From contig NZ_CABPSK010000005.1 in NCBI RefSeq assembly GCF_902459645.1, positions 1 through 64,000 of the forward strand: DNA of 64,000 nucleotides, written 5' to 3'. The stretch comes from Pandoraea pneumonica (GTDB lineage: Bacteria; Pseudomonadota; Gammaproteobacteria; Burkholderiales; Burkholderiaceae). Every line of letters begins with the position of its first letter. Within the stretch, counting starts at the first letter, position 1. The position numbers and the translations under genes are program-made. A model generated the notes under the pieces. That model worked only from the letters and a program-made list of their open reading frames with translations. It made no database searches and was not told the origin of the DNA. Below are positions 1 to 64,000 of this stretch, in pieces.

Positions 1-21
1 ATCGTCAGGCTCCCCTAAAGA

Positions 22-52
22 CCCCTTGCTACCAAAGTAGCAAGGGGTTTTT
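22..52 (+). terminator. Intrinsic terminator
   Basis: An 11-bp perfect stem (CCCCTTGCTAC with GTAGCAAGGGG) closes a four-base CAAA loop and is followed directly by five T. This is a textbook Rho-independent terminator for a rightward transcript whose gene lies left of the window. Confidence 0.8.
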
Positions 53-589
53 GCTTTGCACAAGCGGAATTGGCTTCGCATTGGATGTGCGTAAGCCGTG
101 ATTTCGCCCGCATTGCTTGCCCGGCATTCCTCATCTGATATCGCTTGTTAGGCGAACCCGGCGCAGACCGCATCCCCCTTCATTATCTTCCCCTGTATAG
201 CCACTACTCGATCTAGACATTTGATCGGGCACGTGCAAAATCGACGCAAGCAGCACTAATGGAAAGCCTCATCGGGGTCGTTCCGTACACGGGGCAAAGC
301 GCTATTCGTCGGAGAAAACAGTCGCATTGAGCTACGCGCAGACGAACTCATCTCGAGATGTCTTGCAAAGCATGGTGCTAACAGGAGGTGTTACGGCGAT
401 ACGACGGGAGTAAAACGAGAATACGACGGGGGAAATGACGAGGATACGACGCAGACGCGCCGAAGGATGGAGCTGAACGTTACAACAACTGCTGCCAAAC
501 ACTAGTTCTACGTAGGCATCAGTTAAATGCCGCACTGGTCAGGTGTGGACGTCACCACCACCCGACCGAGCTTTACTAACTACCTTGAA
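53..589. other. Intergenic region, no convincing gene
   Basis: About 540 bases with lower GC than the flanks and no reading frame with recognisable protein features. A short frame on the minus strand (332-535) has no family resemblance and no ribosome-binding site. The region carries three imperfect direct repeats starting ATACGAC at 399, 421 and 444 (period 22-23 bp). Otherwise I see nothing in it. Confidence 0.6.
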
Positions 590-2695
590 TTACCGCGGAA
601 CCGCTGCCAACACGCGGCGAACTAGCACAACGCATACCGCAGCGAATGCGACGAATGCCAACCAGTCTGCGGTCGCTGCAAAGCCGCTGCCGACAATCGC
701 CAACGGTGCATCCGAGCCGGTAAAGCCCACGACCATCGCCATGGCGACACCGACGAGGCTTTCACCCACGATCAGGCCCGATGCCAGCAACACGCCACGG
801 CGTTCTGCCGCTTCCGCATACGGACCAAAGTCCTTGCCGTGAGCCTTCGCTCGCGCCTTCGTGACTCGATGCGAAATCCAACCCAACACAGAACCGATCA
901 CCAGTGCCGAGCCGATCGTCGGCGGCAGATACACGCCGATACCCACCGCAATCACCGGCAAGCGTGCAACACCACCGCGTTTGGCCAGCGCGGCATCGAT
1001 CCCAATTAGCACCAGTCCCAGAATCGCGCCAATGCCGAGCATCGACCAATCTAACTGATGCGTGAAGATGCCCTTGGCGATCGCGGTCATCAGAATGGCT
1101 TGCGGCGCCGACAGCGCTTGCGACGGATCCATCCCAGCGCGCGGCAGCGCATCGGTGAAGCCATACGCGTTATAGAGCAGATTCAACACCGGCGGAATCA
1201 CCGCAGCACCGACAACGCAGCCCACCAACAGCGCCACCTGCTGACGCCACGGTGTCGCCCCGACCAGCCACCCCGTCTTCAGATCTTGCAGGTTGTCGTT
1301 CGAGATCGTGGCGATCGCGATCACGGCCGCCGTCGTGAACAGCGCCAGCGCAATGGCCAACTTGCCACCGCCCGTCGTGTCGAGCAGGCCGCTTGCTTGG
1401 CTCACACTCAGAATCAACAGCGACACCAACACCACAGCTACGATCCCGATGCCGGAAATCGGACTTGCCGACGACCCCACCAGACCCGCCATGTAGCCGC
1501 AAGCCGCGGCAACCAAGAAGCCGAACACGACCGCAAACACCACGCTGCACGCGACCAACGTCGCAATGCCACCGGCCGACAACGGCGCATCAGAGAGGAA
1601 TACGCCGAACGTCACCACCCACACAGCCACACAAACGAGCGTCAGGCCGATCACCCAGCGCGGCGAGAGGTCTTGTTCCGTACGGCCGACCTTGGCGCCA
1701 GTGCCGCGAGCCCGCGACTGTCCCAGCGCGGTGAACGACGTCTTGACACCTTCGACCATGGGCTTGAAGAGCGTAATCAGCGTCCACACGGCGGCAACGC
1801 CAATCGTGCCCGCACCGATGAATCGCACCTTGTGCTGCCACAGTCCGTTGGCAAAGGCAGCCATCGCCTGCCCATCGGTGTTCGGCGTGATCGACGTAAG
1901 AATCGGCACCGCGATGCCCCAGCTCAACACAATGCCGAGCAGAATCGCGAGACCGGACACGATTCCGATCAAGTAGCCCGCGCCGATCAGTGCCAGCGAA
2001 AAACCACTCGTCAGTCGAAAGACCGCCGTACCCGCTGGCACCCACGCAGTAATGCTTTCGCCGAAGATCTTCAAGCCGTTCGTGGCAAACGCGAACAACG
2101 CAGACACGACGCCACCGAAAGCAATCTCACGTACGCCACTGCCGCCATCGGCCTTCGACGGCTGATTAGCATGACGATCAGTCGCTCGCTCCGTCGACTT
2201 TGCCGAGTTAGTCGAAGCCGAAACATCGTCCCCCTCGCTACCCACACGAAGAATTTCAGCCGCTGCCACACCTTCCGGATAAGGCAGATCGCTATCGACC
2301 ACCATTGCGCGACGCAACGGAATGGTGAAAAGCACGCCGAGAATGCCGCCTGACGCGCAAATCGCCAGCGTCAAACCAAATGGAAAACCTTGCCAATGGC
2401 CGATCATCAGCAGGCCTGGCAACACAAAAATGATCGATGACAGCGTGCCAGCCGCAGACGCCTGCGTCTGCACCATATTGTTCTCGAGGATATTGCCGCC
2501 ACGCAGTGCGCGCAGCACCGCCATCGAGATAACTGCCGCCGGAATAGATGAGGAAAACGTGAGGCCGACTTTCAGGCCGAGATAAACATTAGAGGCGGTG
2601 AACACTACGGTGATCAGTGCGCCGAGAATCACGCCGCGTACCGTTAATTCGGGTAGCGATACTGCATCGGGAATACGAGTCGGTTGAGATGCCAT
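590..2695 (-). CDS. OPT-family oligopeptide/metal-chelate transporter
   Basis: A 701-residue polytopic inner-membrane protein of the oligopeptide transporter (OPT) superfamily, which imports small peptides or metal-siderophore complexes by proton symport. Family features near the N-terminus are NVYLGLKVGLTFSSSIPAAV (about residues 36-55) and the NNMVQTQASAAG segment (about 72-83). A hydrophilic, Ser/Thr-rich linker lies near residues 165-200 between two blocks of membrane helices. The frame is open to 2761, but I chose the ATG at 2695 because the next stretch aligns with family N-termini and the extra 22 residues are polar and unlike them. Neither start has a strong Shine-Dalgarno sequence. 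It stands alone, so the substrate cannot be inferred from neighbours. Confidence 0.85.
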   Translation of the reverse strand: MASQPTRIPDAVSLPELTVRGVILGALITVVFTASNVYLGLKVGLTFSSSIPAAVISMAVLRALRGGNILENNMVQTQASAAGTLSSIIFVLPGLLMIGHWQGFPFGLTLAICASGGILGVLFTIPLRRAMVVDSDLPYPEGVAAAEILRVGSEGDDVSASTNSAKSTERATDRHANQPSKADGGSGVREIAFGGVVSALFAFATNGLKIFGESITAWVPAGTAVFRLTSGFSLALIGAGYLIGIVSGLAILLGIVLSWGIAVPILTSITPNTDGQAMAAFANGLWQHKVRFIGAGTIGVAAVWTLITLFKPMVEGVKTSFTALGQSRARGTGAKVGRTEQDLSPRWVIGLTLVCVAVWVVTFGVFLSDAPLSAGGIATLVACSVVFAVVFGFLVAAACGYMAGLVGSSASPISGIGIVAVVLVSLLILSVSQASGLLDTTGGGKLAIALALFTTAAVIAIATISNDNLQDLKTGWLVGATPWRQQVALLVGCVVGAAVIPPVLNLLYNAYGFTDALPRAGMDPSQALSAPQAILMTAIAKGIFTHQLDWSMLGIGAILGLVLIGIDAALAKRGGVARLPVIAVGIGVYLPPTIGSALVIGSVLGWISHRVTKARAKAHGKDFGPYAEAAERRGVLLASGLIVGESLVGVAMAMVVGFTGSDAPLAIVGSGFAATADWLAFVAFAAVCVVLVRRVLAAVPR

Positions 2696-3020
2696 GTGTA
2701 CGAATGGGGGGATTTTCGCCCGATGGGAATGTGGCGCAGATTGTATGCGTCCGGCTGGCATGCCGCCAGTCTTGACGGCCGCGATAGTCGGCCCGTTCGA
2801 ATCTCATTTCTAAATCCCAAGGCACCTCACCCATGCGATGCAAAAAACCATTCACCGCAATAATCCGCCCAATACACCGCATACCCATCTACTTTCCGGA
2901 TGGAATCTAACTTTTCCTAATTCATTTAATGATGGATGATCCGGGTTTTCCCTTGGTAATAACAAAGCGCTGATTCACCAAGGCAAACACAACGGGATCG
3001 GCGCAAAAAGGAGTTCTTCG
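2696..3020. other. Divergent intergenic region with an inverted repeat
   Basis: About 325 bases between the leftward OPT gene and the rightward MFS pump, so both promoters must lie here. An inverted repeat CCTTGGT (2951-2957) with ACCAAGG (2977-2983), separated by 19 bases, lies about 40 bases before the pump's start and could be a repressor site. No regulator gene is adjacent. No other structure was recognised. Confidence 0.45.
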
Positions 3021-4535
3021 ATGTCCAGTCTGCATACCTCTTCGCATCCGGTACCTCAAACCAACGACCGTCGTCGTTGGTTGGTACTCGCGATCGTTTC
3101 GGTGGCGCTGCTGCTCATCGTGATCGACATGACGGTGCTCTACACGGCACTGCCGCGGTTGACCCACGATCTGGCAGCGACGGCCTCCGCCAAGCTGTGG
3201 ATCGTCAATGCCTATGCGCTTGTCGTCTCCGGTCTGTTGCTCGGCATGGGCACGCTCGGCGACCGCTTGGGTCATAAACGTCTCTTCATCGCCGGACTCG
3301 CCGTGTTTGGCATCGCCTCGCTGGTGGCCGCCTTCTCGCCCGATGCCAACCTGTTGATCGCTGCCCGCGCGCTGCTTGGCGTCGGCGCGGCGATGATGAT
3401 GCCCGCCACGCTGTCCCTCATCCGCATTACGTTTAGCGATTCGGGCGAACGTGCGCTCGCCATCGGCATTTGGGCGTCGGTTGCCTCGGGCGGTGCCGCG
3501 TTCGGCCCGGTCGTGGGCGGCGCGTTGCTCGAACACTTCTGGTGGGGCTCGGTTTTCCTGATCAACGTGCCGATCGTATTGCTGGCGCTGCCGCTCGCGC
3601 TTTGGCTGATCCCGAAGGGTGGCGCGACGTCGACCCAGCCGTGGGACTGGTTAGGTTCGCTGCTCTTCATGGTGGGTTTGGTCGGTGTGACCTATGCGAT
3701 TAAGACGGCGGGCAAGCCGTCGCCCGACTGGTCGACAGTCGGCGTGGCACTGGTTATCGGCGTGGTGTTTCTGGCCGCTTTTGTGCGCCGACAACAACGC
3801 AGCGTTCATCCATTGCTCGACTTCAAGCTGTTCCGTAACCCGGCGTTTGCGAGCGCGGTAGTGGCCGCGTTGGTCGCGTCGGCATCGCTGATCGGCATGG
3901 AGTTGGTGTTCAGCCAACGCCTGCAACTGGTGCTCGGCTACTCGCCGCTCGAAGCCGGTTGGGCCATCGTGCCGTTGCCGCTCGCGGCGTTCGTCGCCGG
4001 ACCGATTGCTGGCCGCCTGCTGCCGCGCTTGGGTGGCGCGCGCATGCTGCCGATCGCGTTGCTGATTTCGGGTGTCGGCATGGCGGGCTATCTGTTCGTG
4101 CGCGATATGGGGTTGATGCCATCGATCGTCACGCTGGCGATTCTCGGCTTCGGTGTCGGCGCAACGATGACCGCCGCATCGAGCACCATCATGCAGAGCG
4201 CACCGCCAGAGCGCGCCGGGATGGCGGCATCCGTCGAGGAAGTGTCGTACGAACTCGGTGGCGCGTTGGGCGTGACGTTCATGGGCAGCTTGCTGTCGTT
4301 CGTCTACGCGCGCGGCATGCAAGTGCCGCAAACCGACGCATTGCCGAGCGTTGTGCGCGATAGCCTGGATGAAGCCCAACTCGTCGCAGAGCAACTACCG
4401 GCAGCACTCGCCGAGTCGCTGACGCGTCTAGCGAATACCGCCTTCGATCAAGGGTTCAACGCCGTGATCGCGGCGGCAGCCATTCTGCTGATTGCCACGG
4501 CCGCCTGGGGACGCTGGCACGCCCGCTCACGTTAA
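3021..4535 (+). CDS. DHA2-family MFS multidrug efflux pump (SmvA/EmrB-like)
   Basis: A 504-residue, 14-helix major facilitator of the drug:H+ antiporter-2 family. The first helix carries the DHA2 motif LIVIDMTVLYTALP (residues 32-45) and the first cytoplasmic loop carries GDRLGHKR (80-87), the motif-A signature. Similarity in layout to SmvA and QacA suggests export of cationic toxicants or dyes, but substrate cannot be read from the sequence. An AAGGAG ribosome site precedes the ATG by about 9 bases. The gene is monocistronic and runs convergently into the aroQ gene across a hairpin at 4556-4588. Confidence 0.88.
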   Translation: MSSLHTSSHPVPQTNDRRRWLVLAIVSVALLLIVIDMTVLYTALPRLTHDLAATASAKLWIVNAYALVVSGLLLGMGTLGDRLGHKRLFIAGLAVFGIASLVAAFSPDANLLIAARALLGVGAAMMMPATLSLIRITFSDSGERALAIGIWASVASGGAAFGPVVGGALLEHFWWGSVFLINVPIVLLALPLALWLIPKGGATSTQPWDWLGSLLFMVGLVGVTYAIKTAGKPSPDWSTVGVALVIGVVFLAAFVRRQQRSVHPLLDFKLFRNPAFASAVVAALVASASLIGMELVFSQRLQLVLGYSPLEAGWAIVPLPLAAFVAGPIAGRLLPRLGGARMLPIALLISGVGMAGYLFVRDMGLMPSIVTLAILGFGVGATMTAASSTIMQSAPPERAGMAASVEEVSYELGGALGVTFMGSLLSFVYARGMQVPQTDALPSVVRDSLDEAQLVAEQLPAALAESLTRLANTAFDQGFNAVIAAAAILLIATAAWGRWHARSR

Positions 4536-4555
4536 TACGATCTCGGCACAGCGAC

Positions 4556-4588
4556 AGCACGGCGTCGGCACATCGCCCACGCCGTGCT
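4556..4588. terminator. Hairpin between convergent genes
   Basis: A perfect 10-bp inverted repeat (AGCACGGCGT with ACGCCGTGCT) encloses a 13-base loop, midway between the convergent ends of the MFS pump and aroQ. There is no T-run on either side, so its efficiency as an intrinsic terminator is uncertain. Confidence 0.5.
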
Positions 4589-4599
4589 AACACATCAAC

Positions 4600-5046
4600 T
4601 TAACGCGCTGCTCTGAGCATCCCAGCCATCGCGTGCAGTGCTAGTGGGTAGCACTGCACGCCGAGTCCGCAGATCACTCCCGTCGCTACGCTCGAAATCA
4701 GCGAATGCCGATAAATTTCGTCGCGCTTGTGGATGTTAGTGATATGCACCTCGATCAGCGGACGCTCGATCAGCTTTGCCGCGTCGAGGACAGGAATTGA
4801 CCGAAACGAGAAGCCGGCCGGGTTCAGGATGACGCCCGCACCGGCCTCAAACGCTTCCTGCAACCAGTCGATCATCGTGGCTTCGCTATTTGTCTGCCGG
4901 AACTCGCAACGCAATTCCAACTGTGAAGCCACCGATCGCGCAGTCGCCTCGATCTCAGCGAGCGTGGTGCGCCCATAGAGATGCGGCTCGCGCTTGCCGA
5001 GCATATTGAGGTTCGGTCCGTTAAGGATGTAGACGAGATCGGACAT
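4600..5046 (-). CDS. aroQ: Type II 3-dehydroquinate dehydratase paralogue with altered active site
   Basis: A 148-residue member of the type II dehydroquinase family, which interconverts 3-dehydroquinate and 3-dehydroshikimate. With the start at 5046 its numbering coincides with the Mycobacterium tuberculosis enzyme. The loop NGPNLNMLGKREPHLYG keeps Arg19 and Tyr24, and Asn75, Glu99, His101 and Arg108 are all present. However, His81 of the usual THTS is Phe81 (SFRS), and Arg112 is Tyr112 with an Arg next to it at 113. Both are catalytic or substrate-binding residues, so activity may be changed. A longer frame begins at 5097, where its ATG overlaps the MHS permease stop (TAATG), so translational coupling to an extended form is possible. 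Placement after the permease and IclR gene suggests quinate/shikimate catabolism rather than aromatic biosynthesis. Confidence 0.85.
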   Translation of the reverse strand: MSDLVYILNGPNLNMLGKREPHLYGRTTLAEIEATARSVASQLELRCEFRQTNSEATMIDWLQEAFEAGAGVILNPAGFSFRSIPVLDAAKLIERPLIEVHITNIHKRDEIYRHSLISSVATGVICGLGVQCYPLALHAMAGMLRAAR

Positions 5047-5096
5047 GGTGGTGAATGCAGTTCCTGTGAAAGACAAATCTTCAATGGCCATGGCCA

Positions 5097-6539
5097 TTAA
5101 TGGCTATTGCGCATGCCGTGCGCACTGTCGGCGGAGGTGACGCGCGAGGCGTTGGCCGTGCTGCTGGCGTGGTTCGCATTAGCAAGCGTCGTCGCGTCCA
5201 CAACATCTCCGGTAAGCACTTGCGTCGAGTCGGTCCGGTTCATGTCGATGCCACGCGTCTCCGGCCCAATCAAAATGGCGGCAAGCGAAATCAGATTGAG
5301 CACCGCACATAACGCCACGACGGCCCACGGCGAACCGTTGCTGATGGAGAGCAGCCACACCGAGACCATCGGCATCGGGCCGCCGGTCAACAGATTGGCG
5401 CCGGTGTAGGCCAGCGCCGAGCCTGAGTAGCGAACATTGGTCGGAAACGCTTCCGCGAACGCCACCGGTTGAATACCGCTCTGGTACTGCGTGAAGCCGA
5501 GAAAGAGCCCCATGATCAACAGCATCGGCACGAAGCTGCGCGTATCGAGCACAGAGAAGTACACGAGCGAGATCAGCAACGTGGCGCAAGAACCGATTGC
5601 CAGTGCTTTCTTGCGCCCGATCCGATCGCTCAACGTGCCACCGAGCAGCGCCCCGAAAATCGCGAAGATGTTCGCGCCCATCAGCAACATGAATGCCGTC
5701 TGTTTCGGCACACCGAGCGTCTTGGTGATGTAGCTCAGCGAAAACACCACGATGAGATAGAAGATCGCCGCAGGGCCGCAGAAGAACAGCGTCCAGCGAA
5801 TGAGCGGCTTGTAGTGCAGACGCACCGCATCGCGCAGCGGGTTGCTCACCTTCACGACCTGCTTTGCCTGCTTCATCGCGGCAAACGCTGGTGTTTCATG
5901 CACTTTCAGCCGGATATACACACCGACAATCACTAGCAGAAAGCTCAGCACGAACGGCACGCGCCATCCCCACGACTCGAACGCTTCCGCCGATAGCGAC
6001 GCAGACAACCCGAACAGCGCCGCGTTAGCGAGAATCTGGCTGACCGGCGAGCAAATGCCCAGCAAGCCGGAATACCTGCCGCGCCGGTCCGGGCTAGCGT
6101 GTTCAATCGCCATGAGTTGTCCGCCGGTCGATTCGCCGCCCAGTGCAAAGCCCTGCACGATGCGCAGCACGACCAGCAGAATCGGCGCCCACACGCCGAT
6201 TTGCGCGTAGGTGGGCAACAAGCCCATGAGCACCGACGCCACGCCCATCACCGATACCGTGGCGAGCATCAAATTGCGTCGCCCGAACTTATCGCCGAGC
6301 GAACCGCAAATGACAGCGCCCAGCGGCCGCGCTGCCAGCCCAACGCCAAACGTCGCGAGCGAGGCGAGCAGGGCCGACGTCGGCTCCATCGCGGGGAAGA
6401 ACAACTTCGGCAGCAAGGTCGCCGCCAGCGCGCCATACAAAGTGAAGTCGAACCATTCGAGCGCGGTGCCGATGGTCGCGGCCGTGACCGCCCGTGTCTG
6501 CATCGACGCGTCCGACGCAGAGGTCGCTACGTGTGTCAT
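5097..6539 (-). CDS. MHS-family MFS permease, probably for quinate/shikimate-type acids
   Basis: A 480-residue, 12-helix metabolite:H+ symporter of the ShiA/KgtP/ProP type. GTALEWFDFTLYG (about residues 24-36) is the first-helix signature, and GSLGDKFGRRNL is the loop 2-3 motif. The frame runs on upstream to 6881, but the ATG at 6539 has a good AGGAGA site 6-7 bases before it and matches family N-termini. It is the first gene of a leftward operon with the dehydroquinase paralogue, whose frame begins within its stop codon. Divergent from an IclR regulator, with TGGAA half-sites between them. Substrate is inferred from the operon only. Confidence 0.85.
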   Translation of the reverse strand: MTHVATSASDASMQTRAVTAATIGTALEWFDFTLYGALAATLLPKLFFPAMEPTSALLASLATFGVGLAARPLGAVICGSLGDKFGRRNLMLATVSVMGVASVLMGLLPTYAQIGVWAPILLVVLRIVQGFALGGESTGGQLMAIEHASPDRRGRYSGLLGICSPVSQILANAALFGLSASLSAEAFESWGWRVPFVLSFLLVIVGVYIRLKVHETPAFAAMKQAKQVVKVSNPLRDAVRLHYKPLIRWTLFFCGPAAIFYLIVVFSLSYITKTLGVPKQTAFMLLMGANIFAIFGALLGGTLSDRIGRKKALAIGSCATLLISLVYFSVLDTRSFVPMLLIMGLFLGFTQYQSGIQPVAFAEAFPTNVRYSGSALAYTGANLLTGGPMPMVSVWLLSISNGSPWAVVALCAVLNLISLAAILIGPETRGIDMNRTDSTQVLTGDVVDATTLANANHASSTANASRVTSADSAHGMRNSH

Positions 6540-6689
6540 GCCTGTCTCCTGACTATTTGATCTGTCGTCATGCCCCATCGTCGCAGTCGCGCGGCACCGA
6601 GGAAATCGGCATCTGCCAGAAGCGCGCGGCGAGGGCGGGGGCCGCCCGGGCGTGTCCCGGGCTGGCAATGCCGATCTTAGTGATGTTAA

Positions 6690-6713
6690 TGGAACACTAT
6701 TCCAGACTGGAAT
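6690..6713. promoter_or_regulatory. IclR-type operator, three TGGAA half-sites
   Basis: TGGAA (6690-6694), TTCCA (6700-6704) and TGGAA (6708-6712) form two overlapping dyads. The second, ATTCCAGACTGGAAT (6699-6713), is a perfect inverted repeat with a 3-base spacer. E. coli IclR uses a similar TGGAA/TTCCA core. It lies between the divergent permease and iclR-type genes, 41 bases before the regulator's start, so it can control both. Confidence 0.65.
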
Positions 6714-6753
6714 CACATGCCACAATGCGGAAAAATCGAAACATGGAGACGTT

Positions 6754-7536
6754 ATGAACGGCGTGATGGAGCGCACCCTCGCGATTCTGGAGTTGCTGGC
6801 CCAGCAAGTGGGCGGCACGCCGCTGGCCTTCATCGCCGACGAACTCGACATTCCCCGCAGTGCCTGCCACCGATTGCTCACCGACTTGAAATCGTTCGGC
6901 TATGTGCGCCAGTTGCGCGAACATGGCGACTACGTGCTGACAACGAAGTTAGTGGGACTGGGACTGAGCTTTCTCAGCACGTCGGGCATCGTCGATATGG
7001 CGCAGGCGATTCTCGATCGCTTGGCAGAGACGTCGGGCGAGTTGGTGCGATTGGCCATCGTCGACGGCGATCGCCTCACGTGGGTCGCGAAAGCGCAGGG
7101 GGCGATGAAGGGGCTGAAGTACGACCCGGATATGGGCATGGACACCGTGCTGTCATGCTCGGCCACTGGTCACGCGTGGATGATGACGATGAGCGACGAG
7201 CGCGCGATGGCGTTAGTGAGCCGTCAGGGATTCGGGCAACCGAAGGACTACGGCCCGAATGCGCCGACGACCGTGCAGGGGTTGCTGACGTTTCTCAATG
7301 CCGCGCGCCAACGCGGCTACGCGACGATCAACGAAGTATTCGCGCCGGGCATGACCGCAATGGCCGCCCCGATTTTGCGTCGAGGCTATCCGGCGCTGGG
7401 CGTCATCAGTATCGCGGGGCCGCTGGTGCGACTCGACGAGGCCCGCATGGCGCGGCTCGGTCCCGCGTTGCTCGCGGCGGCGTCGGAACTTGCCGCGGCA
7501 AGCCACTCGTCACCGCTGTTCGAGCGAATCAGCTGA
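6754..7536 (+). CDS. IclR-family transcriptional regulator
   Basis: A 260-residue regulator with an N-terminal winged helix-turn-helix (about residues 1-65, including the recognition stretch IPRSACHRLLTDL) and a C-terminal effector-binding domain. The start at 6754 is supported by GGAG 6 bases before the ATG. The upstream in-frame ATG lies inside the operator region and was rejected. It is divergent from the MHS permease-dehydroquinase operon and probably senses the transported aromatic or alicyclic acid, as PcaU, PobR and QuiR-type IclR proteins do. It ends 2 bases before the convergent peptidase gene's stop. Confidence 0.88.
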   Translation: MNGVMERTLAILELLAQQVGGTPLAFIADELDIPRSACHRLLTDLKSFGYVRQLREHGDYVLTTKLVGLGLSFLSTSGIVDMAQAILDRLAETSGELVRLAIVDGDRLTWVAKAQGAMKGLKYDPDMGMDTVLSCSATGHAWMMTMSDERAMALVSRQGFGQPKDYGPNAPTTVQGLLTFLNAARQRGYATINEVFAPGMTAMAAPILRRGYPALGVISIAGPLVRLDEARMARLGPALLAAASELAAASHSSPLFERIS

Positions 7537-7538
7537 AC

Positions 7539-8738
7539 TCACTTCAACGAACACGACAACCAATGCGCGATGCGCACGCCGTCGAGGCGTGAGCCTTCGG
7601 GCGTGTCGCTGCCGAGCATCGTGACGATGACGGGGCGACGCTTGTGCACCATCACGCGCATGACCATGTTGTGCCCCGACTCATTGATGAAGCCAGTCTT
7701 CTGCACGCTCGCGTTCACCTTGCCATAGCGCACCAGTCGATTGGTATTCACGTACTGCAACTGGCCTTTGCCCGTGCGGACGAGTTGCTGATGGTCGATC
7801 GAATAGCGGCGAATCAGCGGATAGTTATTCGATGCGCGCACCAGTCGCGCGAGTTCACGGGCGGTCGAGACGTTACGCGGCGACAGCCCGGTGGAATTCT
7901 CGAAGCGCGTATTCGGCATATTGAGCGCTCGTGCCTTGGCATTCATCGCAGAGATAAACGCCGGACGCCCGCCCGGGTAATCACGGCTCATCGCGGCCGC
8001 GGCGCGGTTTTCCGAGGCCATCAGTGAGATATGCAGCATGTCGCTGCGTGTGAGCGTCGAGCCCACGGCGAGGCGCGAGTGGGTGAACTTCAGCGTATCG
8101 AGATCGTCGCTCGTGACGGTGAGTGACTGCCGCATCGATGGCCGATTGTCGAGCCACACGACGGCCGTCATCAGTTTCGAGAGCGAAGCAATCGGCATCA
8201 CTCGATCGGCATTCTGAGCGAAGAGTGGCGTGTGGGTTTTCTCATCGACGATATAAACCGCGCGAGAAAACAGCCGTTTGCGCGAAGCGGGCGTGAAACC
8301 GCAACGCGCTAGCAGACGAGGTTGCGCGTCGGTGCTGACTTGCTTGGCGCTCGACGCTTGCGTGGCGGCAGCAGCGGCAGGTGGCGCGCGCTTGACGGCT
8401 TTTGCGACACGTGGCGGTGGCGTTGCCTTACGCGACGCCTGTGCCCGTGTGCCCGCCGTGGGGTTTCGCGTCCGACTCGCCGCGGCGCCGGTCTTGCCTT
8501 TGTGACTCGATGCCTTCGCGCCCGACTTTGTAGGCGACTTTGTCGCCGACTTCTTAACAGGCTTCTTCGCCGACACCTTCGCTGCCGCCTTTTTCTTCTT
8601 CGTCGCTTCCTGCCGACGTTTTCCTGTACTCGTCTGATGCGCGGTCGCGCCGAGCGCATCGCTCACAGGCAGCCCCGCAATGAGCAACACAATGCCAAAG
8701 AGCATTAAGCGCGCGAGCGCGACCACACGTGGCGGCAT
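7539..8738 (-). CDS. pbpG: PBP7-type D-alanyl-D-alanine endopeptidase (family S11)
   Basis: A 399-residue secreted penicillin-binding protein that cleaves peptidoglycan cross-links. From the chosen start at 8738 there is a normal signal peptide (RVVALARLMLFGIVLLIAGL then ALG-A). A Lys/Ala-rich low-complexity stretch follows (about residues 45-117), then the S11 catalytic motifs: S185-L-S-K188, S242-E-N, and K347-T-G. A start at 8804 would add 22 residues before the signal peptide; neither has a clear ribosome site. The basic linker resembles histone-H1-like tails and is unusual for this family. It is convergent with the iclR-type gene, with 2 bases between them. Confidence 0.85.
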   Translation of the reverse strand: MPPRVVALARLMLFGIVLLIAGLPVSDALGATAHQTSTGKRRQEATKKKKAAAKVSAKKPVKKSATKSPTKSGAKASSHKGKTGAAASRTRNPTAGTRAQASRKATPPPRVAKAVKRAPPAAAAATQASSAKQVSTDAQPRLLARCGFTPASRKRLFSRAVYIVDEKTHTPLFAQNADRVMPIASLSKLMTAVVWLDNRPSMRQSLTVTSDDLDTLKFTHSRLAVGSTLTRSDMLHISLMASENRAAAAMSRDYPGGRPAFISAMNAKARALNMPNTRFENSTGLSPRNVSTARELARLVRASNNYPLIRRYSIDHQQLVRTGKGQLQYVNTNRLVRYGKVNASVQKTGFINESGHNMVMRVMVHKRRPVIVTMLGSDTPEGSRLDGVRIAHWLSCSLK

Positions 8739-9140
8739 GCGATACAAGCGCGGTAATGCGGGGTTGAACAGATCGGGCAATGCTGGGTACCACAGGGCAG
8801 ACATCTTCGAGCGGTTCCGGAAAAAGAGGCGGGCGGCAGTTGCGTGCAAAAGAAACCATCGCGCGCAACGCGCGACAATGCACGCGGCACGAGACACAAG
8901 CGCAACACTTGGGGAATCCCAGTTGGACGACGCTCGCCCGAGGAGTTCCTGAGTTTTCTCGTGCCGTATTACAAAAAGTTACAAGTGACGATGCCCGCGC
9001 GCATGAAAGCTCCGCGTGCCCACGCGAATTAGCTTTCCGAAATTGGTTATTGGACGCTCCCCACGGCCACTTCCTAGACTGTCCGTTCGCCTGCATCAGG
9101 CACATCCAATACCAACGTTATCACTTCAAGGGGACGCAAC
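8739..9140. other. Divergent promoter region of the peptidase and metQ
   Basis: About 400 bases (about 340 if the peptidase starts at 8804) containing both outward promoters. The last 25 bases hold the AAGGGGA ribosome site of metQ. I saw no convincing operator or S-box-like riboswitch. Confidence 0.5.
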
Positions 9141-9980
9141 ATGCAACGCCGCCAATTCTCTCGCCTGCTCGGCGGTCTCTCGCTCGCACTGGCCATCGGC
9201 ACTTTCGGTGCAATCGGCACACTCGGCTCCACAAGCGCAGTCGCTGCCGACAAGCCGCTCAAAGTCGGCGTGCGCGGTGGCGTGGACGAAGAGATCTGGG
9301 AAGTGGTGACGAAGGTGGCGAAATCGCGCGGCCTGAACGTCGAGACGGTCGTCGTCACCGGCACGGCCAGCCCGAACGAAGCGCTCAATAGCGGCGACCT
9401 CGATGCCAACTCGTTCCAGCACATTCCGTTTCTGCGCGATCAGGTGAAGCAACGCGGCTACAAAATCGTCGCCGTGGGCGACACGCTCATCTCGCCCATC
9501 GCCTTCTATTCGAAGAAATACAAGTCGCTCGAGTCCTTGCCGGTCGGCGCCAAGATCGGCCTGCCGAACGATCCGAGCAACCAGACCCGCGCGCTGGTCA
9601 TCCTGCGCGATCACGGCCTGATCAAACTGCGCGACGGCTTCGATCCCTACACCGGTACTGCCACGCTGGCCGATGTCACGGCTAACCCGCGCAAACTCGA
9701 CTTCATCGAAAGCGCGTCGGTCGTGCTCGCGCGCTCGCTGCCCGACGTCGATGCGTCGGCCATCGTCAACAGCTTCGCGTATCAAGCCGGTCTGATCGCC
9801 ACGCGTGACGGTATTGCCGTGGAAAAGCGCGAAAACAATCCGTACGTGAACATCATTGCCGTGCGCGAAAAGGACAAGAACGCGGCGTGGGTCGCACCCC
9901 TCGTCAAGGCTTATCAGTCGGAGGAAGTGCGCAAGTTCATCGAGACGAAGTATCAGGGCTCGGTTGTCCCAGCGTTCTGA
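9141..9980 (+). CDS. metQ: NLPA/MetQ-family ABC substrate-binding protein
   Basis: A 279-residue periplasmic binding protein of the NLPA family, which delivers D/L-methionine or related ligands to a MetNI-type importer. It has an export signal ending AVAA (about residues 28-36). There is no lipobox cysteine, so unlike E. coli MetQ it should be soluble rather than a lipoprotein. The characteristic LKVGVRGG start of lobe 1, DANSFQHIPFL and IGLPNDPSNQTRAL segments are present. GGGGA lies about 7 bases before the ATG. First gene of metQ-metN-metI; the ligand is inferred from family membership and could be another sulfur compound. Confidence 0.87.
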   Translation: MQRRQFSRLLGGLSLALAIGTFGAIGTLGSTSAVAADKPLKVGVRGGVDEEIWEVVTKVAKSRGLNVETVVVTGTASPNEALNSGDLDANSFQHIPFLRDQVKQRGYKIVAVGDTLISPIAFYSKKYKSLESLPVGAKIGLPNDPSNQTRALVILRDHGLIKLRDGFDPYTGTATLADVTANPRKLDFIESASVVLARSLPDVDASAIVNSFAYQAGLIATRDGIAVEKRENNPYVNIIAVREKDKNAAWVAPLVKAYQSEEVRKFIETKYQGSVVPAF

Positions 9981-9998
9981 TCCCAAGGAAAAAACACG

Positions 9999-10853
9999 AT
10001 GACGACGCCCCGACAGCCCGCCGCCGCCCCGGTCACCCGCTTGCCGACCGCCGCCCCGCGAGAGATCGCCCACATCACGTTCGATGCACTGGGCAAGGTC
10101 TACCCGGGCGCATCGAGCGCGGCACTGCATGACGTCTCGTTTGCGGTGCAGCGCGGCGAGAGCTTCGGCATCATCGGTCGCAGCGGTGCGGGGAAATCCA
10201 CACTGTTGCGCACGATCAATGCGCTTGAAGTGCCGAGCGAAGGGCACGTGAAGGTCGACGGCGTCGACGTCGCAACACTCGATGAAAACGCCCTCGTCGG
10301 CCTGCGTCAGCGCGTGGGCATGATCTTCCAGCACTTCAACTTGCTTTCGGCGAAGACCGTCTTCGAGAACGTGGCCTTGCCGCTGCGCGTGGCAGGCGTG
10401 CCGAAAGCGCAAATCGCACCGCGTGTGAACGAACTGCTGTCGCTGGTCGGGCTGACCGGTAAGGCCGACGCTTATCCGGCCATGCTCTCGGGCGGCCAGA
10501 AGCAACGCGTGGGCATTGCGCGCGCGCTCGTCCACCGGCCGGAAATTCTGCTGTGCGACGAAGCCACGTCAGCGCTCGACCCCGAAACCACCGACGCGAT
10601 CCTCACGCTGCTGCGCGACGTACAACGTGAGTTTGGCCTGACGGTCGTGCTGATTACCCACGACATGGGCGTGATCCATCAAGCGTGCGACCGCGTGCTG
10701 GTGCTCGATCAGGGACGCATTGCCGAACTGGGCCCGGTAGACGAAGTGTTTGCGAACCCGCTGGCCGAGGCCACACGCGCGCTACTGCGCCCGTTGCAAC
10801 ACGCTTGGCAAGGGCGCGCCGCAGGCGTCGCCGCCCGTCAGCGCGCCGTCTGA
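9999..10853 (+). CDS. metN: MetN-type ABC transporter ATPase lacking the NIL domain
   Basis: A 284-residue ATP-binding subunit. It has Walker [10 protein letters not shown] (residues 60-68), the Q-loop FQHFNLL (about 110-116), signature LSGGQKQR (163-170), Walker [13 protein letters not shown] (183-194) and the switch His in LITHDMG. The residues around the ATPase core match MetN closely. E. coli MetN is about 340 residues and ends in a NIL/C2 domain that binds methionine and inhibits transport. Here the chain stops after the ATPase core, so that feedback domain is absent. It lies 18 bases after metQ and 22 before metI. Confidence 0.87.
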
Positions 10854-10875
10854 ATATTCTTCGCGACATCACATC

Positions 10876-11520
10876 ATGATCGACAAATATCTGCGCGCGC
10901 TTGGCGAGACCTTGCTGATGGTCACCAGCGCCTGCGCCATCGTTTTCGCCGTCGGCATGCTGATTGCCGTGGTCTTGGTCCTCACCGCTCCGGGTGGGCT
11001 CGTGCCGCGCCCGCGGTTCAATCGTGCGCTGTCGGTCGTCGTGAACCTGTTTCGCGCGGTGCCGTTCATCATTCTTCTCGTGGCGTTGCTGCCGGTTACG
11101 CGCTGGCTGGTCGGCACGACGATGGGCACTTGGGCCGCCGTGGTTCCGCTGGCCGTGCATTTGATTCCGTTCTTCGCGCGTGTCACGCAAGTGGGGTTGC
11201 GCGAGATCGATCCGGGGCTGATCGAAGCGGCGCGCGCGATGGGCTGCCGCCGTTGGCATATCGTTCGTCACGTACTGTTGCCCGAGGCGCTGCCAGCCAT
11301 TCTCGGCGGCGCTACGGTGACCGTGATTGCGATGGTCGGTGCATCCGCCATGGCAGGTGCGGTTGGCGCAGGCGGCCTTGGCGATCTGGCCGTGCGGTAC
11401 GGCTACGAAAGGTATGAAACCAGCGTGATGTTCAACGTGATCATCATCCTCGTAGCGCTCGTAACGTTCGTGCAGTTTGCGGGCGAACGCCTCGCACGCC
11501 GCGTCGATCATCGCCGCTAA
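10876..11520 (+). CDS. metI: MetI-type ABC transporter permease
   Basis: A 214-residue inner-membrane permease with about five helices and the cytoplasmic EAA loop (LIEAARAMGCRRWHIVRHVLLPEALP), which contacts the ATPase. It partners the preceding MetN and MetQ homologues. The ATG at 10876 begins MIDKYLRALGETLLM, matching MetI N-termini. The frame extends upstream into metN, but that extension is basic and unrelated. The ribosome site is weak, so translation may be coupled to metN. The gene ends near 12-bp repeats and faces the convergent ggt gene. Confidence 0.87.
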   Translation: MIDKYLRALGETLLMVTSACAIVFAVGMLIAVVLVLTAPGGLVPRPRFNRALSVVVNLFRAVPFIILLVALLPVTRWLVGTTMGTWAAVVPLAVHLIPFFARVTQVGLREIDPGLIEAARAMGCRRWHIVRHVLLPEALPAILGGATVTVIAMVGASAMAGAVGAGGLGDLAVRYGYERYETSVMFNVIIILVALVTFVQFAGERLARRVDHRR

Positions 11521-11528
11521 CGCCAACA

Positions 11529-11564
11529 CGCACGCAAACCCGCACGCAAACCCGCACGCAAAAA
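11529..11564. repeat. 12-bp tandem repeat, about three copies
   Basis: CGCACGCAAACC is repeated at 11529, 11541 and (partial) 11553, just after metI and running into the poly-A side of the ggt terminator. It is non-coding and probably a slippage product. Confidence 0.7.
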
Positions 11565-11594
11565 AATGGGGCCACCTGATTCAGGCGGCCCCAT
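11560..11594 (-). terminator. Intrinsic terminator of ggt
   Basis: ATGGGGCC (11566-11573) pairs with GGCCCCAT (11587-11594), with an inner CCTGA/TCAGG stem, giving a nearly perfect 13-bp hairpin. On the minus strand it is followed by seven T (A at 11560-11566). It lies 50 bases after the ggt stop. Without the T-run it may also stop metI transcripts. Confidence 0.75.
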
Positions 11595-11642
11595 CGTCAT
11601 ACAGCGATCGAACCGGCGACGGTCCGATCAGGCGTCAGGTCA

Positions 11643-13370
11643 TCAATACCCGAGCGCCAGACCCGTATTGCGGCGTGGATCGTTAGCGCCGTAGAAGCGG
11701 TTCTTGCCGATCGGCTTGCCGCCCAGCGACGGGGCACCGACCAGAATCGCAGCGACGTGATTCGCCGGTTGCGGGCCAGCAAACTTCTGGCCCCAGCTCT
11801 CGAGAATCTTCTGCGTATCCGGGCTCAAAGCGAATGCTTCGATGTTGGTCGCTTCCGGCATCCACTGCTGATGGAAGCGCGGTGCGTCCACGGCTTCTTG
11901 CAGGTTCATGCCGTAGTCGATCATGTTGAGCATCGTGAGCAGCGTGGCCGTAATGATGCGGCTACCGCCCGGCGTACCGACAACCATCACCGTCTTGCCA
12001 TCCTTGGTGACGATGGTCGGGCTCATCGACGACAGCGGGCGACGGCCCGGGCCGATGGCGTTTGCTTCACCTTGAATCAGGCCGTACATGTTAGGCACGC
12101 CCACCTTGGCGGTGAAGTCGTCCATCTCGTCGTTGAGCAGCACGCCCGTGCCGTTGGCCATGACCTTCGCGCCGAACCAGTCGTTCAGCGTGTAGGTGAC
12201 GGACACAGCATTGCCGTCCTTGTCGACGATCGAGTAGTGCGTCGTGTTGCTGCCTTCATGCGGCGGCACACCCGGCTTGATCTCTTGCGAGATTCCAGCC
12301 TTTTGCGGGTTGATCGCGGCACGAATCTTCGCGGCGTAGTCCTTGTCGAGCAGGTGCGCGAGCGGGTTCTTCACGAAGTCCGGATCGCCCAAATAGCTGT
12401 TGCGGTCGACGTAGGCATGACGCATGGCTTCGATGGTGTAGTGCACGCCCTGGGCCGAGTGAAAGCCCAGTTCCTTCATCGGGTAGCCTTCGAGAATGTT
12501 CATGATCTCGCAGATCACCACGCCGCCCGAGCTCGGGGGCGGGGCCGAGACCACGTGATAGCCGCGGTAATCGCATTCCACCGGGGCCAGTTCGCGCGTC
12601 TTGTACTGGTCGAGGTCGGCCTGCGTAATGATGCCGCCGCCTGCCTTCATCGAGGCGACCAGCTTGCTGGCCACTTCACCCTTGTAGAAACCGTCGGTTC
12701 CCTTGGCGCTGATCAGGCGCAGCGTGCGCGCGAGATCCTTTTGCACCAGACGCTCGCCCGGCTGGAACGGCTGACCCTTGTTCAGGAAGATGGCACCCGA
12801 GTTGGCGCGATCTTTCTCGAAATCCTTGGTCGACGTCCACAACATGTCGACGTCGCCCTGATCGAGCACGAAGCCCTTGTCGGCCAGCGTAATCGCGGGC
12901 GAGATCAGTTGTTGACGCGTCTTCGTGCCGTACTTCTCGCGTGCGTATTCCATGCCCGACACGGTGCCCGGCACGCCTACGGCCAAATAGCCGGTGGTGG
13001 AGGCGCCCTTGATGACGTTGCCGTCCTTGTCGAGGTACATGTTCGCGGTGGCGGCCAGCGGGGCTTTCTCGCGGAAGTCGAGGAAGGTCTTGCGGCCGTC
13101 GGCGAGTTGAATCGTCATGAAACCGCCGCCGCCGATGTTGCCCGCTGCCGGGTACACCACGGCCAGCGCATAGCCCACGGCCACGGCCGCGTCGATCGCG
13201 TTGCCGCCGGACTTGAGCACTTCGACGCCGACCTTCGATGCGATATGTTGCGCGGTCACGACCATGCCGTTCTCGGCGCCCACGGGGGCTTTCGACGCCG
13301 CATGAACGTTGAACAGCGCACAGCTTAAGGCTGTGGCCAGAAGCGCTTTGGAGAAGGTTTGATTTTTCAT
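11643..13370 (-). CDS. ggt: Gamma-glutamyltransferase
   Basis: A 575-residue periplasmic N-terminal-nucleophile hydrolase that removes or transfers the gamma-glutamyl group of glutathione. It has a signal peptide (SKALLATALSCALFNVHA, about residues 7-24), LDFREKAP with the substrate-binding Arg100, the self-cleavage and nucleophile site T376-T-H-Y-S, and PLSSMSPT (about 445-452) lining the oxyanion site. The start at 13370 gives this standard layout; the frame extends to 13628, but that part precedes the signal peptide. A probable structured leader lies upstream, and a terminator follows the stop. Confidence 0.93.
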   Translation of the reverse strand: MKNQTFSKALLATALSCALFNVHAASKAPVGAENGMVVTAQHIASKVGVEVLKSGGNAIDAAVAVGYALAVVYPAAGNIGGGGFMTIQLADGRKTFLDFREKAPLAATANMYLDKDGNVIKGASTTGYLAVGVPGTVSGMEYAREKYGTKTRQQLISPAITLADKGFVLDQGDVDMLWTSTKDFEKDRANSGAIFLNKGQPFQPGERLVQKDLARTLRLISAKGTDGFYKGEVASKLVASMKAGGGIITQADLDQYKTRELAPVECDYRGYHVVSAPPPSSGGVVICEIMNILEGYPMKELGFHSAQGVHYTIEAMRHAYVDRNSYLGDPDFVKNPLAHLLDKDYAAKIRAAINPQKAGISQEIKPGVPPHEGSNTTHYSIVDKDGNAVSVTYTLNDWFGAKVMANGTGVLLNDEMDDFTAKVGVPNMYGLIQGEANAIGPGRRPLSSMSPTIVTKDGKTVMVVGTPGGSRIITATLLTMLNMIDYGMNLQEAVDAPRFHQQWMPEATNIEAFALSPDTQKILESWGQKFAGPQPANHVAAILVGAPSLGGKPIGKNRFYGANDPRRNTGLALGY

Positions 13371-13825
13371 CGTCTTTCTGTTCTTGAGCGATTGAGCGAC
13401 ATAAGGGAACTGCTGAGTTGCGCGCGCGACGCTCGCACGGACGGGCAGCTCGCTCGAACTGACGGGTGCCTTAGGCTGGCACCGTCGGGGGGGCGATGTC
13501 TCCGCTGCCTTATTGCCGTCGTGCGGAAAAGTTCCGTCGGCAATCGAAAAGGTAACGCAAATTGCGTAATTGGGGAAAGATGCGTCAAAAGTCCGGAGGA
13601 CGGGCCACGGCGCATCTTGGTGTGGCACTGGACAAATGGCGAGAGTGCGCGAAACCCTTCGCGGGTAAGCGTCGGATGCTATATGGGGTCAGATTGGCGC
13701 GAGAGTTTGTACGCCGAAACGATGGGGTTGGCGTGGCTAAACGCTGCGGTGATGTTGCATCGTCGCCACGCCAATTTGACAGCGGAAAATCCGGCCTAGC
13801 CGTGACTAGGCGGAGGTCGTGCAAC
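13371..13825. other. Intergenic region upstream of ggt and downstream of the M24 gene
   Basis: About 455 bases. Read on the minus strand, the half nearest ggt can fold into nested stems (13444-13544, listed separately). A dyad TAACGCAA/TTGCGTAA lies near 13553-13569. No gene is supported in 13571-13825. Confidence 0.5.
13444..13544 (-). promoter_or_regulatory. Candidate structured 5' leader of ggt
   Basis: On the minus strand, three helices are visible upstream of the ggt start. One is a hairpin ATTGCCG/CGGCAAT (13538-13544 with 13512-13518) with an inner CGGAA/TTCCG. A second is an outer stem GGCAGC/GCTGCC (13504-13509 with 13444-13449). It encloses a third, GACGG-TGCC/GGCACCCGTC (13477-13485 with 13461-13470). 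The arrangement resembles a regulatory leader, but it matches no riboswitch class I can name. It could be chance pairing in GC-rich DNA. Confidence 0.35.
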
Positions 13826-14485
13826 TCAAACGAGCAGGTCTTCGTAGAACGCGCCGAACGGCCGCGTCGGGTGGGCGATCTGGATCTCGAGAATCCACAG
13901 CCCGCCGCTCGGCGTGTCGGTCAGATCGGCGAGGCGGCCTGCCTTGTAGATGGCATGCGGGAAGTCGCTCACGCGATGGCCTTTGATGTCGAGGTTCAGC
14001 ACCCAGCCGAGCGCTTCGGCCTGCGCCTTGGCGTAGTCGTAGAGCGCCTGACCGCTGACGCCTTCCGTGCGCCAGTGCGCTTGCACGATCTCGAACAAGC
14101 GCTTGGCGTCGTCGGCGCAGCGCTGCATTTCGGGGTCGCTGCCCGTGGTGCGCGTGAAGCCGCAATCGCCTTCGTGCGCGCCGAACACCACGCCGATGTC
14201 GATGAAGTAGATGTCGTCGTCGCCGAGCACCGGATCGTCGTCGCTACGCTCGCTGAACGTGCGCAGGGTGTTCTTGCCGAAGCGAATCAGCACCGGATGC
14301 CAGATGCGATCCATGCCCAGTTGGCCCAATAGCGCCTTGCTGGCGGTAATGGCTTCCGACTCGCGCATACCGGGCTTGATGAGGGCCGCGATCTTCTCGG
14401 TGGCGTCCCACGTGAGGGCCTGCGCACGCTGCATGGCGGCGGCGCTGAACTTTGCCCCGACGGCTTCTCTTTGAGCCAACTCCAT
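13826..14485 (-). CDS. M24-family metallopeptidase (Xaa-Pro aminopeptidase-like)
   Basis: A 219-residue protein made only of the pita-bread catalytic domain. The five metal ligands can be read in order: Asp in YFIDIG, Asp in HEGDCGF, His in VSDFPH or KGHRVSDFPH, Glu in ILEIQI, and Glu near the C-terminus in GAFYEDLL. The usual N-terminal creatinase/prolidase domain is missing, so it is shorter than PepP or PepQ. GGAG lies 8 bases before the ATG. It is divergent from a MocR regulator, which probably controls it. The substrate is unknown. Confidence 0.82.
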   Translation of the reverse strand: MELAQREAVGAKFSAAAMQRAQALTWDATEKIAALIKPGMRESEAITASKALLGQLGMDRIWHPVLIRFGKNTLRTFSERSDDDPVLGDDDIYFIDIGVVFGAHEGDCGFTRTTGSDPEMQRCADDAKRLFEIVQAHWRTEGVSGQALYDYAKAQAEALGWVLNLDIKGHRVSDFPHAIYKAGRLADLTDTPSGGLWILEIQIAHPTRPFGAFYEDLLV

Positions 14486-14520
14486 CTCGTTTCTCCGTTG
14501 AATTCACCACTTGTGGGGAG

Positions 14521-14552
14521 CGCTTGCTTAACCGGCGTCCCCGGCGCAAGCG
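14521..14552. promoter_or_regulatory. Inverted repeat between the M24 and MocR genes
   Basis: CGCTTGC (14521-14527) pairs with GCAAGCG (14546-14552), enclosing CCGG...CCGG. It lies in the divergent promoter region, upstream of a consensus-like TATAAT (14582-14587) on the plus strand. It is a candidate MocR operator; the evidence is position and symmetry only. Confidence 0.35.
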
Positions 14553-14649
14553 TCATGGCGATAAGCATAATGGCTAACTTGTATAATTCGAAGCGCCATT
14601 TCCCGCCGGGTAAATTGGGCCACTTTGCTGTTCACCCTCGATCATCGCC

Positions 14650-16131
14650 ATGCGCCGACGTCACCTAAGCGAATCGCTCGAACTGCCGCTCACCGGGCGG
14701 CGGGAGAAGGAAACCCGGCAGGCGTGGGTCTACCGCTGTGTGCGCGAGCGCATCGTGGCGGGAGAATTGCGACGCGGCGACCGGCTGCCGTCCACGCGCA
14801 CGCTGGCCGAGCGCTGGGGCGTATCGCGGGGCATCGTCGAGTTGGCGTTCGAGCAACTGACGCTTGAGGGCTACGTCGCGAGCCGCGTGGGCGCAGGCAC
14901 CGAAGTGGTTGCCGATCTGGGGGCACCGTCGAAAGCGGCACAAGGGGAGGCGGGCGCACACGCCCCCACTGAGCCAGCGATGGCTTCGCTATTGCCCGAA
15001 ACGGCAGCGGCGTTATCGCTGAAGACCGGCCGCTCGTTGGACGTTTCGCTGTTTTCACTGCCTGCGTGGCGTCGCCACATGAATTACGCGTTGCGCACGG
15101 TGACTTCGGCGGACCTTGCCGACACCGATCCGCGCGGCTATGCGCCGTTGCGCGAGAGCATCGCCCGCTATTTGCGCGTCACGCGCGGCATTGCCTGCGA
15201 TGCAGACCACATCGTCGTCACCACGGGCATTCGCCATGCCATCGATCTTGTGACCGACGTGCTGGCGGATGCGGACACGACGTTTTATCTCGAAGATCCC
15301 GGTTACAAGAATCTAGCGTCGCTGATCGGCGCGCCGCCCGAGCGTTGCATTGGGATGCCGGTCGATGACGAGGGATTTTGCCCGGACGCGGCGAATAGCA
15401 CCGGCCGTCCGGGCATTGCCTACGTGACGCCCGCGCATCAAGCTCCGCTCGGCACCACGATGTCGATCAACCGCCGCATGCAGGTGCTGGCGTGGGCCGA
15501 GGCGCGCGACGTGTGGATCATCGAAGACGATTACGACAGCGAATTCAGTTACGGCAGTGCGCCACTGCCCGCGCTCAAAGCGATCGACACCCACGGGCGT
15601 GTGATCCATTGCAGCAGCTTCAACAAGTCGTTATTTCCGTCGCTGCGCATCGGCTTCTTGCTCGCGCCACCGGCGCTGTTGCCGCGTATTGCTGCTTTGC
15701 GCTCGGCGTCGGGACGCGCCAACAGTCTGATCGAACAGATGGCGCTCGCACGATATATCGACGCGGGAGATTTCGCCCGGCATTTGCGCGCCTCACGCAG
15801 CGTGTATCTGCGCCGTCGCAATCTGATGCTCGATACCCTGCGCGCGCAGTTGCGTGTGCCGTGTCGCGTCACGGGCGAGCATGCGGGCTTTCACTTTGTG
15901 CTGTGGCTGCCGTCACGCGTTGACGAACGACAAACCGTCGCCATCCTGCGGGCGCAGGGCGTCTTTGTCGAAGGGCTGGGGGAGTTTTCCCGGGCACAGC
16001 GCATGGTGCCCGGGTTGGTGCTGGGTTATGCCGCCTTCGACGACGCGAGGGTCGTCGAAGTGGCGACACAGGTGGCGAGCGTCATCAACGCAGCCGACGT
16101 CAGCGGCGCGAGCGCAATTCCATCCGAATGA
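14650..16131 (+). CDS. MocR/PdxR-type regulator (GntR wHTH fused to aminotransferase fold)
   Basis: A 493-residue chimeric regulator. Residues 20-95 are a GntR winged helix (GDRLPSTRTLAERWGVSRGIVELAFEQL). Residues 130-485 are a type I aminotransferase fold, with the PLP region EDDYDSEF and the Schiff-base Lys in SSFNKSLFPSLRIGF. MocR proteins bind PLP or PLP-amino-acid adducts. It is divergent from the M24 peptidase, its likely target. Its last 32 bases overlap the convergent SURF1 gene. Unlike PdxR, it has no pdxST neighbour. Confidence 0.87.
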   Translation: MRRRHLSESLELPLTGRREKETRQAWVYRCVRERIVAGELRRGDRLPSTRTLAERWGVSRGIVELAFEQLTLEGYVASRVGAGTEVVADLGAPSKAAQGEAGAHAPTEPAMASLLPETAAALSLKTGRSLDVSLFSLPAWRRHMNYALRTVTSADLADTDPRGYAPLRESIARYLRVTRGIACDADHIVVTTGIRHAIDLVTDVLADADTTFYLEDPGYKNLASLIGAPPERCIGMPVDDEGFCPDAANSTGRPGIAYVTPAHQAPLGTTMSINRRMQVLAWAEARDVWIIEDDYDSEFSYGSAPLPALKAIDTHGRVIHCSSFNKSLFPSLRIGFLLAPPALLPRIAALRSASGRANSLIEQMALARYIDAGDFARHLRASRSVYLRRRNLMLDTLRAQLRVPCRVTGEHAGFHFVLWLPSRVDERQTVAILRAQGVFVEGLGEFSRAQRMVPGLVLGYAAFDDARVVEVATQVASVINAADVSGASAIPSE

Positions 16132-16909
16132 CAAACCATCCGGCGACTGCCGACATGATGGCCAGCGCGTACCACGTGAGCATATAGCTCATGTGATTGT
16201 TCGGGAATTGCACGACGGTGAGCCCGCCGACCGGATAGTCGCGTGCCGGGGCACTGCCGGTGGTGGCTTCGCCATCGCCATTCGGCAGGGCGCGAGCGCT
16301 AGTCCCGGGTTGGCCATCGGCATCCACGAAATACGGGGCAACATCGGCGACGCCACGCGCAGCCGCAATCGCCGCCACATCGCGCGAATACCAAAGATTT
16401 TCTGAAGGCGAATTCTTGCGCAGGAAACCGCCACCGGCTTCCGTCATGCGCAGCAGGCCGGTCACCGTCACATCGCCAGCGGGCGCGGGCGGCACGGCCT
16501 CCTTCCAGCCCGGCGGCACGAAGCCGCGATTGACGAGCACTTCACCGCCGTCAGCGGTGCGCAGCGGGGTGAGCACCCAATAACCGCCGCCCAGATCGGT
16601 GACAGCCTGCACGAGCGTGTCTTTATCGAATTGATAGGTGCCGGTGAGCGAGATGTGCCGGTATTCGTCATCGGCCGCATTGATCGTCGGCCACTGCGCG
16701 CGCGTCGGGGCGGCGACCGGTGGCGCATGCACGCGGGTGTTCACGCGCTCGATCAACTCGAGCTTCCACGCGCGGCGATGCAATTGCCACGTACCGAGGG
16801 ACACGAAGACGGAGATCAGGACCAGCGTGATGACGCCGAGGAAGACCAGCCGGAGGGGGGAGGGACGCCGCTGGGCGTCCCCCGAATCACGAAGTTGACT
16901 GCTGCTCAA
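16100..16909 (-). CDS. SURF1-family oxidase assembly protein
   Basis: A 269-residue inner-membrane protein with the two terminal helices of the SURF1/Shy1 family: LVFLGVITLVLISVFVSLGTWQLHRR (about residues 20-45) and a C-terminal MLTWYALAIMSAVAGWFV. SURF1 helps place haem in terminal oxidases. It follows cyoD by 12 bases, in the same direction, so it belongs to the quinol oxidase operon. Such quinol-oxidase-linked SURF1 proteins are known and may mean that the oxidase can carry haem A. Its C-terminal codons overlap the convergent mocR-type gene. Confidence 0.87.
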   Translation of the reverse strand: MSSSQLRDSGDAQRRPSPLRLVFLGVITLVLISVFVSLGTWQLHRRAWKLELIERVNTRVHAPPVAAPTRAQWPTINAADDEYRHISLTGTYQFDKDTLVQAVTDLGGGYWVLTPLRTADGGEVLVNRGFVPPGWKEAVPPAPAGDVTVTGLLRMTEAGGGFLRKNSPSENLWYSRDVAAIAAARGVADVAPYFVDADGQPGTSARALPNGDGEATTGSAPARDYPVGGLTVVQFPNNHMSYMLTWYALAIMSAVAGWFVIRMELRSRR

Positions 16910-16921
16910 GGGTAATGCCGT

Positions 16922-17323
16922 TCAAGGGAGGTTTTTCGTATCCTGCATCATACCCGGCATCATGTTTTGGTTCAGGTGATACATCACCCAGAGCGAACCC
17001 GAGAGCGCGATCACGACCAGCACGATCGTGAAGATCAGCGAGAGCAGGTTCCAGCCGCCTTCCGACTTCCCGTTCATATGCAGGAAGTAGATCATGTGCA
17101 CCACGATCTGAATGGCGCCCAGAAACAGAATCATGATCGCCGTCGTGCTCGACTTCTCGAACACCCCGCCCATCACGAACCAGAACGGAATCGCGGTCAG
17201 CACCACCGACAGGATGAACCCGGTCGCATACCCCCGGAAGGTGCTGTGCGGGCCTTCGTCCTCGTGACCGTGATCATCGTCGTGCCCTTCGGCACCGTGC
17301 AGCGTCGAATCGTGCGAACTCAC
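16922..17323 (-). CDS. cyoD: Cytochrome bo3-type quinol oxidase subunit IV
   Basis: A 133-residue small membrane subunit with three helices ([38 protein letters not shown] and [20 protein letters not shown]) after a His/Asp-rich polar N-terminus. The start is a GTG at 17323-17321, overlapping the cyoC stop as GTGA, with GGAG about 8 bases upstream. The open frame continues further upstream, but that part is antisense-like cyoC sequence. It aids assembly of the CuB site in the E. coli enzyme. Confidence 0.88.
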
Positions 17324-17988
17324 GGCAGCACTCCCATGAGATAGACAAACGTGAAGACGCCGATCCACACGACGTCCAAAAAGTGCCAGAACATCGACAG
17401 GCACATCAGGCGGCGGCGATTCGGCGCGGTAAGCCCATGCTTGCCGACCTGCACCATCAGCGTGATCAACCAGATAATGCCGAACGTCACGTGCAGCCCG
17501 TGCGTGCTCACCAGCGTGAAGAACGACGACAGGAACGCGCTGCGCCACGGCCCGGCACCCTCATGGATGAGGTTGGCGAATTCATAGAGTTCGAGCGAGA
17601 GGAACGCCGCGCCGAGTACGCCCGTGACCGCTAGCCAGCCCAGCACCGCGCTTTGGCGGCGCTTCTGCATCTCCAGCATCGCAAAGCCGTACGTAATCGA
17701 CGAGAGCAGCAGGAACGTGGTGTTCACTGCGACCAGCGGCAACTCGAACAACTCGGCGCCGGTCGGCCCGCCCGCGTAATTGCGTCCCAGCACGCCGTAC
17801 GCCGCAAACAAGCAGGCGAAGACGAGACAGTCGCTCATCAGGTAGAGCCAGAAGCCGAGCAGCGTGCCGTTGGGCGGGTGATAGTCGCTCGACATCATGA
17901 AGCGCAGTTCGCCCTCGCGCGGTGGCGCGGGCGTGTGCGCTGCGGCCGGTGCGCCGCCGACGGGGAAGGGTGCGGTCGTATCAGACAT
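17320..17988 (-). CDS. cyoC: Cytochrome bo3-type quinol oxidase subunit III
   Basis: A 222-residue, five-helix subunit of the haem-copper oxidase subunit III family. Key stretches are [59 protein letters not shown] and the C-terminal [20 protein letters not shown]. The ATG at 17988 overlaps the end of cyoB by 8 bases, which argues for coupled translation and against the longer frame to 18093. Confidence 0.93.
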
Positions 17989-19984
17989 GCTGGGCGAGCA
18001 GCCGCGTGCGCGCTGCCTCCGTGTGTTCGACCTGATCGGCCGGGACGTAATACTCGCGGTGATAGTTGAACGTGTGTCCGATCGCCGTGGCAATGAGCGC
18101 GATGAACGACACGATCACAATCAGCCACATGTGCCAGATGAGCCCGAAGCCGCACACCGTCGCAAGCCCTGCGAGGATGATGCCCGCGCCGGTGTTCTTC
18201 GGCATGTGAATCGGAATGAAGCCGGACTCGGGCCGCTTGAAGCCGTGTTGCTTCATCTGCCACCAAGCGTCGTTGTCGTGAATGATCGGCGTGAATGCGA
18301 AGTTGTAGACCGGCGGCGGCGAGGACGTCGACCATTCCAGCGTGCGGCCGTTCCACGGGTCACCGGTGTCGTCGCGCAATTGATCGCGGCGGATGTAGCT
18401 CACGACCAATTGGATGATGAAGCAGCCGATGCCCAGCGCGATGAGCAGCGCGCCGACGGCAGCCACTTGGAACCAGATCTGCAACGACATATCGTCGAAG
18501 TGGCTCATCCGGCGCGTCACGCCCATGAGGCCGAGCAGGTACAGCGGCATGAACGCGACGTAGAAGCCGATGAACCAGAACCAGAACGAGCACTTGCCCC
18601 AGAACGGATCGAGCTTGTAGCCGAACGCTTTCGGGAACCAGTAAGTGATGGCGGCCATGATGCCGAAGATCACCCCGCCGATGATCACGTTATGGAAGTG
18701 AGCGATCAGGAACAGGCCGTTGTGCAGCGAGAAGTCGGCGGGCGGCACGGCGAGCAGCACGCCGGTCATGCCGCCGATCACGAACGTCACCATGAAGCCG
18801 ATGGTCCAGAGCATCGGCACTTCGAAGCGAATGCGCCCGCGATACATCGTGAATAGCCAGTTGAACATCTTCGCGCCGGTCGGTATCGAGATGATCATCG
18901 TAGTGATACCGAAGAACGAATTCACGCTAGCGCCGGAACCCATCGTAAAGAAGTGGTGCAGCCACACGAGGTACGACAGCACTGTAATCACGACCGTGGC
19001 GTACACCATCGACGCATAACCGAACAACCGCTTGCCCGAGTAGGTGGACACCACTTCCGAGAACACGCCGAACACGGGCAGCACCAGAATGTAGACCTCC
19101 GGGTGGCCCCAGATCCAGATCAGGTTCACGTACATCATGGCGTTGCCGCCGAGATCGTTCGTGAAGAAGTTGGTGCCGGCGTAGCGGTCAAGAGCGAGCA
19201 GGGCGAGCACGGCGGTCAGCACCGGGAAGGCGGCCACGATCAGCACGTTGGTGCACAGCGACGTCCACGTGAACACCGGCATGCGCATCATCGACATGCC
19301 GGGCGCGCGCATCTTCACGATGGTGACCAGCAAGTTGATCCCCGAGAGTAGCGTGCCGACCCCCGCGATCTGTAGCGCCCATATGTAGTAATCGACGCCC
19401 ACGTCGGGGCTTTGGAGAATGCCCGACAGTGGCGGATACGCCAGCCAGCCCGTGCGGGCAAATTCACCGACGAAGAGCGACATCATCACGAGCACGGCGC
19501 CGCTCGTGGTCATCCAGAAGCTGAAGTTGTTGAGGAACGGGAACGCCACGTCGCGCGCGCCGATTTGCAACGGCACGACAAAGTTCATGAGACCGGTGAC
19601 AAGCGGCATCGCCACGAAGAAGATCATGATCACGCCGTGGGCAGTGAAGATCTGATCGTAGTGATGCGGCGGCAGATACCCCATGTTGTCGCCGAACGAC
19701 ACCGACTGTTGCAAGCGCATCATCGCCGCGTCGGCAAAGCCGCGCAGCAGCATGATGATGCCGAGAATCACGTACATGATGCCGATCTTCTTGTGATCGA
19801 TGCTCGTGAACCACTCGCGCCAGAGATAGCCCCAGAGTTTGAAGTAGGTGATCGCGCCCAGTACCACGACGCCGCCGAAGGCCACCCCCGCAAACGTCGC
19901 GAGGAGAATCGGCTCGTGGTAGGGGATGGCCTCCAGCGTAAGGCGGCCGAAGATCAGCTTGACGATGTCCAGGTGCTCGAGCAT
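17981..19984 (-). CDS. cyoB: Cytochrome bo3-type quinol oxidase subunit I
   Basis: A 667-residue catalytic subunit that oxidises quinol, reduces O2 and pumps protons. The metal ligands are in register with E. coli CyoB (numbers 9 or 10 higher): His116 and His428 for low-spin haem, His430 for the high-spin haem, and His293, His342 and His343 for CuB. His293 and Tyr297 sit in WGHPEVYIL, the cross-linked pair of the A-type haem-copper oxidases. The length equals that of CyoB. Second gene of the leftward cyoABCD-SURF1 operon. No cyoE (haem O synthase) is in the window. Confidence 0.95.
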
Positions 19985-20037
19985 AGGATCATTCGCGCGC
20001 AGGGCGCGTCATTGTCGAGGGTTGGGCGCGCGGCGCC

Positions 20038-21141
20038 TCACTGTGTGAGCCCTTCGCCGGGCGCACGCCGCAGCGTGGCGTCGGCGAGCGGACCGCCGCT
20101 CAGACGAGTTGCAAACTGTGAAGTGTTGTCGGCGGTACACAACGCGTCGGCCAGCAGCGCATCGGTTTTCCGGGCACGCATTGCCCACGACTTCGAGACG
20201 GTTTTCCCATCGCTCGTTTCGCTGGCTGCATGCTTGTGATTGGGCTGATCCATCATGTCCTTCAGGCAGGGCTGCCCGGGCTGGACGCAACGGTTCAGAA
20301 TCGCTTGATAGAGATCGGGAGCCACGTCGCCGTAGTACTGCACGGGCACCCATTCGCTCGGCTGCGTGAGGGCTTCGTACTTATCGCGCGACAGGTTTTG
20401 GCCCTTCGCCTTGACCTGCTGCACCCAGGCGTCGAATTCCTCGGGGCTCATGCCGTGGAATTTGAAGCGCATGCCCGAGAAGCCCGCACCGCTGTAATTG
20501 GCCGAGAACCCGTCGTAGACGCCGGGCTTGTTGATCACGGCGTGCAGCTTCGTTTCCATGCCCGGCATGGCGTAGACCTGACCCGCGAGGGCGGGCACGA
20601 AGAACGAATTCATCATCGTGGTCGACGTGATTTCGAACCGAATCGGGCGGTCGACCGGCGCAGCCAGTTCATTGACCGTGGCAATGCCCTGATCGGGATA
20701 GAAGAACAGCCACTTCCAGTCCATCGCCACCACTTGCACCGTTAATGGGCGTGTGTCCGCTGGAATGTCGCGTTTGGCGTCGATTCGCTCAAGTGGCCGG
20801 TAGGGATCGAGCTTGTGCGTGCTCACCCACGTGAGGGCACCCAGCGCAATGATGATGAGCAGGGGGGCGGCCCAGATCAGCAGTTCGAGCAGTGTGGAGT
20901 GATCCCATTCTGGCGTGTAGACGGCGTCTTTGTTCGACGCGCGGTATCGCCAAGCGAAGATCAGTGTGAGCGCGATCACCGGAACGATGATCAGCAGCAT
21001 CAGAATGGTGGAAACGATAATGATGTCCCGCTGCCGCACCGCGAGATCGCCCGCAGGCGACATCAAAACGGTATTGCAGCCGGACAGCAAAGCGGCGGCG
21101 GGGAGCAAAAGTACCCCGCGGAGGAACTTGGGGGAAGTCAT
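20038..21141 (-). CDS. cyoA: Cytochrome bo3-type quinol oxidase subunit II
   Basis: A 367-residue lipoprotein subunit. The signal peptide ends in the lipobox LLSG-C22, two transmembrane helices follow (about residues 40-62 and 85-107), and then the periplasmic cupredoxin-fold domain. The CuA ligands of cytochrome c oxidases are absent, as expected of a quinol oxidase. The C-terminal extension after about residue 285 is polar. First gene of the operon, with its promoter between 21142 and 21300, a region shared with a divergent carrier. Confidence 0.93.
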   Translation of the reverse strand: MTSPKFLRGVLLLPAAALLSGCNTVLMSPAGDLAVRQRDIIIVSTILMLLIIVPVIALTLIFAWRYRASNKDAVYTPEWDHSTLLELLIWAAPLLIIIALGALTWVSTHKLDPYRPLERIDAKRDIPADTRPLTVQVVAMDWKWLFFYPDQGIATVNELAAPVDRPIRFEITSTTMMNSFFVPALAGQVYAMPGMETKLHAVINKPGVYDGFSANYSGAGFSGMRFKFHGMSPEEFDAWVQQVKAKGQNLSRDKYEALTQPSEWVPVQYYGDVAPDLYQAILNRCVQPGQPCLKDMMDQPNHKHAASETSDGKTVSKSWAMRARKTDALLADALCTADNTSQFATRLSGGPLADATLRRAPGEGLTQ

Positions 21142-21300
21142 GCTGCGATCGATGAACCGTAGCCGTGGACCGGACCCATCATGGACTTCACACCCCGATG
21201 CAAGATACTAGGGTAAACCCGATAGCGTCGAACCAAGTAACCTGCGATGCTTTTCGGGCACGAGTGTCATCGTCATCCCGATCCGCAAGGGGGTCCGATA

Positions 21301-22635
21301 ATGTCAAGCAGTGCTCATCAATCGCCGACCCCACCCGGTTCGCCGAGTGCATCGACTGCGCACGATCACGGCAGCAAGTCTCGCATTGCCCCTGAGGAAA
21401 TCGCGGTAGGCGTGGTTGTCGGACGCGCCTCCGAGTACTTCGACTTCTTCGTGTTCGGCATTTCTGCCGTCCTCGTCTTTCCGCACGTTTTCTTCCCGTT
21501 TGCCGACGGCCTGCACGGCCTGCTGTACTCGTTCACGATCTTCTCCTTCGCGTTTATTTCGCGCCCGTTCGGCACTGCGCTCTTCATGACCGTGCAGCGT
21601 CGCTGGGGGCGCAGCGTTAAGCTCACTGCGGCGCTCTTTGTGCTGGGCACGGCGACGGCGGGCATGGCGTTCCTGCCGGGTTACGCCGTGTTGGGCGACC
21701 GCGCGATCTGGCTGCTGGCGTTCTTCCGGCTGGTGCAGGGTATTGGCTTTGGTGGCTCGTGGGATGGTCTGCCGTCACTGCTCGCGATGAATGCGCCGCC
21801 GCACCGTCGCGGCTGGTATTCGATGATGGGGCAGTTGGGCGCGCCGATCGGTTTCCTCATCGCGGGCGGGCTGTTCCTGTTCCTGCACTGGAGTCTCGAG
21901 AGCGACGACTTTCTCACGTGGGGCTGGCGTTATCCGTTCTACGTGGCGTTCGCCGTGAACGTGGTGGCGCTGTTTGCACGCTTGCGCTTGGTGGTGACGA
22001 ACGAATACACCGAGATGCTCGAAGAAGGGCAGTTGGAGCCGATCAGCACGCGAGAGATGGTGCGCTCGCAGGGCTACAACATCTTCCTCGGCGCGTTCGC
22101 TGCGCTCGCAAGCTATGCGCTTTTCCACTTGGTGACCGTGTTTCCGTTGTCGTGGATTTCTCTGCAAAACACGCAAGATCTCGACAGTGTGTTGATCGTG
22201 CAATTGTGCGGTGCCGTCAGCGCCATCATTTGCACGGTGATTTCAGGGCGCATTGCCGACCGCCTCGGGCGGCGTACCACGCTCGGTCTCTTCGCGATCT
22301 TCATCGGCATCTTTGCGCTGTTCGCACCGTTCCTAATGGGCGGCGGCTCGACCCGGCAGGACATCTTCATTCTGGTGGGCTTCGGGTTGCTCGGATTGTC
22401 GTACGGGCAGGCGGCGGGGACGGTGACGTCGAACTTCGAGCAGCGCTTCCGTTATACGGGGGCGGCGCTCACGACCGACTTCGCGTGGCTGTTCGGCGCG
22501 GCGTTCGCACCGCTCGTCGCGCTGGGGTTGTCGGCGGAATTCGGACTCGTTGCCGTGAGTATCTATCTGCTCTCCGGCACGGTGTGCACGCTGTTGGCGT
22601 TGCGCATCAACAAAGCGTTGGAAACACGCGACTAA
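21301..22635 (+). CDS. MHS-type MFS transporter
   Basis: A 444-residue, 12-helix carrier related to the metabolite:H+ symporters. RASEYFDFFVFG (about residues 42-53) takes the place of the usual ExYDFxxYG helix-1 motif, and ISGRIADRLGRRTTLG is the second-half motif-A loop. The start at 21301 has GGGGG about 7 bases upstream; an in-frame ATG at 21247 adds unrelated residues. It is divergent from cyoA, 160 bases away, and followed by a terminator. Substrate is not predictable. Confidence 0.8.
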   Translation: MSSSAHQSPTPPGSPSASTAHDHGSKSRIAPEEIAVGVVVGRASEYFDFFVFGISAVLVFPHVFFPFADGLHGLLYSFTIFSFAFISRPFGTALFMTVQRRWGRSVKLTAALFVLGTATAGMAFLPGYAVLGDRAIWLLAFFRLVQGIGFGGSWDGLPSLLAMNAPPHRRGWYSMMGQLGAPIGFLIAGGLFLFLHWSLESDDFLTWGWRYPFYVAFAVNVVALFARLRLVVTNEYTEMLEEGQLEPISTREMVRSQGYNIFLGAFAALASYALFHLVTVFPLSWISLQNTQDLDSVLIVQLCGAVSAIICTVISGRIADRLGRRTTLGLFAIFIGIFALFAPFLMGGGSTRQDIFILVGFGLLGLSYGQAAGTVTSNFEQRFRYTGAALTTDFAWLFGAAFAPLVALGLSAEFGLVAVSIYLLSGTVCTLLALRINKALETRD

Positions 22636-22657
22636 TGGTTTCTGTGTGCTTAATACG

Positions 22658-22690
22658 ACGGCGCGGCTTTGACCGCGCCGTTTCATTTCT
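22658..22690 (+). terminator. Terminator after the MHS carrier
   Basis: ACGGCGCGG (22658-22666) and CCGCGCCGT (22673-22681) form a perfect 9-bp stem with a CTTTGA loop, followed by a T-rich tail. It lies between convergent genes and may serve both. Confidence 0.65.
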
Positions 22691-22695
22691 AGACA

Positions 22696-23577
22696 TCAAA
22701 CGTCATGCAGCATGCCGACAATGGCCGCAGTGATGTCGCGAGTGCGCGAGTCGTGTTCGCGATGAATCATGCCGACCGTGCGCAGCAACGGCGGCTCGGC
22801 AATCGGCACGATGCGCAGCAGCGGGTCGGCCTGCCAGTCGCCGCGATGGAGCAACGGCAAGACCGACACGCCGACGTTCTTGCGCACGAGCGCGACGATC
22901 GTCTCGATGGAGTTCAGCTCCAGATATTCGGTGACGGACAGTTTCGCTGCACGCAACGCTTGCTCCACCACCATGCCCGTGCGCACACGCCGGTCGAAGC
23001 GCAGAAACGCGTGTTCATCGAGGACGCTTTGCGGATCGGCCTGCGGTGTCGTGTCCCAGGCCTCGCGATTGACGACCATCACCATCGGCTCGGTGTAAAG
23101 CGGCGTCCACACCAGACCGTCTGCACGGGCATCGTCCGCACGGGCGACGACCGCCGCAATATCGACTTCGCCCTGTTCGACGAGATCGGTCAACTCGTCC
23201 GAGCGCGCCGATGTGAGCCGCACGTCGAGCCCGGGATGCGCCGTCTTCAACTCGGCCACGACGAGCGAGAGCGCGCCGATCACCGACACCACGGCGCCGA
23301 TGGTCACCGGCCCTTGCATGGCATCGACGGGCGAGGCGGTCAGGTCGGCGGTGAGCGCCAGAATTTGCTCGACGCGGGGGAACAGTTCGCGTCCCTGCCG
23401 GGTGAGGGTGATCTGCCGTCCGCGCCGGTCGAACAGGCGCTGACCCACGGCGTCTTCGAGTCCGCGCATTTGCAGACTCACGGCCGCCTGCGTGAGGGCG
23501 GCGCGTTCGGCAGCGGCGGCAAACGAGCCGGTTTGTGCCACCAGCCGGAACGTTTTCATCATGCGCAGTGTGAGCAT
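22696..23577 (-). CDS. LysR-family transcriptional regulator
   Basis: A 293-residue regulator with an N-terminal winged helix (residues 1-60, FRLVAQTGSFAAAAERAALTQAAVSLQMRGLE) and a two-lobe periplasmic-binding-protein-like effector domain. It is divergent from the five-gene peptide-type ABC importer operon, with AT-rich dyads between them, so it probably regulates that operon and itself. The inducer is unknown. Confidence 0.88.
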   Translation of the reverse strand: MLTLRMMKTFRLVAQTGSFAAAAERAALTQAAVSLQMRGLEDAVGQRLFDRRGRQITLTRQGRELFPRVEQILALTADLTASPVDAMQGPVTIGAVVSVIGALSLVVAELKTAHPGLDVRLTSARSDELTDLVEQGEVDIAAVVARADDARADGLVWTPLYTEPMVMVVNREAWDTTPQADPQSVLDEHAFLRFDRRVRTGMVVEQALRAAKLSVTEYLELNSIETIVALVRKNVGVSVLPLLHRGDWQADPLLRIVPIAEPPLLRTVGMIHREHDSRTRDITAAIVGMLHDV

Positions 23578-23584
23578 TTGGGAT

Positions 23585-23627
23585 GTAAAAATATTTTACG
23601 TATCGAAAAGAAATATTAATATTTTCT
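23585..23627. promoter_or_regulatory. AT-rich dyads before the ABC importer operon
   Basis: GTAAAA-N3-TTTTAC (23585-23599) and a near-palindrome centred on ATTAAT (about 23610-23627) lie just upstream of the LysR start. They stand out sharply in GC-rich surroundings. They fit a LysR autoregulatory site overlapping divergent promoters; the assignment is by position and symmetry. Confidence 0.5.
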
Positions 23628-23734
23628 GTTGATCCGTGGGGGACATAATCGTGTCATGCAAACCGCTCATGACCGGCCCGGCAGGAAGGCCGAGCATGGC
23701 GGCAATAGACTGACCTCGCCCCTGAAACGCGCCC

Positions 23735-24762
<1,028 letters not shown>

Positions 24763-24766
<4 letters not shown>

Positions 24767-25842
24767 CGGCGTTGCTTGAAGCTCGCGATCTGACCAAACA
24801 CTTCGGTGGACACCGCGTCGGTTTTTCGCGCGCCCCGACGGTATACGCCGTGAATGGCGTGTCGTTCTCGGTTCAGGCTGGTGAGACGTTCGCCATCGTC
24901 GGCGAATCGGGCTGCGGAAAATCCACGCTCGGCCGGTTGCTGCTGCGCTTGCTCGACGCCACGCGCGGAGAAGTGCGCTATCAGGGCGAAGACATCATGA
25001 AGCTCGGCGCGGGCGCAATGCGGCGTCTGCGGCGTGAATTGCAAATCATCTTTCAAGACCCGTTCGCCTCGCTCAATCCGAGCATGACGGTGGGCAGCCT
25101 GATCGCCGAGCCCATTGCCTTGCATGGCCTCGCGCATGGCCGCGCGCGCGATGACCGCGTGGCCGAGCTACTGCGCACCGTCGGTTTGCAGCCGGACTAC
25201 GCGCAGCGCTTTCCTCACGAGTTTTCCGGCGGTCAGCGCCAGCGCATCGGCATTGCACGGGCGCTCGCAGGCGAGCCGCGCGTAATCATCGGCGATGAAC
25301 CCGTTTCTGCGCTCGACGTCTCCGTGCAGGCGCAGGTCATCAATTTGCTCGAACGCCTGAAGCACGATCTGGGCCTCACGCTGATCATGGTGGCGCACGA
25401 TCTGGCGGTCATCCGCCACATGAGCGACCGTGTCGCAGTGATGTATCTCGGCGAAATTGTGGAACTCGCCAGTGCCGACGCGTTGTTCGACAACCCGCTG
25501 CACCCCTACACCCAAGCGCTGTTGCAGGCGATCCCTGCGAGCAGCCCACACGTGCGCCGTAGCCGCGCGCCGCTGGGCGGCGAGTTGCCCAGCCCGACCG
25601 CGCCGCCGCCCGGTTGCCGCTTTCATCCGCGCTGCCCGCACGCGCGCGAGGTGTGCAAGGCGCAACGCCCGATCGACGAAGTGCTGCCCGATGGGCGGCA
25701 GGTCGCGTGCCATTTCTGGCGGGAAATCCAGAATGCAGGCGCGAGTCCGGCGCAGGTCACACCGCCGAGCGATAAGCTCACCGCGCGTCTGGCGCTGTAC
25801 CGTGCACGGCAGGTGCAAGCCGATGCCGCCGTGGTTCGCTAA
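24763..25842 (+). CDS. Peptide-type ABC transporter ATPase (DppF/OppF-like)
   Basis: A 359-residue partner ATPase that forms a heterodimer with the preceding one. It has Walker [11 protein letters not shown]-loop [10 protein letters not shown], signature FSGGQRQR, Walker [13 protein letters not shown] and switch His in VAHDLA. It also has the C-terminal cysteine motif [14 protein letters not shown]. The ATG at 24763 overlaps the previous stop (ATGA). In E. coli GsiA, the glutathione importer, the two ATPases are fused; here they are separate, as in Dpp and Opp. Confidence 0.9.
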
Positions 25843-25883
25843 CGCCATCACCATCTAATAAACACTCACGAGGGACCTCACGC

Positions 25884-27386
25884 ATGCGCAACGTTCTGCT
25901 CGATCTCGCTCTGGCTGCGGCACTGGCCACCGGCACTGCGTCGGCGATGGCCCAGTCGGCCATTCGCATCGGTTTGCAAGAAGACATCGGCTCGCTCGAT
26001 CCGGCACGCAGCTCGCAGGTCGTCGACCGTATGGTGTTGCGCTCGCTGTGCAGCTCGCTGGTCGATATCTCGCCGGATCTCAAGTTCGTGCCGATGCTCG
26101 CCACCTCGTGGAGCGTGAGTGCCGACGGCAAGACGTGGACGTTCAAGCTGCGTCAGGGCGCCAAGTTCCACGACGACGAGCCGTTCAATGCGAAGGCCGT
26201 GAAGGCGAACCTCGATCGTGCGCGCAGCATGCCCGCGAGCAATCGCAAGAGCGAGTTGTCGTCCATCGATCACGTCGATGCCGTGGACGATTCGACCGTG
26301 AACATCGTGCTTAAGGCTCCGGACTCGGCGCTGCTTGCCACGCTGTCCGACCGTGCAGGCATGATGCTCGCGCCGAAGACACTGGCCGACGACGCTGCCG
26401 TGCAAGCGCGTCCGGTGTGCTCGGGCCCTTACAAGTTCGTGCAGCGCGTGCAGAACGACCGTGTCGTGCTGGAGAAATTCGCGGGCTACTGGGATGCGGA
26501 CAAGTACCCGATCCAGAAGGTCACGTTCCTGCCGATTCCCGACACCACGGTGCGACTCGCCAACGTGCGCTCCGGCTCGCTCGACATGCTTGAGCGGCTG
26601 TCGCCGTCCGACGTGAAGTCGGTCAAGCGCGACGCGAATCTGAACTTCATCACCATCGACGGTCTGGGCTACTACGGCCTGACGTTCAACGTGGCCGCCA
26701 ACGCGCCGAAAGCACTGCGCGACAAGCGCGTGCGCGAGGCATTCGATTTGGCCATCGACCGCGATGCCATCAATCAAGTGATCGGCGGCGGCATCTTCAC
26801 TCCGGCGAATCAGGCACTGCCCAAGAGCGGCCAGTATTACGACACGGCGATCAAATCGACCAAGCGCGACGTTGCGAAAGCTAAAGCACTGCTCAAGTCG
26901 GCAGGCTTCGAGAAGGTCGACGTGACGCTGAGTTTCGGCAACAACACCGTCTCGAACCAGATGGCGCAGATGTTGCAGGCGATGCTCGCCGAAGCCGGTA
27001 TCACGCTCAAACTGCGTCCGATGGACTACGCCGCTGCGCTCGACGCCGCACACCGTGGCGACTTCGATGTGCTGTACAACGGCTGGTCGGGCCGCGTAGA
27101 CCCGGACGGCAACCTGCATCAGTTCGTGACCTGCAAGGGGAATCTGAACTACGGCCAGTATTGCAACGCCGACGTCGACAAGCTGCTCAACGACGCTCGT
27201 GTGAAGTCGAGCGTTGCCGAACGTAAGCCGCTGTACGACGCCGCGAACAAGATCCTCGCCGACGACAACCCGATCCTGTATCTGTACGTGCAGCCGTGGC
27301 CGTATGTGCTGACGAAGAAAGTGCAAGGCTTCGTTGCCTACCCGGACGGTCTCATCCGCTTGCGCGGCGTGAGCGTGAAGGGCTGA
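25884..27386 (+). CDS. ABC transporter substrate-binding protein, family 5 (DppA/GsiB-like)
   Basis: A 500-residue periplasmic binding protein with a signal peptide ending AMA-Q (about residue 23). It has the family opening EDIGSLDPARSSQ, then SWSVSADGKTWTFKLRQGAKFHDDEPF and GPYKFV, which are typical of peptide/nickel-binding proteins. GAGGGA lies about 9 bases before the ATG. It is in an operon with two ATPases, two permeases and a Ggt-family enzyme. Glutathione or gamma-glutamyl peptides are therefore plausible ligands, by analogy with GsiB; this is inference. Confidence 0.88.
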   Translation: MRNVLLDLALAAALATGTASAMAQSAIRIGLQEDIGSLDPARSSQVVDRMVLRSLCSSLVDISPDLKFVPMLATSWSVSADGKTWTFKLRQGAKFHDDEPFNAKAVKANLDRARSMPASNRKSELSSIDHVDAVDDSTVNIVLKAPDSALLATLSDRAGMMLAPKTLADDAAVQARPVCSGPYKFVQRVQNDRVVLEKFAGYWDADKYPIQKVTFLPIPDTTVRLANVRSGSLDMLERLSPSDVKSVKRDANLNFITIDGLGYYGLTFNVAANAPKALRDKRVREAFDLAIDRDAINQVIGGGIFTPANQALPKSGQYYDTAIKSTKRDVAKAKALLKSAGFEKVDVTLSFGNNTVSNQMAQMLQAMLAEAGITLKLRPMDYAAALDAAHRGDFDVLYNGWSGRVDPDGNLHQFVTCKGNLNYGQYCNADVDKLLNDARVKSSVAERKPLYDAANKILADDNPILYLYVQPWPYVLTKKVQGFVAYPDGLIRLRGVSVKG

Positions 27387-27402
27387 GGAAGCGAGGGAAT
27401 CC

Positions 27403-28347
27403 ATGCTGCGTCTCGTCCTCCATCGCGCGCTCGTCGCCATACCGACACTGTTTATCGTGTCGATACTGATCTTCGGGCTGCAAAAAATGCTGCCCGGCGA
27501 TCCCGTGCTCGCGATGGCTGGCGAGGACCAGAACCCGCAGGTCATCGCCGCGCTGCGAGAGAAGTATCACCTCGACAAGCCGCTGCCGACGCAATACGCC
27601 TTGTGGATGGGCGACGTGTTGCATGGCAATTTGGGCAACTCGTTGCGCACCGGTGAGCCGGTCACGACGCTCATTGCACAGAAGTTGCCGGTCACGCTGC
27701 AACTCGCGTCGCTCGGTCTCATCATCGCCATCGGTATCGGCATTCCGCTGGGCATCTTGTCGGCGGCCAATCGCGGCAAAGCCGTGGATTACGGTGCCAA
27801 CGTGCTGGCGCTCTCGGGCATGTCGATCCCCAACTTCTGGCTCGGCATTCTGCTGATCTTTCTCGTGTCGGTGCGCTGGCAGTTGCTGCCGTCGTCGGGC
27901 TATGTGCCGCCGGGCGAAGATTTGTGGATGAGCTTCAAGACGATGATCATGCCCGCCTTTGTGCTGGGGGCGGCGCTAGGCGCGCAGTTGATGCGCCATA
28001 CGCGCAGCGCCATGCTGAGCGTGCTACGCACCGACTACATCCGTACCGCCCGCGCTAAGGGGTTGCTGCGTGGCACCGTGGTGCTCAAGCATGCGTTTCG
28101 CAATGCGTTGATCCCCATTGTGACGGTGCTCGCGTTGCTCTTTGGCGAGTTGCTCGCGGGCGCCGTGCTGACCGAGCAAGTCTTCACCATTCCGGGCTTC
28201 GGCAAGCTGGTCGTCGACGCCGTGTTCAATCGCGACTACGCGGTGGTGCAGGGTGTCGTGCTGGTCACTGCCGTGAGTTTCATTGCATTGAATTTGCTGG
28301 CCGATGTGCTGTATGTGTTGCTCAACCCGCGCTTGCGCCGGGCTTAA
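27403..28347 (+). CDS. ABC transporter permease (DppB/GsiC-like)
   Basis: A 314-residue inner-membrane permease with six helices. The N-terminal signature is FGLQKMLPGDPVLAMAGE, and the EAA loop DYIRTARAKGLLRGTVVLKHAFRNALIP (about residues 205-235) docks onto the ATPases. It begins 16 bases after the binding-protein gene. Confidence 0.9.
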   Translation: MLRLVLHRALVAIPTLFIVSILIFGLQKMLPGDPVLAMAGEDQNPQVIAALREKYHLDKPLPTQYALWMGDVLHGNLGNSLRTGEPVTTLIAQKLPVTLQLASLGLIIAIGIGIPLGILSAANRGKAVDYGANVLALSGMSIPNFWLGILLIFLVSVRWQLLPSSGYVPPGEDLWMSFKTMIMPAFVLGAALGAQLMRHTRSAMLSVLRTDYIRTARAKGLLRGTVVLKHAFRNALIPIVTVLALLFGELLAGAVLTEQVFTIPGFGKLVVDAVFNRDYAVVQGVVLVTAVSFIALNLLADVLYVLLNPRLRRA

Positions 28348-28362
28348 TCTCCCTGACTGAAC

Positions 28363-29283
28363 ATGGCCGCCTTGCCCACGACTCCTTCCAACTCGTCACC
28401 TGCCGCCGCCAGCACAACGCCGGTCGCGGCGAGTGCCGAGCGTCTGCCGCGCCGCCGCTATCGCGGGCTGCGCAAATTCGCGCGCAATCGTGCCGCAGTG
28501 GCCGGTGCGATCATCGTTGCGTTCGCGGTGCTCGTCGCGCTGCTGGCACCGTTGATTTCGCCGTACGACCCTATCGCGACCAGCTTCATGACGGTGCGGC
28601 AGGCCCCGAGCGCGTTGCACTGGTTCGGCACCGACGAACTCGGCCGCGACATTCTCGCGCGCATGATCTACGGCGCACGGGCGTCGCTCGCGGCGGGCGT
28701 CGTGTCGGTCGGCATTGCCGTCATCATCGGCGTGCCGCTGGGCTTGCTGGCGGGCTATTTCGGTCGCTGGGTCGACGCCATCGTGTCGCGTCTGGCCGAT
28801 GCACTGCTCTCCATTCCGTTCCTGATTCTCGCCATCGCCATGGCGGCGTTTCTCGGCGCAAGCCTGACCAACGCCATGATCGCGATCGGGGTGTCCGCCA
28901 TGCCGCGCTTTGTGCGGCTCGCACGCGGGCAGGCGCTGACGGTGAAGGCGGAAGAGTATGTCGAGGGCGCGCGCGCCATTGGCTTGTCGGACACGCGCAT
29001 CATCGTGCGCTACATCCTGCCCAACGTGCTGCCGCCGATCATCGTGCAGGCGAGCCTGACGGTGGCGACGGCCATCATCGCCGAAGCGAGTTTGTCGTTT
29101 CTGGGGCTTGGCCAATTGCCACCGTTGCCGTCGTGGGGCTCGATGCTCAATACGGCCAAGGACTTCGTCGAACAAGCCCCTTGGATGTCGATTTTTCCCG
29201 GTATCGCCATTTTCCTGACGGTACTCGGTTTCAACCTGCTGGGAGACGGTTTGCGCGATGCGCTGGATCCGCGCGAACAGTAA
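28363..29283 (+). CDS. ABC transporter permease (DppC/GsiD-like)
   Basis: A 306-residue second permease. A 30-residue Ala/Ser/Pro-rich N-terminus precedes the conserved RRRYRGLRKFARNRAAVAGAIIVAF helix. It has HWFGTDELGRDILARMIYGARASL and an EAA loop (YVEGARAIGLSDTRIIVRYILPNVLPP), both typical of DppC. It lies 15 bases after the first permease gene. Confidence 0.9.
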   Translation: MAALPTTPSNSSPAAASTTPVAASAERLPRRRYRGLRKFARNRAAVAGAIIVAFAVLVALLAPLISPYDPIATSFMTVRQAPSALHWFGTDELGRDILARMIYGARASLAAGVVSVGIAVIIGVPLGLLAGYFGRWVDAIVSRLADALLSIPFLILAIAMAAFLGASLTNAMIAIGVSAMPRFVRLARGQALTVKAEEYVEGARAIGLSDTRIIVRYILPNVLPPIIVQASLTVATAIIAEASLSFLGLGQLPPLPSWGSMLNTAKDFVEQAPWMSIFPGIAIFLTVLGFNLLGDGLRDALDPREQ

Positions 29284-29383
29284 CGAGGGTGTCCCCTGTG
29301 CATAACGCGTTGTCGCGCGTAGTGTGCAGGCCTCACCCGGCAGCCAACTCCACCCATTCGAGACAAAGGTAAGTGAAAGCGTC

Positions 29384-31021
29384 ATGACGCAATTCAACTG
29401 GCAGAACCCTTATCCGACACCGCGCCTGCCGGTGTTCGCCCGCAACATCGTGTCGACGTCGCATCCGCTCGCGGCACAAGCTGGCCTGCGCATCCTGTGG
29501 CAAGGCGGCAACGCCGTCGATGCCGCGATTGCCGCTGCGGCTTGCATGACCATCGTCGAGCCGGTCTCGAACGGCCTGGGCGGCGACTGCTTCGCCCTCA
29601 TCTGGGACGGCAAGGAACTGCACGGCCTGAACGCCTCGGGCGTGTCGCCGCAGTCGTGGAACGTCGATTACTTCCGCAAGAAATACGGTGAAGAGCACGG
29701 CATCGCGAAGCAACCGACGCGCGGCCCGGACACCGTGACCGTGCCCGGCGTGATCGCCGGCTGGGAAGCGCTGCACGCGAAGTTCGGCAAGTTGCCGTTC
29801 GGCGACCTGATGGCCCCGGCCATCGAAATTGCCGAGCGTGGCCACGCCGTTGCCAACATCGTCTCGCGCAAGTGGGCCGCTGCGGTGCCCGAACTCAAGA
29901 ATCAGCCGGGTTACGCCCAGGCGTTCATGCCGAACGGCCGCGCACCGACCACCAGCGAAATGATGCGTATGCCGGGCCATGCGCGCACGTTGCGCATGCT
30001 GGCCGAGCAAGGCCCGCGTGCCTACTACGAAGGCGAGATCGCCGAGCGCATCGTGGCGTGGTCGAGCGAGCATGGCGGCGCGATGACGACAGACGATCTG
30101 CGCAACTACCGCGCCGACTGGGTCAAGCCCATCGAGAAGGACTATCGCGGCTACACCGTGCACGAGATTCCGCCGAACGGGCAGGGCATTGCCGCGCTCA
30201 TGGCGCTGGGCATTCTCGAGAAATTCGACGTGTCGGGTCTGGCGGTCGACCGCGTGCATTCGCAGCATTTGCAAATCGAAGCGATGAAGCTCGCATTTGC
30301 CGATCTGTACAAATACGTGGCCGATCCGCGTTCGATGGAAGTCACGCCGGAGCAGATGCTCGACGACGCCTATCTGACGGCGCGCGCGAAGCTCATCGAC
30401 CCCGACCGCGCTACGCAGTTCGACTTCGGCATGCCCAAGGCGGGCGGCACGATCTACATGTCGACGGCTGACGAGAGCGGCATGATGGTCAGCTTCATCC
30501 AGTCGAACTACATGGGCTTCGGTTCCGGCGTGGTCGTGCCAGATTGGGGCATCGCGCTGCAAAACCGTGGCTGCGGTTTCTCGATGGACCCGAAGTCGGC
30601 CAACGTGGTCGAGGGCGGCAAGCGCCCGTTCCACACGATTATTCCGGCGTTCCTCACGCAAAAGGTCGACGGCAAGCACGAGGCCGTGATGAGCTTCGGC
30701 GTGATGGGCGGCGACATGCAGCCGCAAGGCCACTTGCAGTCGATTGTGCGCATGCTCGACTACGGTCAGCAGCCGCAAGCCGCTTGCGATGCCCCGCGCT
30801 GGAAGGTGAACCGCGACTTCACGATCGACGTGGAATCCACGCTCGACCGTGAGACGGTGGCTGGCCTGCTGGCACTGGGCCATAAGCTGAAGTCCATCGA
30901 CGATCCGTATATGGACTTCGGTTCGGGCCAGTACATCTGGCGTCTGGATCGCAACGATCCGGACCGTGGCTACGTGGCCGCCAGCGACAGCCGTCGCGAC
31001 GGCCTCGCCGCTGGCTTTTGA
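29384..31021 (+). CDS. Gamma-glutamyltransferase-family hydrolase, cytoplasmic type
   Basis: A 545-residue Ntn-hydrolase. The self-cleavage nucleophile is Thr356 in GGT-I-Y-M-S, aligned with the TTHYS of Ggt. The region of the glutamate-binding Arg (LDFREKAP in the ggt gene of this window) reads LNASGVSP, so that Arg is missing. There is no signal peptide, so it acts in the cytoplasm on an imported substrate. Relatives without the Arg include acylases and the oxamate amidohydrolase HpxW, so gamma-glutamyl specificity should not be assumed. Last gene of the importer operon; it ends with no gap before the stop of the convergent carrier. Confidence 0.87.
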   Translation: MTQFNWQNPYPTPRLPVFARNIVSTSHPLAAQAGLRILWQGGNAVDAAIAAAACMTIVEPVSNGLGGDCFALIWDGKELHGLNASGVSPQSWNVDYFRKKYGEEHGIAKQPTRGPDTVTVPGVIAGWEALHAKFGKLPFGDLMAPAIEIAERGHAVANIVSRKWAAAVPELKNQPGYAQAFMPNGRAPTTSEMMRMPGHARTLRMLAEQGPRAYYEGEIAERIVAWSSEHGGAMTTDDLRNYRADWVKPIEKDYRGYTVHEIPPNGQGIAALMALGILEKFDVSGLAVDRVHSQHLQIEAMKLAFADLYKYVADPRSMEVTPEQMLDDAYLTARAKLIDPDRATQFDFGMPKAGGTIYMSTADESGMMVSFIQSNYMGFGSGVVVPDWGIALQNRGCGFSMDPKSANVVEGGKRPFHTIIPAFLTQKVDGKHEAVMSFGVMGGDMQPQGHLQSIVRMLDYGQQPQAACDAPRWKVNRDFTIDVESTLDRETVAGLLALGHKLKSIDDPYMDFGSGQYIWRLDRNDPDRGYVAASDSRRDGLAAGF

Positions 31022-32386
31022 TTAAGTCGTCTGCGTGACGCTTTCGGGTTGGCGAGTCGCCTCGCCGCCCGAGCGTCGAAGTCCCATGCTGATGGCCAGC
31101 GCGGCAAGGCTGGCAATCAGTGCGGGCAATGCCGCCATCATGAACAGGCGCTGCGGGTCCCATTGCAGCGCCAGCAGTACGCCACCGACCATCGGCCCGA
31201 CGATCGAGCCGACGCGCCCCACACCGAGTGCCCAACCCACACCCGTGCCACGAATCGTCGTCGGATAGGTGCGCGCGGCCAGCGCGTTAGCGCCGATTTG
31301 TCCACCGACCACGCAGAACCCCGCCCCGAAGATCGTCGCAGCGAGTATCGCCACCGACGTGCCTGCCAGCCCCACCAGCACGATGCACACCGCCGCACAC
31401 AGATACACCGCGCTTAACGCCTTGAACGGCGGCACGCGGTCGAAGACACGCCCCAGCGTGAGCGTGCCTAGCGTTCCGCCAATTTGCAGCATCGAAGTGA
31501 TGAGCGCGGCGGTGTCGAGCGGAATACCGGCATCGTGAATCACCGTGGGCAACCAACTCGACAGGAAATACAAATCCATCAGGCTCATGAAGAAGATCAC
31601 CCAGAGCAGCAGGGTGATACGAAGACGCTTGTCGGCGAAGAGGGCGCGCACGCCCGCCTGTGACGAGGCATGAACGTCGGCACCGCCGTCGATCTGCGCG
31701 TCGGCAGGAATGTCGGGCGCGAGTTTTTGCAGCACTGCCCGTAAGCGGGCGGGGTCTTTCGCGCGAGCGATGAGAAAGCGCGGCGATTCGGGCAGACAAC
31801 GCCACGCGAGCAACGCGGCGGCAAGCGGCAACAGTCCGCCGACGACAAATACCGATTGCCAGCCGAAGTCGCGGATCAAACCGGCAGCGGCTAGCCCGCC
31901 GAGTGCTGCGCCCAACGAGAAGCCGCAGAACATCACCATGATGGCCGTCGAGCGCACGCGCTCCGGCGCGAACTCGCCCGTCAGCGCAATCGCGTTGGGC
32001 ATCACGCAACCGAGACCGATACCCGTCACGAGGCGCAGCAGAAGCAACCCCGTGACCGATGAGGCGAACGCCGTGGCGAGCGACATGACGCCGAAGATCA
32101 GCATGCCTGCGATCAGCACGGGCCGTCGTCCGAGCCGATCCGACAGCGGGCCGCCGACCAAAGCACCTAGCGTCAGACCGACGAGACTGGCCGAGAACAC
32201 CGGGCTTAATGCGGCGCGCTCGATGCCGAGCGCATGCACGATGGCGGGCGCCACGTAGCCGATGGCCTGCGTGTCGAAGCCGTCGAGAAAGACGATCAGC
32301 GCACAGAGCGCCGTGACGAAGATTTGATAACGGCCGAACGGTCGCTCATCGATGAGCGCTCGCAGGTCGATGCGGGGTGCAGGCAT
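31022..32386 (-). CDS. AAHS-family aromatic acid:H+ symporter
   Basis: A 454-residue, 12-helix MFS carrier of the PcaK/BenK/MhpT family. The helix-1 signature FLDGFDTQAIGYVAPAI and the loop 2-3 motif GGPLSDRLGRRPVLI are both present. It lies 25 bases after the PhzS-like monooxygenase in the same leftward operon and probably imports that enzyme's aromatic substrate. Confidence 0.88.
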   Translation of the reverse strand: MPAPRIDLRALIDERPFGRYQIFVTALCALIVFLDGFDTQAIGYVAPAIVHALGIERAALSPVFSASLVGLTLGALVGGPLSDRLGRRPVLIAGMLIFGVMSLATAFASSVTGLLLLRLVTGIGLGCVMPNAIALTGEFAPERVRSTAIMVMFCGFSLGAALGGLAAAGLIRDFGWQSVFVVGGLLPLAAALLAWRCLPESPRFLIARAKDPARLRAVLQKLAPDIPADAQIDGGADVHASSQAGVRALFADKRLRITLLLWVIFFMSLMDLYFLSSWLPTVIHDAGIPLDTAALITSMLQIGGTLGTLTLGRVFDRVPPFKALSAVYLCAAVCIVLVGLAGTSVAILAATIFGAGFCVVGGQIGANALAARTYPTTIRGTGVGWALGVGRVGSIVGPMVGGVLLALQWDPQRLFMMAALPALIASLAALAISMGLRRSGGEATRQPESVTQTT

Positions 32387-32411
32387 GTGTCTCTCTCCAC
32401 GAACGGTCCCG

Positions 32412-33668
32412 TTAGCGGGACTCTGTCGAATTCAGCGTTTCGCGATTCAGACCCGCGACATTCTTGTAGCGATTCGAAATCGCCGCGAGATCGGCGGTGC
32501 TGATCACGTCTTCGATCTTCGTGAACGGCTTGTCGCCGCTAAGATCGTGCACCGTTTGCAGAATCGCATCCGGCGGTGCGGTGCGGTTCATCAGCACGAC
32601 GTCGGCGGTGGCTTTGCCGCGAATGCGCTCATAAGCGTCGAGGGCGGTCGTTGTCAGGCCGTGCTCGCGAATCTGTGCGGCGAGGCACGGTGCGTCGAGA
32701 ATCGCCTGTCCTGCGCCGTTAGAGCCACGCGGCACCATCGGGTGCGCGGCGTCGCCCAACAGCGTGACGCGCCCAAAGGTCCAGCGCGGCAGCGGGTCTT
32801 GATCGACCATCGGATATTCGAGAATCGTCTCGGTCGCTTCGATCATCCCGGCCACGTCCAGCCAGTCGAAATGCCAGTCGGCGAACGCGGGGAAGAAATC
32901 CTCCAACCGCCCCACGCCGTTCCAGTCGCGGCGCGCCGGTTGCGGCGATTCAATTTCAGCCACCCAGTTCACCAACTGATTGCCCTGACCGTCGACGTTG
33001 TTGCGAATCGGGTAGATCACCATCTTGCCGACCGACAGCCAACCTGCGCGCACCATCGTCGCCCCCGACAGGAACGGCGGCAGCACGACGCTGCCGCGCC
33101 ACATGTTCACGCCCGAGTAGCGGGGCGCCCCTTCGGTCGGATAGAACTGCTTGCGCACGACCGAGTGAATACCGTCGGCAGCGACGAGCAGGCGCGCGTT
33201 CACGGGGGACAGCGCCTCACCGTCGGGCGACTCGAAGCACACCGTCACGTTCTCGTCGTTTTGCTCGAAGCCGGTGCAGCGATGCCCTTCGACGACTGCG
33301 TCGGCCCCCAGCCGTTCACGCACGGCGGCGAGCAAGATGCCTTGCAAGTCGCCCCGATGGATCGAGAACTGCGGCCATGCGTAACCGGCGAATTCGCCCG
33401 CCGGTTCGCTGTAGACGAACTGTCCGAAGCGGTTGAAAAAGGCCGATTCGCGCGTGGTGACCGCGACTTCACGCAGGGCGCTGGTCAGCCCCAGCCCGTC
33501 GAGCACACGTGCGGCGTGCGGCAGGATGTTCACACCGACGCCCAGCGGGCGAATCTGCGGCACGGCTTCATAGACGCGGCAGGCGATGCCCGCTTCGTGG
33601 AGGGTGAGGGCAAGGGTCAGACCGCCGATACCGGCGCCGACGATGGCCACATCGACAGATGAGGACAT
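32412..33668 (-). CDS. FAD-dependent aromatic monooxygenase, PhzS-like
   Basis: A 418-residue class A flavoprotein hydroxylase. The N-terminal Rossmann motif is VAIVGAGIGGLTLALTLHEAG (residues 7-27) and the FAD pyrophosphate motif is GRVTLLGDAAHPM (about 290-302). Several stretches recall PhzS: IRPLGVGVNI, PQFSIHRGDLQ, LVAADGIHSVVR and ILEYPMVDQDPLP. The ATG at 33668 has AGGAGA 6 bases upstream; a longer frame to 33689 lacks one. With an AAHS carrier behind it and a divergent LysR, hydroxylation of a simple aromatic acid is more likely than phenazine synthesis. Confidence 0.87.
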   Translation of the reverse strand: MSSSVDVAIVGAGIGGLTLALTLHEAGIACRVYEAVPQIRPLGVGVNILPHAARVLDGLGLTSALREVAVTTRESAFFNRFGQFVYSEPAGEFAGYAWPQFSIHRGDLQGILLAAVRERLGADAVVEGHRCTGFEQNDENVTVCFESPDGEALSPVNARLLVAADGIHSVVRKQFYPTEGAPRYSGVNMWRGSVVLPPFLSGATMVRAGWLSVGKMVIYPIRNNVDGQGNQLVNWVAEIESPQPARRDWNGVGRLEDFFPAFADWHFDWLDVAGMIEATETILEYPMVDQDPLPRWTFGRVTLLGDAAHPMVPRGSNGAGQAILDAPCLAAQIREHGLTTTALDAYERIRGKATADVVLMNRTAPPDAILQTVHDLSGDKPFTKIEDVISTADLAAISNRYKNVAGLNRETLNSTESR

Positions 33669-33755
33669 GGGATGTCTCCTGAGCGGCAAAGCGCAGTGAT
33701 ATGGGAATGGACACCATTAAAGCGCGCCGCCAATCATTAGGGAATTTTGACTATC

Positions 33756-33769
33756 ATATGAATTCATAT
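33756..33769. promoter_or_regulatory. LysR-type palindrome between divergent genes
   Basis: ATATGAATTCATAT is a perfect 14-bp palindrome 20 bases before the LysR start and about 90 before the monooxygenase start. It is set in an AT-rich patch (GAATTTTGAC upstream, ATGAATT downstream). It probably contains the regulator's site. Confidence 0.5.
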
Positions 33770-33789
33770 TCAATGGTTATGAATTACCG

Positions 33790-34719
33790 ATGAACATCTC
33801 GCTGCGTCAATTGAAGGCTTTCGTGCTGGTCGCCACGCTGGGCAATTTCACGCGCGCGGCCGAGCGGCTGCATATCACGCAGGCTGGGCTCTCGGTGATG
33901 ATGCGCGAGATCGAAGCGCAACTCGGCAGCCGTCTGTTCGACCGCACCACACGCAGCGTTACGCTCACGCAAGCCGGTCATGCGCTGTTGCCCGTGGCGA
34001 GCGCGGCGGTCGGTCAACTCGATGCCGTTGCCGGGCAGATCGCTGCCTTCGGTCAGGTCGCGCGCAAGACGCTGCGCATCGCGGCCACGCCGCTCGTGTC
34101 GGCGCACTTGATGCCGGAATGGTTCGGCACTTTCGCTCGCGAGCATCCCGACGTGGATCTGCGATTAGTGGAAGCTGAACTGGAACAAGTGCACGCGCTG
34201 GTCGAGCAGGGCGATGCCGATCTGGGCTTCGGCTTCTTCACGAAGGCATCGCATGGCATCGAGCGCACGTTGCTGCAATCGTTTCGTCTGATGCGGGTGA
34301 CGGCGGGCGGCAAGCGGCTGTCGCGCAAGCCCATGCAAGGCGGCATTACCTGGGACGCGTTGCGCGACGAGAAGCTCATCAGCCTGCCCCCGGAGAACCC
34401 GATTCAACAACTGGTGGAGACCCATCTCGCGCGCATTGGCCGTGCCGATGAACCTCGCGTGGTGTTTCGCCGCTTCGAGACGCTGATCGGGATGGCCGAA
34501 GCCGGACTGGGGGCCGCCATCGTGCCGACCTTCGCATTACCGGCCTGCCGCGCGCGTGCAGTGCGTTGGGATGTACTCACTCACCCGGAAGTCACGCTCG
34601 GCTTTCATCGCATCGTCAAGCGCGGCCGCGCCAAGCCGGAGCTGTGGCGTCAATTCACCGAGTTGGCGGCCTCGTCGATGCGACGCATCGATGCGATGGC
34701 CGACGAAAGCGCACGTTGA
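33790..34719 (+). CDS. LysR-family transcriptional regulator
   Basis: A 309-residue LysR regulator. The HTH is at residues 1-60 (FVLVATLGNFTRAAERLHITQAGLSVMMREIE) and the effector domain follows. It is divergent from the PhzS-like monooxygenase and AAHS carrier operon and is its likely activator. The frame has no competing starts. The effector is probably the aromatic substrate; this is inferred. Confidence 0.88.
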   Translation: MNISLRQLKAFVLVATLGNFTRAAERLHITQAGLSVMMREIEAQLGSRLFDRTTRSVTLTQAGHALLPVASAAVGQLDAVAGQIAAFGQVARKTLRIAATPLVSAHLMPEWFGTFAREHPDVDLRLVEAELEQVHALVEQGDADLGFGFFTKASHGIERTLLQSFRLMRVTAGGKRLSRKPMQGGITWDALRDEKLISLPPENPIQQLVETHLARIGRADEPRVVFRRFETLIGMAEAGLGAAIVPTFALPACRARAVRWDVLTHPEVTLGFHRIVKRGRAKPELWRQFTELAASSMRRIDAMADESAR

Positions 34720-35002
34720 GCGATGTCTATGCCTGAACGAGGAATGCGGGGGACGCCGTGAGGACGATACTGCTCACTAGCAAGCGCTCACCCACTGGAA
34801 AGTTAGTGCTCACCCATCTCGGATTCCTACATACCGTTGCCACTGACGAGAAACGTGAAGCTTCCGTTGATTCATCGAATCGTCACACTTCCCCCGCAAT
34901 AATCACGGCGCACGAGGAATTTACAAACTAATTCGGCGGCCGATCTACTGCGTCAACCTACGCGTGGCTCCGGGCGCCGGTGCGACCCGGGGAAATGACG
35001 CA

Positions 35003-37450
35003 ATGACCATCCGTCATCGAATAACGCTATTGGTGATCCTGACGTTTGTCGCGCTCTCGATCATCGGTGGCTACGCCGTCTACCAGACGCGCGCCAGCGC
35101 TCAGAAAGTGCGGCAGGTTACCGAAGGCGTAGTACCTAGCGCCCTCGCTTCAGCCGACCTAGTCTCGCAAGTCAAGGCGGTGCAGATCGCCACGATGACG
35201 CTGGTCTACGCGCCCGAAGAGACCGTTGTCGAACAGTCGCTCGAAACGCTCAAGAAGCTGCGCGCCGATCTCGATCAATCGCTCGCCCGTCAAGCCGACG
35301 GTGCCGCCAGCGACGCCCAGAAGGGGCTGGTGACGCAGGCGCGCGAGAGCGTCGACAACTACTTCAACGCGATTAGCGATACCGCTAAGCTTAAACAGGC
35401 AGGCAAGGCCGAGATGGCGCAGGCGTTCCTGTTTGCGAACGTGGCACAGTATCGCGACGAACTCGAAGGCGTGGTCAACACGCTGCGAGTGGAAAAGAAC
35501 CGCGAGAAAGACTCGGCGATCGCCACCCTGAACGCCACGCTCTCGACCACGACGACGGCCATTGCCATCGTGACGGGCCTCGCGATCGTGCTGCTCACCG
35601 CCATCGGCGCGCTGCTCTATCGTCAGATCACCCGCCCGCTCTCGCGCATGCAGGGCATGATGAGCGAGATCGCCAACAGCCAAGACTTCACGCGCCGCGT
35701 ACCGGTGGGCCGGATGGACGAAATCGGTCAGGCGACCGTGGCGTTCAACGGCATGATCGAGAAGATTCAGGAACGCTCGGCGCAACTCAAGCAGAAGACG
35801 GCCGATATTCAGGCTATGTTGCAGAACATGCAGCAGGGCATCTTGACGGTCGTCGACGGCTCGAAGGTGCACGGCGAATACTCCGCATATCTCGAAGCGA
35901 TCTTCGAGACGCAGGACATCGCAGGCCGTGGCGTGATGGATCTGGTGTTTGGCGACAGCGATCTCGGCTCTGACGCGCTCTCGCAAGTCGAAGCCGCCGT
36001 CGACGCCTGCATCGGGCAAGACGCCATCAACTTCGCCTTCAACGAACACTTGCTCGTGGGCGAGATCGGCAAGCGCATGCCGGACGGTCGCGTGAAGCAA
36101 CTCGACCTCACGTGGTCGGCCATCACGGACGAGAGCGACACCATCCTGCGCCTGATGCTGTGCGTGCGAGACGTGACGGAACTGCGCGAACTGGCGGCTG
36201 AAGCCACCGAGCAGAAGCAGCGCCTCGAGATGATCGGCGAGATTCTGGCGGTGAGTCAGGAGAAGTTCCACCACTTCATCGAGAGCTCGACCGGCTTTAT
36301 TCGCGAGAACGAGCGCATCATTCGCAAGCACTCGCAGGCCGACAGCGCAGCCATTGCGGAACTGTTCCGCAACATGCACACGATCAAGGGCAATGCGCGC
36401 ACGTACAACCTGCAATACCTGACCAACGTGGTGCACGAGACCGAGCAGCAATACCACGAGCTGCGTCAGCCGGATGCGGGCCTGCCGTGGAATCAGGACC
36501 ACCTGATGCGCGAACTCGAACGCGTGCGCAACGCGGTCGACACCTACGCGCATATCAACGAGATGAGTCTGGGGCGCAAGGGCCCGGGCCGCAGCGCGGA
36601 CGAGCAATCGATGGTCGTCGACCGTGGGCACATCCGCGCGAGCCTGCGCATGCTCGAAGCGGCCGATCCGAACGATTTGCATCAACTGGTTGCCATGCGC
36701 GACGCCGTGCACCAGACGCTGCGGCTGTTGGGCACCGAAGGCGTGGGCGAGGCGTTGGGCGGCGTGCTCGACTCGTTGCCGTCGCTCGCGGGCGAACTCG
36801 GTAAGCCGGCCCCGGCGGTGCGCATCGACGACAACGGCTATCGCCTGCGCTCGCCGGCCGTGCGAATTCTGCGCGACGTGTTCATGCACTTGCTGCGCAA
36901 TTCGATGGATCACGGGCTTGAGAGCGCTGACGAGCGTCGCGCCAAGGGCAAGCCGGCGGCAGGCACCATCGATATCGAAGTCGGCCTCGATCACAACATG
37001 CTGCAAGTGACGCTGACCGACGATGGCCGCGGCCTGGCGCTGCATCGTATTCGCGGCATTGCAGTGCAACGCGGCTGGATCACGTCCGAGACGTATGTGA
37101 CGGACGAGCAGATCGCGCAGTTCATCTTCCGCCCGGGCTTCTCCACTGCGTCGCAGGTGACGGAAGTGTCGGGCCGGGGTGTGGGCATGGATGCCGTGCA
37201 AGACTTCGTGCGCCGCGAACATGGCCGTATCGAGCTGCGTTTCACCGACGAGCGCAAGGGGGCGGAATTCCGCCAGTTCCAGACGGTGGTGTGCCTGCCC
37301 GACAACTTGGTCGTCGACGGTTTCGATATGAACAGCGTGGCAGCCGATGCGGTCGACCTGCCGAGCGCAACGCTCGAATCGATCCAGTCCGTCGAGGGAC
37401 GTGCGGCGGGCGACGATCTGACGCATCAGTCGAAGACCGACAAGGTCTGA
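35003..37450 (+). CDS. Transmembrane CheA-like hybrid sensor kinase without a CheW-binding domain
   Basis: An 815-residue membrane kinase. The domains in order are: TM1 (7-27); a periplasmic helical region like the four-helix-bundle sensors (28-183); TM2 (184-206); HAMP (207-262); a PAS-like region (about 265-395); and an HPt/P1 domain with phospho-His459 in HTIKGNAR. A CheA-type ATPase follows, with N-box HLLRNSMDHGLE (629-640), G1 DDGRGL (673-678) and G2 PGFSTASQVTEVSGRGVGMD (711-730). The chain ends in 75 polar residues, where CheA would have its P5 domain. It thus merges receptor and kinase in one chain. The ATG at 35003 has GGGGAAA 7 bases upstream; I rejected a GTG at 34964. First gene of a five-gene chemosensory-like unit. 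Confidence 0.9.
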   Translation: MTIRHRITLLVILTFVALSIIGGYAVYQTRASAQKVRQVTEGVVPSALASADLVSQVKAVQIATMTLVYAPEETVVEQSLETLKKLRADLDQSLARQADGAASDAQKGLVTQARESVDNYFNAISDTAKLKQAGKAEMAQAFLFANVAQYRDELEGVVNTLRVEKNREKDSAIATLNATLSTTTTAIAIVTGLAIVLLTAIGALLYRQITRPLSRMQGMMSEIANSQDFTRRVPVGRMDEIGQATVAFNGMIEKIQERSAQLKQKTADIQAMLQNMQQGILTVVDGSKVHGEYSAYLEAIFETQDIAGRGVMDLVFGDSDLGSDALSQVEAAVDACIGQDAINFAFNEHLLVGEIGKRMPDGRVKQLDLTWSAITDESDTILRLMLCVRDVTELRELAAEATEQKQRLEMIGEILAVSQEKFHHFIESSTGFIRENERIIRKHSQADSAAIAELFRNMHTIKGNARTYNLQYLTNVVHETEQQYHELRQPDAGLPWNQDHLMRELERVRNAVDTYAHINEMSLGRKGPGRSADEQSMVVDRGHIRASLRMLEAADPNDLHQLVAMRDAVHQTLRLLGTEGVGEALGGVLDSLPSLAGELGKPAPAVRIDDNGYRLRSPAVRILRDVFMHLLRNSMDHGLESADERRAKGKPAAGTIDIEVGLDHNMLQVTLTDDGRGLALHRIRGIAVQRGWITSETYVTDEQIAQFIFRPGFSTASQVTEVSGRGVGMDAVQDFVRREHGRIELRFTDERKGAEFRQFQTVVCLPDNLVVDGFDMNSVAADAVDLPSATLESIQSVEGRAAGDDLTHQSKTDKV

Positions 37451-37525
37451 CCCACGTACGAATGCACGGCGGCGCAGACCTGACCGGTCTGCGGCCGCCG
37501 CGCCGCTTTCGGAGGCAACAAGAGC

Positions 37526-38254
37526 ATGACAGCAGTGCAAGGGTTCGTGGCGGGGGCACTCGCTAGCGTCGTGATCGTTGGCGTGATCGCATTCATCGCG
37601 CATCGCTGGCGCATGGCGCAGGCCGTCGCTCACTGGCGTGCGCTGGAAAAGACGCACGAAGAAGCGCTGGAACAGGCGCTGGAGCGTGAGCGCATTTCGC
37701 AAGCCGAGAACGAGGCGCTCGCCGTCGCACACGACGACGCGCTGGCGGCGCTACAGGCGCAGCTAGTGCAGGCCGAGTCGGATCTGCAAGCGGCGCGCAA
37801 GTCCGAAGCCGAAGTGCTCGAAGCAAAAACGCAATGGCAGACGGAAGCCCAGCGCATCGCGGGCGAAGCTGCGCGCTTGCGCGGGCTGGCGGCGACCTTC
37901 GAGCGCTGGCACGAGCAGATGATTTCGCTCATGACCCAGAACCAGGACATGCACGCGAAGAATCACGAGCTGGCATCGATTGTGCGGCACGTGCTGATCG
38001 TCTCGCTCAACGCGTCGATCGAAGCTGCACGTGCAGGCACCGCCGGGCGCGGCTTCGGCATCGTCGCGAGCGAAGTGCGTGCGCTGGCGACGCGTTCGGA
38101 AGAACTCTCGAAGAGTTATCGCGACAGCCTGCATCGCAACGACGTGACGACGACGGCGACGTTTCAGGACATTCAGGCGGGCGGCAAGATGATTGCGGCG
38201 TCGCTCTCGAGCGTCGAGTCGTTGGCGCATCAGTTGCATTCCCGTCTTCACTAA
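37526..38254 (+). CDS. Membrane-anchored fragment of a chemoreceptor signalling domain
   Basis: A 242-residue protein with one N-terminal helix (about residues 5-25) and a long Ala/Glu/Gln-rich coiled coil (about 35-120). A short version of the methyl-accepting hairpin tip follows (residues 160-193: VSLNASIEAARAGTAGRGFG and ASEVRALATRS). The tip is recognisable by the AARAG...GRGF...EVR..A.RS pattern. The canonical QTNLLALNA segment is changed to HVLIVSLNA. HAMP, periplasmic sensor and full-length methylation helices are absent, so it cannot be a normal receptor. It may scaffold or modulate the neighbouring kinase. AGGCAACAAG lies upstream as a weak ribosome site. Confidence 0.8.
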   Translation: MTAVQGFVAGALASVVIVGVIAFIAHRWRMAQAVAHWRALEKTHEEALEQALERERISQAENEALAVAHDDALAALQAQLVQAESDLQAARKSEAEVLEAKTQWQTEAQRIAGEAARLRGLAATFERWHEQMISLMTQNQDMHAKNHELASIVRHVLIVSLNASIEAARAGTAGRGFGIVASEVRALATRSEELSKSYRDSLHRNDVTTTATFQDIQAGGKMIAASLSSVESLAHQLHSRLH

Positions 38255-38266
38255 GCAGGTGGCGTT

Positions 38267-38833
38267 GTGATCAGCAATCACGCACGCGAGAGTTTCGAGC
38301 GCATTCTCCACAAGGCAGCCCGCACGCGGCTCGCGCGTTCTGTCGATGCGCCTTGCGAGATCGTGCCGCTGGGCGCGCGTCAGGCCGAACCGGCAAACGA
38401 CGCGAGTATCGATCTTGCCAAGCGTCACGCGAACGTGGTGGTGCTCACGATTTCGTCGATCGGTTTTCGCATGTTGCTGATTCTTCACTTCGACGAAGAC
38501 GATGCGACGTCGGCGTACTTCGTGGGGGACGCGCAGGACAAGTCGTTTCGGGAGGCGTTTCTCGAAATCAGCAATCTGTGCTGCGGTGCGATCAATCAGG
38601 AACTGCTGAACTACTTTCCCGATCTGGGCATGTCTACGCCCTATGTGCTGAGCGCGCGTTGTGTCCCGCATCTCATGCAACTCAAGCCGAATCACCTCGC
38701 GTCGTGGGAAATCACGCTCGACGGTTCGGTGCGCCTGGCCGCCACGCTGTGCGTTTGCGCACATGCGCCGCTCGACTTCGTTGCCGAAGTGAGCGAGACG
38801 CAGGACAGCGGCGGCGAGCTGGAACTGTTTTGA
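38267..38833 (+). CDS. CheX-like CheY phosphatase, copy 1
   Basis: A 188-residue protein without membrane segments. The stretch FLEISNLCCGAINQELLNYF contains the ExxN dyad of CheC/CheX/FliY phosphatases, and the conserved Pro follows at the expected spacing (N-x21-P). In those families the Glu and Asn act on the CheY phosphoryl group. The alpha/beta surroundings (VVVLTISSIGFRMLLILHF and SWEITLDGSVRLAATLCVC) fit the CheX fold. The C-terminus GGELELF is acidic and ends in Phe, like the next gene's protein. The start is 12 bases after the previous stop. Confidence 0.75.
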   Translation: MISNHARESFERILHKAARTRLARSVDAPCEIVPLGARQAEPANDASIDLAKRHANVVVLTISSIGFRMLLILHFDEDDATSAYFVGDAQDKSFREAFLEISNLCCGAINQELLNYFPDLGMSTPYVLSARCVPHLMQLKPNHLASWEITLDGSVRLAATLCVCAHAPLDFVAEVSETQDSGGELELF

Positions 38834-38882
38834 ATTCGCCCTACTTGAATCCGCCCTACGCCTCGGCAAGGAACCCAATACG

Positions 38883-39524
38883 ATGAACCGAAGCACCCCC
38901 CGCGAGTCGGTGAGCCATTTCCTGATCCTCGACGATAACGTCGAACATGAATATCCCGAAGCGCTCGTGCGCGGGATGATCGACATCACCGATGGCGCCA
39001 TTCGTGGCCTGTTCGGCGACGTGTCCGTGACGTGCGAGTCGCCCAGCGTCGTGCGCGATCGCATCATCTTCGGCGAAGTCTTTAGCCTGATTCCGCTGGA
39101 GAGCGCCTGGTGCCGCGGCTACATGATGATGCAGGCCGAGCAGGTGCCGTTCATGCAACTGCTCGAACACACGGGCCGTTGCGAAGGGCAGGCCGGGTTT
39201 CGCGAACTTAACGGCATGCTAGGCGAGATGACCAATCTCATCTGGGGCGCGTTCAAGAGCCGCTTCATGGGCGACCCGGCGGCCGTCGATCACACGCAGG
39301 TGCAGGTGCCGCTGCTGATCAACCACAAGCAGAAGTACATCTCGTTCGGCACCGATAACCCGCAACTGTGCTTCGTGTATCAACTGACCGATCCGGTGAG
39401 CGGGCAGATCGTCACGCTGCATCAGCACTTCGTCTTCAGCCTGAACTGGTCGCCCGAAGCGTTCCGCGAAGCGGCGCAAATGGTGGCTGAGCCGGTCGAG
39501 ACGGGCGCGCTGGAAATGTTCTGA
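38883..39524 (+). CDS. CheX-like CheY phosphatase, copy 2
   Basis: A 213-residue cytoplasmic protein. LGEMTNLIWGAFKSRF (about residues 112-127) holds one ExxN phosphatase dyad, with a Pro about 25 residues later in QVQVPLL. It aligns only loosely with the preceding CheX-like protein, so the pair are diverged. It too ends in an acidic, Phe-terminated tail, ETGALEMF. Preceded by AAGGAA about 11 bases before the ATG and followed by the CheY gene. Confidence 0.75.
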   Translation: MNRSTPRESVSHFLILDDNVEHEYPEALVRGMIDITDGAIRGLFGDVSVTCESPSVVRDRIIFGEVFSLIPLESAWCRGYMMMQAEQVPFMQLLEHTGRCEGQAGFRELNGMLGEMTNLIWGAFKSRFMGDPAAVDHTQVQVPLLINHKQKYISFGTDNPQLCFVYQLTDPVSGQIVTLHQHFVFSLNWSPEAFREAAQMVAEPVETGALEMF

Positions 39525-39575
39525 GCCACGGGCTCACCCTTTATCAAACATTCACCCATACACAAGGACACCATC

Positions 39576-39941
39576 ATGTCGAAGATTCTCGTGGTCGACG
39601 ATTCGAGCACCGTGCGCGACGAAGTCGCCGGTTTTCTGCGCAAAAACGGCCTTGATGTCGACACGGCCGTCGACGGCAAAGACGGTCTGGCGAAGATCAA
39701 GGCCAGCCCCGGCGTGAAGCTCGTCATTAGCGACGTGAACATGCCCAACATGGACGGCCTGACGATGGTCGAGAAGATTCGTGGTGAGCTCGCCAACAAC
39801 TCGGTCAACGTGGTGATGCTCACCACCGAGAGCAGCCCGGCGATGAAAGAACGCGGCAAGGCCGCCGGTGTGCGCGGCTGGATCGTCAAGCCGTTCAAGG
39901 GCGACGCCGTGCTCGAGACGTTCCGCAAGCTCGCCAGCTAA
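39576..39941 (+). CDS. CheY-like single-domain response regulator
   Basis: A 121-residue receiver with no output domain. The acidic pocket is Asp8/Asp9, the phospho-acceptor is Asp53 (ISDVNMP), and Thr83 and Lys105 (VKPF) complete the active site. AAGGA lies about 8 bases before the ATG. As the last gene of the unit it is the expected acceptor of phosphate from the CheA-like kinase and the substrate of the two CheX-like proteins. Its downstream target is not evident; no flagellar gene is near. Confidence 0.93.
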   Translation: MSKILVVDDSSTVRDEVAGFLRKNGLDVDTAVDGKDGLAKIKASPGVKLVISDVNMPNMDGLTMVEKIRGELANNSVNVVMLTTESSPAMKERGKAAGVRGWIVKPFKGDAVLETFRKLAS

Positions 39942-40124
39942 GCGACGTCGTTTCGAAGGACGCGAAGGCGGTCTGGTGCCGTCTTCGCGCGCCATCTCTC
40001 TCCTGTCATACCGCTCATCGATGCGATGATTCGCGCGCCGGACCGTCGCCAGCGTGCAGCGTCGGCGTTACACTGCTGACTTTCCCGCATCACGCGAGAC
40101 CCTGCGTATTCTCGCTATCTCACC

Positions 40125-40661
40125 ATGAGCGTCGTGTCCCAGAAAAAGAAGCCGGCTCCGGCCGAAGTCGTCCAACCGGAATCCGGTGACGACGTGGCGC
40201 CCGATGCCAACACGGTCAACGCTGCCGACGGTCGTCCGCGCCGCTCGAAACTACGCCTGACGTACGTCATCGCCAGCCTCGACCGCCTGCTGCGCCGCCA
40301 CATGTCCGAAGCACTCGCCCCGTTGGGTCTCACGCTGGCGCAGTTCACCGCGCTGTCGGTGCTCGACGCACGCGGCAAGCTGTCCAACGCCCAACTCGCA
40401 CAGCGCTCTTTCATCACGCCGCAGTCGGCCAACGAGGTCGTAGGCATCATGGCGTCGCGCGGTTGGATCACACGTGAGCCCGACCCCAATCACGGCCGTA
40501 TCGTGCTGCTGCAACTCACCGACGAAGGCCGCGCGGTGCTGGCGCAATGCGAAGCGGTGGCCAAAGAGATCGACACCCGCATGCGTACGGACGTGAGCCG
40601 CGAAGACGCGGCAGCCGTGCAACGCCATCTGGAAATGTTCGTGCGCAATTTGCGCGACTGA
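40125..40661 (+). CDS. MarR-family regulator, probable repressor of hydroxycinnamate genes
   Basis: A 178-residue protein with a 40-residue polar N-terminal tail and a MarR winged helix (LTLAQFTALSVLDARGKLSNAQLAQRSFITPQSANEVV, then the wing GWITREPDPNHGRIVLLQLT). It stands before a carrier, porin and ech-vdh-fcs operon. MarR proteins that respond to hydroxycinnamoyl-CoA (FerR, FerC, CouR) control such genes elsewhere. Three related dyad-like sites before the carrier and ech are its likely operators. The link is inferred from position and repeated sites. Confidence 0.85.
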   Translation: MSVVSQKKKPAPAEVVQPESGDDVAPDANTVNAADGRPRRSKLRLTYVIASLDRLLRRHMSEALAPLGLTLAQFTALSVLDARGKLSNAQLAQRSFITPQSANEVVGIMASRGWITREPDPNHGRIVLLQLTDEGRAVLAQCEAVAKEIDTRMRTDVSREDAAAVQRHLEMFVRNLRD

Positions 40662-40731
40662 ACACGTCGTCACCGGCACGTCTGCGCCGGACCTTTCCCT
40701 GAATTCGAGTCGTTTTTGACGCAAACATGAA

Positions 40732-40750
40732 CGCGCCCCAAGGGGGCGCG
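40732..40750 (+). terminator. Possible terminator after the marR-type gene
   Basis: CGCGCCCC (40732-40739) pairs with GGGGCGCG (40743-40750) over a three-base loop. The following sequence is only modestly T-rich (CTTCGGGTTT), so termination is plausible but not certain. Confidence 0.5.
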
Positions 40751-40787
40751 CTTCGGGTTTGTCCCGAGCCTCTGCTGGCTTGTATTG

Positions 40788-40809
40788 TCAGGTAGCTTGA
40801 TATTAAATG
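40788..40809. promoter_or_regulatory. Hydroxycinnamate operator-like site A
   Basis: AGGTAGCTTGATATTAAATG (40790-40809) matches the site before ech (43579-43598) at 17 of 20 positions. The TGATATTAA core is AT-rich and stands out. Probable MarR-type operator upstream of the AAHS carrier. Confidence 0.5.
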
Positions 40810-40850
40810 GAGGCCGCTGCGGCACTGTCACGTCTGTTGCACTCGCGTCG

Positions 40851-40876
40851 TTAATATCAGGTTGCCTGATTAAATG
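40851..40876. promoter_or_regulatory. Hydroxycinnamate operator-like site B
   Basis: Contains a perfect dyad ATCAGG-TTG-CCTGAT (40856-40870) extended by TTAAT on the left and TAA on the right. On the minus strand, 40867-40851 reads AGGCAACCTGATATTAA, matching sites A and C. It lies about 100 bases before the carrier start and is the most symmetric of the three sites. Confidence 0.6.
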
Positions 40877-40977
40877 AGTGTGAGGCGTCGACCCATCTCG
40901 CAGGTCACTACATCAGGCGCTGTACGTCGCAAGCCGACGCGCGGTAGCAGGAGTTCACGGAGATCACAGGAGACACT

Positions 40978-42234
40978 ATGGAATCGAATCGGGAGGGAGG
41001 CGCGCCGTCGCTAGCGCTCGGGAGCGAGCGTGCGGGCAGCACGGCGAACCCGGTGGTGCTGACGCTGGCGTTGTGCTTTGCGGTAGCACTGCTCGAAGGA
41101 CTCGACCTGCAATCGGTCGGCGTGGCGGCGCGTGGCATGGCGAAGGAGTTCGGGCTGAGTGTCGCGCAGATGGGGATTGCCTTCTCGGCCGGGACATTCG
41201 GGTTGTTGCCCGGTGCCATGGTCGGCGGGCGGCTCGCCGACAGCATTGGCCGCAAGCGTGTATTGATGCTCTCGGCGGCGCTGTTCGGCGTGCTTTCGAT
41301 TGCTACGGCGTTCGTGTCCGACTTCTGGATGCTGGTGATCGTGCGGGTGCTGACGGGCATCGGCCTTGGCGGTGCGATGCCGAACCTCATCGCGCTGTCG
41401 TCCGAAGCGGTCGCCCCGCGTTTGCGCGGCACCGCAGTGAGCATCATGTATTGCGGTATTCCGTTGGGCGGCGGCATCGCTGCAACCATCGGCATGCTCG
41501 CGGTGAGCGATGCCGACTGGCGTCATATCTTCTACGTGGGCGGTGTGGGGCCGTTGCTGCTGCTGCCGCTGCTCGCCGCGTTTCTGCCGGAATCGAAAGC
41601 GTTTGCCGATGCCACGTCGCAAGGCCAGCGCACCACGCCGGCTCCGGTCATGTCGGTGCTGTTCTCCGAAGGCCGTGGCATGTCGACCGTGCAACTGTGG
41701 CTGAGCTACTTCTGCACGCTCATCGTGCTGTACTTCCTGCTCAATTGGCTGCCGTCGCTCATGGGCTCGCGTGGCCTCGCACGCGGCGAGATCGGCTGGG
41801 TGCAGATTCTCTTTAACGTGGGCAGTGCCGTGGGCGTGCTGTGCCTTGGCTTGTTGATGGACCGCGTGCGCATGTCGCTCGTGATCGGCGGCATGTATCT
41901 CGGCATGATCGCCTCGTTGATCGGGCTGGCCGCTGCGCAGGGCTTCTCAGTGCTGGCGACGGCGGCCTTCTTCGCAGGCATGTTCATCATCGGCGGGCAA
42001 TCGGTGCTCTATGCGCTGGCAGCAGCCTACTACCCGACGGCCATGCGGGGTACCGGCGTCGGTGCGGCCGTCGCTGTCGGGCGTATCGGCTCCGTCGTCG
42101 GGCCGCTCGCGGCCGGCATGTTGCTCGCCGTGGGCAGCAGCGCTGCCGTGGTGATCGGGGCCAGCGTGCCCGTGACCATCGTTGCGGCGCTCGCCGCCCT
42201 CACGCTCATCCGTCGTCCCCGCGCAGCCGACTGA
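40978..42234 (+). CDS. AAHS/MhpT-type MFS carrier, probably for hydroxycinnamates
   Basis: A 418-residue, 12-helix carrier of the aromatic acid:H+ symporter family. FAVALLEGLDLQSVGVAA replaces the usual DGFDT helix-1 motif, as in MhpT-like members. GGRLADSIGRKRVL is the loop 2-3 motif. AGGAGA lies about 6 bases before the ATG. Its place between a MarR gene and the porin-ech-vdh-fcs genes, behind the shared operator motif, points to import of ferulate or p-coumarate. Confidence 0.86.
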   Translation: MESNREGGAPSLALGSERAGSTANPVVLTLALCFAVALLEGLDLQSVGVAARGMAKEFGLSVAQMGIAFSAGTFGLLPGAMVGGRLADSIGRKRVLMLSAALFGVLSIATAFVSDFWMLVIVRVLTGIGLGGAMPNLIALSSEAVAPRLRGTAVSIMYCGIPLGGGIAATIGMLAVSDADWRHIFYVGGVGPLLLLPLLAAFLPESKAFADATSQGQRTTPAPVMSVLFSEGRGMSTVQLWLSYFCTLIVLYFLLNWLPSLMGSRGLARGEIGWVQILFNVGSAVGVLCLGLLMDRVRMSLVIGGMYLGMIASLIGLAAAQGFSVLATAAFFAGMFIIGGQSVLYALAAAYYPTAMRGTGVGAAVAVGRIGSVVGPLAAGMLLAVGSSAAVVIGASVPVTIVAALAALTLIRRPRAAD

Positions 42235-42386
42235 CCCGGTCGTTCACTGGTTGGCTTCGCTTATCGCGACGGATGGCGTTCGGCACGCCCCCGTCGCGTT
42301 TTTTCGTGTGCAGCCGCGGCACGCTGGCTGTGCTTGCCGACGCAAACCAAAACATCAAAACAACACCGATAACAATGGAGACTCGC

Positions 42387-43523
42387 ATGGCCCTTTCTTC
42401 TCGCACGCTGCTTTCGCTGTCTGCCGCTGCGGCACTCGCAGCACCCGGCTTCGCGGCCGCCCAATCCAACGTCACGTTGTACGGAATCGTCGACACCGGT
42501 ATCGAATACGTCTCGCATGCGAGCGTGAACGGTGCCGTGTGGCGCATGCCGGGGGTGACCGGTGAATTGCCGTCGCGCTGGGGTTTGCGCGGCTCAGAAG
42601 ACTTGGGCGGCGGTCTCGCTGCGATCTTCCAGTTGGAGAGCGGCTTCAACCTGCGTGGCGGCGATCTGGGGCAGGGTGGCCGGTTGTTCGGTCGACAGGC
42701 GTTCGTCGGCGTGAAGAGCCCTTACGGCACGCTCTCGGTCGGGCGTCAGTACACGATGACGTACTACGCGCTGCTCGGCTCCGACGTGCTTGGCCCGGAC
42801 ATCTACGGCATGGGCTCGTTCGACGCGTACATTCCGAATGCCCGCACCGACAACTCGATTACCTATCAAGTCGGCTGGCAAGGGCTGACCTTCGGCGTGG
42901 GCTACTCGTTCGGGCGCGACAGCGGCGGCACGGGCAACTCGCCGGGGCAGGGGACTTGCGCGGGACAGGTGCCGGGGCAGTCGATGCAATGCCGCGACTG
43001 GTCGGTCATGCTGAAGTACGACGCGAGCAACTTCGGCGTGGCCGCATCGTATGAAGAGCAGCGCGGCGGCACCAATGCGGCGGCCAACTTCTTTGACGGA
43101 CTCGCGACGACGGCGCTCACCAGCAGCAGCGATATCGATGCGCGCGCGACGGCAGGGGCCTACTACAAATACGGCGCGTTCAAGGTGGGCGGCGGCTGGC
43201 TGGGCCGCCGTGTGTCGACGGCATCGGTCAATACACACTCGAACCTGTTCTATCTCGGCGCGGCGTACAACCTCACGCCCGCTTGGCTCGTCGACGGACA
43301 GGTGTATCGCATCATCAACAGCGATCACGACACGCGCGGCACGATGACCACGCTGCGCGCCACGTACTCGCTCTCGGTGCGCACGGCCGTCTACGCACAG
43401 GCGGCATATCTGTTCAACAGCGCAAAGGCAGCCTATTCGGTCAGCGGCGGCGGTGGCGGCACTACGCCCCCGGCAGGCGTGGGCCAGACCGGCGTCATGA
43501 TGGGCATGCGCCACACGTTCTGA
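42387..43523 (+). CDS. Trimeric outer-membrane porin
   Basis: A 378-residue Burkholderiales-type porin (OmpC/PhoE superfamily). A signal peptide ends AAAQ-SNVTLYG, where SSVTLYG-type N-termini are the family hallmark. It has SRWGLRGSEDLGGGLAAIFQLESGF, the constriction-loop region, and the final strand MMGMRHTF ends in the Phe required by the BAM complex. The start at 42387 has GGAG 6 bases upstream. A frame open far upstream overlaps the carrier gene and was rejected. Its place in the phenolic cluster suggests a role in outer-membrane entry of hydroxycinnamates. Confidence 0.92.
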   Translation: MALSSRTLLSLSAAAALAAPGFAAAQSNVTLYGIVDTGIEYVSHASVNGAVWRMPGVTGELPSRWGLRGSEDLGGGLAAIFQLESGFNLRGGDLGQGGRLFGRQAFVGVKSPYGTLSVGRQYTMTYYALLGSDVLGPDIYGMGSFDAYIPNARTDNSITYQVGWQGLTFGVGYSFGRDSGGTGNSPGQGTCAGQVPGQSMQCRDWSVMLKYDASNFGVAASYEEQRGGTNAAANFFDGLATTALTSSSDIDARATAGAYYKYGAFKVGGGWLGRRVSTASVNTHSNLFYLGAAYNLTPAWLVDGQVYRIINSDHDTRGTMTTLRATYSLSVRTAVYAQAAYLFNSAKAAYSVSGGGGGTTPPAGVGQTGVMMGMRHTF

Positions 43524-43576
43524 TCACCGCGAGTTTCGAGGTCAGGGTTTTCCCTGAAAACTTCGGGCTTGCAATG

Positions 43577-43598
43577 TAAGGTTACCTGATATTAAATG
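43577..43598. promoter_or_regulatory. Hydroxycinnamate operator-like site C
   Basis: AGGTTACCTGATATTAAATG (43579-43598), 73 bases before the ech start. It contains a short AGGT-T-ACCT dyad and shares TGATATTAA with sites A and B. Probable MarR operator of the ech-vdh-fcs operon. Confidence 0.55.
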
Positions 43599-43671
43599 TG
43601 TCCATAGGCAACACCGCGCGCCACTCCCGGCGCGCGGCGAGAGACCGCCGGACACTTGGGATTTACGCAAA

Positions 43672-44502
43672 ATGAATGCATACGAAGGACGCTGGAAAAC
43701 GATCGACGTGAAAGTGGAAGGCGGCATTGGCTGGGTCACTTTCAATCGTCCGGAGAAGCGCAACGCGATGAGCCCAACGCTCAACAGCGAAATGATTCAG
43801 GTGCTCGATGCGCTCGAACTCGACGCTGACGCTCGCGTGGTTGTGCTGACCGGTGCTGGCGCGGCGTGGACGGCAGGCATGGACTTGAAGGAGTACTTCC
43901 GCGAGATCGACGGCGGCCCGGAAATCGTGCAAGAGCGCATTCGCCGCGACGCCTCCGACTGGCAATGGCGCCGTCTGCGCATGTACGCCAAGCCGACCAT
44001 TGCGATGGTCAACGGCTGGTGCTTCGGCGGTGGCTTCTCGCCGCTCGTGGCCTGCGATCTGGCCATTGCCGCCGACGACGCCGTGTTCGGTCTGTCGGAA
44101 ATCAACTGGGGCATTCCGCCGGGCAATCTGGTGAGCAAGGCCATGGCCGACACCGTGGGGCATCGCCGCGCGCTGCACTACATCATGACCGGCGACACGT
44201 TCAACGGTGCGCAAGCCGCCGAGATGGGGTTGGTGAATGAAAGCGTGCCGCTCGCTCAACTGCGTGAGGCGACGATCGCACTGGCAGGCAAGCTGCTCGA
44301 GAAGAACCCGGTGGTGTTGCGTGCTGCCAAGCACGGCTTCAAGCGCTCGCGTGAACTGACGTGGGAGCAGTGCGAAGACTATCTGTACGCCAAGCTCGAT
44401 CAGGCACAACTGCGCGATCCGGAGCATGGCCGCGAGCAGGGCCTGAAGCAGTTCCTCGACGACAAGTCGATCAAGCCCGGTCTGCAAGCCTACAAGCGCT
44501 GA
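43672..44502 (+). CDS. ech: Hydroxycinnamoyl-CoA hydratase-lyase (feruloyl-CoA)
   Basis: A 276-residue crotonase-fold enzyme that hydrates feruloyl-CoA or p-coumaroyl-CoA and splits the product to vanillin or 4-hydroxybenzaldehyde plus acetyl-CoA. The residues known for catalysis in the Pseudomonas fluorescens enzyme are at identical numbers: Tyr75, Ser123, Glu143 (SEINWGIPPG) and Tyr239 (EDYLYA). The length also equals that enzyme. It is first in ech-vdh-fcs, behind operator-like site C. Acetyl-CoA and the aldehyde are passed on to the next genes' pathway. Confidence 0.95.
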   Translation: MNAYEGRWKTIDVKVEGGIGWVTFNRPEKRNAMSPTLNSEMIQVLDALELDADARVVVLTGAGAAWTAGMDLKEYFREIDGGPEIVQERIRRDASDWQWRRLRMYAKPTIAMVNGWCFGGGFSPLVACDLAIAADDAVFGLSEINWGIPPGNLVSKAMADTVGHRRALHYIMTGDTFNGAQAAEMGLVNESVPLAQLREATIALAGKLLEKNPVVLRAAKHGFKRSRELTWEQCEDYLYAKLDQAQLRDPEHGREQGLKQFLDDKSIKPGLQAYKR

Positions 44503-44569
44503 GCGCTGGACTGCGGCAAGCAACGCAACAAGCAAGACGACGAGTGCAAGCGCGAGAGGAGACAAAGCA

Positions 44570-46021
44570 ATGCATGAAGTACAGATGCTGATCGGCGGCC
44601 AGTGGCGGGGCGCACAGAACGGCGCCACGTTCGAGCGGATCGACCCGGTCACCGGCGAGGTCGCCTCGCGCGCCCCTGCTGCGACGTTGGCCGATGCCGA
44701 CGCCGCCGTCGATGCCGCACAAGCCGCGTTCCCCGCGTGGGCGGCGCTCTCGCCCGGCGCGCGTCGCGCACGCTTGCTGGCGGCGGCGGAGCGCATGGAT
44801 GCGCGCGCTGCCGAGTTTATTGCCATCGGTGCCGCCGAGACGGGTGCCATGGCGAACTGGTACGGCTTCAATGTGATGCTTGCGGCCAACATGCTGCGCG
44901 AAGCCGCGGCCATGACCACGCAGATCGACGGCAGTGTGATTCCGAGCGATGTACCCGGCAGTCTCGCGCTCGCCGTTCGTTCGCCGGTTGGCGTGGTGCT
45001 TGGCATCGCCCCGTGGAACGCGCCGGTAATTCTCGCGACGCGTGCGCTCGCAATGCCGCTTGCTTGCGGTAACACTGTGGTGCTCAAAGCCTCGGAGCAA
45101 TGCCCGGGCGTCCATGCGCTGATCGGTGCGTGTCTGCATGAAGCGGGGCTCGGCGACGGTGTGGTCAACATCGTGACCAATGCACCGGCTGACGCGGGCG
45201 ACATCGTCGCGCGGCTGATCGCGCACCCCGCCGTACGTCGTGTGAACTTCACCGGTTCGACGCATGTGGGCCGCATCATCGCGCGCGTCTCTGCCGAGCA
45301 TCTCAAGCCCGCATTGCTGGAGTTGGGCGGCAAAGCGCCTGTGCTGGTGCTCGACGATGCAGATCTCGACGCCGCGGTCGACGGCATCGCTTTCGGTGCG
45401 TTCTTCAATCAAGGGCAAATCTGCATGTCGACGGAGCGCGTGATCGTCGACGCCCGCGTGGCCGATGCCTTCGTTGAGAAGCTGACGGCCAAAGCGGCGA
45501 AGCTGCACGCCGGTCCGCCGACGTCGCCCGACAGCGTGCTTGGCGCGATGGTCAGCGCTCAGGCGGCCTCGCGGGTGGCGGCGCTTGTCGAAGACGCACG
45601 CGAGCATGGCGCACGTTTGCCTCTGGGTTGCCGCGTCGAAGGCGCGATCATGCAGGCCGCGATCGTCGATGGCATCACGCCCGCGATGCGTTTGTACCGC
45701 GAAGAATCGTTCGGCCCCGTGGTGACGATTCAACGTGTCGATGGCGACGACGAAGCCGTACGCGTAGCGAACGACAGCGAATTCGGTTTGTCGGCAGCGA
45801 TCTTCGGCCGCGATGTATCGCGCGCGTTGCAGTTGGCTAAACGTATCGAGTCAGGCATCTGCCACATCAATGGTCCGACCGTGCACGACGAAGCGCAGAT
45901 GCCGTTCGGCGGCGTGAAGTCGAGCGGTTACGGGCGCTTTGGCAGCAAGGCGTCGATTGGCGAATTTACGGAACTGCGCTGGATCACCGTGCAGACCACG
46001 CCCCGGCATTACCCGATCTGA
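44570..46021 (+). CDS. vdh: Vanillin (aromatic aldehyde) dehydrogenase
   Basis: A 483-residue NAD(P)+-dependent aldehyde dehydrogenase that oxidises vanillin or 4-hydroxybenzaldehyde to the acid. The catalytic Cys285 is in GQICMSTER, the general-base Glu251 in LELGGKAPV, and the dinucleotide motif FTGSTHVG is at 227-234. AGGAG lies about 12 bases before the ATG. The setting between ech and fcs decides the specificity call. Confidence 0.92.
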   Translation: MHEVQMLIGGQWRGAQNGATFERIDPVTGEVASRAPAATLADADAAVDAAQAAFPAWAALSPGARRARLLAAAERMDARAAEFIAIGAAETGAMANWYGFNVMLAANMLREAAAMTTQIDGSVIPSDVPGSLALAVRSPVGVVLGIAPWNAPVILATRALAMPLACGNTVVLKASEQCPGVHALIGACLHEAGLGDGVVNIVTNAPADAGDIVARLIAHPAVRRVNFTGSTHVGRIIARVSAEHLKPALLELGGKAPVLVLDDADLDAAVDGIAFGAFFNQGQICMSTERVIVDARVADAFVEKLTAKAAKLHAGPPTSPDSVLGAMVSAQAASRVAALVEDAREHGARLPLGCRVEGAIMQAAIVDGITPAMRLYREESFGPVVTIQRVDGDDEAVRVANDSEFGLSAAIFGRDVSRALQLAKRIESGICHINGPTVHDEAQMPFGGVKSSGYGRFGSKASIGEFTELRWITVQTTPRHYPI

Positions 46022-46146
46022 ACCCGACGGCGCTCGCAGCCGTGTGCGCGCATCGCGCACCGGCTTGCCGAGGCCACCTAGGAAGTGCCCGTCGCGATAG
46101 GTGCCTGAGAGCGCCGCGCGGCAGGCCGGAAGCAGGAGACAGTGTT

Positions 46147-48015
46147 TTGAACCAAGGCAACATCCCGGCCGGCGCCGCTGCGCACCGCTATCGTCACGTC
46201 GCTATCGGCAACCCCGGTGTGGAGTTTCGACGCGAGGGCGAGTTCTGGTATTTGCGCTCGCGTGAAGCGCTCGGTGACTTTCCCGAGCGTCTGACCGATC
46301 GACTGGTGAGCGGCGCGGCAAAGCACCCGGAGCGCTGGCTCATCGCTCGCCGCGGTGCCGACGGAGAGTGGATTGGCATTAGCTACGCCGAGATGCTGGC
46401 GCGTGCGCGGTCCATCGGTCAGGCGCTGCTCGACCGTGGGCTGTCGCAATCGCGCCCAATTGCGATTCTCTCCGGCAACGATCTGGAGCACTTCCAACTG
46501 GCCTTAGGGGCGATGTTCGCCGGGGTGCCGTTCGCACCGATTTCGCCCGCGTATTCCATCGTATCGACTGACTACGGCAAGTTGCGCCACACGCTCGGTT
46601 TGCTGCAACCCGGGCTCGTCTACGCCTCGGATAGCAAGCTTTATGGTCGCGCGATGGATGCCGTACTAGGCGATGACGTGATGCGCGTCACTGCCGATGG
46701 CGCGAATGACACGCTGGCGTTCGATGCGTTGCTCGACACCGCGCCGCGCGATATCGACGCGGCGCATGCAAAGGTCGATGGAAAAACTATCGCCAAGATC
46801 CTTTTCACCTCCGGTTCGACACGTCAGCCGAAGGCGGTGCCGACCACGCAACGTATGCTGTGCAGCAACCAGCAGATGCTGCTGCAAACGTTCCCGACAT
46901 TCGGTGAGGCACCGCCCGTGCTCATCGACTGGCTGCCGTGGAATCACACCTATGGCGGCAGCCACAACGTGGGCATTGCGCTGTACAACGGCGGCACGTT
47001 GTATATCGACGATGGCAAACCCGTGGCGGGCAAGTTTGACGAGACGCTGCGCAATCTGCGCGAGATTTCGCCGACGGTCTATTTCAACGTGCCGAAGGGC
47101 TGGGAAGACCTGGCGATCGCGCTGGAGAAGGATGCTGAACTGCGCGAGCGTTTCTTCGCCAAGGTGAATTTGTATTTCTTCGGCGGTGCCGGGCTGTCGC
47201 AAGCCGCTTGGGACCGGCTGGAACGCGTGACCGAGACGCACTGCGGCGAGCGCATTCGCATTATGTCTGGGCTTGGGATGACCGAAACGTCGCCGAGTTG
47301 CATGTTCACCACCGGCCCGATCATGCGCGCGGGGTACATCGGATTGCCCGCGCCCGGTTGCGAAGTAAAGCTCGCGCCCGTGGGCGGCAAGCTCGAAGTG
47401 CGCTTTCGCGGGCCGAATGTGATGGGCGGCTATTGGCGTCACGAGGCGAGCGATCCGGTTTTCGACGAGGAAGGCTATTACTGCACCGGCGACGCCGCGA
47501 CATTCGTGGATATCGCGCAGCCGGAGATCGGTCTGCAATTCGACGGCCGCATTACTGAAGACTTCAAGTTGAGCTCCGGCACGTTCGTTAGTGTCGGACC
47601 GCTGCGGGCACGCGTCATTTCGGAAGGCGCACCGTACGTGCAAGACGCGGTGGTAACCGGGATCAATCGCGACGACATCGGCTTGCTGGTGTTTCCGCGC
47701 GTGGACGATTGCCGCAGGCTCAGCGGGCTGGCATCCGATGCACCGCTGGCCGACGTCTTGGCGTCTGCTCCGGTACGCGATTTCTTCGCGGGCTTGTTGC
47801 AAAAACTGAACCTGCAAGCGGGCGGCAGCGCGACGTACGTGGCCCGGCTGTTGCTGCTCGACATTCCGCCGTCGCTCGATCGGGGCGAAGTCACCGACAA
47901 AGGATCGATCAATCAGCGCGCGGTGCAAGATCATCGCGCGGCTAGCGTCGACGCGCTGCACGCCGCGCAACCCGGTGACGATACGCGCGCCATTCTGGCC
48001 CCCGCGAGACGCTGA
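46147..48015 (+). CDS. fcs: Feruloyl-CoA synthetase
   Basis: A 622-residue adenylate-forming ligase that activates ferulate or p-coumarate with ATP and CoA. The P-loop is ILFTSGSTRQPKA (218-230). Other acyl-adenylate motifs are SGLGMTETSP and GYYCTGDA. The start appears to be TTG at 46147: AGGAGA ends 8 bases upstream, and there is no in-frame ATG near the beginning of the conserved region. The usual GRxKD hinge is replaced by GRITEDFKLSSGTFV, as in the Fcs subfamily. The next gene starts one base after its stop. Confidence 0.9.
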   Translation: MNQGNIPAGAAAHRYRHVAIGNPGVEFRREGEFWYLRSREALGDFPERLTDRLVSGAAKHPERWLIARRGADGEWIGISYAEMLARARSIGQALLDRGLSQSRPIAILSGNDLEHFQLALGAMFAGVPFAPISPAYSIVSTDYGKLRHTLGLLQPGLVYASDSKLYGRAMDAVLGDDVMRVTADGANDTLAFDALLDTAPRDIDAAHAKVDGKTIAKILFTSGSTRQPKAVPTTQRMLCSNQQMLLQTFPTFGEAPPVLIDWLPWNHTYGGSHNVGIALYNGGTLYIDDGKPVAGKFDETLRNLREISPTVYFNVPKGWEDLAIALEKDAELRERFFAKVNLYFFGGAGLSQAAWDRLERVTETHCGERIRIMSGLGMTETSPSCMFTTGPIMRAGYIGLPAPGCEVKLAPVGGKLEVRFRGPNVMGGYWRHEASDPVFDEEGYYCTGDAATFVDIAQPEIGLQFDGRITEDFKLSSGTFVSVGPLRARVISEGAPYVQDAVVTGINRDDIGLLVFPRVDDCRRLSGLASDAPLADVLASAPVRDFFAGLLQKLNLQAGGSATYVARLLLLDIPPSLDRGEVTDKGSINQRAVQDHRAASVDALHAAQPGDDTRAILAPARR

Positions 48016-48016
48016 G

Positions 48017-49738
48017 ATGACTTATCCAGAAGTGCGCGGTGCACCGGACGACATCGCGTTCGTGTTGCAGCGTTTGGGCGTGGGCGATGCAGTGACGCGA
48101 CTTGCACCGTTTCGTGAATTCGATACTGCGACGCTCATGCAAGTGGTGGACGAAGCGGCGCGATTTTCTCGCGAGGTGCTCGCACCGCTCAATGCCGTTG
48201 GCGACCGCGAGGGGTGTCATTGGCATGCAGGTGAGGTGCGCACACCGACCGGGTTTGCCGACGCGTATCGCCAGTACCGGGAGGCAGGCTGGCCATCGCT
48301 GCCCTGCCACCCGGAGGTGGGCGGGCAAGGTTTGCCCATCGTCGCGCAAGTGGCGTTGCAGGAATTGAGCGCGGGCGCGAATCTCGCATGGACCATGTAC
48401 CCGGGCATTTTGCACGGCGCCTACGAATGCGTGCATCGCTTCGGCAGCGCGGCGTTGCAAGCCGCGTGGCTCGCACCGCTGGTGAGCGGCGAATGGCTCG
48501 CAACGATGTGTCTGACGGAGCCGGGCGCGGGCAGCGATCTGGGCCAGATTCGCACACGCGCCGAGTGGATCGACGAGCAGACGGTACGTGTGACTGGCGA
48601 GAAGATTTTTATCTCCGGCGGCGAGCAGGATCTCACGCCGAACATCGTGCATTTGGTGCTGGCCCGAACCGCCGATGCACCGGGAGGCAGCGCGGGGTTG
48701 TCGCTCTTTCTTGTGCCGAAGTGGTTGCCTGATGGCGAACGAAACGCTGTGCATTGCACCGGCATCGAACACAAGATGGGCATTCGCGGCAGCGCCACGT
48801 GTTCGATGGCCTTCGAATCCGCAACCGGCTATCTCGTAGGACGTCCGCACGGCGGCCTCGAAGCCATGTTCGCAATGATGAATTCGGCGCGGCTGCATGT
48901 GGGCGCATCCGGCTTAGGGCTGGCGCAGAACGCCTACGAGATGGCCGCACGGCATGCCTGCGAGCGCGTGCAGTCGCGCGTGCCTGGTGCTGCGGCGGGA
49001 ACACCCATCGCAGGGCACCCAGCCGTCTGGCGCTTGCTTGAGGGGCAACGCGTCGCTGTCGAGGGCGCGCGCTTGCTGCTGTACCGCGCGGCACTCTCCA
49101 TCGATGAGGCGAATCACGCGGACACAGACGACGCGCGGCAGCGGGCCAATGCTCTGGCCGCGCTACTCACCCCTATCGTCAAGGCAATGCTTACGGAGCA
49201 AGCCTTCGAGGGGGCGAGTGCGGCGCTGCAAGTGTTCGGCGGCTACGGGTATGTGGAAGAGACGGGAATCTCGCAGATCATGCGCGATGCACGTATTCCG
49301 ATGATCTACGAAGGCACGAACGAGATTCAGGCCATCGACTTGCTGATGCGTAAAGTCGTTCGCGACAACGGGGCAGCGCTGGGGCAATGGCTCGACTGGG
49401 TGAGTGCGCAATTGAGCGCGGCGCATACCGTCGACACGCTTCACGGATTTCGTGATGCCCTCGTCTGTGTCGACGAATGGCGCGCTTTGCAACCGCAAGC
49501 CATCGCATTGGCGCAGACGTCGCCTCGCGCCGCGTTGTGTGTCGCAGGCGAAGTCATGCGCGTGATTCACGGGCTATCGATGGCGGGGCTCTGGGCGCAG
49601 GCGGCGCTCGTCGACACCGATGATGCGTTTGGAAAACGTCGCGCCGCACGTTACTGGCTCAAATTCGAACTGCCGGATACGCGTCGCGCGATGAACATCG
49701 TCGCCGCGCAAATTGCCGAACCGGAGACGGTGGAATGA
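48017..49738 (+). CDS. Acyl-CoA dehydrogenase of the hydroxycinnamate cluster
   Basis: A 573-residue FAD enzyme, longer than standard acyl-CoA dehydrogenases and of the DmdC/AidB-like group with a C-terminal extension. The FAD/substrate motif LTEPGAGSDL is at 166-175 and the catalytic base Glu432 in IYEGTNEIQ. It starts one base after fcs and overlaps the next gene by ATGA. Acd genes beside ech-vdh-fcs are known in Pseudomonas. It may oxidise the 3-hydroxyacyl- or phenylpropanoyl-CoA thioester in a non-lyase route or reroute dihydro-substrates; the actual substrate is unproven. Confidence 0.87.
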   Translation: MTYPEVRGAPDDIAFVLQRLGVGDAVTRLAPFREFDTATLMQVVDEAARFSREVLAPLNAVGDREGCHWHAGEVRTPTGFADAYRQYREAGWPSLPCHPEVGGQGLPIVAQVALQELSAGANLAWTMYPGILHGAYECVHRFGSAALQAAWLAPLVSGEWLATMCLTEPGAGSDLGQIRTRAEWIDEQTVRVTGEKIFISGGEQDLTPNIVHLVLARTADAPGGSAGLSLFLVPKWLPDGERNAVHCTGIEHKMGIRGSATCSMAFESATGYLVGRPHGGLEAMFAMMNSARLHVGASGLGLAQNAYEMAARHACERVQSRVPGAAAGTPIAGHPAVWRLLEGQRVAVEGARLLLYRAALSIDEANHADTDDARQRANALAALLTPIVKAMLTEQAFEGASAALQVFGGYGYVEETGISQIMRDARIPMIYEGTNEIQAIDLLMRKVVRDNGAALGQWLDWVSAQLSAAHTVDTLHGFRDALVCVDEWRALQPQAIALAQTSPRAALCVAGEVMRVIHGLSMAGLWAQAALVDTDDAFGKRRAARYWLKFELPDTRRAMNIVAAQIAEPETVE

Positions 49739-50634
49739 ATCTCGACAACGTCGTCGCCATCGACACGCACGTTCACGCGGAAGTCTCATGCTGTCAGCCG
49801 CCGGATCTCTTCGGCAAAGCGTTTGACGATGCTGCCGACAAATACTTCGGCACTGTGCTCAAGCAGAACCGCCGTCCGACCATTCCCGAGACTATCGCCC
49901 ATTACCGCGAGCGCAATATCGGCTTTGTGATGTTCACGGTCGATTGCGAGGCAAATATCGGACGGCGGCGAATTCCGAATGAGGAAATCGCGGGCTTCGC
50001 GCAAGAGAATGCCGACATCATGATCGCGTTCGGGAGCATCGATCCGCACAAGGGCCGCATGGGCGTGCGCGAAGCGCGGCGGCTGGTCGAGGAATTCGGC
50101 GTACGCGGGTTCAAGTTCCACCCGACGATGCAGGGCTTCTTCGCCAACGACCGCATGGCGTATCCGATGTACGAGTTGATCGCCGAGTACAAGCTGACGG
50201 CGGTATTTCACAGCGGACATTCGGGCATTGGCTCGGGCATGCCGGGCGGCGGCGGCCTGCGACTCAAGTTTTCCGAGCCGATTCATCTGGACGACGTGGC
50301 GACCGATTTCCCCGACATGAACATCGTGATCGCGCACCCGTCGTGGCCGTGGCAGTCGCAGGCGCTCTCCATTGCGCTGCACAAGCCGAATGTCTACATC
50401 GACTTATCGGGCTGGTCGCCAAAGTATTTCTCGCCGGAGCTGATGCAATACGCGAATTCGCTGCTGCGCGAAAAGATGTTGTTCGGCTCCGACTTTCCGC
50501 TGATTACGCCGGACCGCTGGCTACGCGACTTCGAGACGGTGGGGTTTCGTGACGAGGTCAAACCGATGGTGCTCAAGGAGAACGCGGCCCGGATGCTCGG
50601 GCTTGCCGCGACGCAAAGCGCCACACTGGTCTGA
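49735..50634 (+). CDS. Amidohydrolase-family hydrolase, CouO-like
   Basis: A 299-residue TIM-barrel metal hydrolase of the amidohydrolase-2 group. The metal-binding HxH is His12-Val-His14 (IDTHVHAE). FKFHPTMQGFFAND, FHSGHSG, IAHPSWPW and the late Asp in LFGSDFPL supply the other expected ligands. Amidohydrolases of this kind in p-coumarate clusters (CouO of Rhodococcus) hydrolyse 4-hydroxyphenyl-beta-ketoacyl-CoA. That role would fit with the upstream dehydrogenase, whose stop it overlaps. The resemblance is by family and setting; the specificity is inferred. Confidence 0.82.
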   Translation: MNLDNVVAIDTHVHAEVSCCQPPDLFGKAFDDAADKYFGTVLKQNRRPTIPETIAHYRERNIGFVMFTVDCEANIGRRRIPNEEIAGFAQENADIMIAFGSIDPHKGRMGVREARRLVEEFGVRGFKFHPTMQGFFANDRMAYPMYELIAEYKLTAVFHSGHSGIGSGMPGGGGLRLKFSEPIHLDDVATDFPDMNIVIAHPSWPWQSQALSIALHKPNVYIDLSGWSPKYFSPELMQYANSLLREKMLFGSDFPLITPDRWLRDFETVGFRDEVKPMVLKENAARMLGLAATQSATLV

Positions 50635-50645
50635 TGCGCCAGCGT

Positions 50646-51593
50646 TCAACGAAGACCCGGCACGCCGTACCGCATACGAGCGGCGTCACGCATGGCGCTG
50701 ATGAGCGTTTGCTCGGGCGGGGTAGGCATCGTGTCGTTGCGCCAGAGTATGCCGATGGATTCCTCGGTGCCCTTGGTGGCGAAGGGCAGGGCACACAGCG
50801 CGCCGTCGGCGAGGTCGTCTTGCACGGTGATCTCGGAAGCGATCCAGACCACGTCGTCGCGCAACGTCATGGCGCGCGCGAGGGACATCGAGAGCAATTC
50901 GGAATAGTCGTCGAGCGCACCGACGCCATGCGCGCGCAGGAAGCTGTCGGCGGTGTGGCGCAGGATCGTGCCGTGCGGTGGCAGCACCACGTGGTAACGC
51001 GCGATATCGGCCATCGACACGGTGCGTTGCTGCACCAGCGGATGCTCGGGGCGCACCACGACACAGAGCGGCGTGGCGTACAGATGCTCAAACGTGAGGC
51101 CCGTCATGCCTTCCGGCCCGGACAAACGGCCGAGGGCGAGCGCGACATCACCCGCCTTCAACTGTGCGAGCAATTGCTGATTGGCGCCCGTATGGACCTG
51201 CACTACGATGCCCGGCCACTCTCGCCGGAAAGCTTCGAGGACAGCGGGCATCATCGCGGCGGCCAGCGTGGGCAAAACGGCGATCTCGATGACACCGCCC
51301 GTTTGGCCGACAGCGCGCGAGAGCACGTCGATGCCTTGACGCAGCGCGCTCACGCTCGCGCCCGCATGGCGCAGAAACAATTCCGCCTGCGCGGTCGGGC
51401 GTGCCCCATTGCGGCCCCGGTCGAACAGGCGCACGCCGAGCAGGCCTTCGAGCTCGGCGATAGTCTTGCTCACCGCTGGCTGGGTGATGGACAGCGCCTC
51501 GGCCGCCCGTTGCAGGCTGCCGTGCTGCGCGACCGCCAGCAGGCATTGCAAGTGGCGCAGCTTGATACGCCCGTCGAGTAGATGTCTTTCCAT
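50646..51593 (-). CDS. pcaQ: PcaQ, LysR-type activator of the pca genes
   Basis: A 315-residue LysR regulator. The N-terminus (GRIKLRHLQCLLAVAQHGSLQRAAEALSITQPAVSKTIAELE) matches PcaQ, which activates pca genes in response to beta-carboxy-cis,cis-muconate or muconolactone-type intermediates. It is divergent from pcaHGBCD with a 149-base intergenic region holding an inverted repeat. It is convergent with the amidohydrolase gene, 11 bases apart. Confidence 0.9.
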   Translation of the reverse strand: MERHLLDGRIKLRHLQCLLAVAQHGSLQRAAEALSITQPAVSKTIAELEGLLGVRLFDRGRNGARPTAQAELFLRHAGASVSALRQGIDVLSRAVGQTGGVIEIAVLPTLAAAMMPAVLEAFRREWPGIVVQVHTGANQQLLAQLKAGDVALALGRLSGPEGMTGLTFEHLYATPLCVVVRPEHPLVQQRTVSMADIARYHVVLPPHGTILRHTADSFLRAHGVGALDDYSELLSMSLARAMTLRDDVVWIASEITVQDDLADGALCALPFATKGTEESIGILWRNDTMPTPPEQTLISAMRDAARMRYGVPGLR

Positions 51594-51632
51594 GCCGGAA
51601 AGTTATGAAAAGCCTAAGAAAATGTCAATAAA

Positions 51633-51655
51633 TATATCCGTTGATTATGGATATA
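51633..51655. promoter_or_regulatory. PcaQ-type operator before pcaH
   Basis: TATATCC (51633-51639) and GGATATA (51649-51655) form a perfect 7-bp inverted repeat with a 9-base spacer, between pcaQ and pcaH. Its size and position fit a LysR recognition site. The half-sites differ from the rhizobial PcaQ consensus ATAACC-N4-GGTTAA. Confidence 0.6.
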
Positions 51656-51742
51656 GTGTTGGCAACGAACCATAGAAACTGGCAGCAAGGGCGTGTGAAC
51701 CAGCCTTAAGCCAGACCCGTCAACACAAAATGGAGTGAGACC

Positions 51743-52453
51743 ATGTCGAAGTCGACAACCGTCCTGCGCCCGCGCGATTGGGATTCGCATCCCAAGCTCA
51801 TCGACAGCGGGTATAAGTCCACCGCGCTGCGAGGCCCCAAGGAACTGCTCGTTCCCGTGAAGCAGAACCTCGCAGACCTGCGCTCGCCGGTCTATGGCAA
51901 CGGCATCATCGGCGCGCTCGACAGCGACCTGACGCGTAATGCCGTGCGCAATGGCGAGCCGCTTGGCGAGCGCATCATCGTCACGGGCCGCGTGCTCGAC
52001 GAAGGCGGCCGTCCGGTGCCCAATACCCTCGTCGAACTGTGGCAGGCGAACGCCTGTGGCCGTTATGTCCACAAGGTCGATCAGCACGACGCACCGCTCG
52101 ATCCGAACTTCCTCGGTGCCGGCCGCGCCATGACCGACGCGCAGGGCCGTTACAAGTTTCTGACGATCAAGCCGGGTGCGTATCCGTGGAAGAACCACCA
52201 CAACGCGTGGCGTCCCCAGCATTTGCACTTCTCGGTGTTCGGCCAGTACTTCGCCACCCGGCTCGTCACGCAGATGTATTTCCCGGGCGACCCGCTGCTC
52301 GCCTACGACCCGATTTTCGAGGCCACGCCGGCGCATGCCCGCGACCGCCTGATTGCGCGCTTCTCGATGGACATCACCGAGCCCGACTACGCGCTGGGAT
52401 ACGAATTCGACATCGTGCTGCGCGGTGCCGACCAAACGCCGATGGAGTCCTGA
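51743..52453 (+). CDS. pcaH: Protocatechuate 3,4-dioxygenase beta subunit
   Basis: A 236-residue catalytic subunit that opens the ring of protocatechuate to beta-carboxy-cis,cis-muconate. The four non-haem Fe(III) ligands are visible: Tyr108 (GRYVH), Tyr147 (GAYPWKN), His160 and His162 (PQHLHF). Their spacing (39, 13, 2) equals that of the Pseudomonas enzyme. GGAG lies about 9 bases before the ATG. First gene of pcaHGBCD and 3 bases before pcaG. Confidence 0.96.
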   Translation: MSKSTTVLRPRDWDSHPKLIDSGYKSTALRGPKELLVPVKQNLADLRSPVYGNGIIGALDSDLTRNAVRNGEPLGERIIVTGRVLDEGGRPVPNTLVELWQANACGRYVHKVDQHDAPLDPNFLGAGRAMTDAQGRYKFLTIKPGAYPWKNHHNAWRPQHLHFSVFGQYFATRLVTQMYFPGDPLLAYDPIFEATPAHARDRLIARFSMDITEPDYALGYEFDIVLRGADQTPMES

Positions 52454-52456
52454 GCC

Positions 52457-53056
52457 ATGTCCGACTACAAGCAAACGCCGTCGCAGACCGTCGGCCCGTA
52501 CTTCGCTTATGGCCTCTCGCCCGAGCAGTATCTGTACGACTTCAAGAGCGCTTTTACGCCTGTGGCTGCCACGGACCGCGCCAAGGGCGAAGCGATCCGC
52601 CTGATCGGTCAGGTGATCGACGGCGCGGGTAACCCGATCAACGACGCGCTCATCGAAATCGTGCAGGCGGATGCGGACGGGCGTTATGTCCAGACGGCCG
52701 AGGACATCGAGCGCACCGGCTTTGCGGGCGCGGCGCGATGCGGCACTGGCACCGATGCCGAGAACCGTTTCGTGATCGAGACGATCAAGCCCGGCTCGAC
52801 CGGCCCCGGTGAAGCACCGCGCATCGACGTGGTTCTCACGATGCGGGGCTTGCTCAATCACCTGTTTACGCGTATCTATTTCGACGATGAGGCAACTGCC
52901 AACGCGGCGGACCCAGTGTTGCAACAGGTACCGGCCGAGCGACGCCACACGCTGGTAGCACGCCGTGAAGTCATCGGCGGGCGTGTGACGTACCGGTTCG
53001 ATATCCGTATGCAGGCGCATGGGGGCCAAGCGGAGACGGTCTTCCTCGACCTCTGA
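52457..53056 (+). CDS. pcaG: Protocatechuate 3,4-dioxygenase alpha subunit
   Basis: A 199-residue non-metal-binding partner of PcaH. It has the family N-terminus TPSQTVGPYFAYGL, then the intradiol core with ADADGRY and IKPGSTGPGEAPRIDVVL. It shares the fold of PcaH but lacks the Fe ligands, as expected. About 100 non-coding bases follow before pcaB. Confidence 0.95.
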   Translation: MSDYKQTPSQTVGPYFAYGLSPEQYLYDFKSAFTPVAATDRAKGEAIRLIGQVIDGAGNPINDALIEIVQADADGRYVQTAEDIERTGFAGAARCGTGTDAENRFVIETIKPGSTGPGEAPRIDVVLTMRGLLNHLFTRIYFDDEATANAADPVLQQVPAERRHTLVARREVIGGRVTYRFDIRMQAHGGQAETVFLDL

Positions 53057-53160
53057 CGTCGGCTGAAATTGGCGCGGCTTCGGGCTGCTGGCATGAAGAT
53101 GCTGGCGGCCCGTCGCCGTATCTGCATTTTTGCAATGCAACAACCACCATCGACTCTCCG

Positions 53161-54537
53161 ATGACGGAACTGCTTGACTCTTTGCTGCGCGGCGCTGCCG
53201 TGTCGGCGCGCTTCTCGCGCGACGCCACGTTGCAGGGCATGCTCGACTTCGAAGTGGCGCTCGCGCGCGCCGAAGCCGATACCGGCCTGATCCCGGCGTC
53301 AGCCGTCGCACCGATTGCTACCGCTGCACGTGCGGCCGATTTCGATTGGCCCGCCATGCGCGATGCGGCGGCCTGTGCCGGTAATCTCGCTATCCCTCTA
53401 GTCAAGCAACTGACGGCGCGCGTGAAAGCGCTCGACCCTGAAGCCGCACGCTTCGTGCACTGGGGGGCGACCAGTCAAGACGCCATCGACACCGGCCTCG
53501 TGCTGCAAGTGCGTGGCGCGCTCGACGACCTTGGCGGCGACCTCGATGGCCTGATCGCGCAATTTGCCGATCAGGTGCGCGCACACCGCGCGACGGTCAT
53601 GATCGGGCGCACATGGCTGCAACACGCGCTGCCGATCACTTTTGGTTTGAAACTGGCAGGCATGCTCGACGCGCTGTTGCGCGCACGCGCCGACCTGCAC
53701 GCGCTACGCGCACAAGTGCTGTGCGTGCAGTTCGGCGGTGCAGCAGGCACGCTGGCCTCGCTGGGCTCACAAGGTCCGGCAGTCAGCGCCGCACTCGCCA
53801 AGCACCTCGGCTTGTCTGACGCCGCGACGCCATGGCATGGTCAGCGCGATCGCATCGTGCGCGTGGGCAGTTGGGCCGCGTCGCTCACCGGTTTGCTGGG
53901 CAAGTTCGCCCGCGATACAGCGATGCTCACGCAAACGGAAGTGGGCGAGATCGGTGAAGCCTCCGGCCCGGGCCGCGGCGGCTCGTCGACGATGCCGCAT
54001 AAACGTAACCCGGTGGGTTGCGCGGCGATTCTTGCTGCTGCGGCGCGCACGCCCCAACTCGCCGCCACGCTGTTCGGCGCGATGCAACAAGACCATGAGC
54101 GCGGGCTGGGCACGTGGCACGCCGAATGGGAGACGTTGCCCGAGCTGCTGATGTTGTGCGGTGGTGCGTTGGCGACGTCGCGCTCACTCATCGATGGCTG
54201 GACGGTCGATGCGGCGCGCATGCGTGCCAACGTCGACATCACGCACGGCTTGATCATGGCCGAAGCGGTCACGATGGCGTTGGGCGAATCGATGGGACGG
54301 CTCGAAGCGCATCGCCGCGTCGAAGCGCGTTGCCGCGACGCTGTGGCCCAGCAACGCGATTTGCTCGATGTTTTGCGCGAAGACGATGAGATCACGCGCG
54401 TGCTCTCCGATGAAGCCCTTGTGCGGCTCACGGACCCTCAACACTATCTGGGCGCTGCCGAGACGTTCGTGAGCCGCGTATTGGCGCTCGTAGACGCGGC
54501 AGCCCCCACTTCCTCTCAAGGCGGGAAATCCCAATGA
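53161..54537 (+). CDS. pcaB: 3-carboxy-cis,cis-muconate cycloisomerase
   Basis: A 458-residue fumarase/aspartase-superfamily enzyme that converts beta-carboxymuconate to gamma-carboxymuconolactone. The superfamily signature GGSSTMPHKRNP (near residue 280) carries the mobile-loop Ser, and HWGATSQDAIDTG is the family's conserved region C1/C2. The start codon follows a 100-base spacer that could hold an internal promoter. It overlaps pcaC by ATGA. Confidence 0.95.
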   Translation: MTELLDSLLRGAAVSARFSRDATLQGMLDFEVALARAEADTGLIPASAVAPIATAARAADFDWPAMRDAAACAGNLAIPLVKQLTARVKALDPEAARFVHWGATSQDAIDTGLVLQVRGALDDLGGDLDGLIAQFADQVRAHRATVMIGRTWLQHALPITFGLKLAGMLDALLRARADLHALRAQVLCVQFGGAAGTLASLGSQGPAVSAALAKHLGLSDAATPWHGQRDRIVRVGSWAASLTGLLGKFARDTAMLTQTEVGEIGEASGPGRGGSSTMPHKRNPVGCAAILAAAARTPQLAATLFGAMQQDHERGLGTWHAEWETLPELLMLCGGALATSRSLIDGWTVDAARMRANVDITHGLIMAEAVTMALGESMGRLEAHRRVEARCRDAVAQQRDLLDVLREDDEITRVLSDEALVRLTDPQHYLGAAETFVSRVLALVDAAAPTSSQGGKSQ

Positions 54538-54959
54538 ACGATCAGGAACGTTACGACAACGGCATGCAGGTGCGCCGTGCCGTGCTGGGCGACGCACACG
54601 TCGATCGCACGCTCACGCGCCGCAACGAATTCAACGACGAGTTTCAGAACTTCATCACGCGCTTCGCATGGGGCGACATCTGGACGCGCCCGGGCCTCAC
54701 GCGCCACATGCGCAGCATGATTACCCTCTCGCTGCTCATCGCACTCAATCGCGGCGACGAGTTTCGCATGCACGTGCGCGCCGCGTTCAACAACGGCGTG
54801 ACGCGCGAAGAGATGAAAGAACTCTTCATGCACGCGGCGTTGTATTGCGGATTGCCCGCCGCGAACCAAGCCATTCACGATGCCGAGAAGGTGTTTGCGG
54901 AAATGGAAGCGGCTGAGCCGGGTTCGACCACGCGCCCGCGTGACGACGCACAAGGTTGA
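54534..54959 (+). CDS. pcaC: 4-carboxymuconolactone decarboxylase
   Basis: A 141-residue protein of the carboxymuconolactone decarboxylase family. It forms beta-ketoadipate enol-lactone. The stretch GDIWTRPGLTRHMRSMITLSLLIALNRGDEFRMHVRAA and the GVTREEMKELFMHAALYCGLPAANQA helix pair are typical. It overlaps the pcaB stop by ATGA, so translation is coupled. Confidence 0.95.
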   Translation: MNDQERYDNGMQVRRAVLGDAHVDRTLTRRNEFNDEFQNFITRFAWGDIWTRPGLTRHMRSMITLSLLIALNRGDEFRMHVRAAFNNGVTREEMKELFMHAALYCGLPAANQAIHDAEKVFAEMEAAEPGSTTRPRDDAQG

Positions 54960-54972
54960 GGAGACGATTCGA

Positions 54973-55770
54973 ATGACGGTAGAACGTCTGATCGACGTAG
55001 GCGATGCCACGCTGCGCGTGGCCATCGACGGTGCCGACCATGCACCGGCACTCGTGCTCTCGAACTCGCTGGGCACCACGTTGGAGATGTGGGCACCGCA
55101 AGTGAGCGCACTCGCACGCGACTTTCGTGTGATTCGCTACGACACGCGCGGTCATGGCGGGTCGTCGGTGACGCCGGGGCCTTACAACATCGCCCAGTTG
55201 GGACGCGACGTCGTGGCGCTGCTCGACGCGCTGGGTATTGCGCGCGCGAGCCTGGCTGGCGTCTCGATGGGCGGCATGACGGGTATGTGGCTCGGCATTC
55301 ATGCGCCTGAGCGTTTGGATCGTTTGGCGATTGTCTGCTCGTCGGCGCACATCGGCGGTGAAGACGGCTGGAACACGCGCATTCGTGCGGTGCAGGCCGA
55401 TGGCATGGGTGCGGTGACCGACGCGGTGGTGTCGCGCTGGTTCACGCCGTCCTATCCGCAACGCGAACCCGCCACGGTCGACGGCATGAAGGCCATGTTC
55501 CGGTCGCTCTCGCCGGAAGGCTACGCCGCCGCATGCGGCGCTGTGCGCGATATGAACCAGTTGGACGAGATCGCCGCCATCAAGGCACCGACGCTAGTCA
55601 TTACCGGTTCGGAAGATATGGCGACGCCGCCCGCCATGTCGACGGCCATCGTCGAGCGCATTGCCGGGGCGCAGCAGGTCATCGTGCCGGGCGCGCATTT
55701 GTCGAACATCGAATGCGCGCAGGCGGTGACGACGGCGCTCTCGTCATTCCTGCGAGGCGCCGCAGCCTAA
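54973..55770 (+). CDS. pcaD: 3-oxoadipate enol-lactonase
   Basis: A 265-residue alpha/beta hydrolase that opens the enol-lactone to beta-ketoadipate. The nucleophile is Ser98 in GVSMGG, with the probable acid Asp215 (GSED) and base His242 (GAHLSNIE). GAGGAGA lies about 8 bases before the ATG at 54973; the frame is open further up inside pcaC but has no such site. It overlaps the convergent pobR gene by 4 bases at its end. Confidence 0.93.
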   Translation: MTVERLIDVGDATLRVAIDGADHAPALVLSNSLGTTLEMWAPQVSALARDFRVIRYDTRGHGGSSVTPGPYNIAQLGRDVVALLDALGIARASLAGVSMGGMTGMWLGIHAPERLDRLAIVCSSAHIGGEDGWNTRIRAVQADGMGAVTDAVVSRWFTPSYPQREPATVDGMKAMFRSLSPEGYAAACGAVRDMNQLDEIAAIKAPTLVITGSEDMATPPAMSTAIVERIAGAQQVIVPGAHLSNIECAQAVTTALSSFLRGAAA

Positions 55771-56708
55771 AGCGCTTGCGCGGCTTCGTCGCCCAGATGC
55801 TCGTGCTGGGCCGAGCGCCGGAAGGCTGATGGTGTGACGCCCACGTGTCGCTTGAAGACCCGGCAGAAGTACGCCGGGTCTTGAAAGCCGAGTTCGTAGG
55901 CGACGTGCGAGACCGGTGCGGGGATGTAAATGAGTTTGCGGCGGGCTTCGAGCATGAGCCGGTCTTGCACCAGATCGAACGCCGATTTGCCCGCGATACG
56001 GCGGCACAGCCGGTTGAGCTTGCTCTCCGTCACGTGAAGCTTTTCCGCATACGCGGGCACGCTCCATGCCTCGGTGTAGTGCGTTTCCACCAGTGCGCGA
56101 AAGCGTGCAAACAGATCGAGTTCGGTGCGCCCCGCGCGCGATGCGGAATCATGATGCGCGCGCAGGCGAGTGAGCAGCAGCAGAACGCTACGCGTGAGCC
56201 ATCCGACCATTTCCGAATGCCCGAGTTGCGGGCGTGAAAACTCGTCCATGATCAGGCCCAGTAGCGTGTAGAGACGATCGCGCGTTTGCGGCGCGTCTGC
56301 CAGCGCGAAGAGCCACGGTTTGCGCAGCAGCGATTCGATATCGGCATCCACGCCGAACGCTGCATCGAAGGGCACGCTCTGTGCCATCGTCAACACAAAG
56401 CCATGCGCGCCGCGACTGAAGCGGAAGTTGTGCACGGCTGAGGGATGCACGGTGATGACCGCCGGGCCTTCCACTTCCCACGTCTCGTCATCGACGTTGG
56501 CTTCCACCGTGCCTTCGAAGATCGCGAGCACCTGAAACAGTCCCAGATGGCGATGCGTGCCGATGTGCCAGTCGTACAGGCGGCTGCGCGTCTCGATCCA
56601 TTCGATATGGACAAAGTCGCCACTGTCGGTCTCATGCAACTCGCCGTAGAGCGAGAACTCCGGAATGGCCTCGCGCGTCGCGCGCGGCCGGGATGACGAG
56701 CCTGACAT
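55767..56708 (-). CDS. pobR: PobR, AraC-type activator of pobA
   Basis: A 313-residue regulator. The N-terminal cupin-like ligand domain (about residues 20-110, THRHLGLFQVLAIFEGTVEANVDDETW) is followed by the C-terminal AraC double HTH (about 215-300: VPAYAEKLHVTESKLNRLCRRIAGKSA and VSHVAYELGFQDPAYFCRVFKRHVGVTPSAFR). It is divergent from pobA, which AraC-type PobR activates with 4-hydroxybenzoate. The ATG at 56708 is chosen because family proteins start near it; AAGGG lies about 11 bases upstream. Confidence 0.9.
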   Translation of the reverse strand: MSGSSSRPRATREAIPEFSLYGELHETDSGDFVHIEWIETRSRLYDWHIGTHRHLGLFQVLAIFEGTVEANVDDETWEVEGPAVITVHPSAVHNFRFSRGAHGFVLTMAQSVPFDAAFGVDADIESLLRKPWLFALADAPQTRDRLYTLLGLIMDEFSRPQLGHSEMVGWLTRSVLLLLTRLRAHHDSASRAGRTELDLFARFRALVETHYTEAWSVPAYAEKLHVTESKLNRLCRRIAGKSAFDLVQDRLMLEARRKLIYIPAPVSHVAYELGFQDPAYFCRVFKRHVGVTPSAFRRSAQHEHLGDEAAQAL

Positions 56709-56883
56709 ACTGGTTTTCCCTTGGGCGAAGTTGTCGGAAAAGTGCAAGAAACTCGTCGATTCATCCATTCAATGCGACGCGCGCGGTCCATAAGATATGA
56801 CGCATTCGCCCCTCGTGACAAGGTATCTGCGCGTGTTTCGACATGCTCGTTTACACGCAGTCCGAAGTTGGTGCAATGCGTGA

Positions 56884-58140
<1,257 letters not shown>

Positions 58141-58166
58141 CGTCTGGCCGTGCTATAAGGTTCGCA

Positions 58167-58205
58167 CCCCGGCCGACGCTGCCGGGGGCATAACCGCCCG
58201 TTATG
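58167..58205. promoter_or_regulatory. Two dyads upstream of pcaK
   Basis: CCCCGGC-N7-GCCGGGG (58167-58187) is a perfect 7-bp stem and may terminate pobA transcription, though no T-run follows. Next to it, CATAAC-N5-GTTATG (58189-58205) is a perfect dyad. ATAACC within it recalls the rhizobial PcaQ half-site, and it is a candidate control site for pcaK. Confidence 0.5.
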
Positions 58206-58341
58206 GATGGTCTGACGAAAGATCATTTCGAGCGGTGGAGGAAAGACGTACAGTAGCGTCAAAATCGGGACAAACGCGCATGGCGCAGCCCGATCAAGAA
58301 CGACGACATACGGAGCGCCAAAGCTCCGAGGAGACAGCTTC

Positions 58342-59724
58342 ATGACCCAGACGCGCACGGTGGATGTGCCCGCCTACATCAACGCACAACGGTTTTCCGG
58401 CTATCAATGGCTGGTGCTGATTCTGTGTTTCTTCATCGTCGCTATCGACGGATTCGACACGGCAGCCATCGGCTACATTGCCCCTGCACTCGTGCAGGAG
58501 TGGGGCATCGATAAGGGCTCGCTCGGCCCGGTGCTCTCGGCGGCGCTGTTCGGCTTGGCAGGCGGCGCGATTTTCGCTGGCCCGCTCGCCGATCGGCTCG
58601 GGCGCAAGACGATGCTCGTGCTCTCGGTGGTGTTCTTCGGCGTGGCCAGTCTTGCGACGGCCTTCGCGCAGGATTTGACGACGCTCACCGTGCTGCGCTT
58701 TCTGACGGGGCTGGGCCTTGGCGCCGCGATGCCGAACGCCGTGACGTTGATCTCGGAATTTGCCCCCGCAGCGCGCCGCGCGGTGATTGTCAACACGATG
58801 TTCTGCGGGTTTCCGCTGGGGGCATCGGTCGGCGGTTTCGTCGCCTCGTGGCTGATTCCGACGTTCGGCTGGCATAGCGTGCTGGTGCTTGGTGGCGTGC
58901 TGCCGCTGTTACTCTCGGTGCTGTTGATCTTTCTGTTGCCCGAGTCGGTGAAGTATCTCGTGGTGCATCAGAAACCGGTAGAGCGCGTGCGTCGCATTCT
59001 GTCGCGGATTTCCGGCGAGTCGTTGGATGATGTGACGGCGTTCACGGTGATCGAAGCCGCACCGAAGCATGCCGCGTCGCCCATCGGTGTGGTGCTTTCG
59101 AAGCAATACGGCTTCGGTTCGGTGATGTTGTGGGTGACCTACTTCATGGGGCTGGTGATCTTCTACCTGCTCACGAGCTGGATGCCGATTCTGTTCAAGG
59201 ACGCTGGCTTCACCGTGCAGCGCGCCGCGTTGATTACCGCACTGTTCCCGCTGGGCGGCGGTGTCGGCACGATTCTGTCGGGCTGGTTGATGGACAAATT
59301 CAACGCGCAAAAGGTGGTGGCGTTCGGCTACGCGCTGACGGCGGTGTTGGTCTATGCGGTGGGGCAGGCGATGGGCGACATCGGCATGCTGGTGACGCTG
59401 ATCTTCCTCGCAGGCACGGCAATGAATGGCGCGCAATCGTCGATGCCGTCGCTTGCCGCGATGTTCTATCCGACCCACGGCCGGGCCACGGGCGTGGCGT
59501 GGATGCTAGGGATTGGTCGCTTCGGCGGTATTGCCGGGGCGTTGCTGGGCGCGGAACTGATGCGCCGTCATCTGGGCTTCTCGGCAACGTTCTCGTTGCT
59601 GGCGATTCCGGCCGTGATTGCAACGATCGCGTTGCTCGCCAAGAACGCATGGGAACGTGCTCGTGGCGATCAGGCGTCGCCGCAAGACGCCGCCGACGCG
59701 CGCAAATCGGCCGCGATGCACTGA
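58342..59724 (+). CDS. pcaK: 4-hydroxybenzoate/protocatechuate transporter
   Basis: A 460-residue AAHS-family carrier with 12 helices. The helix-1 motif DGFDTAAIGYIAPALVQEW and the loop 2-3 motif GPLADRLGRKTMLV match PcaK. In Pseudomonas it also aids chemotaxis to 4-hydroxybenzoate. GAGGAGA lies about 7 bases before the ATG. Located after pobA, with its own upstream region and a strong terminator behind. Confidence 0.92.
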   Translation: MTQTRTVDVPAYINAQRFSGYQWLVLILCFFIVAIDGFDTAAIGYIAPALVQEWGIDKGSLGPVLSAALFGLAGGAIFAGPLADRLGRKTMLVLSVVFFGVASLATAFAQDLTTLTVLRFLTGLGLGAAMPNAVTLISEFAPAARRAVIVNTMFCGFPLGASVGGFVASWLIPTFGWHSVLVLGGVLPLLLSVLLIFLLPESVKYLVVHQKPVERVRRILSRISGESLDDVTAFTVIEAAPKHAASPIGVVLSKQYGFGSVMLWVTYFMGLVIFYLLTSWMPILFKDAGFTVQRAALITALFPLGGGVGTILSGWLMDKFNAQKVVAFGYALTAVLVYAVGQAMGDIGMLVTLIFLAGTAMNGAQSSMPSLAAMFYPTHGRATGVAWMLGIGRFGGIAGALLGAELMRRHLGFSATFSLLAIPAVIATIALLAKNAWERARGDQASPQDAADARKSAAMH

Positions 59725-59752
59725 CAATCGATTGACCGTAGTTGTTGTATTG

Positions 59753-59780
59753 ACGCGGCGCCTCGTGCGCCGCGTTTTTT
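59753..59780 (+). terminator. Intrinsic terminator of pcaK
   Basis: ACGCGGCGC (59753-59761) and GCGCCGCGT (59767-59775) form a perfect 9-bp stem over a CTCGT loop, followed by a T-run. It lies 28 bases after the pcaK stop. Confidence 0.85.
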
Positions 59781-59820
59781 ATGGACGAGAGGAAATCGCC
59801 GTGTGGGTATTGCGGTGAAC

Positions 59821-61605
59821 TTAGTTGTGTCGGCGTCCGAGATGAAGCATGCGCTCGCGCACTTGCTCTTCGGCGCGCCAATGCTCGGCCGGTTTGACGA
59901 GATCGCTGCGGCTGATGATGCCGATGAGTCGGCGCGATGTGGCATCCGCCACGACAGGCAGACGCTCCAAACCGTGGGCGGCAAAGCGCGCCGACACGAT
60001 GCGGCCGGTTTCGCCGGGCAGGGCGACGAGCGGTGGATTCACACCATACAACTGGCCTAGCGTCTGCAAGCCATTGTCTTGTGCGCGCGTGAGCGCTTGA
60101 CGGTCGACCATGCCCAGCACCGCATGCGTGGCGTCGGTGACGGGATAGGCGCGATGCCGCTGCTCCGCACCGAAGGCCTGCGCAGCGGCATCGTCGATGG
60201 ACATCGCCGCCGACAGCGCGACTGGCTCGCGTGTCATCAATTCGCCGACGTGCAGCCGCTCAAGCGGATCGACGCCATATTCGCGATGAATATGACGCCC
60301 GCGCCGCGCAATCTTCTCGGTCATGATCGAGCGCGGCATGATCCAGATGGTCACGCCGTACGCCACGCCGCACGTGAGCAAGAGTGGCAGCAGCGCATTC
60401 ACGTCGTGCGTGAGGCCGAGTGCAAAGACGATGGCCGTGAGCGGCGCGCCGAGCACGCCCGCAAGCGTGGCGGCCATGCAGATGAGCGCCCAGAGCGAGA
60501 CGTCGCCGCCGGGCAGCACCGGGGCCAGCAACGTGCCGAGTCCGGCGCCGATCATCAGCAGCGGTGCTAACACCCCGCCCGACGTGCACGAGCCCAGCGC
60601 GATGGCCCAGATGATCGCCTTGACCAGCAGCAGCGCGAGCGCCGCGTGCATCGTGAAGTGCCCGGCGAGCAAGTCGGCGATCACGTCGTAACCGACGCCC
60701 AGTGCGCGCGGCTGCAAATAACCGCCGATACCCACGGCGAGGCCACCGATGGCGGGCCACCACATCCAATGCACCGGCAGCTTGTGAAACGCGTCTTCGA
60801 TCGCGTAGAGCGCACGCGACATGCCCGCTGACAGCACGCCCGCGCAGACGCCGGCGATCACGCACGACACGAGCGCGATCGGCACCACGGGCGGTGTCGT
60901 CATCGGGAACAACGGCCCAGCTTCGAGCATCAAGGGCCGGGCAAAGCCTGCGACGGCACACGCCACGATGACCGGCAACAGACTGCGCGGACGCCATTCG
61001 AACAGTAGCAACTCGACGGCGAGCAAGACGGCAGCGACCGGCGTGCCGAAGACGGCGGTCATCCCGGCCGCCGCCCCGGCAACGAGCAGCGTCTTGCGCT
61101 CGGCGGCGCTCAAGTGAAACGCCTGCGCGATGAGCGAACCGACGGCACCGCCCGTCATGATGATCGGCCCTTCCGCACCGAAAGGCCCACCGCTGCCGAT
61201 GACGATGCCCGACGACAGCGGTTTGAGTACGGCCACGCGCGGCGACATCTTGCTCTTGCCGAAGAGAATCGCTTCGATCGCTTCCGGAATGCCATGTCCG
61301 CGAATCTTGTCGCTGCCGAAGCGTGCCATTGCACCGACGATCAATCCACCGACCACAGGCAAGGCGATAACCGCCAGCCCCAACGTGTTATGTGCGGGGG
61401 AGTTCGGCGCGAAAGACAGCGTTTGATAGAAGAACAGGTTAGTGAAGCCCTGAATCAGATGCAGCAGCAACCACGCAGCAGGCACGCCGCAAAAGCCGAT
61501 GAACGCCGCCAGCGCAATGAGTCGCGGCAGTCCGGGCGTTTGTGCGAAGTCGCGCGCGTGCGCGGGCGGGGCCATCGGTGAAGTCGAATCGGAGACGGAG
61601 GACAT
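59821..61605 (-). CDS. ClC chloride channel/antiporter with C-terminal CBS pair
   Basis: A 594-residue voltage-gated-chloride-channel-family protein. The selectivity filter stretches are GSGGPFGAEGP, whose Glu is the gating Glu of ClC antiporters, and GSCTSGGVLAPLLMIGAGLG. About 450 residues of membrane domain are followed by two CBS domains (MTREPVALSAAMSIDDAA..., ERLPVVADATSRRLIGIISRSDLV), which bind adenine nucleotides. The start at 61605 is taken because the membrane domain begins about 35 residues later; upstream in-frame codons enter the marR-type gene. It lies 14 bases after that gene, in the same direction, so they form an operon. Confidence 0.87.
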   Translation of the reverse strand: MSSVSDSTSPMAPPAHARDFAQTPGLPRLIALAAFIGFCGVPAAWLLLHLIQGFTNLFFYQTLSFAPNSPAHNTLGLAVIALPVVGGLIVGAMARFGSDKIRGHGIPEAIEAILFGKSKMSPRVAVLKPLSSGIVIGSGGPFGAEGPIIMTGGAVGSLIAQAFHLSAAERKTLLVAGAAAGMTAVFGTPVAAVLLAVELLLFEWRPRSLLPVIVACAVAGFARPLMLEAGPLFPMTTPPVVPIALVSCVIAGVCAGVLSAGMSRALYAIEDAFHKLPVHWMWWPAIGGLAVGIGGYLQPRALGVGYDVIADLLAGHFTMHAALALLLVKAIIWAIALGSCTSGGVLAPLLMIGAGLGTLLAPVLPGGDVSLWALICMAATLAGVLGAPLTAIVFALGLTHDVNALLPLLLTCGVAYGVTIWIMPRSIMTEKIARRGRHIHREYGVDPLERLHVGELMTREPVALSAAMSIDDAAAQAFGAEQRHRAYPVTDATHAVLGMVDRQALTRAQDNGLQTLGQLYGVNPPLVALPGETGRIVSARFAAHGLERLPVVADATSRRLIGIISRSDLVKPAEHWRAEEQVRERMLHLGRRHN

Positions 61606-61619
61606 GAACAGGCCGTTGC

Positions 61620-62069
61620 TTACAGATGAACGCCACGAATGTGGAAGATGTCGGCGAACGTCGTCAGTTCGTTGCGGTGTTGTGCGGCGAGCTTGGCAAG
61701 GCACGCTTCGCCCGACGGCTGGAGGTGCACTTCGACGACGCGCCGGTCGCTTTCGTTTTGACGTCGTGTGACGAGCCCAGCCTTCTCGCAACGCGCCACC
61801 AGCGCGACCACGCTGTGATGCACGGCTTGCAGGCGCTCCGCTAATTCACTAATCGACGCCCAGTCGCGTCCCGGTATACCTTTCACGTGCAGCAGCAACA
61901 GGTACTGCTGCGGCGTGATGCCCCCTTCGCGCGCAGCCGTCTCGCTGAAGTTCAGAAACCGGCGCAGACGATAGCGAAATTCCGAGAGCGCCTCGAAGTC
62001 GCTCTTGTTCAGGGCGTCGGCCGTGATGGGAGCAGGGTCGTTGGCGGCAGGCGAAGTGGCGTGGGTCAT
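61620..62069 (-). CDS. MarR-family regulator upstream of the ClC channel
   Basis: A 149-residue MarR protein. The HTH (ISELAERLQAVHHSVVALVARCEKAG) and the wing (LVTRRQNESDRRVVEVHL) are clear. It precedes the ClC gene by 14 bases, and a large palindrome sits in its promoter region, so autoregulation is likely. The pairing with a ClC gene is uncommon and its signal is unknown. Confidence 0.85.
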   Translation of the reverse strand: MTHATSPAANDPAPITADALNKSDFEALSEFRYRLRRFLNFSETAAREGGITPQQYLLLLHVKGIPGRDWASISELAERLQAVHHSVVALVARCEKAGLVTRRQNESDRRVVEVHLQPSGEACLAKLAAQHRNELTTFADIFHIRGVHL

Positions 62070-62140
62070 GTTTTGAATGGGTTTGATTGGGTTTCGAATG
62101 GGTTCTGAATAGGTCGACAGTGATTAGTTACGAAGCATAG

Positions 62141-62187
62141 GCCCGAAAACGCAAAAATATATCACGATACGATATATTTTTTCGGGC
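62141..62187. promoter_or_regulatory. Large palindrome upstream of the marR-clc operon
   Basis: AAAATATATC (62154-62163) and GATATATTTT (62171-62180) form a perfect 10-bp inverted repeat with a 7-base spacer. Outside it, GCCCGAAAA (62141-62149) mirrors TTTTCGGGC (62179-62187). It is AT-rich in a GC-rich genome. The inner part fits a MarR operator. The outer stem could serve as a terminator-like structure. Confidence 0.65.
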
Positions 62188-62342
62188 TTAGGGATAGCCG
62201 GGGATGACAAAGCGGGGGTGGCGCGTGCAGAATCGCGAAAAAACGAGACTCAGTAGTGACTGGAACTCGATCCCCGCCGAGACGTCGCCAAATGTGGTGA
62301 CGAGCGCCGTCCGAGCGGGCCGACCTCTGACAGGGAGGAGAC

Positions 62343-62582
62343 ATGGCTTCCACGGTCCGGCGCCACTGGCGTGCGGGTACGTTGTTGTTGCTTTCGGTGG
62401 CGTTGGGCTCGACGGTCGCCGCTTATCACTACGCCACTGGCTTCGAGCTGGGTGGCGGTGTCTTTCATCAAATTGGCTTCGGACGGGCCGACGCGGCGCC
62501 AGTGGCGCAGGCGCGCGGCGCGCCATCGTCCGCCTGCGAGGGCAGCGATTGCCCGCCTCGTGTGACGACCACTTCGCATTAA
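62343..62582 (+). CDS. Small membrane or exported protein of unknown function
   Basis: A 79-residue protein. A strong GGGAGGAGA ribosome site precedes the ATG by 1-3 bases, close spacing that nonetheless favours a real gene. A basic start (STVRRHWR) leads into a hydrophobic stretch (TLLLLSVALGSTVAAY), fitting a signal anchor. The rest is short and Ala/Gly-rich with two Cys near the end (CEGSDC). No family was recognised. It is followed by a perfect hairpin and lies apart from the porin. Confidence 0.6.
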   Translation: MASTVRRHWRAGTLLLLSVALGSTVAAYHYATGFELGGGVFHQIGFGRADAAPVAQARGAPSSACEGSDCPPRVTTTSH

Positions 62583-62632
62583 CGCCCCGTCCTTAGGCGT
62601 ATTAGCGTAGCCGCACTGCGTGCCAATGCGAC

Positions 62633-62666
62633 GATGCCCGCGCGAGGCTGACCTCGCGCGGGCATC
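62633..62666. terminator. Hairpin between the small gene and the porin
   Basis: A perfect 15-bp stem (GATGCCCGCGCGAGG with CCTCGCGCGGGCATC) closes a CTGA tetraloop. It is very stable but lacks a T-run on either strand. It lies between convergent genes and probably terminates both. Confidence 0.65.
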
Positions 62667-62726
62667 TCGACAGCCCCCCGTTGCGAGGTGCTGTCGCTAT
62701 CAACGATGTCTTCTGCTGGATTCCGC

Positions 62727-63950
62727 TTAGAACACGTGACGCACGCCGATGGTCATGGCGCTTTGCGTGGCGTCGCGTCCCGGTGCACCGCCGGTCACGC
62801 CCGGGTTGTACATATTCCACGCCCGCAGGTTGGCGAAATACGAGTAGATGTCGGTGCGCTTGGACAGGAAGTAATCCACCCCGACGTTGAACTGGAGCAG
62901 GCGGCCGGTATCCGGAGCGCCGACGAACGAATAGCGCGAATGCAGCACCGCGCCGACCAGTTCAAGGTTCGGCAGCACCCAGTAGTTCACACCCACGTCG
63001 AACACATTGGTGGCGTTGTTGTTCGACCCTGCCGCCGCAAACGCACCCGAGCTTGCTGCGCTGGTGAAGTTGGTGGCGAACGGTGCCGAGGTGCCGCCAA
63101 AGCGTGCGAGCGGTTGCAGCGTGCGCGACCACGAGGCATAGATGCGCGCCTTATCCCACTTGTAGCTCGTGCCGACCATCCACGTACGGATACATACGTC
63201 GCCCGCATGCCCGTAAGCCGGATCGCAACCGGCGCCTGAGGTGGCACCCACGTCGCTCGACGAGTTGGTGGTAGCGGTGCCCGTGCCCAGACGCGATTGC
63301 CAATAGCCGAAACCGATGCCGAAGCCGCCGTATTTGTAGTTGGCGCCGAAGCCAAGCGATTGGCCGGTCGACATCGAGCCCGGCGTGCCACCGAAGCCGT
63401 AGGTCGCGTTAGCGGTCAGGCCGCGAAAGTCGGGCGTGTCGTAGCGAACCGAGTTGTTCGAGCGGTTGCCGCCAACCCGGTCGAGGTTGTTATCGTGCAC
63501 GCCGTTGATGAACGTGCCGAAGTTGTAGACGCTCGAATACCACGTAGCGATTTCGTCGATGTAGTCCTTGCGGCGGCCCAACTGCACCGTACCGTACGGG
63601 CTGGACAGGCCGACGACCGACGTGCGTCCGAGCGGCAGGTTGCCTTGCCCGGCCGTACCGTTGGCGACCGAGAAGCCCCCCTCGAGGATGAACAGGGCTT
63701 TCATGCCGCCGCCCAGATCTTCCGTCCCCTTCATGCCCCAACGCGATTGCTGAAGGTCGCCGCTATCCACGCTGAACCGGTTGCCGGTCGCCGTGCCGCT
63801 CGGACCAGCGACTTTGCTGACGTAGGTGACCCCGCTGTCGAGCAAGCCATAGATCGTCACGTTCGATTGCGCGAGCGCCGATGTGCTCAATACCGCCGTG
63901 CCCAAGCCCAGAACTGCCAAGCGTGCGATTGGCCATGCCTTGTGTTTCAT
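62727..63950 (-). CDS. Trimeric outer-membrane porin
   Basis: A 407-residue Burkholderiales porin. Its signal peptide ends ALA-QSNVTIYG. It has SRWGMKGTEDLGGGMKALFILEGGF and the family's GRRKDYIDEIATWY loop, and the C-terminal strand MTIGVRHVF ends in Phe. GGAGG lies about 8 bases before the ATG. It differs from the porin at 42387 in loop content and stands alone, so the solute is unknown. Confidence 0.92.
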   Translation of the reverse strand: MKHKAWPIARLAVLGLGTAVLSTSALAQSNVTIYGLLDSGVTYVSKVAGPSGTATGNRFSVDSGDLQQSRWGMKGTEDLGGGMKALFILEGGFSVANGTAGQGNLPLGRTSVVGLSSPYGTVQLGRRKDYIDEIATWYSSVYNFGTFINGVHDNNLDRVGGNRSNNSVRYDTPDFRGLTANATYGFGGTPGSMSTGQSLGFGANYKYGGFGIGFGYWQSRLGTGTATTNSSSDVGATSGAGCDPAYGHAGDVCIRTWMVGTSYKWDKARIYASWSRTLQPLARFGGTSAPFATNFTSAASSGAFAAAGSNNNATNVFDVGVNYWVLPNLELVGAVLHSRYSFVGAPDTGRLLQFNVGVDYFLSKRTDIYSYFANLRAWNMYNPGVTGGAPGRDATQSAMTIGVRHVF

Positions 63951-64000
63951 ATCCCCCCTCCGGGTGTTTTTGAGTGATTTGCTCGAATGTTTTAATGATT

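Follow-up and report, generated by a model that had tools for sequence, protein, structure and literature searches.

A five-gene unit of chemotaxis-type proteins

Five tandem genes of Pandoraea pneumonica encode a membrane-bound CheA-like kinase (K), a receptor-tip protein (M), two CheX-fold proteins (X1 and X2) and a lone CheY-like receiver (Y), and we consider it somewhat probable that together they form a self-contained, CheW-free chemosensory-like phosphorelay, which would run from K to Y, be erased by X1 and X2 and be tuned by M. The unit may constitute a simplified, hitherto undescribed relative of bacterial chemosensing; judged by title and the start of the abstract, no description of it was found among the matches listed from the open-licence PMC literature.

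The window, that is, the entire stretch of 64,000 nucleotides under study, lies on a contig that we refer to as C5. The original prediction of five tandem chemotaxis-type genes is confirmed by open reading frames at the coordinates given in Table 1, separated by gaps of 75 (K-M), 12 (M-X1), 49 (X1-X2) and 51 bp (X2-Y). An Rfam scan returned no matches, a scan for sigma-70 promoters found none, and terminators are about as numerous as expected by chance. Two plasmid records that contain the unit carry no annotation at that place.

Table 1. Coordinates of the five genes and of the features discussed in the text (window positions; res, residues of the protein).
Feature	Position	Strand	Description
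K	35003-37450	+	815 aa, membrane CheA-like kinase; GTG alternative start at 34964
K sensor region	N-terminal	+	four-helix bundle (4HB)
K HAMP	res 204-257	+	Pfam
K PAS-like region	res 286-391	+	sub-threshold Pfam match
K Hpt/P1	36320..36532, res 440-510	+	Pfam Hpt, E 1.4e-6; helix 448-467 in model
K His459 codon	36377-36379	+	putative phospho-acceptor, within HxxKG
K CheA-type HATPase/P4	36866..37273, res 622-757	+	G2 box GRGVGM at res 724-729
M	37526-38254	+	242 aa; N-terminal TM helix, coiled coil, receptor tip
M receptor-tip segment	37985..38062	+	equivalent to Tsr 373-398; Arg at F373 place, Thr at E391 place
X1	38267-38833	+	188 aa, CheX-fold protein
X1 ExxN	38564-38575	+	motif, E100/N103
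X1 C-terminal peptide	38813..38830	+	GELELF
X2	38883-39524	+	213 aa, CheX protein
X2 receiver remnant	38913..38939	+	SHFLILDDN; first strand only, at the N-terminus of X2
X2 ExxN	39225-39236	+	motif, E115/N118
X2 C-terminal peptide	39504..39521	+	GALEMF
Y	39576-39941	+	121 aa, single-domain CheY-like receiver
Y active-site residues	Asp53 (39732-39734), Thr83, Lys105	+	receiver without output domain

A conserved unit without widely recurrent neighbours in the flanks compared

Among 86 non-redundant loci, chosen by likeness to X2, 83 have all five genes. The unit is found in Pandoraea, Burkholderia, Paraburkholderia, Caballeronia, Trinickia, Noviherbaspirillum, Sterolibacterium and in Rhodocyclaceae MAGs, and its gene order, which had been singled out for comparison across genomes, is one and the same in all 88 five-gene loci present before de-duplication (83 non-redundant). 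One carrier is Paraburkholderia xenovorans LB400 (L102). At one distant locus (L144) the five genes are contiguous but re-ordered.

To describe the flanks of 42 loci we called 478 ORFs with a rough heuristic based on GC by codon position; apart from the five genes, no family is shared by more than four genus groups. A LysR-type regulator, present at 7 of the 42 loci, forms the widest recurrent cluster, and flagellar families are absent from the recurrent neighbours listed. The largest cluster, an enoyl-CoA hydratase family (12 of 42; five Pandoraea and seven Burkholderia-type loci), was taken as chance because identity between its Pandoraea and its Burkholderia members is only 30-33%.

The genome has eight matches to CheW, on contigs C2 and C7, and two to CheB, both on C2; none of either falls on C5, in agreement with the claim that neither gene adjoins the unit. 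This linkage pattern (constant order, no widely recurrent neighbour, absence of CheW and CheB matches from C5) also supports the notion of a self-contained unit. In seven carriers, no cheW lies beside the unit among the matches listed, the nearest being some 14 kb away (G839). Note that CheW is encoded at three other regions of the P. pneumonica genome and is present in all 11 distant carriers examined.

A CheA-type kinase without P5

Pfam assigns K the domains 4HB_MCP_1, HAMP, Hpt and HATPase_c (3e-10), with the PAS match falling below threshold. The HxxKG motif around His459 and the G2 box are retained in 83/83 orthologues of K, which bears out the P1-like histidine and CheA-type G2 box recognised earlier, and the patterns for the N-box and G1 miss one and two of these 83 sequences, respectively. 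Hpt and HATPase_c are both present in each of the 28 orthologues that were scanned against Pfam, and a P5/CheW domain is absent from K and from all 28. K ends after P4, and in the structural model pLDDT is below 50 from residue 777 to the C-terminal end, so that Pfam and model alike support the original view of a kinase lacking the CheW-binding P5. Set against the published CheA core of P1, P3, P4 and P5, then, K has P1 and P4 and lacks P5; for P3 there is no Pfam match listed in the 28 orthologues, and Foldseek aligns K with a CheA P3P4 structure (4xiv) over 262 columns. Some distant relatives have a different sensor part while Hpt and HATPase_c stay in place, as would be expected if K were the input of the system.

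A shortened receptor with a conserved tip

M matches MCPsignal (Pfam, 1e-14) over profile positions 45-134 of 172, and its hydropathy peaks at 2.7 over 19 aa from residue 7, with values above 1.6 in 77 of 85 orthologues. The tip motif is retained in all 85, with a conserved GRGF tip; so are the places of N381, E385 and R388 (Tsr numbering), and that of I377 is Ile in 82. The stretch following the tip measures 69-78 residues, compared to 141-244 in 11 ordinary MCPs of the same genome. As judged from its sequence, M is a shortened receptor, without the full-length C-terminal helix after the tip.

Tip residues such as those at the F373 and E391 places are contacts within receptor arrays. None of 90 M proteins has Phe at the former; the latter is Glu in three and Asp in one of the 85 non-redundant loci, and Glu in 5/5 distant M proteins. 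Arg occupies the F373 place also in a receptor of T. maritima (PDB 3ur1, 4jpb), reportedly solved together with parts of CheA and CheW, and in a receptor-like ORF (L169) of the same genome, as read by eye. Two arguments against array membership of M were consequently dropped: the loss at E391, since distant M proteins keep Glu, and the missing Phe at F373, since Arg stands at this place in the T. maritima receptor as well.

Two unlike CheX proteins with a common tail

X2 is recognised as CheX by Pfam (4e-10). X1 falls below the cut-off (E 0.047), a PDB sequence search with it gave no match, and a profile comparison with X2 was weak (32% probability), so that its identity was settled by fold: the AlphaFold2 model of X1 (pLDDT 89) has T. 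maritima CheX as its first Foldseek match (E 2e-6). The earlier assignment of two CheX-like proteins thus holds for X2 by Pfam and for X1 by the fold of the model. ExxN is retained in 85/85 X1 and 86/86 X2 proteins, in X2 as GExTN.

Unlike in sequence, X1 and X2 nonetheless end alike, typically in GELELF, in 90/90 cases each: 85/85 X1 and 86/86 X2 proteins, plus 5/5 X1 and 4/4 X2 at distant loci, one of which reads GDLELF. It is in this common tail that the 32% profile alignment ends. The tail is not found in K, M or Y, nor in the four generic CheX proteins of loci L036-L039, and is disordered in the X1 model. The clamp-binding motif is QL[SD]LF; a reading of the tail as clamp-binding-like was set aside, as it has no Gln and there is no reason for such binding.

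X2 of most Pandoraea has lost a degenerate receiver that is complete in relatives outside most Pandoraea (Table 1 lists its remnant). With at least 300 aa, X2 includes a receiver-like part in 69 of the 86 loci, where the phosphate place varies between S, A, D and G. The common tail, the remnant of the lost receiver and the conservation of the unit are new relative to the original prediction.

The receiver and the distribution of fliM

Y matches Response_reg (Pfam, 3e-24), and its motifs VKP[FV] and LT[TS] are present in 85 of 86 proteins, the sole miss being a decayed copy (L047). Counting Y itself, 36 receivers of the genome match Y; the two that follow it (41% and 37%) lie in the che region of C2, and the nearest of all (41%) is a CheY-like gene adjoining cheB. 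The kinase of Y, and likewise its target, could be encoded elsewhere in the genome.

In a sample of the family, fliM is present in 78/78 carriers of the unit versus 117/171 non-carriers (Fisher p 8e-11), and in 10 of 11 distant carriers. The earlier suggestion that the output may not be motility is therefore not supported; with fliM in nearly all carriers, a flagellar output is possible. Co-occurrence was dropped as proof of such an output, since both kinship and genome size confound the association: of the 54 genomes without fliM, those listed (20) are all at most 2.8 Mb. Three Pandoraea genomes (G023, G105 and G242) have fliM and are without the unit.

How the unit might work

The scenario that we favour is the following. 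K would detect its signal with an input region of its own (N-terminal sensor, HAMP and PAS), whereupon its CheA-type ATPase domain would autophosphorylate His459 of the Hpt domain and the phosphoryl group would pass to Y, at Asp53. Both X1 and X2, with ExxN intact, would take it off again. Their common tail may dock both on one partner, most likely Y, in which case two different phosphatases would act on the same output; naming the partner is a guess by analogy, the tail of CheZ docking on CheY likewise. M, a membrane-anchored receptor-tip hairpin, might contact K or the phosphatases and tune them directly, without CheW or P5. More speculatively, and we regard this as rather doubtful, the unit might represent a distinct chemosensory-type class in which a receptor-tip fragment directly controls a P5-less membrane CheA-like kinase, and a new docking peptide, GELELF, ties two CheX phosphatases to one output protein.

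There are a number of scenarios to be weighed against this one. Imagine that M were an accessory receptor that joins ordinary CheW arrays, so that the unit would cross-talk with the main che system. The conserved tip and its N381, E385 and R388 places, the Glu of distant M proteins, the Arg shared with T. maritima and L169, and the presence of CheW elsewhere in carrier genomes would all fit, and M's tip could, from its sequence, bind CheW. However, the helix after the tip is about half as long as in ordinary MCPs or shorter, acidic residues at the E391 place are rare outside distant loci, and cheW does not adjoin the unit among the matches listed for the seven carriers; we consider array membership unlikely. 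The original proposal that M takes over the control of the kinase from CheW-linked arrays remains plausible in that the short helix speaks for it, while the still array-like tip speaks against it. It is similarly improbable that X1 and X2 are binding partners, serving as scaffold or output and once switched by the receiver of X2, rather than phosphatases: two divergent CheX proteins exceed the need for one erasing activity, and the receiver-like part of X2 has a variable phosphate place, but ExxN is retained throughout. Chance assembly of decayed chemotaxis genes would leave traces such as the decayed locus L077 (C. sordidicola) and the cut K of L145; it is refuted by an order and by catalytic residues that are conserved over long range, and we give it practically no credence.

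A side arm of flagellar chemotaxis is the strongest of these contenders, if still on the improbable side. Here, phosphorylated Y would act on the flagellar switch or compete with CheY, providing an array-independent input to motility. The distribution of fliM and the kinship of Y with the CheY-like gene beside cheB point in this direction, whereas the confounded association, the three Pandoraea genomes with fliM alone and the lack of flagellar families among the recurrent neighbours listed do not. Nor is a sigma-28 promoter upstream of K clearly enriched: 14 of 89 stretches come within three mismatches of the consensus, compared to 10% of shuffles. A side arm of this kind is compatible with the phosphorelay and would name its output.

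Comparison with known systems

Canonical CheA pathways (F, ACF, Tfp) resemble the unit in combining Hpt with a CheA-type P4, a receptor tip, CheY and CheX-type phosphatases. They differ in that K is membrane-bound, has its own sensor and lacks P5 and CheW, and in that C5 contains no match to CheW or CheB; in a published survey, all (100%) of 13,673 CheA sequences have a CheW domain (PMC10782961). Retaining receptor tip, CheA core, CheY and CheX and dropping P5 and CheW, the conserved unit provides a natural setting in which to ask whether a CheA-type kinase can be controlled by receptor tips when CheW is missing.

Sensor histidine kinases of the membrane that contain HAMP and PAS share the 4HB-HAMP-PAS input of K, but the phospho-accepting His of K sits in an Hpt domain and its ATPase is of CheA type. 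In PA2571-PA2573 of Pseudomonas aeruginosa, compared by description only, genes for a sensor kinase, a chemoreceptor and a response regulator are likewise adjacent (PMC3411652). According to the excerpted part of that report, which makes no mention of CheX, the regulator combines a receiver and a YN-GYP domain, and binding of kinase to regulator was not found, while the receptor did bind the regulator (PMC3411652).

Finally, the CheX phosphatases of T. maritima (1squ/1xko) and Borrelia (3hzh) have the fold of X1, the Pfam match of X2 and ExxN. What sets X1 and X2 apart is their common C-terminal peptide and, in most relatives examined, the fusion of X2 to a degenerate receiver; the peptide is an easy starting point for testing how a single target might attract two dissimilar phosphatases.

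Domain content of the five-gene unit

The contig on which the window sits belongs to a genome of 5.85 Mb and carries five plus-strand ORFs, with spacings of 75, 12, 49 and 51 bp, here called K (kinase), M (receptor-tip protein), X1 and X2 (CheX-type) and Y (CheY-like). The domain content, residues and linkage of this unit are shown by the data. By Pfam, K consists of a four-helix-bundle sensor, HAMP, a weak PAS, Hpt and HATPase_c, M has an MCP signalling match covering part of the profile, X2 is a CheX protein and Y a receiver. The CheX match of X1 is sub-threshold in Pfam (0.047); the top PDB match of its AlphaFold2 model (mean pLDDT 89) is CheX of Thermotoga maritima (Foldseek E 2e-6; the three leading matches have query-based TM-scores of 0.51-0.59), with FliM middle domains lower down the list, so that the two CheX-like proteins of the original prediction stand.

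The ATPase of K groups with CheA P4 in both sequence and fold searches. A Pfam scan of 28 diverse K orthologues found Hpt and HATPase_c in all and a CheW domain in none and, because pLDDT in the K model is below 50 over residues 777-815, that is, up to the C-terminal end, there is no room for P5. A CheA survey reports P5/CheW in all 13,673 sequences and counts the domain as core (PMC10782961); K, which lacks it, would be CheA-like in its working and is not a CheA by that definition.

Conservation of gene order and catalytic residues

Searches with X2 returned matches in 23 genomes out of 41 relatives (the own genome among them), in 78 of 249 family genomes spread over 6 of 25 genera, and in 9 of 397 phylum genomes, four of these nine being weak generic CheX matches. 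The window's X2 shares 98% identity with its counterparts in Pandoraea sp. PE-S2T-3 and Pandoraea iniqua, which places the source in Pandoraea. Scanning named genomes yielded 326 relatives, and the best 80 of these 326, together with 15 further regions, make up the 95 loci examined. Since loci were picked by likeness to X2, the counts apply to X2 carriers and not to bacteria at large. Some of the genes are present at 92 loci and all five at 88, with none at the generic CheX loci L051-L053. Whether gene order is conserved, a check proposed with the original prediction, can be answered in the affirmative: all 88 five-gene loci read K-M-X1-X2-Y. Once 6 loci that duplicated others in both X2 and Y had been dropped, 86 non-redundant loci remained, of which 83 are complete. 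Of the three exceptions, L107 and L109 lie where a contig begins, beside M, and the third is a decayed Caballeronia sordidicola locus (L047/L077). In the available stretch of L077, K and M were not found, X2 is whole, X1 is in pieces and Y is truncated.

A profile search with X1 matched 7 of 370 class genomes, five of them new. At these distant loci (L143-L147) the order is kept in L143 and L147, L146 shows M-X1-X2-Y, L145 shows M, X1 and a K cut upstream of Hpt and HATPase_c, and L144 reads K-X2-Y-M-X1, shuffled but still contiguous. The sensor part of K varies among some distant loci while Hpt and HATPase_c are retained: it is PAS_3 in L147, L143 has none except HAMP, and L045, a further locus, has no recognised sensor.

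Motifs were counted over the 86 non-redundant loci, with denominators differing by protein. K has HxxKG in 83/83, the N-box in 82/83, G1 in 81/83 and G2 (GRGVGM) in 83/83; ExxN is found in 85/85 X1 and GExTN in 86/86 X2; Y has SDV[NHS]MP in 81/86, and VKP[FV] and LT[TS] in 85/86.

A receiver-like region in X2 and a tail shared with X1

At most loci X2 has a degenerate receiver-like N-terminus, which the original prediction does not mention. At 69 of 86 loci X2 is at least 300 aa long and includes this part, in which the phosphate place varies; 2 of 9 X2 match Pfam OKR_DC_1_N. The 17 shorter X2 are all from Pandoraea, where P. terrae (L079/L040) retains the receiver-like part, and the window's X2 starts with SHFLILDDN, the first strand of the receiver-like domain, joined to the CheX part.

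The X1 and X2 profiles hardly align; both proteins end in a common C-terminal tail, likewise new relative to the original prediction. The ending G-[EAV]-[LMI]-[ED]-[LMFW]-F occurs in 85/85 X1 and 86/86 X2 of the non-redundant loci, and at the distant loci the tail is also found on five X1 (one reading GDLELF) and on four X2; it is absent from K (0/83), M (0/85), Y (0/86) and the four generic CheX proteins inspected. Column entropy is 0-0.45 bits over the last six positions of X1 and 1.25-2.67 over the preceding ten; for X2 the ranges are 0-1.0 and 1.55-2.72, two of the ten pre-tail columns being better kept (0.16 and 0.76). A DNA pattern for G-E-L-[ED]-x-F-stop, outside which the window's X2 falls (GALEMF), has one occurrence genome-wide, at the end of X1. 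Disordered in the X1 model, the tail has the look of a docking peptide, presumably for a partner protein.

Shortening of M relative to ordinary receptors

Compared with ordinary receptors M is shortened, a feature absent from the original prediction. As reference places we used F373 and E391 of Tsr, which have roles at the receptor tip. M continues for 70-74 residues after the E391 place at 85 loci and for 69-78 at the five distant loci. The own genome has 16 MCPsignal matches, M among them: 11 have an ordinary tip, where F373 is Phe and E391 is Glu and after which 141-244 residues follow, three have no tip by pattern, and one, a 380-aa frame, carries Arg and Asp. At the F373 place M has R, K, A, Q or N at the 85 loci and Q or K at the five distant ones. 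The E391 place is Glu in 3/85 and Asp in 1/85; it is Glu in 5/5 distant loci, and the loss of E391 is therefore recent. Note that a non-Phe F373 place is not proof that M has left CheW arrays, because the T. maritima receptor matched by M (3ur1 and 4jpb, reportedly complexes with CheA and CheW parts) likewise has Arg there. A receptor-like protein (L169) and a protein that opens with a bare receptor tip (L170), both elsewhere in the genome, are listed in the table; L169 has no tip by pattern and, read by eye, one with Arg at the F373 place.

Proposed scheme

We infer all of the biochemistry of the following scheme. K would provide input and kinase activity and Y the phospho-output; X1 and X2 would serve as erasers that their common tail recruits to a single partner, and M would be a direct modulator. 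The closest named gene neighbourhood known to us is PA2571-PA2573 (PMC3411652). Literature searches, limited to open-licence publications, brought up no description of the five-gene unit.

Genomic surroundings and possible output

When 478 ORFs from the flanks of 42 chosen loci were compared, the cluster of widest reach, by our reading a LysR-type regulator, spanned 7 loci in 4 genus groups, and the largest, enoyl-CoA hydratases, spanned 12 loci, but the identity of its Pandoraea members to the Burkholderia ones is only 30-33%. We take the five genes to be the entire conserved unit. The reported absence of CheW and CheB beside the unit is borne out: none of the 8 CheW and 2 CheB matches in the own genome lies on its contig. 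CheW is present in the genomes of all 11 distant carriers searched; among the matches listed none adjoins the unit in the seven with placeable contigs, the nearest lying ~14 kb away (genome G839).

Features in and around the window and at other loci (C5, the window's contig; C2, another contig of the same genome)
Location	Feature	Basis
Window, upstream of unit	LysR regulator	Pfam
Window 40125-46021	MarR regulator, MFS transporter (downstream)	Pfam
Window 40125-46021	Porin-, enoyl-CoA hydratase- and aldehyde dehydrogenase-like ORFs (downstream)	Our sequence reading
Window 46659-46740	tRNA-Gly(gcc) within long ORF 46042-48015; may be a false call	ARAGORN
L169 1183-2595 (C5:86170)	470-aa receptor-like protein, ~47 kb downstream	
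L170 1492-2598 (C2:50363)	368-aa protein, bare receptor tip first, then long region	
L077 8340-9687	Decayed unit, Caballeronia sordidicola	
L143 26-7932	Beside the cassette, a pair of MCP genes with an EAL-domain gene after each (one distant genome)	

The downstream gene set in the window resembles aromatic-acid (ferulate-type) catabolism.

An output other than motility, as originally suggested, gets no support from the distribution of fliM, which was found in 78/78 carriers versus 117/171 non-carriers of the family sample (Fisher test; the two 249-genome samples compared were taken to be identical), an association confounded by kinship and genome size, and in 10 of 11 distant carriers, the eleventh being a MAG of unstated completeness. 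Given this co-occurrence, the output may be flagellar. Upstream of K, sigma-28 promoters showed no clear enrichment. The MCP and EAL-domain pairs at L143 hint at c-di-GMP signalling nearby.
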